Part shown: positions 1 through 32,776 of the stretch, piece by piece
Numbering within the stretch: position 1 is the first letter of the stretch
Layout: every line of letters starts with the position of its first letter
Assembly: GCA_021801345.1 (NCBI GenBank)
Contig: JAJYYA010000017.1
Location: 1 to 32,776 of the forward strand
Direction: 5' to 3'
DNA length: 32,776 bases
Source: Nitrospirota bacterium
GTDB taxonomy: Bacteria; Nitrospirota; Leptospirillia; Leptospirillales; Leptospirillaceae
The notes under the pieces: model-generated
Told to the model about the DNA's origin: nothing
Seen by the model: only the letters and a program-made list of their open reading frames with translations
The model's database searches: none
Translations under genes and position numbers: made by a program

Positions 1-892
1 CGTTCACGAAGAAGACGGTCGTCTCGGGGATCTCCTCGCCCTTCTTGGGGCGTCCCCGGCCTTTCCTCGGCTCTTTTGCGACCCGGGTTCCGAGGGTGAA
101 GGAGAGCGGGAAGAGACGGCTCTTGTGCGATTGGCAGAAGTCCTCGCCGGCCTGACGGGCGTCGCGTTCGCAGAAGAAGGTTTTTTTGGCGAGCTCCCTG
201 GCGGCTTTTTCCAGAGAGGCCTTCTCAGACCCCGCGGCCTTGAGGATCCCCCGAGACTTTCTCTTGTCGAGGGTGGAGGAGTGGACGACGAGAAGGCGGT
301 AGGAGATCCCCCCGATGACGGCGGACTGCTCTGAGACGCGATAGGAGGCGGCGTCCTTCCGGGGGCTGATGGTCCCCAGATCCTCCCAGGAACCCTCCTC
401 CCAGGCCTTCTTCCGAACCGCCTCCCCACAGGCGAAGGTGCCGGGGAGAAGAGAGACGAAATGCAGCTTCTCCCGGAAGAGGAGGGAGAGGTTCTTCTCC
501 GTGACGAGGGCGGAGTCGGCGATATAGACCATGAAGCTCCGGATCTCCGGGGGGAAGAAGACCAGGATTTCCTCGATGGTCTCGAGGTTCGAGACCTTGT
601 CGGAGGCGTTGCCGTCCTTGAGGCTACCGAGGCACGGCAGACCGTGGCGATCGCAGGCGACGGCAATGGTGATCTGCAGGAGGTCGTTGCGGTGGTCCTT
701 GGAGTGGCCGTAGGCGGGGTTGGCGGGCTTGCGCCCGGAGATTGCGACCTCCGGAGGCGGCGTGGGAGAGGCGTCCGGCGCCTTCTGCGCCGTCTTCTCC
801 GCAAGAGCCGAAGTCGCCTTCTTCAAGGACGCGAGGTTCTCCGGCTCCGGAGGCTTATTGAAGCCGTACTCGCCGTACAGGATCCTCGTCGT
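1..892 (-). pseudogene. IS1634-family transposase, 5'-truncated and cut by window edge
   Basis: Read on the minus strand, one frame is open from about 892 to the window edge. It carries features I associate with IS1634-type (IS4 superfamily, DDE) transposases: YGHSKDHRNDLLQI, then DGNASDKVSNLETIEEIL, then the segment YIADSALVTEKNLSLL that holds a catalytic aspartate. Downstream are SYRLLVVHSSTLDKRKSRGI and a basic GRPKKGEE tail. Family members are about 500-600 residues. Here the N-terminal part is missing, because a stop lies in frame at 893-895 and an IS3-type end starts there. The C-terminus lies outside the window. No start codon fits. I read this as an IS gene broken by another element. 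The family assignment comes from remembered motifs, not a search. Confidence 0.75.
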
Positions 893-1380
893 CTATAATG
901 CCCCCCGAAAACTGGACAGTGTGATAAGGTGGAACCGAACACTCTCCATAAGGGAGGATGATCCCGTCCAAAGGAGTAAGACCTACGTCCTTGTGCGGTG
1001 TTCACGACAATGAGATCGTACGCTGGAAGAAAAAGACGACCGGCAAAATGACAGTGTCGTTTTCCGGATCGACGGCAGGAAAGGAGCGAGCCGAAGAAGA
1101 GCTCCAATCCCGGCTGTATCAGGGGATCGGCCAGATCAGGGTCGAAGTGGGCCGGCGTAAGAAAAAGGTGGGCTCTCGTGGACATCGGAGATCCGCACAT
1201 CAGACTGGAGGGTCAATGTGATCTTCTCGGCTTCTGTCGCACCAACCGACAGGCCGAGGACTCGGGAACTCGACCCCTTGTTCCGGCTTCTCATGCGGCT
1301 GAACGACGAGCAGTACGCGCGGACTCCTCCGGCCTATGGATACCGGCGGATATCGCACCCCTTCAACACAACGGCCATCA
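893..1380 (+). pseudogene. IS3-family remnant (orfA C-terminus and orfB N-terminus)
   Basis: The left boundary resembles an IS3-type end (CCCCCCGAAAACTGGACAGT at about 901-920). A broken orfA follows: GVHDNEIVRWKKK resembles the usual GVHPNMITRWKK helix-turn-helix region, then comes GKERAEEELQSRLYQGIGQ near 1079-1130. OrfB remains are QCDLLGF and, in another frame, NDEQYARTPPAYGYRRI at about 1301-1353, matching the start of IS3 orfB proteins. Several frameshifts separate these pieces, and the DDE catalytic core (rve domain) is absent. The relic ends exactly where the AlbA_2 gene stop codon lies (1378-1380), so an IS3 insertion followed by deletion probably formed this border. Confidence 0.75.
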
Positions 1381-2535
1381 AGGACGCTGACCTCGCCTGA
1401 TCACGGCGCGAAATAGATTGCCGTCCCGATCGTCCTCAAACTCGATTGTTGGATATGCCCTCAACGCGCGCACGATTCCGGTTCCGAGGCCGCGATACGG
1501 GAGAACTTTCGTTGCATAAGACGTCAGGATCGGATTGCGAATGTTCGAATTGCCGGTGCGAATATTCGCGACCGTCAGGTTATTCGGAAGATGTCCGGGG
1601 CTAACGATCTCGATCCGGTCATCAAAAATGAAGATGCGAATCGGCGCTGATACGAAGTAATCTCTGTGAATCAACGCATTCGCTATCAACTCTTCGAGTA
1701 CGATCCTCGGGACTTCGACCTCACCCGTGGTATTGACGCCTTGGCCTCGTTGCTCTCTTCGAAGATTCCGCAGAACGAAAGCCAACGCCTTCTCAAACTG
1801 CGTCGCGATGCGTCCAAAGATGTCTTCACTGTCCAAATAGGTCGTGACATGAATATCGTTACCCGGATAACACACAGCCTTGATGTGAAATACCGGAAGG
1901 AACGCACGCGGGTCTTTCGCAAAGAGCAGAACACCAGTCACCGTTAGCCGCCCGTTGGTTACAAGCCTCATGTTCTCTAGGACCTGCCCCAGAGAAAGGT
2001 TCTGCTCTTCAAGTTCCTGCTCGAAGCGGGTTCTGAAAAATTCGCGGAAATAATCCATATCGATGTCGGCCATGGATGTGCCCGACACCGGCAAGTCATC
2101 CCCATGAACAAGCTGTGCGCTCTGAAACATCCGCTGCATCTCTTCTCGAGCGGTCACCTTCCGCTTATCGCTACCACTTTTGACCCAAATCCCTCCGGCA
2201 TTGTCCATGTACGGCTTGCTGAGCCCGTCCGGTACTGTCAAGACGATAACAACTCCCGTGCCGACAGCGACGTTCTCCGTCAGCGGATTGATCGGCGGGC
2301 GAACCGACTGTGCAGCGGCATTGCCGATAAGCTGATTCAACCGCGCCACACTGGCCTGATCGTGTGCGTGAATTGTTCTGTCGTCGGCAACGCCGATGAA
2401 TATCTGTCCTCCGCCCGAATTCGCAAAGGCGACGATCTCCGATGCCAACGCCAGTGCATTCGTAGCGTCCGCCTTGAACTGATGCCGGCTGTCCTCTCCT
2501 CGTGCGACAATTTCTAGGAGTTCTGTCGTTTCCAT
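1378..2535 (-). CDS. AlbA_2 (Schlafen AAA_4-like) / ATP-binding protein, copy 1
   Basis: 385 residues if it starts at the ATG at 2533-2535, which gives METTELLEIV. A longer frame back to 2667 is possible but has a low-complexity basic start. The N-terminal AlbA_2 domain (PF04326-like, about residues 1-135) shows the QFK motif at 19-21 (EFK in most members) and ANSGGGQIFIGV at 39-49. The C-terminal part (about 275-360) resembles the HATPase_c_4 domain: EELIANALIHRDY at 281-293, DDRIEIVSPGHLP and GLGTGI. Such proteins are annotated as ATP-binding or putative transcriptional regulators, and related Schlafen-like domains occur in nucleic-acid processing and defence. The gene overlaps the upstream PHP/SMC-like ATPase gene by 22 nt on the same strand, so the two are almost certainly cotranslated. 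A second pair with the same order lies at 28984-32776. The role in defence is inferred. Confidence 0.85.
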   Translation of the reverse strand: METTELLEIVARGEDSRHQFKADATNALALASEIVAFANSGGGQIFIGVADDRTIHAHDQASVARLNQLIGNAAAQSVRPPINPLTENVAVGTGVVIVLTVPDGLSKPYMDNAGGIWVKSGSDKRKVTAREEMQRMFQSAQLVHGDDLPVSGTSMADIDMDYFREFFRTRFEQELEEQNLSLGQVLENMRLVTNGRLTVTGVLLFAKDPRAFLPVFHIKAVCYPGNDIHVTTYLDSEDIFGRIATQFEKALAFVLRNLRREQRGQGVNTTGEVEVPRIVLEELIANALIHRDYFVSAPIRIFIFDDRIEIVSPGHLPNNLTVANIRTGNSNIRNPILTSYATKVLPYRGLGTGIVRALRAYPTIEFEDDRDGNLFRAVIRRGQRP

Positions 2536-5150
2536 ATCTGGTAAATCTCCTTCCGTCGCTGAAACGCCTCGCTTCCGCCCTCCATGATGCGGACGATCGC
2601 GTCCTGAAGCTCCGGGCTGTCGATGCTTCCGACCTTTGTGTCGATCGTGTCGTCGCCGTAGGCGCACGCGACAATCTGTTCGGCGTCGCCGAGGACCGGA
2701 ATATTGGGATTGTGCGTAGCGAAAATAAATTGTGTTTTCGGCTTAAGCTTGATGACGAGCTTGATCACATCCTCGTAGATCGTCTGGTTGTCCAGATCAT
2801 CCTCAGGCTGGTCGATAATGACCACGTCATTGTCCCTCTGGCTAAGAACGAAAAGTATGAGCGCCGATGCGCGTTGCCCCAGCGAATGATCCTTCAGCTG
2901 TTTCCCGTGGTATTTGATGGTGTATGCGTTCGGCACCTGCCAGGTCAGCAACGCGCTCAGATTCTGTTGAAAATATTCTTCGAACGTTCCCGCGGAAGCT
3001 CCGAGCAACCCTTTTGCCTTGTCGAGATCTCGATATAAGGCCGCACCGTCAGCGAAGGTCTTAACGAGCTCGTCCAGCGTGGTTTCACGCAGTTTGCTGC
3101 CTCGGAAAAGGTCCTTCATGTACTTCAAGAAGGCCACCTTGTCCCCCTTGTAATCGATCTCGATTTGCAGAGCCGTTTCCTGCTCGTTGATCAAATCCAA
3201 TTGCTGCTTTATGAGCTTGAATTCCTGGTGCCAGTGGTCGTTCAACACCGTAAGCGCTGACAACAGTTGCGTTCGTACCGCCGTTTGCTGTTCCTTTTCC
3301 TTCGCCAGCGCGACGAGAAATTGCGCGGCATTCTCTATCGTCTTCCGGAGTTTCAGGAACTCGTCCGGATCAATGGCTGTGACGCCGCTCGACTTCAGTT
3401 CATCGGAGAGCTTCCGAGCAATTTCTGCAAATTCTTCCTTGAGCGCGTTTTTCAGCCCGTCAAACTCCTTGACCTTTCCCTTCATTTCGATCGAGGCGGC
3501 TCGTGCAACCACCGCAGCCTTGCCAATATCCGCGAACCCCTTGGCAATCCGGTCGAAGATTGCAAAGACGTCGGTAAAAAACGCGGGGTTCTGCTTGGAG
3601 TCATATTTGCGGCGATTGGCGAACTCGTCGGAGTACCTGGCGATGAACTCGTCTAGCTCTTGGACATAGCCCGTCATGAAATCGTTTAAGTCTTTTATGG
3701 TCCGACCGTCTCGCTCGTACTCCACCTGCTTCTGCAGCTTCTCCTCGACGCCGTGCGCCTTAAAGACCTTTAGCCGGTGCTCAGCGTCCAGTTTCTTCGC
3801 TTCATATTCCTTCTGCTTTTCTCCGATGTCTGCAAGCTTTTGCAATCGGCGCGTTATCTCGACGATTGCCTGCCGCTGCGCGGCAATAGCATGCCGAACG
3901 TCGACGAGCTTCTCGCCCACCAGCTTCTCGACCAAATCGTTCTCGAAGCCCTGCCCGGTATTCGAGAGGTCTTTCTGCCCGAAGTAGATGGGCTTGTGGA
4001 GTACCGTCTCCCGAATGTTGATGCCAGGCTGCAACTTGCCGCCTATGTAGACGTCGGGCTGCTCTCCAACAATGCGACGCACTTCATACTCGCTTCCGTG
4101 CCGGTCTATCGCCGTTAGGGTAACTTTGCCGCCGCTCCCGAGTGCGTTCTTGACGGATCCCTCTTTGTATTCGCGGTCCGCCGCGTTCTTACCAAAAGGA
4201 ATGTCTAGCACGTCCCGAATCGCCTCAAGAATGGTTGACTTGCCACTCCCTCGAATGCCAATGAACGTGTTCAGTTCCGGGGACAAGTCAATGCTCCGAC
4301 CGTCCAACTTGTCGCCCTCGAACCTAATCCTCTTCACGTAGGAGTGTTTTAGCTTCGGTATCGCAGCGGCAACGCGGTTCGCCTTGTCGAGAAGAGCGAA
4401 TTTCACCGATTCAAACGTGAACGCCCCTAGCTTAAGGTAGGTCTGCTTTCCCCTGCCGATTTCTGCGATCGACTTGCAATCGCATCCTTCAAGTTCGGCC
4501 GGGTACCAATCCTGCAGCCATGTCTTCACTTGGGAGCGATGGTCATTTGACCTCACCTTCTGGAAACCGAGGCAACGCCGCCGGAAGCTTTCTGATTTTC
4601 CTAGCTCGATGATGCGCCCTCCTCCAAGAGCACCCCAGAGGCCGTTGTCCGCTTCTACATGAGCGCAGACCAGAAAGTAATCTCGTGCGAACTTGTCCAG
4701 CTTACGAATGGTTTCGTTGAGGTCGTGGTTCGATCGGCCATTCTCGTTTTCGAAGTTCGACTGTCCAGCGAAGGTCAGGCCCAAAAAGCTATTGACGTGG
4801 TCGGAGTTTTCCTTGTTGGAAATCCACGAGTCGCTGAAGACGACTAGCATATGAATACCGTTCGAGCCATCTTTGACAGACAGCTCCAGTCCGGGCAGAA
4901 GGAATATCTCCTCCTTCTTGGCCGCCTTTGCCAAAGCTTTGAACTCGTCCCGATCGAACTTGTTGTGGTTCGCAATAACGGCGACGCGAATCCCCGCCGC
5001 CTTGAGAGCGACCAAGTAGTCCGATATGAAGGAGTCAGGACTGCCAGGGTAGAAAAACTCTTTGTCGGCCAGCGAGTGCATGTGGAAATCAGCACGAACC
5101 CACGCAGAGCCATTTTGAAAAACGGATGAAATCTGGTCAGGGCGACTCAT
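2514..5150 (-). CDS. PHP-domain / SMC-like ATPase (TrlF-like), copy 1
   Basis: About 878 residues from the ATG at 5150, which is preceded by GGTGGTGGG. An in-frame ATG at 5165 would give 883; residue numbers here use that longer form. The N-terminal PHP-type phosphoesterase domain (about 22-230) has HMH at 28-30, NHN at 66-68, GLE ending at E94 and H169. An ABC/SMC-type ATPase follows, split by a coiled coil: Walker A GIRGSGKST at 303-311, a Q-loop-like FGQKD, a long alternating-charge coiled-coil region, the signature-like SLGQR, Walker B VVIIDQPEDDLDN at 781-793 and the H-loop ATHN with H818. Family members I recall are annotated as TrlF-type AAA-like or PHP-associated ATPases. The probable role is nucleic-acid-dependent ATP hydrolysis coupled to a phosphoesterase. 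The PHP aspartate of the usual DH motif is Asn here. The gene heads a two-gene operon with the AlbA_2 gene; function is inferred only. Confidence 0.87.
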   Translation of the reverse strand: MSRPDQISSVFQNGSAWVRADFHMHSLADKEFFYPGSPDSFISDYLVALKAAGIRVAVIANHNKFDRDEFKALAKAAKKEEIFLLPGLELSVKDGSNGIHMLVVFSDSWISNKENSDHVNSFLGLTFAGQSNFENENGRSNHDLNETIRKLDKFARDYFLVCAHVEADNGLWGALGGGRIIELGKSESFRRRCLGFQKVRSNDHRSQVKTWLQDWYPAELEGCDCKSIAEIGRGKQTYLKLGAFTFESVKFALLDKANRVAAAIPKLKHSYVKRIRFEGDKLDGRSIDLSPELNTFIGIRGSGKSTILEAIRDVLDIPFGKNAADREYKEGSVKNALGSGGKVTLTAIDRHGSEYEVRRIVGEQPDVYIGGKLQPGINIRETVLHKPIYFGQKDLSNTGQGFENDLVEKLVGEKLVDVRHAIAAQRQAIVEITRRLQKLADIGEKQKEYEAKKLDAEHRLKVFKAHGVEEKLQKQVEYERDGRTIKDLNDFMTGYVQELDEFIARYSDEFANRRKYDSKQNPAFFTDVFAIFDRIAKGFADIGKAAVVARAASIEMKGKVKEFDGLKNALKEEFAEIARKLSDELKSSGVTAIDPDEFLKLRKTIENAAQFLVALAKEKEQQTAVRTQLLSALTVLNDHWHQEFKLIKQQLDLINEQETALQIEIDYKGDKVAFLKYMKDLFRGSKLRETTLDELVKTFADGAALYRDLDKAKGLLGASAGTFEEYFQQNLSALLTWQVPNAYTIKYHGKQLKDHSLGQRASALILFVLSQRDNDVVIIDQPEDDLDNQTIYEDVIKLVIKLKPKTQFIFATHNPNIPVLGDAEQIVACAYGDDTIDTKVGSIDSPELQDAIVRIMEGGSEAFQRRKEIYQIWKRQNS

Positions 5151-5439
5151 AGTGCCCACCACCATGTCGTTTTTGCGGTCGAATCCACTCCCCTAGTCTC
5201 CTTTTGAACCAGCCGCAAGAGGCGGCCCTTTATCCACGATGTATTATTGGATCTTCCAGACAATTCGCGGGTGTCATTCATTGATAAAAAGGGCTGATCC
5301 AGATAGAGAATTGAAGAGTACATCCTGCTATCGTTTTCTGAGATGATAGGTTGATCTAAGACATTAACATCAAAAGAAAGGAAACAGTGTTCAGATCATT
5401 ACTATCCTCAATCTTGCCCAAAAATTCAAGTCATTCGTC
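5151..5439. other. Intergenic region upstream of the PHP/SMC-like gene
   Basis: No convincing coding frame is seen on either strand. The segment is AT-richer than its surroundings and must carry the promoter of the minus-strand PHP/SMC-like operon, but I could not single out a clear -35/-10 pair. The part from about 5320 to 5400 is rich in short A/T runs. Beyond 5440 the sequence becomes similar to the ISAs1-type end seen at 13670-13775. Confidence 0.5.
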
Positions 5440-5548
5440 TACCACGACCAGACCAAAGTCTTTCCTCGAAGCCTGCGTGGAATTGAAAACCAGAAAGAAT
5501 TTTCCAGAAGTCGGACACGAAACGGGAAAGTTTTCGGGATAACGAGAA
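5440..5548. repeat. ISAs1-type element end, degraded copy
   Basis: The stretch from ACCACGACCAGACCAAAGTC to TTTTCGGGATAACG aligns by eye with 13668-13775. The common order is CAAAGTC, TCGAAGCCTG, GTGGA.TTGAAAA, GAA.TTTTCC.GAAGTCGGA, then GGGAAA.TTTTCGGG. At 13670 the sequence lies downstream of an ISAs1-type transposase C-terminus, so I read both as ends or flanks of that element. Here it is cut by the ISAzo13 insertion at 5549. Confidence 0.5.
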
Positions 5549-6856
5549 TAGCAAAAATAACTTGAACAATCTCATGAAATGTTATACTGTGGAGCCATGG
5601 ATGACAACACCACAGTGATTGCGGAAAAATACCGCGCTCTCTCGGAAGTGCTCAACGAAAGAACCCTGCGCCTCTGGGCGGCAGTGGAGGCGCGGAGCCT
5701 GGGACATGGAGGCGTCAGCACCGTGTCCCGCGCCATCGGACTTTCCCGGACCACCCTCTATGCGGGACTGGCAGAACTCGAGGCTGGAACCTCGAAGCCT
5801 TCTCCTGAAAAAGAAGAAAGGATCCCCTCCCGGACGAGAGCTTCGGGCGGAGGACGAAAGAAGCTTTTCGAGAAAGACGCATCGCTCCTTCGGGACCTTG
5901 ACGCTCTGGTCGATCCGGTCACGCGCGGAGATCCGATGTCGGCGCTTCGCTGGACGAGCAAGAGTACGGTGCATCTGGCCGAAGAGTTGAGAAAAAAAGG
6001 ACATGCGGTCAGCCAGAGAACGGTCTGCGACCTCCTGGCAAAAATGGGATACAGCCTTCAGTCGGTGCGCAAGACCCGGGAGGGGGGCCGGCACAAGGAT
6101 CGGAACGCCCAGTTCGAATACATTGCCCAAACCGTCTCGGACTATCAGCGAACGGGAGATCCTGTCATCTCCGTGGATACAAAGAAGAAGGAACTCATCG
6201 GAGACTTCAAGAATGCGGGACAGGAGTGGCAACCCCAAGGCCGTCCCGAAGAGGTGCGCGTTCATGACTTCATCGATCCGGAGCTGGGAAAGGTCTCGCC
6301 CTACGGGGTCTATGATCTGACGGCCAATGCCGGATGGGTGAATGTCGGCATCGACTGCGACACCTCCGAGTTTGCCGTTGAAAGCATCCGGCGCTGGTGG
6401 CGAGAGATGGGAGCACAGGTCTACCCGGCCGCCCGGCGTCTCCTCATCACGGCAGACGGCGGGGGGAGCAACGGGCACCGCGTCCGGCTGTGGCGACGGG
6501 AGTTCCAGAAACTTGCAAACGAGCTCTCGATTCCGGTCCAGGTCTGCCACCTTCCTCCGGGAACGAGCAAATGGAACAAGATCGAACATCGGATGTTCTG
6601 TCATATCACGGCCAACTGGAGAGGGCGCCCCCCGGTCAGTCGGGAAGTCGTGGTCAATCTGATCGCAAACACGACGACAGAGCAAGGCCTGAAAATAAAG
6701 GCGGCGCTCGACGAAAACCGCTATGAGGTCGGAATCAAGGTCGCAGACGAAGAAAGGACCGCTCTGTCTATTGAGCCAGCGGCGTTTCACGGGGAGTGGA
6801 ACTATCGGATCAGTCCCCAGAAAAAATCAGGATAAATGTTCAAGTTATTTTTGCTA
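5549..6856 (+). mobile_element. ISAzo13-family insertion sequence, apparently complete
   Basis: A perfect 20-bp inverted repeat brackets one full-length transposase gene: TAGCAAAAATAACTTGAACA at 5549-5568 and its reverse complement at 6837-6856. The outermost TA on each side could instead be a TA target duplication with 18-bp repeats; the sequence cannot decide. The element is about 1.3 kb. It separates an ISAs1-type end on the left from the 3' end of a decayed iscB on the right, so it landed in or between older relics. Intact ends and an unbroken gene indicate a recent insertion that may still be active. Confidence 0.88.
5597..6835 (+). CDS. ISAzo13-family transposase
   Basis: 412 residues from the ATG at 5597, which has TGGAG just upstream; an ATG at 5579 would add six residues and has no ribosome-binding site. 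The N-terminal helix-turn-helix region (GGVSTVSRAIGLSRTTLY) is followed by GGGRKKL and a second DNA-binding part. The DDE core shows VISVDTKKKELIGDF for the first Asp, TADGGGSNGHRVRLW for the second Asp and PPGTSKWNKIEHRMF for the Glu, all in the usual family spacing. It should bind the 20-bp terminal repeats and catalyse cut-and-paste or copy-type transposition. Length and motifs are complete, so the gene looks functional. The stop codon lies two bases before the right terminal repeat, as in a compact IS. Confidence 0.93.
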   Translation: MDDNTTVIAEKYRALSEVLNERTLRLWAAVEARSLGHGGVSTVSRAIGLSRTTLYAGLAELEAGTSKPSPEKEERIPSRTRASGGGRKKLFEKDASLLRDLDALVDPVTRGDPMSALRWTSKSTVHLAEELRKKGHAVSQRTVCDLLAKMGYSLQSVRKTREGGRHKDRNAQFEYIAQTVSDYQRTGDPVISVDTKKKELIGDFKNAGQEWQPQGRPEEVRVHDFIDPELGKVSPYGVYDLTANAGWVNVGIDCDTSEFAVESIRRWWREMGAQVYPAARRLLITADGGGSNGHRVRLWRREFQKLANELSIPVQVCHLPPGTSKWNKIEHRMFCHITANWRGRPPVSREVVVNLIANTTTEQGLKIKAALDENRYEVGIKVADEERTALSIEPAAFHGEWNYRISPQKKSG

Positions 6857-7690
6857 TAATCATAAGCCGACAGACCTTGTGGGAGACCCACTGAACGACT
6901 CCGGATCCCGTTTGGATATTGAAGCTTCCGGCGACCCGGACGGCCACCCGTCCGACATGGATCCCGGCCTTTTTGGCTTTCGCCACGATGGCCCGGACCA
7001 ATTCTCCGGTCTGGAACCCGAAAGGACTCTTCTTCTACGGGTGAGGAACCCTCTTGGGAACCCATAGGCGCCGTGGCAGGTCCGCTGATAGGATCCCCGT
7101 CCCATGGCCTTGATGCTCAAGACGGACCGGGTGCCCTCCTCCACCCGGTCCACGGCTCCGACGCAGACGACGTCGAGGGGGTGGGTCTTTAGAAGCCCGA
7201 GCCGGGTCCATTTTTGAATTTCGTCCTTCCCCCGGATTCTTGCTCTACCGGAAGCCACGTTTGTTTCAGACTCTCGAACAGCGCTCCCCTTGTGGCCTTC
7301 ACCCCGGCGGCCCGGAGAGGCGCCTTTGCCCGAGCGAGGATTTTTTTCAGAGTCTCCTGCTGCTTCTTCAGAAACTCGGCGACCGGATGGTTTCCTTTCC
7401 GCCGGTTGCTGTGACGGATGGTCAGCGTCAGGTTGGAGAGCGATCCGTCCCTCCCCGGCTCTTGGGGTGGATATGATCGACCTCCAGAGGAACGTTCTTT
7501 GCCCTGCAGTAGGCGCAGGAACGCCCCCACGTCTCAAGAAGATACTCCCCCCCCGGACATCATACCCGGCCAGCGCCCCCTGCTGCGACTCGACACCTTC
7601 GATCTCCGGGTTCTCGATCTTCTGCATGTCGAACCGTACCACTTCCATGGGAATGCCGGAGAACGGGGTGTAAGCCGTAGTGAAAATGGC
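6857..7690 (-). pseudogene. iscB: iscB remnant (RNA-guided HNH/RuvC-like nuclease)
   Basis: The minus strand carries, split over three frames, most of the C-terminal two thirds of an IscB like that at 21081-22460. From about 7650 it reads EVVRFDMQKIENPEIEGVES, matching ELVRFDMQKVENPEI there. It then reads [15 protein letters not shown] (HNH), [28 protein letters not shown], a TRLGLLKTHPLDVVCVG block (RuvC-III) and VGRVAVRVAGSFNIQTGSG. The N-terminal part (RuvC-I, bridge helix) is missing or unrecognisable. At least two frameshifts occur, and the second zinc-binding pair seen as CRPC in the intact gene is lost. The 3' end is cut by the ISAzo13 element. No omegaRNA is recognisable upstream. A divergent nucleotidyltransferase gene starts about 200 bases away. 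Confidence 0.88.
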
Positions 7691-7836
7691 TTTTGGGTGA
7701 CGGGGTGCGGACCCGCGATGGGCGATGGTACCGTGGCGAGTCGGGGAGAGGTGACCTCCATGTCGGCAGCCAGGGAAACCGGGGAAGAGGATATACGGGA
7801 GAGCCTTGCCGGAAGTGCGGTATTCCGAATGTGACC

Positions 7837-7883
7837 TTGATTTTTACAATAATTTAGCAATACAATTTTAATAGTATTGCTAA
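7837..7883 (+). promoter_or_regulatory. Promoter with inverted-repeat operator before nucleotidyltransferase 1
   Basis: A perfect inverted repeat, TTAGCAATAC (7854-7863) and GTATTGCTAA (7874-7883), is separated by ten A/T bases. It overlaps a plausible -10 (TACAAT, 7861-7866), with TTGATT at 7837-7842 as the -35 (18-nt spacing). It ends just before the ribosome-binding site AGGAG at 7886-7890. The geometry suggests a dimeric repressor site; the regulator is unknown. Confidence 0.6.
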
Positions 7884-7897
7884 TCAGGAGATCCTCA

Positions 7898-8953
7898 ATG
7901 TACTATGACATCCTGTCTGGAGTCTTTAAAACCACCTACGCAGATCTGCTCCAGGCACTCGAGTACGAGCGGGTGGAGCGCCATGCCAAAGCTGGTCGGG
8001 AAGGCTCCTTCGTTCTCCGGACAGTCAAGGGCCGTCCTTACTGGTACCTGCAGATCTCGGGCAAGGATCGCCGGCTTGAATATGTATACGTCGGGGCGGA
8101 CTCCGAAAGCCTTCGATCGGCCATCAACGACGCAAAGCGACTCCGGGGAGCCATCACCCCGCTTCGGGCGAGCCTTCTTGCGACGGGAGGCTTTCAGTTT
8201 GTCCGTCAGTCCTCGGATGTTCTGTCGCTTTTGGGCGACTCCGGGCTATTTTTATCCGGAGCCGTGCTGGTGGGGACCAACGCCTTTCTTTCGTATCAGA
8301 ATGCCTTCGGTATCCGCTGGAAAACCCTGACCATCGACACAATGAGAACCCGCGACATCGATTTCGCCCAATTCAGCCAGTTCCGTGTCGGGGTTCCCCT
8401 GAACGTGGCCGACAACATGAAAAAGGCGTTGAGGGACCTTGAAGCCTCTCCGATCTGGAAGTCCCTGAGCAAGAAGGGATGGCCCTACGTTTACCAACTA
8501 AACGACCGGGAAAAGTTCGATATCGAGTTCCTGACGCCCATGATCGGTCCCCACCAGGAAAATCCGGTGCCGCTCCCCTGGCTTGGCGTCGGGGCGCAGC
8601 CCCTTCGTTTCATGGAGTACCTGGTCGAAGGTGCGTTTCCTGCAGTGGCCATCGTCGACAAGGGGGCCGTACTGATCAACCTCCCGGATCCCGGACGTTT
8701 TGCGCTCCATAAGCTCATCGTTCACGAGCGACGGAGCGTGGCACACTTGGGCAAGAAGGAAAAGGATCTGGCGCAGGCAGCCTCGATGATCTCCTTCCTT
8801 TCAGAGAAACACCCGGAATATCTCGAAAATGCCTGGAAAGACCTGACAAACGGGAAACCGACCTGGGGAGAGATCGTCCGGAGGGTCGCCCGGAAGCTTC
8901 CGGAGGACGTAAGAAAAACGGAGAGTGTTTCGAGAATTCTGAATTCAAAATGA
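7898..8953 (+). CDS. PF12281-type (GSU2403-like) nucleotidyltransferase-fold protein 1
   Basis: 351 residues from the ATG at 7898, with AGGAG eight bases upstream; an ATG at 7877 lies inside the operator. The middle of the protein shows the pattern I know from the GSU2403/NTP_transf_8 family: LVGTNAFLSYQNAFGIRW followed by RDIDFAQF, the latter supplying the two metal-binding aspartates of a nucleotidyltransferase fold. Further on are FEMLTP-like IEFLTPMIG and a C-terminal FALHKLIVHER helix region. The fold is shared with AbiEii/MenA-type toxins and aminoglycoside nucleotidyltransferases, but the substrate of this family is not known to me. It lies next to an iscB relic, as its paralogue at 22457-23488 lies next to an intact iscB. 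A truncated GNAT gene follows after 26 bases. Confidence 0.85.
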   Translation: MYYDILSGVFKTTYADLLQALEYERVERHAKAGREGSFVLRTVKGRPYWYLQISGKDRRLEYVYVGADSESLRSAINDAKRLRGAITPLRASLLATGGFQFVRQSSDVLSLLGDSGLFLSGAVLVGTNAFLSYQNAFGIRWKTLTIDTMRTRDIDFAQFSQFRVGVPLNVADNMKKALRDLEASPIWKSLSKKGWPYVYQLNDREKFDIEFLTPMIGPHQENPVPLPWLGVGAQPLRFMEYLVEGAFPAVAIVDKGAVLINLPDPGRFALHKLIVHERRSVAHLGKKEKDLAQAASMISFLSEKHPEYLENAWKDLTNGKPTWGEIVRRVARKLPEDVRKTESVSRILNSK

Positions 8954-8979
8954 CCGCGACAGGATTCTAGAACTGAGGA

Positions 8980-9261
8980 ATGTGGGTGACAGTGCCCGCT
9001 GTTCGCATGGGCCGCTTGGCCGTCGACAAAACGTTCAAAGGGCAAGGTCTCGGTGGGGCTCTCCTTGCCGATGCGCTCGACCGTGCCGTCAGTTCGGAGA
9101 TTGTCTCTTATGCCATGATAGTGGATGCAAAGGACACTGCTACAGCGGCGTTCTACCGCCATCACAGTTTTATAGCCATGCATGACAAGCCGCTTACCCT
9201 TTTCTTGCCCCTGGCAACCGTCCGGTCTGTGGAACATAAAGATTGGCAGGTCTCTTCTTGA
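8980..9261 (+). pseudogene. GNAT-family N-acetyltransferase, N-terminally truncated (TacT-like)
   Basis: 93 residues at most, from ATGTGGGTGACA. The sequence MGRLAVDKTFKGQGLGGALLADAL is the acetyl-CoA-binding motif A of GNAT proteins, with the pyrophosphate-binding pattern Q-x-x-G-x-G/A. AKDTATAAFYRHHSF and KPLTLFLPL match the C-terminal half of TacT-type toxins that acetylate aminoacyl-tRNA. Those are about 160-175 residues, so the first 70 or so are missing here. The stop codon of the nucleotidyltransferase lies just upstream, leaving no room for them. No DUF1778-type antitoxin gene is present. Most likely an inactive fragment. Confidence 0.75.
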
Positions 9262-9276
9262 CGACGCACCCAGATT

Positions 9277-9699
9277 TCACAAAATGATCTTTTTCATCGG
9301 AGCCGGAATGTCGAGCCCGGCATCGCCCGTTACGAAGATGTCGGCACCAGAGAGGATCGCCGTCGCCAGATGAAGCGCGTCGGGGGTCCGCAATCTCACG
9401 GTGTCTGCCCGCAGTTTCGCCGCCAGGAAGAGTTCCTTTCGCCCGATCGGAATCGGCTCGACAAACGCATTCGTGAGAGATTCATAGGCCATGATCAATT
9501 CTGAGTTTTTTGTCCTGAAAGGGAGCACCAGGATTTCCGTAAAGGTCAGTTCGCTCGTAATGACCCGGGCCGCCGCATGCTGGATTTCCGAAACAATTTT
9601 TTCCATGGACGTCTTGAGTGGGGGATTGCCCTCCGTGAGATAAATAATGGCATTGGCGTCTAGGTATACCGTCGCTCCTTGCCCGATCATCCCCCCCAT
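9277..9699 (-). CDS. vapC: VapC-type PIN-domain toxin
   Basis: 140 residues. It is a PIN-domain ribonuclease by motif: VYLDANAIIYL with D14, E50/E55 in ITSELTFTEIL, RTPDALHLATA with D107, and FVTGDAGL with D126. These four acidic positions form the Mg-binding site in VapC proteins that cleave tRNA or rRNA. The gene overlaps the upstream AbrB-type antitoxin gene by 13 bases on the same strand, the usual arrangement. An in-frame ATG three codons later has a better purine stretch before it and may be the true start. Confidence 0.9.
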   Translation of the reverse strand: MGGMIGQGATVYLDANAIIYLTEGNPPLKTSMEKIVSEIQHAAARVITSELTFTEILVLPFRTKNSELIMAYESLTNAFVEPIPIGRKELFLAAKLRADTVRLRTPDALHLATAILSGADIFVTGDAGLDIPAPMKKIIL

Positions 9700-9950
9700 G
9701 AGTCGCGCTCGGCGGCCAGCGATTCATCAATGTCGTTGCGGCTTCGCGAGGCTCCGTGCGACATGTGAAGGAAATCCAGAATGCTCGGCGTTTTTTTTAC
9801 TGAATCGACAATGTGCTTTGGTCGCAGAAGGATCCCATCCCGGCAAATGGATGCCTCGAGATAGTCTCCAGCTTGGAGATTGATTTTTTCCCGCAACTTG
9901 GCCGGTATGGTAACCTGGTACCTTTCTTTGACGCGAACGAGTTCTCCCAT
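9687..9950 (-). CDS. vapB: AbrB/MazE-type antitoxin (VapB)
   Basis: 87 residues. The N-terminal swapped-hairpin AbrB domain is clear: RVKERYQVTIPAKLREKINLQAGDYLEA. The C-terminal half (SILDFLHMSHGA...) would wrap the VapC toxin. It precedes the PIN gene with a short overlap. The start at 9950 has AAGGAGA seven bases upstream on the minus strand. The promoter region (9961-10017) contains a -10 TATAAT (minus strand, 9989-9994), a weak -35 TTGCCT, and a TGTCGGA/TCCGACA inverted repeat flanking the -10, suitable for autorepression. Confidence 0.9.
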   Translation of the reverse strand: MGELVRVKERYQVTIPAKLREKINLQAGDYLEASICRDGILLRPKHIVDSVKKTPSILDFLHMSHGASRSRNDIDESLAAERDSWGG

Positions 9951-9960
9951 GATGTCTCCT

Positions 9961-10017
9961 TGTCGGAAAATTTGAATTTACAACTTTTATTATATTCGGA
10001 ATCCGACAGAAGGCAAT
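9961..10017 (-). promoter_or_regulatory. vapBC promoter and probable operator
   Basis: On the minus strand, TTGCCT (10011-10016) and TATAAT (9989-9994) are spaced by 16 bases. The inverted repeat TGTCGGA (9961-9967) and TCCGACA (10003-10009) brackets the -10, and a second small palindrome TCGGAATCCGA overlaps the right arm. This is the expected layout for an AbrB-type autorepressor. Confidence 0.5.
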
Positions 10018-10289
10018 CTGGGGGGGCACCATGGCACCATAATTAGAGTTTTTCTGCGGGAGTTTTTCGATCTCTCTCCCGGACCGATTGCTGGTTTTAG
10101 CCTAAAGTTTCATCAAAAAAAGAAATTTAGACCACCTCGGCCACAAGCGCCCGGCCCGGAAGGGAGACCAATCCCGGGTTCTTAAGGCGAGGAGCATCCC
10201 GACTTCTGCAAAAACACGCCCTGCCGAGACGACTGCGGTGAGCGCCTCATGGCTCTTCTCCTCCGGCAATCCAAAGGATTGCATCAGAA

Positions 10290-10607
10290 CTACAAAACCA
10301 CCTCCAGTCCTTTTCTTTCGACAAGACTCAAAAGTTTGAGGGAGGATCCGCTTGGCCTCTTTTCTCCGATCTCCCATTTCTGCACCGTCGATACGCTGAT
10401 ATTGAGAATTTCCGCAAAGACCGCCTGACTGACATGTTCTTTTTCCCGTAAAGACTTGATCTCCTCTGGAGTCATCTCCTCGATTTCGAGATGGAGGAGA
10501 GCGTCAAACTCTTTCATGCGCCTTTTGTCGATGAGTCCAATGTTGTGTAGACCTCGGGCGGTCTCGTGCATTTCGTCAAGAATTCGACTTTTCCTTGTCT
10601 TCTTCAT
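10290..10607 (-). CDS. XRE/HigA-type helix-turn-helix antitoxin
   Basis: 105 residues. After an N-terminal helix (MHETARGLHNIGLIDKRRMKEF) comes a Cro/CI-type helix-turn-helix: IKSLREKEHVSQAVFAEILN and VSTVQKWEIGEKRPSGSSLKLL. This is the NadS/HigA pattern of antitoxins encoded after a RelE-type toxin. Its start overlaps the end of the broken relE-type gene by 32 bases, so the pair was once a toxin-first operon. The antitoxin frame is intact while the toxin is not. A further open frame downstream (10102-10290, minus) has coding-like sequence but I do not recognise it. Confidence 0.85.
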   Translation of the reverse strand: MKKTRKSRILDEMHETARGLHNIGLIDKRRMKEFDALLHLEIEEMTPEEIKSLREKEHVSQAVFAEILNISVSTVQKWEIGEKRPSGSSLKLLSLVERKGLEVVL

Positions 10608-10880
10608 CGTTTAGAACCTCCACAATCTCTCCCTCAGAGAGGTCCACTTCCAATTTCCGGTCATCTAGGCTCAACAGATCCGATGCGATCTCCTGAAGGA
10701 ACTTCCATTCCTTGGTGCTGATGTTGGACTGTTCCTTCTTTCGAACCCGTACAGAAAAAACCAACGATCGGTGCGTTTCGTTGCAACAATGACTCGGGCA
10801 CTCCCTCGCTTCCCCCGTCCCGGAAGAGGGATTCTCTTCTTGAAAAGAGATCCGCCGAGTCGGCATCGACCAATCCTCCC
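10576..10880 (-). pseudogene. RelE/HigB-type toxin remnant
   Basis: Minus-strand reading gives GGSLFKKRIPLPGRGKRGSA, then RVIVATKRTDRWFFLYGF, then, after a one-base shift near 10745, RKKEQSNISTKEWKFLQEIA and a C-terminal EVDLSEGEIVEVL. This order is that of RelE/HigB-type toxins whose usual text is FKKRIA..GRGKSGGYR...RWYFLYGFAKNERANI. The first 15-30 residues cannot be found because the sequence beyond 10880 belongs to a different relic. The frameshift and missing start make an active toxin unlikely. Confidence 0.78.
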
Positions 10881-11230
10881 CCATCTCCGAAACAGCCCCG
10901 AGAAGCCCCTTCGTCCACGGCAACATGATCACCGGCATATAGAACTGCATGAACGTGGTGACCGAGACACTCGTCCGAGCACTCGTACCGGTCAAAAATA
11001 TCGAAGACATGACCAGCGTCTGCGGACTTCTCTGCCGGACAATGCTCTGCTTGTTTTTGGCCGGCTTGCGGATCAAAATGCAGCCAGACGATGTCGTCCG
11101 CTTCGGGCGCATAGCTCCCCTCACAATGGCTCCTTCCCGGAGCCTGTCCGAAGTCGGCATCCGATTGCACCTTGTCCGGCGCAATGTCCGCGAACCTTCG
11201 GCCCCGGTCATACTTCCTCCGACCGACAAA
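10881..11230 (-). pseudogene. mazEF fragment in a rearranged mosaic
   Basis: The minus strand holds PEADDIVWLHFDPQAGQKQA at about 11045-11110, nearly the same as PEAGDIVWLHFDPQAGHEQA at the start of the intact MazF (24160-24498). Upstream, about 11115-11220, is nucleotide similarity to the end of mazE. The MazF frame is lost after some 25 residues. The part from 10881 to 11000 is not similar to the intact mazF, and I do not recognise it. At 11215-11235 the mazE-like sequence changes into vapC-like sequence, close to GGATCGGCT, which both parents share. Confidence 0.75.
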
Positions 11231-11485
11231 GGGATCGGCTCTCTTGATGCCCATCTCTTGACCTCGGTCTCGCTGTCGGGAAACGGGTTTCTCTAAACTC
11301 GCGACAAGCGGGTCCTCTCTATCGCCCAATCCCTCGGTCTCTCTTTTTCGGACGGGCAGTGATGGGAGGGCGAAGAGTCGTCCGCTCTGCTGTCAGGCCA
11401 GGGAGACTGGAAGGCTAAGGAGATCGCCTCTTCTCAATTCGAAGACGACTCCTCTCGACAAGGGGCGTCAGGAAGGAAAAGGCCG
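11229..11485 (+). pseudogene. vapC 3'-end fragment with downstream sequence
   Basis: The sequence is a diverged copy of 17388-17612: the last 42 codons of the VapC at 17149-17520 plus its downstream flank. Read on the plus strand it gives GIGSLDAHLLTSVSLSGNGFL, a stop in place of the Trp codon, then TRDKRVLSIAQSLGL. The similarity continues past the stop through CTCAATTCGAAG and GGGGCGTCAGGAAGG. The upstream part of vapC is absent, so this is a dead fragment fused to the mazE relic. Confidence 0.85.
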
Positions 11486-11619
11486 ATGAAGATGCGAATC
11501 GGCGCTGATAGGAAGTAATCTCTGTGATTGACATCCTCGTAGATCGTCTGGTTGTTCAGATCAACTTCAGGCTGGTCGATAATGACCACGTCATTGTCCC
11601 GCTGGCTAAGAACGAAAAG
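11486..11619 (-). pseudogene. Deleted third copy of the PHP-SMC ATPase/AlbA_2 unit
   Basis: Two short pieces of copy 1 are joined here in the same order and orientation. 11531-11619 matches 2767-2855 (the Walker B region, FVLSQRDNDVVIIDQP) with a handful of mismatches. 11486-11527 matches 1628-1669 (HRDYFVSAPIRIFI of the AlbA_2 protein) with one mismatch. About 1.1 kb between them is missing. The outer joins lie at short sequences shared with the neighbouring repeats (ATGAA at the left, GAAAAG at the right). The Walker B Asp-Asp pair is altered to VD.NN, consistent with decay. Confidence 0.85.
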
Positions 11620-11881
11620 GAGTTTCTCACCCGGACCGTATATTTTCCAGGAACCAGACTCAGAGTCCGAGGAAAGACACCGCATTTTCCAGAGTCTTGA
11701 TCCCTCCCAGATCCTTGGCTCCCCCACGATCGGTCACCCTCACGCAGTTGCGCTTCTCTTCGTTCACTGTGGATAGCTTACGGGAAGACTTTCACCTCCA
11801 AGGGCGCTTTCCGGTAAAGCTTGAAACGATATCATGATACTGTATATACTTTGTAAGCATCTAATCACAGGAGGTCTTTCT
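11620..11881. other. ISAs1-associated scar and parDE leader
   Basis: 11620-11690 resembles 13865-13915 (GGAACC.G.CTCAGA.TCCGAGGAAAGACACCGC), the flank of the ISAs1-type relic. The segment to about 11775 has no recognisable gene. The end of the region supplies the parD ribosome-binding site AGGAGG at about 11870. A promoter is likely within the AT-rich ATCATGATACTGTATATACT stretch near 11831, but the exact boxes are uncertain. Confidence 0.45.
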
Positions 11882-12160
11882 ATGGCAAAAGATGCCATTT
11901 TGACGATGAAATTGGAACCAGAATTGCGCGACGAGTTTATGGCCGAAACCAAAGCCGTCCATCGTCCCGCGTCTCAAGTGCTTCGCGAGCTGATGCGCGA
12001 ATTTATCCAACGTCAGCAGGAGTCCCGGGCGTATGAGGAATTCCTGCGCCGCAAGGTTGAAGCTGGACGGGTCTCGATACGAGCCGGCCGGGGCCGTCCG
12101 AACGACGATGTCGAGACCGCATTCGCCTCCATGCGTGCCCGGGAAGTGCGCCCGGAGTGA
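11882..12160 (+). CDS. parD: ParD/CopG-type antitoxin
   Basis: 92 residues from the ATG at 11882, preceded by AGGAGG about 8 bases upstream. The upstream in-frame ATG at 11834 has no site and gives an unlikely leader. The N-terminus is a ribbon-helix-helix: AILTMKLEPELRDEFMAETK and RPASQVLRELMREFI. The C-terminal part (RRKVEAGRVSIRAGRGRP) would block the toxin. The stop codon overlaps the toxin's GTG start as GTGA. The protein is expected to bind its own promoter as a dimer and neutralise the ParE-type partner. Confidence 0.9.
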   Translation: MAKDAILTMKLEPELRDEFMAETKAVHRPASQVLRELMREFIQRQQESRAYEEFLRRKVEAGRVSIRAGRGRPNDDVETAFASMRAREVRPE

Positions 12161-12456
12161 TTGTCTTTTGGACACCGGAAGCGGAGCAAGACCGGACCGA
12201 TATCTGGGATTACATTGCCGCCGACAATCTCTATGCCGCCGTACGGATGGACGAGATCTTCGGTCGGGCGGCGGCCAAACTGGCCGAGCACCCCAGTTTG
12301 GGTAAACCGGGGAAGATTTCCGGCACCCGAGAAATGGTGCTGCACGAGCACTATCGTCTGATATACGAGACCTCCGCGGATATCGTTTGGATCCTGGCAC
12401 TGGTTCATACGTCGAGAAAGTGGCCGACCGCACGGGAGTCAACTCCCCCTCCGTGA
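12157..12456 (+). CDS. parE: RelE/ParE-family toxin
   Basis: 99 residues with a GTG start, overlapping parD by four bases. The sequence follows the ParE pattern: VFWTPEAEQDRTDIWDYIA, then AAAKLAEHPSLGKPG, GTREMVLHEHYRLIYE and a C-terminal VHTSRKWP. ParE members poison DNA gyrase while RelE members cut mRNA; the two cannot be told apart reliably by sequence. The toxin end directly borders the left end of an ISNCY-type relic (about 12463), which may have trimmed its tail. Confidence 0.88.
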   Translation: MIVFWTPEAEQDRTDIWDYIAADNLYAAVRMDEIFGRAAAKLAEHPSLGKPGKISGTREMVLHEHYRLIYETSADIVWILALVHTSRKWPTARESTPPP

Positions 12457-12462
12457 ACGGCA

Positions 12463-12735
12463 GCAATTCAAAATCTACAGTCTTATTTTACTGCAACAAC
12501 TTACGCTTAGACCTAAAAAGCGCTGGACACATCGCGCGATTTCAGGCATTCTTGGGGCATGGCGACCCTTCGGATTTCGACCCCCTCTTCGAACATTCCA
12601 CCCAGCAAGGCCCAAGGACTTGTCGACAGGATTGCCGCCGCTTTCCGGGAACTTCCGGATTCCAGAAAGCCCGGGAACAATACGAAGTCCTCGATGCACG
12701 ATGCGGCATGCTCGGCTTTCTCCGTGTTCTTCCCA
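12463..12735 (+). pseudogene. ISNCY-type element, left-end fragment
   Basis: Nearly identical to 15419-15692, including the leader GCTGCAACAACTTACGCTTA (one difference) and the start of the transposase MATLRISTPSSN. The copy stops at about 12735, after ACSAFSVFF, where sequence of an ISAs1-type transposase (opposite strand) begins. It contains only about 60 codons, so it is inactive. Confidence 0.85.
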
Positions 12736-13020
12736 GGGACAGGGGCCAGTTCCGGAGGACCTGTTCGAGCGGCCTGGTTGTCGATCGTCCGAATGACCCG
12801 GTGGAGGGTGGTCCAGTTGGAAGGAACGAAGCATGTGCGAGAGGGTGATCCTGGTATCCAAGAGGTTCGAGAAACCTCCTGGGACAGCTCCAGGCCCACT
12901 GGCCCACGCCCTTGGCATGCTCGGCCCCCGAGAGGATCGCGGCGATGATGATCTTGAGGATCGAGATCGGATGGGAGTCCCTAAATGTGGTCGACGGAAG
13001 CGAATCCCACCTTCCGCCTC
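12735..13020 (-). pseudogene. ISAs1-family transposase, N-terminal fragment
   Basis: In pieces over several minus-strand frames one reads HPISILKIIIAAILSGAEHA, KGVGQWAW, ELSQEVSR..GYQDHPLA and PTLHRVIRTIDNQA. This follows the N-terminal domain of ISAs1/H-repeat transposases (RHPLPAILGLAVAALLAGA, then SLRAIAEWARELS, then PSESTLRRVLRRLD). Frameshifts and an early stop are present. The catalytic part is absent; a C-terminal fragment of the same family lies at 13950-14240. The split may reflect deletion around the vapBC pair between them. Confidence 0.68.
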
Positions 13021-13395
13021 CTACAGGATCACCAAAGCCGCCATCCTTGAAAACACCTCGAAGTCCCCGTCTCTCGTGATCAGAGGCACGTCATTGTCAA
13101 GACAACACTGGGCGATCAGGGTGTCTGGAAGGTTCGCCTTCCGGCCATGGCGTCGTGCCAATGCCCTCAGCCGTCCCGAACGTGCCCAGTATCCATCCGT
13201 CAGCGGAAGTACAGGGATCTCCATCAGGATCTCTACAAGATCCGAAGGAATCTTTGGATCGCTCAATACTTCACTGACAGTGACAGGCGCAAGGATCCCA
13301 GTGTAGTTTCGGAGAACCTGGGCAACGAGATCGACATCCGGTCCTGACTCCCCTTCCAGAAAAGCAATCAGAGAACTCGTATCGATGCAGATCAC
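13021..13395 (-). CDS. vapC: VapC-type PIN-domain toxin
   Basis: 124 residues. PIN-domain acidic residues are visible: IDTSSLIAFLEGE with D5, E42 in VTVSEVLSD, D91 in LPDTLIAQCCLD and D109/D111 in LITRDGDF. It should be a Mg-dependent ribonuclease. The start overlaps the stop of the upstream RHH antitoxin gene by four bases (ATGA). The stop codon lies at the border to an ISAs1-type fragment, yet the C-terminus (VFSRMAALVIL) looks complete. Confidence 0.92.
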   Translation of the reverse strand: MICIDTSSLIAFLEGESGPDVDLVAQVLRNYTGILAPVTVSEVLSDPKIPSDLVEILMEIPVLPLTDGYWARSGRLRALARRHGRKANLPDTLIAQCCLDNDVPLITRDGDFEVFSRMAALVIL

Positions 13396-13592
13396 GTATC
13401 GTCCCGCAGATCGTCCAGCGCGAGGGAAAACCGGACTTGGCCACGCATCTTCAGAAGACGTTCATAGGCTCGCTGGGCACGCAGGATTTCGAGTCCACGC
13501 CGGAGCGTCGGCGTGATTCCCTGCTTCGTGACCTGTTGGGCTTCTCTCAAAAGATCTTCGGGAAGCTCGACCGTAATTTTTCGTGTTTTCAT
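13392..13592 (-). CDS. vapB: Ribbon-helix-helix antitoxin (VapB-type)
   Basis: 66 residues from the ATG at 13592 (MKTRKITVELPEDLL), with GAGGGGAG just upstream on the minus strand; a 73-residue form from 13613 is less likely. The beginning is a typical RHH beta-strand and helix (TVELPEDLLREAQQVT), followed by PTLRRGLEILRAQRAYERLL. It is coupled to the downstream PIN toxin by an ATGA overlap. The C-terminal end and promoter of this gene reappear as a scar at 14622-14738. Confidence 0.9.
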   Translation of the reverse strand: MKTRKITVELPEDLLREAQQVTKQGITPTLRRGLEILRAQRAYERLLKMRGQVRFSLALDDLRDDT

Positions 13593-13667
13593 AATGCTCC
13601 CCTCTCCCCTCATTCGATTTCATCGCATCAGAAGAATACCATACCAGAATCCATACATCTATACGGC

Positions 13668-14240
13668 ATATTCCGACCACGTCAAAGTCCCCCCCCTCGA
13701 AGCCTGAGTGGAGTTGAAAAACGGAGGAAATTTTTCGGAAGTCGGAGAGGAAACGGGAAAATTTTCGGGTGAAGGGGGGATCGGGGCAAAAGTCAGGATT
13801 GTCCGGATTCCTGTCCCGAAAAAAGACGCACCAGGGCCGGCACTGCCTTTCGGGTGAGAGAAAAGGAGTTTTTTTTTCCCGGGAACCCGGCTCAGAATCC
13901 GAGGAAAGACACCGCCCGGGACGGGTTCCAGGAGAAGAACCGCAAGGATCATGCGATTTGATCCCGTCCGGAGAGGCGGAGAAGGGCGATCGCGAGATTC
14001 CTGAGAAGGGTCATGAAGACGGGCGCGGAGCCCTTTCTCGTGGCGCTTTTGTCCTCCCCCAAAACGGCGTCCCGGATCCAGTGATGGGCCTCGATGCCCC
14101 AGTGTTTGCAAGCGAGTGAAGAGAAGCCGTTCGGGGGAAGCCTTTTCCGGAGAGAGGCTTGTGACTCCGTAGATCACTTCCGTGGTTGATTGACTTACCC
14201 CCGAGTTTGGATGTTTGGCGTTCGAGCCGGAAGACCTGCA
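13668..14240 (-). pseudogene. ISAs1-family transposase C-terminus and element end
   Basis: Pieces of the C-terminal part are visible on the minus strand over shifting frames: VIYGVTSLSPEKASPERLL, then QTLGHRGPSLDP-type sequence equivalent to HWGIEAHHWIRD, then DAVLGEDKSATRKGSAP, and MTLLRNLAIALLRLSGRD. These match the end of ISAs1/H-repeat transposases. The sequence between 13668 and about 13950 would be the 3' flank and end of the element; its outer 105 bases recur at 5440-5548 and part recurs at 11620-11690. Frameshifts make it inactive. Confidence 0.72.
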
Positions 14241-14262
14241 TGTGACCGGGGAAGGAAAACTA

Positions 14263-14461
14263 AGGGGCGTCAGGAAGGGAAAAGCCGATGAAAAAGATCG
14301 CTCTCATGTCTTCGACCCTCTCTCCGGTCCCCAGATGCCGGACCGAAAAGTTTGGCGAAGATTAAGGAGGGGCTTCCGGCGGGAGACGGAGACAATCCAA
14401 AGAGTTCAAAGGTCCAGAGGAGATGCAAGGACCCAGACGCCTTCGGGACTTCCTGAAAGAA
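14263..14461. repeat. Unidentified 0.2-kb repeat, copy 1
   Basis: About 198 bases, from GGGGCGTCAGGAAGG to GGGACTTCCTGAAAGAA, are nearly the same as 17599-17796. The first 30 bases also occur at 11455-11490 and the motif GCCGATGAAAAAGATCGCTC at 16764-16783. No frame in it is recognisable and no clear terminal repeats are seen. It may be an IS end or part of a gene once carried with the VapBC cassette. Confidence 0.8.
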
Positions 14462-14621
14462 GAAGATTCTTCTGTTGCGAGACCGGCCCGCCACAAGACG
14501 GTATGCCTTCCAGGGCGTAAGATCTCCCCGTGATCGCGCGCATCCGCCGAGGTTGTGACGCACGTCTCTCCCCTTTTCCCCCGTTTCTGTCACCCTTCAA
14601 TAGGCCCACTCGGAGCGGTGC

Positions 14622-14738
14622 GCAGATCGTCCAGCGCGAGGGAAAACCGAACTTGACCACGCATCTCCAGAAGGCGTTCGTGCGATTTCGTCACATCAGC
14701 AGAATACAATATCAGAATCCATACACACATACGGCATG
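14622..14738 (-). pseudogene. vapB scar: C-terminus joined to its own promoter region
   Basis: The segment starts with GCAGATCGTCCAGCGCGAGG (as at 13410), which codes for the last residues GQVRFSLALDDLR of VapB. After AAGGCGTTC it jumps to CGATTTCGTCACATCAGCAG, equivalent to the promoter region at about 13616-13635. It continues through ATACA.TATCAGAATCCATACA. About 170 bases holding most of vapB and its start are deleted, and no toxin gene remains. Confidence 0.8.
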
Positions 14739-14825
14739 ATGCGACACCATCTTAAATCGATCGGACCACTTGGGGATCACGCCCCGGGCCATTCCTTCCA
14801 GAAGACAAGAACCAACTATATTGTA

Positions 14826-14854
14826 TTGACATATTTTTTTTATGCATTTACAAT
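14826..14854 (+). promoter_or_regulatory. brnTA promoter, probably leaderless
   Basis: A perfect -35 TTGACA (14826-14831) and -10 TACAAT (14849-14854) are separated by 17 bases. The brnT ATG at 14862 begins only seven bases after the -10, at or next to the expected transcription start, and no Shine-Dalgarno sequence lies between. The mRNA should therefore be leaderless. Confidence 0.7.
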
Positions 14855-14861
14855 AAAAAAA

Positions 14862-15125
14862 ATGGAAATTGAATTTGACACAGACAAACGCGACAAAACA
14901 CTGCGTGCGCGAGGATTGGATTTTGCGCGGGCAGGTGAGATTTTTGCCGATGTGATCATAACCATAGAAGATATCCGCAAAAACTATGGCGAAACTCGGT
15001 GGATGACTGTGGGCGCAATTGACGGTCGAATAGTTATTTTGATTTGGACGCCGCGCGGCGCGGTTCGCCGCATTATTTCCATGAGGTACGCCAATGAACG
15101 CGAAATTACCCGATACACCCAGTGA
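14862..15125 (+). CDS. brnT: BrnT-family ribonuclease toxin
   Basis: 87 residues from the ATG at 14862. BrnT has a RelE-like fold and inhibits translation by RNA cleavage. The sequence follows the family: MEIEFDTDKRDKTLRARGLDF, then FARAGEIFAD, then ETRWMTVGAIDGRIVILIW and the C-terminal RIISMRYANEREITRY with the basic and aromatic residues expected at the active site. It comes before the antitoxin and overlaps brnA by 32 bases. The upstream extension of the frame crosses the promoter and is not likely translated. Confidence 0.93.
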   Translation: MEIEFDTDKRDKTLRARGLDFARAGEIFADVIITIEDIRKNYGETRWMTVGAIDGRIVILIWTPRGAVRRIISMRYANEREITRYTQ

Positions 15126-15396
15126 AGTATGGGTTGATCAAGACGATGCACCAGAACTGACCGACGAAGATTTCGCTCGGGGAACTTGGATGATCGGAGA
15201 TCGAGTTGTATCAAAAAATGAAGCTCAATCCGTTATCAAAGAGAAACTAGGCCGGGGTCGTCCGCTAGTGAATGGTGTGCATAAATCAGTCGTGACGATC
15301 CGGCTCGATGATGACGTGCTCGCGCAGTTGCGTGCTACCGGCAAAGGATGGCAAACTCGGCTTAACGATCACTTGAGAAAATGGGTCAGTCTATAG
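15094..15396 (+). CDS. brnA: BrnA-family antitoxin
   Basis: 100 residues, starting inside the end of brnT. BrnA antitoxins neutralise BrnT and repress the operon with a C-terminal ribbon-helix-helix. Here one sees the N-terminal DDAPELTDEDFARGTW segment that contacts the toxin, GRGRPLVNGVHKSVVTIRLD, and the C-terminal DDDVLAQLRATGKGWQTRLN RHH part. Both genes look intact. The left end of an ISNCY-type element begins about 20 bases after the stop. Confidence 0.93.
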   Translation: MNAKLPDTPSEVWVDQDDAPELTDEDFARGTWMIGDRVVSKNEAQSVIKEKLGRGRPLVNGVHKSVVTIRLDDDVLAQLRATGKGWQTRLNDHLRKWVSL

Positions 15397-15418
15397 TGGA
15401 TGGAAGAGTCTAGGCACA

Positions 15419-16674
15419 GTAATTCAAAATTTAAAGTCTTATTTTGCTGCAACAACTTACGCTTACACCTAAAAACGCTGAACACATCGCGCGATTTCAG
15501 GCATTCTTGGGGCATGGCGACCCTTCGGATTCCGACCCCCTCTTCGAACATTCCCCCCAGCAAGGCCCAAGGCCTTGTCGACAGGATTGCCGCCGCTTTC
15601 CGGGAACTTCCGGATTCCAGAAAGCCCGGGAACAATACGAAGTCCTCGATGCACGATGCGGCATGCTCGGCTTTCTCCGTGTTCTTCACCCAGTCTCCCT
15701 CCTTCCTGGCCTTCCAGAGGAATCTTGCGCTGACGACCGGCCGGAACAATGTGCAGTCCCTCTTCGGCGTGCATGACGTTCCGACGGACGTCCAGATCCG
15801 GAACATTCTGGATTCGGTCGAGGCGAAGGAGATGGCCCCGCTGATCCAGGGGGTCGGAGACACTCTCTGGGCCGAGGGATGTCTGTCGGATTACCAGGTC
15901 TTGAACGGGAGTGTTCTGATCGCCCTGGACGGAACCGACACCTTCTCCTCAGACAGCGGGATCCACTGCCCCTCCTGCCATGTGACCCATCGTTCGGACG
16001 GGAGCGTCCAGCATCGTCACATCGCGGTCACCCCGGCCCTGGTGGCCCCCGGAGAGCCCCGGGTCGTGCCTCTTCCCCCGGAGTTCGTCGTTCCCCAGGA
16101 TGGTCACGCCAAACAGGACTGCGAGATCCGGGCCGCCTCCCGCTGGATCGACGCCTGGGGGGCCCACTATGCCCCCTGGGGGGTCACCCTTCTGGGGGAC
16201 GACCTCTATGCCCATCAGCCCTTCTGCGAGAAGGTGAAGGCGGCCGGATTCCATTTCCTCTTCACCTGCAAGCCCGCGTCCCATCCAACCCTCACCGAAT
16301 GGGTCGACGACTTCACCCGCTCCGGGCAGATCGGAACCCACAGCGTCATCCTCGCCAGGAGTCAGGGGAAGCCCAAGGGCAAGCGGATTCCCAAGGTCGT
16401 CCGGGAGCGCTGGTCCTTCCGCTTTATGGCCGATCTTCCGCTCCGCGACGCGGACGACGCCCTTCTGGCGAACTGGTTCGAACTCACCGTCACCGATGAA
16501 GAGACCGACAAGGTCCTCTACCTGAACTCCTGGATCACCGATCATCCGATCACCTTCGACACGCTCGTCGATCTTGCCAAGGCGGGCCGGGCTCGATGGA
16601 AGATCGAGAACGTGCGACGAGCTATGCTCGTCAGAAATTGTTCGATGCAACAATCTGTTGAATCTGTTGCATAG
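15419..16674 (+). mobile_element. ISNCY-type element, right part missing
   Basis: The left end (from about 15419) is shared with the shorter copy at 12463-12735, so the left boundary is supported. The transposase gene starts at 15514 (MATLRI), giving 386 residues to the stop at 16674. DDE residues are seen in LIALDGTDTFSS, TLLGDDLYAHQPFCE and ARWKIENV. Right after this last Glu the sequence leaves the family (usually a longer tail with HNFGHG) and ends in an unrelated stretch, RRAMLVRNCSMQQ. Thus the C-terminus and right end were lost near 16612. The protein may be expressed but should not transpose. The ISNCY label is from memory of the motif pattern. Confidence 0.72.
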
Positions 16675-16942
16675 AGAACCGTCTGTTCCTTCAGACGGAA
16701 CCTCACCAGATGGGCATTGATGATAACGTCTTTGTCCAAAGCTCTGGTGACAATGTACCGGAAGCCGATGAAAAAGATCGCTCTCGGGTCGTTCCGGATT
16801 TTAAACCTCTCCTCGACTTGTGGGGAGGAGGCAGACCTATCCTTCGTTCTCCTAATTGTCTTGTCTTTATCGTAGAATTAAGTCCATACTTTAAATCATC
16901 ATTTGATGCCTATAATAGATGCATAATTAGAAGGAAGAACCC
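16675..16942. other. Scar region and vapBC promoter
   Basis: 16700-16790 contains a small piece of the unidentified repeat (GCCGATGAAAAAGATCGCTC at 16764-16783). A minus-strand coding-like run at 16680-16735 (NAHLVRFRLKEQTVL) is not recognised. The last part is AT-rich and has TATAAT at 16911-16916 with no good -35. A purine-rich AAGGAAG at about 16931-16937 can serve as ribosome-binding site for the antitoxin gene at 16943. Confidence 0.45.
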
Positions 16943-17152
16943 ATGAGAACAACCTTGAACATTGAAGATGAACTCTTGGACAGGGCCCGGCGGGTGAGCG
17001 GACTGAAAGAAAAGACGGTCCTGGTCCGTGAGGGTCTGAAAGCCCTGATCGAACGTGAAAGCGCAAGGCGTCTGGCTCTTCTTGGAGGCAGCGAACCCCA
17101 GATGGAAACGATTCCCCGCCGTCGACCCAGATCCGGGATCGGTTCGGCATGA
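16943..17152 (+). CDS. vapB: VapB-type antitoxin (PF09957-like)
   Basis: 69 residues. The start MRTTLNIEDELLDRARRVSG is the standard opening of this antitoxin group, followed by KEKTVLVREGLKALIERESARRL and a short toxin-binding tail. It overlaps vapC by four bases. The promoter lies in the AT-rich block just upstream (TATAAT at 16911-16916). Confidence 0.93.
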   Translation: MRTTLNIEDELLDRARRVSGLKEKTVLVREGLKALIERESARRLALLGGSEPQMETIPRRRPRSGIGSA

Positions 17153-17520
17153 TTCTGGTCGACAGTTCGGTCTGGATCGACCATCTGCGAAAGGGAGAAT
17201 CGGTCTTGGGGGAACTTCTGAATGCCTGTCGGGTGATGATCCATCCATTCATCGTCGGAGAAATTGCCTGTGGAAACCTGAAAAACAGAGACGAAATCCT
17301 CACCCTCCTCCAGAATCTGCCGGCCATGCCATGCGCCACTGATGACGAGGTCTTGATTTTCATCGAAAAGAAGGGTCTCCCGGGAAAAGGGATCGGCTAC
17401 CTTGATGCCCACCTCTTGACCTCGGTCTCGCTGTCGGGAACCGGGTTTCTCTGGACTCGCGACAAGCGGTTGCTCTCCGTCGCCCAATCCCTCGGTCTCT
17501 CCTTTTCGGCAGGGCAGTGA
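17149..17520 (+). CDS. vapC: VapC-type PIN-domain toxin
   Basis: 123 residues. PIN motifs are complete: ILVDSSVWIDHLR with D5, E38 in FIVGEIACG, YLDAHLLTSV with D86 and LWTRDKRL with D105. It should be a Mg-dependent ribonuclease acting on tRNA or rRNA. The last third of the gene and 90 bases downstream recur as a relic at 11229-11485, where the Trp codon of LWTRD has become a stop. The start overlaps the VapB stop. Confidence 0.94.
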   Translation: MILVDSSVWIDHLRKGESVLGELLNACRVMIHPFIVGEIACGNLKNRDEILTLLQNLPAMPCATDDEVLIFIEKKGLPGKGIGYLDAHLLTSVSLSGTGFLWTRDKRLLSVAQSLGLSFSAGQ

Positions 17521-17598
17521 TAGGAGGGCAAAGAGTCGCCCGCTGTGACTGGCAGGCCGGCCAGATTTTTCTCAATTCGAAGGAGACTCCTCTCGGCA

Positions 17599-17796
17599 AG
17601 AGACGTCAGGAAAGGAAAAGCCGATGAAAAAGATCGCTCTCATGTCTTCGACCCTCTCTCCGGTCCCCAGATGCCGGACCGAAAAGTTTGGCGAAGATTA
17701 AGGGGGGCTTTCGGCGGGTGACGCAGACAATCCAAAGAGCTCAAAGGTCCAGAGGAGATGCAAGGAGCCAGACGCCTTCGGGACTTCCTGAAAGAA
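17599..17796. repeat. Unidentified 0.2-kb repeat, copy 2
   Basis: Near-identical partner of 14263-14461. It lies directly downstream of vapC and upstream of the abiE promoter. The whole 17521-17885 stretch has no recognisable gene. The abiE promoter should lie near TTGTATTTTTGTCTGTTTTT at about 17851-17870, but the exact boxes are unclear. Confidence 0.8.
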
Positions 17797-17885
17797 TTTG
17801 TGCCGTCCCGGAATACAGCATTCGGGGCTCCCAACCCATACGCAAAAGCCTTGTATTTTTGTCTGTTTTTGCATATGATTCGGGA

Positions 17886-18704
17886 ATGGTTTCCATTGAT
17901 CAATTCGTCGATGACCGGCTTCTCCATGGTCGGGCGCACTTCAACCGCGAAGAGGCGCTGGCTGCGGTCGACCTGAGTCCTGATGGCCTGACCGCCGCGA
18001 TCACACGGCTGGTGAAAAAACAGCGGCTGGCCAACCCTCGCCATGGCTTCTACCTGATCCTGCGTCCCGAGGACCAGATGACCGGCGCTCCCGATCCCGC
18101 GCGTTGGATCGATCCCTTGATGAAGTACCAGTGTCTCGACTACCGCATCTCGCTGTTGCGTGCTGCGGCCTTCCACGGTTCATCGCATCAGGCCGCCATG
18201 GTCTTTCAGGTGGTCGTTCCCAAGCAATTGCGGGACTTCGAAATCGGACGCCATCGCCTCCAATTTCTTTACCAGACCCCTAAGGCCTTCGCAAAGCTCA
18301 ATCAACCCGATTGGCTCGACAGGATGAAAAGTGACGCCGGTTTTGCCCAAGTGGCTGGCGTCGAACTGACGTTGCTGGATTGCATACGCTACTTCCACAA
18401 GGCCGCCGGCATTAACGGCGTTGCTCAGATCGCCAAGGACATTGGAGCCAAGGCCAAGCCGCGCGTACTTGCCAAAGCGGCCATTGCCTATGAAAACTCG
18501 TCCGTGCGACGGCTGGGCTACCTGCTCGAACGGGCAGGGCACACGCGCCAAGCCAACGCGCTGGCGGCCTTCGCCGAGAAGTCGAAGACAGCGGTGCTGC
18601 TGGATCCTGCCGTCAAGCCCCTCCTTGGATCCCTATCCGGGCGTTACGAGAAAGACGACCGGTGGAAGCTCGTCATCAACGAACCCGTGGAGATCGACTT
18701 TTGA
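17886..18704 (+). CDS. abiEi: AbiEi-family antitoxin
   Basis: 272 residues from the ATG at 17886; the frame is open further upstream but that part belongs to the repeat. The N-terminal winged-helix segment is FNREEALAAVDLSPDGLTAAI and KKQRLANPRHGFYLIL, followed by RWIDPLMKYQCLDYRISLLRAA, FQVVVPKQLRDF and a C-terminal domain with VRRLGYLLERAGH. This agrees with AbiEi antitoxins of type IV TA/abortive-infection systems, which repress the abiE promoter and counteract the nucleotidyltransferase toxin. It appears intact. Codon use (many CGC, GCG and CTG) differs from neighbours, pointing to transfer. The stop overlaps the abiEii start by four bases (TTGA). Confidence 0.9.
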   Translation: MVSIDQFVDDRLLHGRAHFNREEALAAVDLSPDGLTAAITRLVKKQRLANPRHGFYLILRPEDQMTGAPDPARWIDPLMKYQCLDYRISLLRAAAFHGSSHQAAMVFQVVVPKQLRDFEIGRHRLQFLYQTPKAFAKLNQPDWLDRMKSDAGFAQVAGVELTLLDCIRYFHKAAGINGVAQIAKDIGAKAKPRVLAKAAIAYENSSVRRLGYLLERAGHTRQANALAAFAEKSKTAVLLDPAVKPLLGSLSGRYEKDDRWKLVINEPVEIDF

Positions 18705-19486
18705 TTCCGGCTTCCTACATCCAGGATTGGAGCACGAAAGCCCCTTGGGCCGACGCGCGTCAGATCGAGCAGGATCTGATCATCAGCCGCGCGTTGTGCG
18801 ACCTGATGAACGCGCCGATGCTAAAAGACAAGATCGCTTTCCGCGGTGGCACCGCAATCAACAAACTATTGTTCAAGCAGCCGCTTTGTCATGGCTCGGC
18901 AAGTGCAATCGTGAGCAGGCCGGACATTCTATGCACCTGGTATTTAAGTTCACGCCCGAAGTTGATCCGCAGGCAGAACTGATGCTCAAGGTCGAGATCA
19001 ATACCCGCGAGCACGAGCGCCTGTTCGGCATCAGGGCTTACCCCTTCGCAGTAGACAGTGACTGGTATCAGGGCAAGACCGAGATCGCGTCCTTCGAACC
19101 CGAAGAGCTGTTCGGCACCAAGCTGCGTGCGCTGCTGCAGCGACGCAAGAACCGCGACCTCTTCGATCTGCACCATGGGCTCAACCAGCTCGCCATCGAG
19201 ACAAGCTCATCGCCTGTTCGACCACTACCTGGCGCTTGAAGGCAAACACATCACGCGCGCCGTTGCCGAGCAGATCATGCTGGAAAAGCTCACACGCAGT
19301 CTGACCGAAGACATCGCGCCACAACTGCCGGCCGGCGTCCGCTTCAACGACGACGATGCGATACAGGCTTTCGAGCGCGTCTGGGAGGAACTCATCGTCG
19401 GCATCAAAGGCGATGCCTGGAAGCTGACCGACAAAGCGATCGAAGAACTGCGCGCAAAGAAATATCCGGGCCTATTGAGCCGGTAA
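18701..19486 (+). pseudogene. abiEii: AbiEii-family nucleotidyltransferase toxin, catalytic part deleted
   Basis: The gene starts with a TTG at 18701 (LIPASYIQDWSTKAPWADARQ). It reads well up to AFRGGTAINKLLFKQPL near 18887. There the frame changes, and LGKCNREQAGHSMHLVFKF follows at once. In normal members the G-S/T motif GGT is followed within a few residues by the metal-binding block of the type RYSEDIDL; that block and more are missing. A second frameshift near 19200 separates KNRDLFDLHHGLNQLA from the C-terminal HYLALEGKHITRAVAEQIM. Intact AbiEii is about 290-310 residues. Without the Asp pair the toxin cannot be active. Confidence 0.88.
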
Positions 19487-19530
19487 GGGGATACCCTGTA
19501 TTTGGGGAGCCTGGCAACTTCACGGTTTTG

Positions 19531-19770
19531 ATGTTGCAACAATGTGACGGGATTTCTCCCTGGGAGATCGCCGGAGCCCTCGACCCCGACAGCCTCCGGT
19601 TCCTGAACACGGAGACGATCGGCCTGTCGTTCGAGAAAAGTCACATGGATCTCGTAGTGGAGTGCCGGATCTCCGGAACCCTCTCCCAGCTCTATCTGCC
19701 AATCGAGCACAAGTCCTCTCCCGACCCGGAGGTTTTCCTCCAGATGCTCCGGTACATGGATGCCTCCTCT
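19531..19770 (+). pseudogene. Rpn/YhgA-type PD-(D/E)XK nuclease, fragment
   Basis: About 80 codons contain the core of the Transposase_31/Rpn family: SLRFLNTETIGLSFEKSHMD, then LVVECRISGT and LYLPIEHKSSPDPEVFLQML. The Asp of SHMDLVVE and E-x-K of IEHKSS fit the PD-(D/E)XK active site of these recombination-promoting nucleases. The N-terminal 30-40 residues and the whole C-terminal domain are absent, and sequence of a minus-strand aminopeptidase follows directly. Confidence 0.8.
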
Positions 19771-19774
19771 CATT

Positions 19775-20690
19775 TCCCAACCAGGGGGAGAGGACCAACC
19801 CCCGCGCCCGGTCGAAGAGGGCCGGGTACGGGATCCGGGGAAGCGAATACAGGAGCTTGTTCTTTTCTCCCTGAATGTCGATCCGGGAGGTCAGCGCCAC
19901 GACAAAGTCGAAGGCCGCGGCCCCTCCCTGGCGCGATTGCCCCCTGGAAGACCGCGAAGCGAAGGTCGGCGGGAAGATCTGCGGGATCCTCCCGGTATTC
20001 GGAAAAGCGGCGGACAGCCTCCTCCAGGATCGACGCCTTCCCGAAGCGGACCAGAAATCCCAGAAAGCTCGACCGGAGAAGGCGCCGCTGATGGGACTCC
20101 TTCTCCGCGGGCAAGAATCCCAAGCGGTCGAAGGCGGGGCGGACCAGGGCCGCCCCCCACCGGCGAAACGTCGTCTCCCCCTCCTTCAGGGGCCAGGGCC
20201 CAGGGCCCCAGAGCCCAGGCCCCGTCGATCGCGAACAGGGTCCCGGCGATGTCCGACCGGACGGCGCAGGAGCTCTCCTACTTCATCGACTCAAGATGCG
20301 ACACAAAAGTCCCCGATCGGGACCAGCTCCCGACCGGACGAAGACGAAGAGGTCGTTTTCCAGAATCAGGCGGGGAAGGGGCGAGAGGCGCCCCTCACGG
20401 AGGGCCCTCGCCGGTCCGGCATAAAGGGCTCCATAGAAGAGCCCCCGGACATCCCCCGTCTGTCCGGAGCGGACATTGCCCCGGTCGGACCGGGGGGCCT
20501 CCCGGGGATCGCCGACGGGCGTTTTCTTGGGAGAAAGGCGAACGGCCTCCCTCCCCTCCTCCGAGACCCCGGTCATGAGAAGCCAGACGGGAGAGGAGGA
20601 TGGAGGATTTGGACTTCCGGGCCAGGTGCTCCTCCCTGCGGATGAAAAAATCTTGCTGGAGGAGGCGGATCCCGCTAAAAGGTGCCAAAG
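19775..20690 (-). pseudogene. M1-family aminopeptidase (PepN/ERAP1_C-like), C-terminal half, decayed
   Basis: Minus-strand reading over several frames gives a piece resembling the end of the third domain (GNVRSGQTGDVRGLFYGALYAG, cf. the family text NVGQTGFYRV.YD). It continues with REGRLSPLPRLILENDLFVFV and the ERAP1_C-like region: RPAFDRLGFLPAEKESHQ, RRLLRSSFLGFLVRFGKASI, then EYREDPADLPADLRFAVFQ, and finally EKNKLLYSLPRIPYPALFD. The zinc-binding peptidase domain is not present. Frameshifts are frequent. Parts of the first 350 bases recur twice at 23757-24105 and 25270-25515. The identification rests on the remembered order of helical repeats. Confidence 0.7.
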
Positions 20691-20722
20691 TCAATTGCGA
20701 CTATGAATACAACGGAGTACAG

Positions 20723-20756
20723 TTTTACCACGGATACCAAGCTATCCGTGGTAAAA
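20723..20756. repeat. Perfect 14-bp-stem hairpin
   Basis: TTTTACCACGGATA (20723-20736) pairs perfectly with TATCCGTGGTAAAA (20743-20756) around the loop CCAAGC. It lies about 60-100 bases before the omegaRNA scaffold. No U-tract follows beyond the AAAA/TTTT ends of the stem. It might be a bidirectional terminator, a transposon-end hairpin or a protein-binding palindrome. Confidence 0.75.
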
Positions 20757-20785
20757 TCGAGGAGGTTCACACAGCGTCAACCACC

Positions 20786-20801
20786 CCGCCGTGAACGGCG
20801 G
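20786..20801. repeat. CCGCCG/CGGCGG hairpin at the left border of the iscB element
   Basis: The hairpin CCGCCG-TGAA-CGGCGG, preceded by CAACCACC and followed by AGCTTGAAAGG, resembles subterminal hairpins of IS200/IS605-type elements. It sits just left of the presumed omegaRNA scaffold, so it may mark the element's left end or the right end of an older element. Confidence 0.5.
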
Positions 20802-20814
20802 AGCTTGAAAGGAG

Positions 20815-21080
20815 GTTCGACAAGCTCGGGTTGACCAGAAAGAGCGGTATCCAACCCGCTACGCTGACCATAGGCAAGAAGACCCACCCCGGGATGCTTC
20901 CTCAGTTCCGGGCTCTGGAACGTGCGGATGCAGACAACCGCGAGGGCAAGGACGAAACGGTCCGCACGAGGGGGAGAGATCCCCTAAAGCCGGTGGTCAC
21001 CATTTTCGAGGGGAGACGCTTCGCATGAAGCGCGTTACGGCGGAAAGCGCCAGTGCAACGTAAGTTTTTGAGGAGTTTCC
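20815..21080 (+). ncRNA. omegaRNA (HEARO-type RNA) of the IscB element
   Basis: The roughly 265 bases before iscB have no coding frame but are rich in stem-forming blocks. The segment CCCACCCCGGGATGCTTCC, CAGTTCCGGGCTCTGGAACG and TGCGGATGCAGAC (20882-20937) strongly resembles the conserved core of known omegaRNAs (GCACCC.GGGAT..CCCAGT.CCCGGAACTGC.TAGCGGATGC). An upstream GCGGTATCCAACCCGCTACG stem (20843-20862) and downstream GAGGGGGAGAGATCCCCT stem (20969-20986) fit the model. The 5' boundary and guide cannot be fixed by eye; in characterised systems the guide is the sequence directly 5' of the scaffold, here somewhere near 20800-20820. The RNA would direct IscB to a matching DNA target. Confidence 0.8.
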
Positions 21081-22460
21081 ATGCAGGTTTTCGTACTCGA
21101 CAAACACAAAAAGCCTCTCATGCCCTGCCACCCGGCCCGGGCACGGGAGCTTCTCGGGAACGGGAAGGCGGTGGTCCACAAGAGGGCCCCCTTCACGATC
21201 CGGCTCAAAGACCGGGTCGGGGGCGAGGTCCAGCCGGTCCGGATCAAGATCGATCCGGGATCGAAGACCACCGGGATCGCCCTGGTCCGGGAGGAGACGG
21301 TCGTCTCCCCCGAGGCGGGAGAGGCGGAGACGACCGCCCACGTCCTCTTCCTGGCGGAGCTTACCCACCGGGGCGGAGCGATCCGGGACCGGCTGACCGC
21401 CCGGAGAGCCTTCAGAAGACGACGACGGTCGAAGCTTCGGCACCGGGCCCCGCGCTTCGACAATCGGACAAGAACAGAGGGTTGCCTTCCGCCCTCCCTC
21501 CAGCACCGGGTCGACACGACCGCCTCCTGGGTAACGCGTCTCCGGAAGAGTGCTCCCGTGTCCGGCATCAGCCAGGAGCTGGTCCGGTTCGATATGCAGA
21601 AGGTGGAAAATCCGGAGATTTCCGGAGCCGAGTATCAGCAGGGGACGCTGGCCGGCTACGAGGTTCGGGAGTATCTGCTTGAGAAGTGGGGGCGTTCCTG
21701 CGCCTATTGCGGGAAGACGGACGTTCCTCTGGAGATCGATCATATCCATCCCCGGTCGAAGGGCGGGTCGGACCGCGTCGCCAACCTGACGCTGGCCTGC
21801 CGCCCCTGCAACGAGAAGAAGGGGAACCGTCCCGTCGAGGCGTTTCTGGAAAAGAAGACGGAGTGTCTCAAAAAGATCCTCGCCCGGGCCAAGGCGCCCC
21901 TCCGGGACGCCGCCGCGGTGAACGCCACCCGGTGGAATCTCTTCAAGAGGCTTAAGCTGACGGGTCTTCCCGTCGAAACGGGTTCAGCCGGGCGGACGAA
22001 ATGGAACCGGACCCGGCTCGGGCTCCCGAAGACCCATTCTCTTGATGCGGCTTGCGTCGGAGACGTGGACCGCATTGAGGGCGGGAACCGTCCCGTCCTG
22101 AGCATAAAGGCCACGGGACGGGGAAGCTACCAGAGAACCCGCCTCGATGCCTTCGGGTTCCCGAGGGGGTTCCTCACCCGAAAGAAAGCACACTTTGGAT
22201 TTGCGACCGGGGATCTGGTCCGGGCCGTTGTGACGACGGGCAAGAAGATCGGCACCTATGTCGGACGGGTGGCTGTCCGGGCTTCGGGGAGTTTCAACCT
22301 CCAAGCCGGATCGGGGCTGGTTCAGGGGATTTTCCACAAGGTTTGCCGGCTTCTTCAGAGAGCCGACGGGTACGGGTATTCATTGGCAACGCCCAACAGA
22401 AAGAAGAGCGCATTCCTCCCCGGCATCAATGCCGGGGTTTCCATTGCGCGCAGAGGATGA
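21081..22460 (+). CDS. iscB: IscB RNA-guided nuclease (RuvC-like/HNH)
   Basis: 459 residues, start preceded by AGGAG. The PLMP-type N-terminus (DKHKKPLMPCHPARARELL, residues 7-25) and RRXRR domain are followed by RuvC-I (KIDPGSKTTGIAL with D58), an arginine-rich bridge helix (RRAFRRRRRSKLRHR, about 108-122) and RuvC-II (ELVRFD with E166). The HNH domain has C207/C210, DHIHP with H221 and H223, N235, and C240/C243. RuvC-III is KTHSLDAACVG with H319 and D322. All catalytic residues are present and the length fits the 400-500 of the family. With the upstream omegaRNA it should be a working RNA-guided DNA endonuclease. The extreme C-terminus (PGINAGVSIARRG) is encoded across a hairpin that probably marks the element's right end. 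No TnpA gene is present. The ATGA at the end overlaps the next gene. Confidence 0.95.
   Translation: MQVFVLDKHKKPLMPCHPARARELLGNGKAVVHKRAPFTIRLKDRVGGEVQPVRIKIDPGSKTTGIALVREETVVSPEAGEAETTAHVLFLAELTHRGGAIRDRLTARRAFRRRRRSKLRHRAPRFDNRTRTEGCLPPSLQHRVDTTASWVTRLRKSAPVSGISQELVRFDMQKVENPEISGAEYQQGTLAGYEVREYLLEKWGRSCAYCGKTDVPLEIDHIHPRSKGGSDRVANLTLACRPCNEKKGNRPVEAFLEKKTECLKKILARAKAPLRDAAAVNATRWNLFKRLKLTGLPVETGSAGRTKWNRTRLGLPKTHSLDAACVGDVDRIEGGNRPVLSIKATGRGSYQRTRLDAFGFPRGFLTRKKAHFGFATGDLVRAVVTTGKKIGTYVGRVAVRASGSFNLQAGSGLVQGIFHKVCRLLQRADGYGYSLATPNRKKSAFLPGINAGVSIARRG
22418..22437. repeat. Hairpin at the right end of the iscB element
   Basis: CCCCGGCAT (22418-22426) and ATGCCGGGG (22429-22437) form a perfect 9-bp stem around CA. 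Hairpins of this kind stand at the right end of IS200/IS605-type elements. It lies inside the last codons of iscB and 20 bases before the start of the next gene, suggesting that the element inserted right in front of that gene. Confidence 0.65.
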
Positions 22461-23488
22461 AAAATATACCGGCAATAGCGCAGACATTGTGCGCCGAAAT
22501 TTTTGACAACCTGTCTGGACTCCCGTCAGACATCCCCAAGGGCGGTTATTTTTTTGTAAAAACAGTAAGCGGACGGTCGTATGTTTATCACCGTATAGAC
22601 CGTCACGGTCGCACATACGACACGTCAATGGGCGAAGCCACCGAAGATCTAACGGCCAAAATTGAGCGAGTCAAAAAATCTCGCGAACATCTGGCCAGAT
22701 TGGCTGCCGCAGCAAAGGGCGCAGGCGCCGCGGAATGCGACAAGGTGGTCTGGCTGCTTGTGCGACAGCTGTACGACATTGGTTTTTTCGAAGCTGGCGG
22801 GTTAATTATTGGAACCAACGCGTTTATGGCTTATCAAAACGTTCTCGGCGTCAAGTGGCAGACGGGGACGGACAGCCTTCAAATATGCCAAACTATGGAC
22901 CTCGACGTCGCGTGGAACAACCGGTCTACTGTTGCGGTACCGACACATCTGGCAGAACGACTGACAGAAATGTTGGATGGGCTTGGTTTCGTGCCACAGT
23001 ATTCGACGACATCTAAAGCGGGAACGCCGGCATACAAAAACTCAGCGGGGTATTCCTTCGAGGTGCTGACGCCGGAGGTCGGCAGACCTGGGCCCCCCGT
23101 TGTTCCGGCCCCCAAGCTGGGCAGACATGCACAGTCGTTGAGATTCCTCGATTTTCTTATAAAAGACCCCCTCCCCGCCATTGCTTTTCGAGGAGAAAGC
23201 GCCGTTAAGCTGTTGGTGCCGGCACCGGCAAGATTTGCAATACACAAAATCGCCATTTCTACCGTGAGAAACAATCCATACAAGAAACAGAAAGATCTTA
23301 TCCAAGCATCCAGCCTCGCCGAGATATTGGCCCGCGAGGATCCAGTTAGTCTAGCAAGCTCGTATCGCGAGTTCGTTGGAAGAGGGCCTGCCTGGCGGAA
23401 TATGCTTTCGAGTGGTGTGGCAAGCTTGCAGACAAATGCCAGAGCGGCTATTTGCTCCGTTGCAGCTCGTGGCCACGACGACATATAG
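22457..23488 (+). CDS. PF12281-type (GSU2403-like) nucleotidyltransferase-fold protein 2
   Basis: 343 residues from the ATG at 22457, which overlaps the iscB stop (ATGA). The same family marks as in the gene at 7898 are seen: LIIGTNAFMAYQNVLGVKWQ, MDLDVAW with the two aspartates, FEVLTPEVG and ARFAIHKIAIS. N-terminal SGRSYVYHRIDRHGRTYDTS corresponds to RPYWYLQISGKDRRLEYVYV of the other copy. Overall similarity between the two is clearly partial, so they are distant homologues, not a recent duplication. Codon use is more A/T-rich than in iscB. No ribosome-binding site stands at a good distance, so translation may depend on coupling to iscB. The biochemical role is not known to me. Confidence 0.85.
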   Translation: MKNIPAIAQTLCAEIFDNLSGLPSDIPKGGYFFVKTVSGRSYVYHRIDRHGRTYDTSMGEATEDLTAKIERVKKSREHLARLAAAAKGAGAAECDKVVWLLVRQLYDIGFFEAGGLIIGTNAFMAYQNVLGVKWQTGTDSLQICQTMDLDVAWNNRSTVAVPTHLAERLTEMLDGLGFVPQYSTTSKAGTPAYKNSAGYSFEVLTPEVGRPGPPVVPAPKLGRHAQSLRFLDFLIKDPLPAIAFRGESAVKLLVPAPARFAIHKIAISTVRNNPYKKQKDLIQASSLAEILAREDPVSLASSYREFVGRGPAWRNMLSSGVASLQTNARAAICSVAARGHDDI

Positions 23489-23547
23489 CGTGCTTGGTTT
23501 TGCAATACGCTGTGCTCCGTGGGTTTGTTTCCTATTGTAGCCGGAGG

Positions 23548-23652
23548 ATGATCGAATACTGGACGGCTTTTACCGTGTTTTCCGTTGTCATGGCTATAAT
23601 TTCCGTTGGTCTGATCGTGTTCTTGAAGAAAACGACCGAACACCCCCTATAA
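23548..23652 (+). CDS. Possible 34-residue membrane peptide
   Basis: From the ATG at 23548 the frame gives a short N-terminus, one strongly hydrophobic segment (TAFTVFSVVMAIISVGLIVF) and a basic tail KKTTEHPL. That is the layout of a small single-pass membrane protein or a type I-like toxin. GGAGG directly touches the ATG, which is too close for a good ribosome-binding site. Support is weak; it may be chance. Confidence 0.25.
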   Translation: MIEYWTAFTVFSVVMAIISVGLIVFLKKTTEHPL

Positions 23653-23756
23653 TTCCATTTCAGTACACTTCGCAACTCACGTTCACATTGATCGTCAGTA
23701 GGCGTCACGCACTTGCCACCATAACGCCAATCTTGGTGCAGGATAAGGAACACATA

Positions 23757-24105
23757 GTCCCCGACCGGACGAAGGCGAAGAGGTCGTTTTCCAGGGTCCG
23801 GCGGGGAAGGGGCGAGAGGCGCCCCTCACGGAGGGCCCTCGCCGGTCCGGCATAAAGGGCTCCATAGAAGAGCCCCCGGACATCCCCCGTCTGTCCGGAG
23901 CGGACATTGCCCCAGTCGGACCGGGGGGCCTCCCGGGGATCGCCGACGGGCGATTTCTTGGGAGAAAGGCGAACGGCCTCCCTCCCCTCCTCCGAGACCC
24001 CGGTCATGAGAAGCCAGACGGGAGCGGAGGATTTGGACTTCCGGACAAGGTGCTCCTCCCTGCGGATGAAAAAGACCTTGGACTATGCCGATCCCGCGAA
24101 AAGGC
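23757..24105 (-). pseudogene. M1 aminopeptidase fragment, second copy
   Basis: About 350 bases nearly the same as 20330-20690: GACGAAG.CGAAGAGGTCGT, the CCCCTCACGGAGGGCCCTCG block, GGACATCCCCCGTCTGTCCG, and GGATGAAAAA near 24063. It directly follows the mazF gene on the minus strand. It holds only the segment around FYGALYAG and RLSPLPR of the peptidase relic and cannot encode a protein. Confidence 0.8.
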
Positions 24106-24159
24106 AATCAGGTCTCGGCTTTCTTATCGGGCGCATTGTACCAAACCGGGCAAGGCTTT

Positions 24160-24498
24160 CTATCGATTGCCGATCAATGCCACGATTTTTGCCCGGACGT
24201 CATCGAGTTCGGCAGGAGACACACGGCCCTTCCGACTGGCCTTCCGAACTCGCCAATCAAGGCTTTTCACCTGGTCGGCCAACGTGACGCTTTCTCGATC
24301 GCCCGCAATCAGGACCTCGAACGGATACCCCTTGATCTGCGTCGTCATGGGACAGCAAAGCATCAGACCGCTCTTCGCATTGTATGTCGCAGGGCTGAGC
24401 ACGAGGGCCGGACGGTGTCCCGCTTGCTCATGGCCGGCTTGCGGATCGAAATGCAGCCAGACGATGTCGCCCGCTTCGGGCACATAGCCACCCACCAT
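24160..24498 (-). CDS. mazF: MazF/PemK-type endoribonuclease toxin
   Basis: 112 residues. The family opening is clear: YVPEAGDIVWLHFDPQAGHEQAGHRPALVLS, with the conserved GHRPALVLSP, then GLMLCCPMTTQIKGYPFEV with the catalytic-loop Thr/Ser and the C-terminal LADQVKSLDW. This agrees with MazF/ChpB toxins that cut single-stranded mRNA at short sequences. It begins one base inside the mazE stop (TGATG) and is complete. Fragments of the same operon occur at 11000-11230 and 25560-25665. Confidence 0.95.
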   Translation of the reverse strand: MVGGYVPEAGDIVWLHFDPQAGHEQAGHRPALVLSPATYNAKSGLMLCCPMTTQIKGYPFEVLIAGDRESVTLADQVKSLDWRVRKASRKGRVSPAELDDVRAKIVALIGNR

Positions 24499-24740
24499 CA
24501 GAATGACTCCTTCCCGACCGCCGGACCAAAGTCGGCTTCGGCATGCACGTTGTCCGGCGTAATGCCGGCGAGCAATCGAGTCAGGTCATACTCTTTCCGA
24601 CGGATCGGCTCGATGACGATGCGTCCCTTTTCTTCGCGCACGTCCACGATGTCGTCCAATCGAAGATTGGCCGCTTCCATGACAGCGACGGGAATGCGCA
24701 CGGATGCGCTGTTCCCCCACTTTTTCACAATGACTTTCAT
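24498..24740 (-). CDS. mazE: MazE-type antitoxin
   Basis: 80 residues with a strong AAGGAGGA ribosome-binding site. The AbrB-like DNA-binding domain is typical: MKVIVKKWGNSASVRIPVAV, LRLDDIVDVREEKGRIVIEP; the C-terminal LLAGITPDNVHAEADFGPAV is the toxin-binding part seen in MazE/PemI. It precedes mazF in one operon. A perfect 14-bp palindrome at 24790-24803 in the promoter region is a likely binding site. Confidence 0.95.
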   Translation of the reverse strand: MKVIVKKWGNSASVRIPVAVMEAANLRLDDIVDVREEKGRIVIEPIRRKEYDLTRLLAGITPDNVHAEADFGPAVGKESF

Positions 24741-24789
24741 GCGGTCTCCTCCTTAATTCCCATCCCTGCACTCTAGCAGAACCAAAACA

Positions 24790-24803
24790 AATGTTGCAAC
24801 ATT
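24790..24803. promoter_or_regulatory. Palindromic operator candidate for mazEF
   Basis: AATGTTGCAACATT is a perfect 14-bp palindrome located 50 bases upstream of the mazE start. The position suits autorepression by MazE/MazF. Confidence 0.5.
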
Positions 24804-24829
24804 GTAGATACACCCTAATTCCGCGATAG

Positions 24830-25268
24830 TTTGACCGAGGGGATTCCTCGAAAAAATTCCCGATTTTTTAAAATTTTCTCGGGACCCCCTCCCGGATTGC
24901 CTCAGGCAGATCCCTCCGCGAGGGGGAACTCCTTGTCACCGCCTCCCTGCCATTCTCCTCGATGTGCTCCACTTATTTCTTTGCGTATCCTTATTGCACA
25001 ATGCTTTATAAGACTGCTCGCAGAGATTGTCAAAAGACGCACCGCTCCTTCGTTTTCCGGTACCACTGTCCTTTCCCGGGGGAGAGGAGGAGCCTATCCA
25101 CTCGCACATAACTGAAGGCACCTCATCCGGATACCGGAAAGGAATGCGAGATCCTTCGCCGAGACCGCACGCTTTAGTGTCAGACCGCGGGCATGCCGCA
25201 CGATCTTGCCCGGCATCCCGAAGAGCTTCTACCGGAGGGTCGGAAGCGTCCAGGAGTCGCAGGCGGCC
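24830..25268 (-). pseudogene. IS1380-type transposase C-terminus and element end
   Basis: On the minus strand from about 25262 to 25094 one reads SWTLPTLR, a stop where Trp is expected, then KLFGMPGKIVRHARGLTLKR and FLSGIRMRCLQLCASG-stop. The run RWKL.....K.VRHAR....L is how DDE group 1 (IS1380-family) transposases end. The rest of the gene is missing: at about 25270 an aminopeptidase fragment begins. 24830-25093 carries no gene and could be the end region of the element; it contains a TCGAAAAAATTCCCGATTTT stretch but no clear terminal repeat. Confidence 0.6.
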
Positions 25269-25269
25269 G

Positions 25270-25515
25270 GAAGATCCACCCGGACATCCCCCGTCTGTCC
25301 GGAGCGGACATTGCCCCGGCCGGACCGGGGGGGATCCCGGAGGATCGCCGACGGGCGTTTCCTCGGGAGAAAGGCGAACGGCCTCCCTCCCCTCCTCCGA
25401 GACCCTGGTCATGAGAAGCCAGACGGGAAAGGAGATTCCCGACTTCCGGGCCAGGTGCTCCTCCCAGCGGATGAAAAAGACCTTGGACTATGCCGATCCC
25501 GCGAAAAGGCATCAG
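25270..25515 (-). pseudogene. M1 aminopeptidase fragment, third copy
   Basis: Similar to 20445-20660 and 23870-24090, beginning at CCCGGACATCCCCCGTCTGT and ending after ATGAAAAAGACCTTGGACTA and TGCCGATCCCGCGAAAAGGC. The last 60 bases agree with 24055-24105 more closely than with 20640-20690, so copies two and three share a more recent origin. Confidence 0.8.
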
Positions 25516-25665
25516 ATCTCGGCTTTCTTATCGGGCGCATTGTGCCGCAGCGTGCCGGGCTGTCTCTCGATTGCCGACCTCAGTATCATCAGTGCGCCAC
25601 GACTTTTGCCCGGACGTCATCGCGTTCGGAAGGAGACGCACGGCTCATCCGACTGCCCTATTCAC
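25516..25665 (-). pseudogene. mazF 3'-end fragment
   Basis: Similar to 24105-24235: TCTCGGCTTTCTTATCGGGC at 25517-25536, then TGCCACGA-like and TTTTGCCCGGACGTCATCG. On the minus strand it retains RDDVRAKVVA, equivalent to LDDVRAKIVA of MazF. Only the final 35 codons or so remain. Confidence 0.75.
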
Positions 25666-26229
25666 GAGGGAGGACTGTCCGTGTAACGACGTAGCGGTCC
25701 CGTTGGCGGGAAAAAGATCTTTTGGCGTCTGGGGCCGAAGTGGTCTGGCCCGGACCTCTTCCGGCCGAGACGGGAATCCCGCCCTCCCGAGCCCAAAGGG
25801 ATCAGGAAGACCGGAGGGAAGGAAGGGATTTCCGGGGAAGGGCCGGGGAGAGCGTCGAGATTAGGAGCGGATCCTTGTGAACCGCCGGGCTTCTTCCATC
25901 GGCGTGCTTCTTCCATTCTCATGTCTTTGAAAGAGGCTGGTGCGCGGGGGCGTCTCTGGTGGCTGGGGTGATTATGAGGGGTGTGGCGTCCTAAGTCCAC
26001 GTTTCGAACCTCCTCCCCTTCCCTATAGGGCCCTATGGGTTCTATAGGGATTTGAGGATCTTGAGAGAGGCTTCCGGGCATTCCCTTTCCCAAATGCCGA
26101 CCGGAAGGATTTTTTCCGATCGGCGCCGTTTGTCGAAAGAGCTCTCCTGTGCTAGCATAAGGCCATTTAGGGCATTTCTTTTAATATTCACCTCGTGACG
26201 AAGGCGTCCATAGGAGGCGAAGGATCGAT
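25666..26229. other. Gene-free region before the aldo/keto reductase
   Basis: No gene recognised. Around 26014-26052 the motif CCCTATAGGG and related CTATAGGG pieces occur repeatedly within 40 bases, giving a self-complementary cluster. The stretch 26150-26200 is AT-richer and probably carries the promoter of the reductase gene; its ribosome-binding site is AAGGA at 26219-26223. Confidence 0.45.
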
Positions 26230-27219
26230 ATGGAGGAGCGCTATCTGGGGCGAAGCGGCCTCAAGGTCTCGGCGATGGGGCTGGGATGCATGGGGATGTC
26301 CGAGTTCTACGGCAAGGGAGATCCGGAGGAGTCGATCGCCACGATTCACCGGGCGATCGACCTCGGGATCACCTTTTTCGACACGGCCGACATGTATGGC
26401 CACGGGGCCAACGAGGAGCTTTTGGGCCGGGCGCTCAAGGGGAAGCGGGACAATGTGGTGATCGCCACCAAGTTCGGCATCGTCCGGGACCCCTCGGATC
26501 CTTCGAAGCGGGGGATCAGCGGTCGTCCCGACTATGTAAAAAAGGCCTGCTCAGCCTCCCTCGCCCGGCTGGGAGTGGAGACGATCGATCTCTACTACCA
26601 GCACCGGGTCGACCCGGAGGTTCCCATCGAGGAGACGGTCGGGGCGATGGCGGAGCTTGTGAAGGAGGGGAAGGTGCGCTATATCGGTCTCTCCGAACCC
26701 GGAGCCCAGACTCTCCGGCGCGCCCACCGGATCCATCCCGTGGCAGCCGTTCAGAGCGAGTACTCCCTCTGGTCGCGCGAGGTCGAGACGGAGATCCTAC
26801 CCGCCTGCCGACAGCTGGGGGTGGGGTTTGTTCCCTACAGTCCTCTGGGTCGGGGGTTTCTGACCTCCCGGATCCGATCGCTCAAGGACCTTCCTGAGGG
26901 GGACTACCGGGTCCACACTCCGAGGTTCTCGCCGGAGAACCTCGAAAAGAACACGCATCTTCTCGCCATCATCGACGAGATCGCGAAGAAGAACCAGGTG
27001 ACGCCGGCCCAGGTCGCCCTGGCCTGGATCTATGCCCAGGGTCCGGAGATCGTCCCGATTCCCGGAGCCAAGTCGAAAGTCCATCTCGAGGAGAACGTCC
27101 AGACGCTCAAGCACCCCATTTCCTTTGCAGACGTGGTCCGTCTTGCCGAGGCATTCCCTCCGGGGGTGGCCGCAGGGGAACGCTATCCGACGGAGATGAT
27201 GGAGGCGGTGGGGAGGTAG
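26230..27219 (+). CDS. Aldo/keto reductase (AKR13/YakC-like)
   Basis: 329 residues, starting after AAGGATCGAT. It is a cytoplasmic NADP(H)-dependent oxidoreductase with a TIM-barrel fold. The catalytic tetrad is D51 and Y56 in [10 protein letters not shown]81 in IATKFG, and H125 in YYQHRVD. The N-terminal [20 protein letters not shown] and the cofactor-binding C-terminal [16 protein letters not shown] agree with members annotated as general aldehyde/ketone reductases. Physiological substrate cannot be deduced. The gene is complete, stands alone, and is the only metabolic gene here without signs of damage. Confidence 0.95.
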
Positions 27220-27611
27220 GGGGGAGAAGAGGTTCATGATGCTCGACATCACACCTTGGCTCGATATAGTGAGCACCTCCATAAGAGAGGTGGAGGCTTC
27301 AAAAGAGTGGGAGCCGCTCAAAGCGGCATGGAAAAGGATCATCCGCCCCCCCAAAGGGGGGCACCGAGGCTCTTGATCTGATCCGACAACCACCTTTTTC
27401 GGGCCCGCATTCATTATTGGACAACCCCGAGGCCAACGTGAATCGAACTTTCAAACCCTGTTTTGTCTTGCCGGGTGGGTTCTGGGCGTACGGCTGACTT
27501 TCCCGGATTGGACAGTCCGATTGCGATTTCTTTCCGTCAATATTCGGGAAGTCCGCGACAGAACTTTTACCCGGATCTTCTCCGATTCGCGATCTCGTCC
27601 ATTCGAATCAT
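27220..27611. other. Gene-free region with IS605-type hairpin
   Basis: No coding sequence recognised. At 27274-27292 a stem CACCTC/GAGGTG is followed by GGAGGCTTCAAA, the same tail as the hairpin at 27694-27712. A GC hairpin (six C and six G around AAA, 27345-27362) lies about 130 bases after the reductase gene and could stop transcription, although no T-run follows. Confidence 0.5.
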
Positions 27612-28508
27612 ATGCGATTTCCGAGATTCCCCGAACGGTTAAACCTTGGGAGTCCACCGCCAGAGGCGGGGGGTTACCCTGGAGATTTAGTCACCTCCAC
27701 CAGCGGTGGAGGCTTCAAATTTGCGGAGACTTTTCCCGATGAGCAGATTCTCTCCGCACTGCGGAGAGAATTGTCGTGGAGCCATCTCAAAGCCTTGATC
27801 TATATCGACGACCCGCTCAAGCGAGATTTTTACATCGAGATGTGCCGACTGGAGCGGTGGTCCTCCCGGCAGTTGCTGGAGCGAATTCAGTCCATGTTGT
27901 TTGAGCGCACGGCGATTTCCCGAAAGCCCGAAGAGACGATCCAGCACGACTTGAAACTGTTGAGAGAGAAAGAACGCGTCTCGCCGGATCTCCTCCTGAA
28001 AGACCCCTATATACTCGACTTCCTCGGATTGGATGATCGCTATCTGGAAAAGGACCTAGAAGAGGCTATTCTGCGTGAGATAGAAAGTTTTTTGCTGGAA
28101 ATGGGAGCGGGGTTTACCTTCGTCGCCCGGCAAAAGCGTCTTTTGGTCGATCACAATGACTATTACATCGACCTCTTGTTCTACAACCGCAAGCTCCGGC
28201 GACTGGTGGCCATCGACCTGAAAATCGGCGATTTTCGCGCCGAATACAAGGGACAGATGGAACTATACCTTCGTTGGCTGGAAAAGCATGAGCAGGAATC
28301 TGGTGAAGCCCCCCCAATCGGGGTCATTTTGTGTGCCGGAAAGACACGGGAGCAGATCGAGCTTCTGGAACTGGACAAGAGCGGTATCCATGTTGCCGAA
28401 TATTTGACGGTTCTCCCATCGCGCGAAGTATTGCAGGCCAAGCTGCACCAGTCGATTGAGAAGGCTCGGCAGCGACTCCTTCCTCATTCCGGAGATAGCG
28501 ACAAATGA
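27612..28508 (+). pseudogene. YhcG/DUF1016-type PDDEXK nuclease, N-terminally truncated
   Basis: The open frame has 298 codons, but only from about 27717 (FAETFPDEQILSALRRELSW) does it match the DUF1016 family. It proceeds with SHLKALIYIDDPLKRDFYIE, SRQLLERIQSMLFERTA, LGLDDRYLEKDLEEAIL and the nuclease core DYYIDLLFYNRKLRRLV and AIDLKIGDF, whose D and D-x-K pattern forms a PD-(D/E)XK site. Full-length members are about 340-370 residues with an N-terminal domain of some 100 residues before FAETFP. That domain is missing and replaced by 35 unrelated codons that include a hairpin. The catalytic domain itself is whole, so a short product may still fold. YhcG-type proteins are linked to DNA processing and to Type I restriction loci. 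Confidence 0.85.
27694..27712. repeat. Hairpin at the junction to the YhcG fragment
   Basis: CCTCCACC-AGC-GGTGGAGG is a perfect 8-bp stem. It is followed by CTTCAAAT and, at once, by the surviving part of the YhcG gene. The same GGTGGAGGCTTCAAA tail occurs at 27290-27304. The form resembles right-end hairpins of IS200/IS605 elements. Confidence 0.65.
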
Positions 28509-28983
28509 CCCTATCTTTTCACTGAAAGCACCACACAAAAGCGCGTTGTTGACCTCTTCCGATGCGAACTTGGGTATCACTTCCTGGGGGGGACCTTAGG
28601 TGACTCTTGGGACAAATTTGGGACAGCGGGCTCTTGGGAGATCTTGGAAGTACCCGGACATGAAGCATCTGAAATAAACGAAAAACTGCGCGCCATCCCA
28701 GAAGTTGGACAAAGGAAGATTTCAATACTGCCTATTTGCCGCAAATCGAAAAACGTAAATGTTAAGATTATTGCTAAACGGGCCCTAAGGGGAGCCACGA
28801 CACCGCAGGCCGAATATTATGACTGTTTGCCGATTTCCGGTCATATTCCGGAGAAGGTTCTCCGGGCTCTGTGGAATCTGTCCCGTGGCAATGCCTGTTC
28901 AACGGCGACCGCATCAATGTCCCCCACCTGAGATTGCCGGAAATACTCGCCGCAGTGGGAAGTTCATGCGAAGGGGATCAGGA
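28509..28983. other. Gene-free region upstream of PHP/SMC-like copy 2
   Basis: Open frames of 90-100 codons exist but show no recognisable protein. 28740-28790 is AT-richer (CGTAAATGTTAAGATTATTG) and may hold the promoter of the downstream operon. The upstream extension of the PHP/SMC-like frame (28819-28983) has unusual composition and no family similarity, so I do not regard it as translated. Confidence 0.5.
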
Positions 28984-31641
28984 ATGGCTGATATGTTCAC
29001 CAAGGCGAAGTTCTGGAAGTGTGCCCTGCAGGTCAATCCTTTCGGGTATATCGAATATCGTGGTGCCGATCATGGATTGACAGAGGCTCAGTACAATCAG
29101 ACACTTCTTGATGTCGCACTGAAAAACGACATCAAGGTCATAGGCTTGGCCGATCATGGCAACGTCGAGGCCGTGGACGCCATCCGCCATTTGATGAGCG
29201 CACATGACATCATCGTATTCCCCGGTTTTGAGATCACCACCACAGAAAAAGGCCATTTTGTCTGCCTGTTTGCCGAAGATACCACTAAGGATCAACTTGT
29301 TCGCTATCTTGGGGCGTTGGGTCTGACCAATCCGGAGAGCCGAAACAGGCCAGTCACCCTTGGGGGGCACGATCTGCTCACCAAAATGGAGGATCTCGGC
29401 GGTTTTGCCTTTGCGGCCCATGGCAATGAAGACAGTGGCATTTTGCGCCAAAAGCTTGCTCATGTCTGGCAGGATCCTTTGCTTAAGGCCGTTCAGATAC
29501 CCGGAACGCTGGATGAATTGAAAAACGAGAAAGATATTTCCTATCACCGGATCCTGTCGAACAAGGATCCGGCATACAGGCGGGAAACCCCTATAGGCAT
29601 CATCAATGCCAAGGATGTTGCCAAGCCGGAAGACTTGGCCGATCCGAAAGCCTCCTGTTTGATCAAGATGACAAAACCTTCCTTCGCATCCTTCAAGTTG
29701 GCCTTTCAGGATCCGGATTCCCGGGTGCGCCTCAACAGCGATCTTTCAGAGACGTACTACTCTCGCATAGAAGAGTTGAAGGTGACCGGGGGATACCTAG
29801 ATGGTGTGCATATAGATTTTTCCGAACATCTGAATGCGGTCATCGGGGGACGAGGGACCGGGAAGTCGACCTTGATTGAATGTATGCGTTTTGCCTTGGG
29901 GGTGCGGCCGATCGGCAAAAACGCCCAGAAACAACATGAGGAGATCATCAGGGAAAATCTGGGACGATCCAAGGCTCGGGTGGAGCTCGTCATCCGCTCG
30001 TCCCGAATGAATGGCAAACGTTTTAGAATTGCCAGGCGCTACGGTGAGAGTGCGATCGTGAAGGATGAAAAAGGCAATCCGTCCACTTTCACTCCTTCCG
30101 ATCTTTTGCCGGATATCGAGATCTATGGTCAGAATGAAATCTATGAAATTGCACAGGACAAGTCCAGTCAACGCCAATTGTTGGCCAGGTTTCTCGAGTC
30201 GGGGCAAAAGAATCGCGAGGCACTTATTGCAGAGTCTCTGGGCAAGCTGGCAGAAAACAGACAGAAATTGATCGAGGCGCAAAGCCGTGTTGCGGCCGTT
30301 GAAGATGAGGTTGCCCGTCTCCCGAAACTCGAAGAGCAGGTCGCCCAATTCAATCATCTGGGGCTGGAAGACAAGCTGAAAATCGTTCCTCTCCTCGAAG
30401 CGGAAAAGCGCCTGTCAAAACGGGCGCTGGAAGAAGAAGGAACGAACCTCGACCGGGCATTCCAGTCGGTGAGGGACACTCTGCCGGATACCGTTTTCCT
30501 GAGCGAAACCGTCCTTGGCAGTCTCCCCCACGCCGAAAGCTTGCGGAAGATCCGGATGGCTCTCGACAGTCTCGGCGCCGAGGCGAAATCTTTACTGAGC
30601 CAATGGCAGGAGAAATATACGGATGTGAAAGCAAGCATGGACTCCTTGAGCCGGGAATTGAATGCAGGAATTCAGGAGGAAGAAGCGGCCCTTGAAAAAA
30701 CATTCAAGGACCTTCCCTCCTGCGAAGGAAAAACCGGCAAGCAGATTGGGTTCGAGTTCCAGAACCTGATGAAGGAGATCGAGCGGATCCGTCCTAAAAA
30801 AACAATGCTGGAAAATCGCAAAAAGGTGCTCTTCGAGTTCTGTAAACAGCGAAAATCAATCCTGGGCGAATTGTCCGAAATACGGACGGAGCGTTCGTCA
30901 CAGTTTGAAAGGTCGCTGAAAAAGCTTAACACGCAACTTGAGGGGAAACTCCGGCTGAAGGTCCGGCCTGAATCCGATCGATCTCCCGTGATTCAATTTC
31001 TGTTGGGATGCGGGTTGAGCAACGTCGGAGAAGGGCGGCTTTCCTGGATCAAAGAGGCCGATCCATTCTCTCCCGGGAGACTGGCCGAGTTAATAGGGGA
31101 GGGCGCAGAGGCTTTGTGTCGTGCCAATTTAGGGATCACACCCACAGTGGCCGAAGCTCTGACCCGACTGACCCCGGAGCAGGTCTTGAAACTCGAGGAG
31201 CTGGAACTGCCCGACGAGATCAGTATCGAATTGAATACCGCCCATGAAGGTCCGGTGAATTTCAGACCCTTGGAAAAACTGTCGACCGGACAGCAGTGCA
31301 CGGCGATACTGCACCTGCTTCTTATGCGTAACGTTGATCCCCTTATTATGGACCAACCCGAAGACAATCTCGATAATGCCTTCATCGCGGACCGCATTGT
31401 GGCAGAGTTGCGGTCTGCAAAGATCGCTCGTCAGTTCATCTTCGCAACTCACAATGCCAACATACCCGTTTTCGGCGATGCCGAATGGATCGGTGTCTTT
31501 GAGGCTTCCGAAGGACAGGCGCTCATGCCTGCGGAGGCCCAAGGCGCGATCGACGTGGAAAAAGTCAGAGACAGTGCCGCAATGATCCTTGAAGGAGGCA
31601 AAACGGCTTTCAATCAACGGAAAGCGAAGTATGGATTTTGA
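28984..31641 (+). CDS. PHP-domain-derived / SMC-like ATPase (TrlF-like), copy 2
   Basis: 885 residues from the ATG at 28984 (MADMFTKAKFWKCALQVNPF), with AAGGGG upstream; this length agrees with copy 1. The N-terminal PHP-like domain has ADHGN at 56-60, E83 in PGFEIT, H91 and H146 in FAAHGNED. The first metal motif HxH is replaced by QVN (16-18), so phosphoesterase chemistry may be lost or changed. The ATPase has Walker A GGRGTGKST at 288-296, the Q-loop YGQNEIYEIAQ, a long coiled coil, the signature LSTGQ at 766-770, Walker B LIMDQPEDNLDN ending at 798, and the H-loop ATHN (H823). The C-terminus EGGKTAFNQRKAKYG parallels EGGSEAFQRRKEIYQ of copy 1. It is followed by the AlbA_2 gene after only eight bases, the same order as copy 1. 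A defence-related role is inferred. Confidence 0.88.
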   Translation: MADMFTKAKFWKCALQVNPFGYIEYRGADHGLTEAQYNQTLLDVALKNDIKVIGLADHGNVEAVDAIRHLMSAHDIIVFPGFEITTTEKGHFVCLFAEDTTKDQLVRYLGALGLTNPESRNRPVTLGGHDLLTKMEDLGGFAFAAHGNEDSGILRQKLAHVWQDPLLKAVQIPGTLDELKNEKDISYHRILSNKDPAYRRETPIGIINAKDVAKPEDLADPKASCLIKMTKPSFASFKLAFQDPDSRVRLNSDLSETYYSRIEELKVTGGYLDGVHIDFSEHLNAVIGGRGTGKSTLIECMRFALGVRPIGKNAQKQHEEIIRENLGRSKARVELVIRSSRMNGKRFRIARRYGESAIVKDEKGNPSTFTPSDLLPDIEIYGQNEIYEIAQDKSSQRQLLARFLESGQKNREALIAESLGKLAENRQKLIEAQSRVAAVEDEVARLPKLEEQVAQFNHLGLEDKLKIVPLLEAEKRLSKRALEEEGTNLDRAFQSVRDTLPDTVFLSETVLGSLPHAESLRKIRMALDSLGAEAKSLLSQWQEKYTDVKASMDSLSRELNAGIQEEEAALEKTFKDLPSCEGKTGKQIGFEFQNLMKEIERIRPKKTMLENRKKVLFEFCKQRKSILGELSEIRTERSSQFERSLKKLNTQLEGKLRLKVRPESDRSPVIQFLLGCGLSNVGEGRLSWIKEADPFSPGRLAELIGEGAEALCRANLGITPTVAEALTRLTPEQVLKLEELELPDEISIELNTAHEGPVNFRPLEKLSTGQQCTAILHLLLMRNVDPLIMDQPEDNLDNAFIADRIVAELRSAKIARQFIFATHNANIPVFGDAEWIGVFEASEGQALMPAEAQGAIDVEKVRDSAAMILEGGKTAFNQRKAKYGF

Positions 31642-31649
31642 GGTGGTCG

Positions 31650-32776
31650 ATGTTGAAGGCTGAGTTATTGGAAATAATCGCCAACGGAGAGAATTCCGGA
31701 GTTGAATTCAAACGGGACGACATTCGTCCCGAGCAGTTGGCCAAGGAGATTGTTTCCCTTGCCAATCTTCAGGGAGGAAGAATCCTTTTAGGGGTTGAGG
31801 ATACCGGTCACATCACCGGCCTCCATCGGGCCGAGACCCAGGAATGGGTTCTGAACGTGTTTCGGGACAAAGTGCATCCCCAAATGATCCCGTTTTACGA
31901 GGAGGTCATGGTCGAACAGGATGTCCGGGTCGGAGTCATAACGATCGGATCGGGACTATCGAAGCCTTATGTGGTTCGCCACAACAATCGGGAAGAGGTC
32001 TACATCCGCATTGGCGATCGGTCTGAACTGGCGACTCGGGAACAGCAACTGCGCCTTTTCGAAACCGGGGGCCTGCTCCATGTCGAAGTGCTGCCGGTCC
32101 CGGGGACGTCGTTGTCCAACATTGATTTGAACAGACTGGATTATTACCTTGGGTCGGTCATCAAGGACCCTGAAGTCCCGGGGACGGACTCCGAATGGAC
32201 CGATCGCTTGTTGGGCCTTGGGCTTATGGCTGAAGACGGGATGGGAAATACGGTCTGTTCGGTTGCGGGCTTGATTTGCTTCGGGATCAACCCCAGGCGG
32301 TTTCTTCGACAAGCGGGCATGCGCGTGATGGCCTTTGAGGGTGTCGACAAAGAGTATCGGGCGCTGCTTGACATCGTTCTGGATGCCCCTCTGGTCGGGC
32401 GATGGAATGTCACAGACACCGGACAAAAAGAGTTGGTCGATGAAGGACTGATTGAAAAGTTTTCCTCTGCCATAGAACCCTTCATCACTGAAGAGGCCCC
32501 CGGAATCGATGCAAACATGCGTCGGGAGAAAGCCTGGTTTTATCCCAGGGAAGCCGTTCGGGAAACGGTCATTAATGCGCTGGTTCACAGGGACTGGACA
32601 AGATCAGTCGATATAGAAGTGACAAATTACTCTGACCGTCTGGAAGTCATTAGCCCCGGAAAGCTTCAGAATTCGATGACAATCAGCAAAATGGTGGCCG
32701 GACAACGTGTGCCGAGAAATGTTCTGGTTATGGAAATTCTGCGCGATTACGGATATGTCGATGCCCGGGGAATGGG
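31650..32776 (+). CDS. AlbA_2 (Schlafen AAA_4-like) / ATP-binding protein, copy 2, partial
   Basis: The frame from the ATG at 31650 stays open to the window end, at least 375 residues; the 3' end is outside. GAGGTGG just before the start serves as ribosome-binding site. The N-terminal AlbA_2 domain shows VEFKRDD (19-24), IVSLANLQGGRILLGVED and IGDRSELATREQ, the latter equivalent to VKSGSDKRKVTAREE in copy 1. The C-terminal ATP-binding part shows REAVRETVINALVHRDW, DRLEVISPGKL and VPRNVLVMEILRDYG. Domain order equals copy 1, yet identity is low outside motifs. The gene is separated from the PHP/SMC-like gene by eight bases, so the two form an operon. Confidence 0.88.
   Translation, partial: MLKAELLEIIANGENSGVEFKRDDIRPEQLAKEIVSLANLQGGRILLGVEDTGHITGLHRAETQEWVLNVFRDKVHPQMIPFYEEVMVEQDVRVGVITIGSGLSKPYVVRHNNREEVYIRIGDRSELATREQQLRLFETGGLLHVEVLPVPGTSLSNIDLNRLDYYLGSVIKDPEVPGTDSEWTDRLLGLGLMAEDGMGNTVCSVAGLICFGINPRRFLRQAGMRVMAFEGVDKEYRALLDIVLDAPLVGRWNVTDTGQKELVDEGLIEKFSSAIEPFITEEAPGIDANMRREKAWFYPREAVRETVINALVHRDWTRSVDIEVTNYSDRLEVISPGKLQNSMTISKMVAGQRVPRNVLVMEILRDYGYVDARGM

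What the first reader, a model, noticed from the sequence alone, without database searches (positions are those of the whole stretch)
20815..22460. Complete IscB nuclease with recognisable omegaRNA
All RuvC and HNH catalytic residues are present in the 459-residue protein, and the non-coding 265 bases upstream contain the conserved omegaRNA core. The pair is a candidate for a working RNA-guided DNA nuclease without a transposase gene of its own in the window.
Basis: partly seen in the sequence, partly recalled or inferred. Interest (0 to 1): 0.62.

Follow-up and report, generated by a model that had tools for sequence, protein, structure and literature searches.

The report
IscB element docked at start codon
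This is an intact, ordinary-looking IscB mobile element (a small RNA-guided DNA-cutting enzyme with its guide RNA), but comparing its many copies shows that these elements slip in precisely between a gene's ribosome-binding site and its start codon, which may be how they spread without killing the genes they hit.

Summary
Confirmed: a 459-aa IscB (21081-22460, all five catalytic residues) preceded by a full-length HEARO/omegaRNA (20776-21021, 100 bits). The genome, Leptospirillum-like, carries 14 omegaRNA matches and about ten sizeable IscB copies or contig-split parts of copies. No Y1 transposase was found in it, though 15 of 21 family genomes searched have one.

Comparing copies gives exact ends: 20776-22456, 1681 bp, no target duplication, inserted 5' of ATGA. 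Uninterrupted sites in relatives prove this for three sister copies. Joining the window's flanks gives AGGAGGTTCACACAGC|ATGAAAAATATA: a Shine-Dalgarno plus the start codon of a nucleotidyltransferase gene. The IscB stop codon is the flank's TGA. The predicted guide is the sequence just left of the element and ATGA the adjacent motif, so IscB should cut the empty site.

Thirteen of 21 mapped insertions are start-codon-like against 13% of control ATGA sites (p=2e-7). One ORF-less mini-element sits between Shine-Dalgarno and ATG of single-copy accB. The right end is a covarying hairpin with AAGGAG 5' of it, which could re-supply initiation (inferred; accessibility predictions are mixed).

Known kind of element; the start-codon docking is the part worth testing.

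The parts
20776..22456 (+). Whole IscB element (1681 bp)
   Evidence: ends fixed by comparing copies and by empty sites of three sister copies
20776..21021 (+). omegaRNA / HEARO core
   Evidence: RF02033, 100.3 bits, model 1-211
20760..20775 (+). Predicted 16-nt guide AGGAGGTTCACACAGC, host flank; its AGGAGGT is the native Shine-Dalgarno of the downstream gene
   Evidence: sequence, joined flank; use as guide inferred from IscB biology
21081..22460 (+). IscB, 459 aa; stop codon TGA (22458-22460) lies in the host flank
22401..22406 (+). Position of the conserved AAGGAG Shine-Dalgarno-like motif (AAGAAG in this copy)
22408..22449 (+). Right-end two-part hairpin (stems 22408-22414/22443-22449 and 22418-22425/22430-22437)
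   Evidence: fold and covariation
22457..22460 (+). ATGA: insertion motif and presumed TAM; start codon of the host gene
22457..23488 (+). Host gene, NTP_transf_8 nucleotidyltransferase, 343 aa

Best explanation
An intact IscB (ISC, IS200/IS605-type) mobile element. SHOWN: its ends are 20776 and 22456; it lies 5' of ATGA; sister copies have inserted there without target duplication; the joined flank is a ribosome-binding site plus start codon, and many sister elements occupy start codons in the same way. INFERRED: the omegaRNA takes the host sequence left of the element as its guide, and IscB with this guide cuts unoccupied copies of the same site next to the ATGA TAM, so that the element is retained or copied by repair from the occupied allele. 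Insertion is by a Y1 transposase supplied in trans or since lost, acting on the bottom strand at 5'-TCAT. Docking between Shine-Dalgarno and start codon is tolerated because the downstream gene keeps its reading frame and is still translated, either by coupling to IscB (A-TGA stop/start overlap) or from the element's own Shine-Dalgarno held near the AUG by the terminal hairpin.
For: IscB and HEARO models; catalytic residues; 14 HEARO hits in the genome; same element ends in IscB-bearing and ORF-less copies; empty sites for C31, C69 and C73m align through the junction (best relatives 92, 90 and 85% identity), with no duplicated bases; 13 of 21 insertions start-like vs 12.8% of control ATGA sites, p=2e-7, and 9 of 15 in the family alone, p=2e-5; 9 of 12 non-genic insertions vs 24%, p=3e-4; the same layout in Firmicutes, with GTGA and TTGA starts also used; right-end hairpin covariation; accB single copy and intact behind a mini-element; SD-hairpin-AUG precedent in T4 genes 38 and 25 (PMC3014915); no intact match to the guide plus NTGA elsewhere in the own genome within 3 mismatches.
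Against: No Y1 transposase found in this genome. No empty site for the window copy itself: its downstream gene has no close orthologue in the family genomes. Predicted accessibility of the AAGGAG is mixed and low in the own-genome mini-elements (0.11-0.24); the window copy has AAGAAG. Four of the 15 family insertions are not at start codons (C10, C47, C4, G011). Cutting, guide use and transcription are not tested; no sigma-70-like promoter was found nearby.
Confidence: 0.85

Rival explanations
1. Ordinary purifying selection: the element inserts at any NTGA, insertions inside genes are lost, and the start-codon pattern is only what survives; the right end does nothing for translation.
For: The insertion motif by itself equals a start codon plus A; genic and intergenic insertions also exist (C4, C47, G011, C10).
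Against: Among tolerated (non-genic) sites start-like ones are still enriched, 9 of 12 vs about 24%; separating single-copy accB from its Shine-Dalgarno should be harmful unless something compensates. The non-genic control is one 31-kb stretch only.
Confidence: 0.45
2. Domesticated IscB: the host keeps copies as RNA-guided regulators or defence, using ribosome-binding-site guides.
For: Copies without any detectable transposase; the window is a defence island; guides contain Shine-Dalgarno sequences.
Against: Catalytic residues intact; copies differ in location between relatives, with empty sites; the guide has no other target in the genome; the pattern is that of a mobile element.
Confidence: 0.07
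3. Dead relic family: the element has lost its transposase and the copies are decaying remnants.
For: No Y1 hit in the genome; degenerate pieces and internal stops in some copies.
Against: Several open, catalytically intact copies; near-identical copies breaking contigs; three sites empty in relatives; relatives hold Y1 transposases that could act in trans.
Confidence: 0.15

Closest known systems
IscB/omegaRNA (OMEGA) systems, e.g. OgeuIscB and other IscBs with solved structures
   Same: PLMP-RuvC-bridge helix-HNH architecture, all catalytic residues, omegaRNA directly upstream with a 5' guide
   Different: OgeuIscB reads an NNRR TAM (PMC9640706); here the adjacent motif inferred from the junctions is ATGA. 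Sequence similarity to solved IscBs is mainly in the RuvC/HNH part.
HEARO elements (Rfam RF02033)
   Same: same RNA family at full length; insertion upstream of ATGA/GTGA, which to my recollection the original HEARO description reported (not verifiable in the held library)
   Different: no held paper found that links the motif to start codons
IS200/IS605 and ISC transposons
   Same: no target duplication, hairpin end, tetranucleotide target
   Different: no tnpA in the element or found anywhere in this assembly; HEARO nucleases are known to be rarely next to TnpA (PMC9755519)
IsrB nickase
   Same: NTGA TAM (PMC9581776)
   Different: IsrB lacks the HNH domain that is present here
T4 gene 38/25 initiation regions
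   Same: hairpin between Shine-Dalgarno and AUG shortens the effective spacing (PMC3014915)
   Different: there a phage leader with experimental support; here a transposon end with sequence evidence only

Membership tests
IscB RNA-guided nuclease | IscB domain architecture and family model | tested here: met
   NF040563 461 bits vs cut-off 175; RRXRR and HNH
IscB RNA-guided nuclease | RuvC (D, E, H, D) and HNH (H) catalytic residues | tested here: met
   D58, E166, H319, D322, H221
IscB RNA-guided nuclease | omegaRNA immediately upstream | tested here: met
   HEARO 20776-21021, 100.3 bits
IscB RNA-guided nuclease | Guide-directed DNA cleavage next to a TAM | not testable with these tools
   needs biochemistry; the flank + ATGA arrangement is consistent
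IS200/IS605-type (ISC) transposon | precise insertion next to a short motif without target duplication | tested here: met
   empty sites of three sister copies
IS200/IS605-type (ISC) transposon | subterminal hairpin end | tested here: met
   right-end hairpin with covariation
IS200/IS605-type (ISC) transposon | Y1 transposase encoded by the element or available in the cell | tested here: not met
   0 PF01797 hits in own genome, present in 15 of 21 family genomes searched; draft assembly 96.7% complete, so absence is not absolute. I therefore file it as an IscB element, and as IS200/IS605-like in its ends only.
Structure-assisted Shine-Dalgarno (T4 gene 38 type) | SD brought to functional distance from AUG by a hairpin | tested here: inconclusive
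   geometry fits (8 nt) but predicted accessibility is mixed; no expression data

The most novel reading that the evidence does not exclude
IscB elements of this kind are start-codon specialists: their target/TAM NTGA is the bacterial start codon plus A, they dock between Shine-Dalgarno and AUG, borrow the host's TGA as the IscB stop codon, and carry a terminal hairpin that relays a replacement Shine-Dalgarno to the host AUG, so that even essential genes tolerate them; their guides are therefore ribosome-binding sites, and ORF-less omegaRNA mini-elements ride along on IscB supplied in trans.
Probability: 0.3. Interest if true: 0.72.

Novelty: new member of a known kind. Interest (0 to 1): 0.5.

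Why it matters
IscB is the likely ancestor of Cas9, yet how IscB elements live in genomes without harming the host, and how they move with so little transposase association, is poorly known. A genome with 14 omegaRNA matches, exact element ends, proven empty sites and a predicted guide for each copy makes those questions directly testable. If the right end really restores translation, it explains how a DNA-cutting element can sit at a gene such as accB.

Tried and rejected
(1) The perfect 14-bp palindrome at 20723-20756 was first suspected to be a transposon left end; comparison of copies puts the left end at 20776, so it belongs to the host leader. (2) The window copy's own empty site, sought through its downstream gene: only 28-34% relatives in the family, so empty sites were shown on sister copies instead. 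(3) A Y1 transposase in trans in the same genome: none found. (4) An intact target for the window guide in its own genome: none within 3 mismatches. (5) Viral contigs: only three IscB relatives, all distant. (6) Key papers: Kapitonov 2015 and Altae-Tran 2021 were looked up and are not held; Weinberg 2009 did not turn up in the searches. (8) In one search the palindrome pattern was entered with a 7-nt instead of a 6-nt spacer, so its zero result says nothing.

Full report
OBSERVATION. The ORF at 21081..22460 is real and is an IscB. Aligned to a PDB IscB chain of the OgeuIscB type, with the published residue numbers (PMC9640706), the five catalytic residues are D58, E166, H319, D322 (RuvC) and H221 (HNH); they are invariant in seven aligned copies and relatives. 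The Rfam HEARO model matches 20776..21021 over its whole length at 100.3 bits, gathering score 83.

THE GENOME. The window is one contig of a 2.60-Mb, 96.7% complete assembly. HEARO matches number 14. IscB protein matches number 21 pieces, which include about ten sizeable copies or contig-split parts of copies, some with an internal stop, plus contig-end and degenerate pieces. Related records are Leptospirillum sp. and Nitrospirae bins. Of 396 phylum genomes searched only 21 have HEARO matches, and no other family genome searched has more than 5. Many contigs end inside these elements, as expected for a young repeat family; two contig-end copies are 96% identical over 1.17 kb. No Y1 transposase (PF01797) was found in the genome although 15 of 21 family genomes searched have one. 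Three copies (C4, C59, C73:103476) are mini-elements: omegaRNA and the right end of the element (its last ~60 bp recognisable), without the gene.

EXACT ENDS AND EMPTY SITES. Left flanks are unrelated up to position 1 of the RNA and alike after it. Right flanks are unrelated after a GCGCAGAGG-like end, and the first flank bases are ATGA. Joined flanks of three copies align through the junction to relatives (C31: L083 at 92% and others lower; C69: L104 at 90%, L088 and L107 at 80-81%; C73m accB: L084-L087 at 83-85%), and the element is exactly the extra sequence, with no duplicated bases. In C31 the native start is two codons further upstream (ATGGAC|ATGACA).

WHERE THEY SIT. For the window copy the joined flank is ...TCGAGGAGGTTCACACAGC|ATGAAAAATATACCGG..., a Shine-Dalgarno about 10 nt before the ATG of a 343-aa NTP_transf_8 gene. 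Sister elements sit at the start of a ThiF/MoeB-like gene, a 191-aa membrane protein, a TrlF/PHP-like gene, a signal-peptide protein, accB after efp, and in relatives at genes resembling exonuclease III, a phosphoribosyltransferase and a TPR protein (these names come from reading the translations, not from a family search). A GTG start is used in Desulfofundulus and a TTG start in G006. A mechanical score (Shine-Dalgarno match of at least 4 bp at proper spacing and at least 60 open codons) is met by 13 of 21 insertions and by 12.8% of control ATGA sites, p=2e-7; family only 9 of 15, p=2e-5. The control contains loci chosen around gene starts, so it is inflated rather than deflated. Restricted to non-genic insertions it is 9 of 12 against about 24%, p=3e-4; that control is small and uses a crude ORF caller. 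The right junctions were placed by eye at the NTGA that follows the hairpin, which is a weakness for the distant copies. Non-start insertions exist: C47 (antisense in a gene), C4 (inside a fic-like gene), G011 (inside a gene), C10 (about 27 bp upstream of a start).

THE RIGHT END. The last ~55 bases form a two-part hairpin. Four inner pairs show changes on both sides and the covariation score is 0.165, against at most 0.048 for slid controls. A similar shape recurs in Firmicutes. Just 5' of it lies AAGGAG (AAGAAG in the window copy). If the hairpin folds, 8 nt remain between AAGGAG and AUG in most family copies. T4 genes 38 and 25 use such hairpins, reducing the spacing from 22 to 5 and from 27 to 11 nt (PMC3014915). 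Against it, folding in context leaves AAGGAG only partly free, and mostly paired in the own-genome mini-elements. In most complete family copies the IscB stop codon is the TGA of the host ATGA, so translational coupling is an equally good way to keep the downstream gene expressed. accB is single-copy and intact behind a mini-element, so some such mechanism probably works there.

MECHANISM. From established IscB biology the 5' guide is the flank (here AGGAGGTTCACACAGC), and the adjacent ATGA fits the NTGA TAM measured for the related IsrB (PMC9581776). The occupied site separates guide match from TAM and should be safe; an empty allele should be a target. No intact target within 3 mismatches exists elsewhere in the genome. 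This is the usual retention/homing role; cleavage itself is inferred. The moving enzyme is inferred to be a Y1 transposase in trans or lost.

NOVELTY. Membership in IscB/HEARO is clear. To my recollection the 2009 HEARO description already reported insertion before ATGA/GTGA; I could not check it. The link to start codons, the borrowed stop codon and the Shine-Dalgarno-hairpin end were not found in the held literature, which lacks key subscription papers, so I do not claim priority. The element is filed as a new member of a known kind; the start-codon docking raises the interest above that of a routine IscB.

Noticed in passing
window 6861-7669 (-): A second, degenerate IscB remnant (42-71% identity in pieces, a stop inside), beside an ISAzo13 transposase gene (5579-6835) and a second NTP_transf_8 gene (7877-8953, 32% identical to the one behind the intact IscB).
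   Followed up: partly
window 1378-5165 and 14736-32776: Defence/toxin-antitoxin island: TrlF-family ATPase, two Schlafen/AlbA-HATPase proteins, BrnT/BrnA, AbiEi/AbiEii, a YhcG-type PD-(D/E)XK protein (PADLOC PDC-S02), and an AAA/SMC-like ATPase with a Ppl match.
   Followed up: partly
window 16679-16831 (+): Group II intron catalytic RNA piece (RF02012, 68 bits) just after a 424-aa ORF (15400-16674) with no Pfam hit.
   Followed up: no
window 20723-20756: Perfect 14-bp inverted repeat (TTTTACCACGGATA/TATCCGTGGTAAAA) in the leader of the nucleotidyltransferase gene, possibly an operator.
   Followed up: partly
L123 (G010:C6) and L009 (own C8): The last 50 bases of left flank before the omegaRNA are identical in two species, so this insertion is shared by descent or recent transfer.
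   Followed up: no
L011 1501-1929: An ORF-less omegaRNA mini-element between the Shine-Dalgarno and start codon of single-copy accB, downstream of efp.
   Followed up: yes
window 22412-22456: From an AUU 5 nt after the AAGGAG position the right end is open and in frame with the host ATG; a read-through or AUU-started N-terminal extension is conceivable.
   Followed up: no
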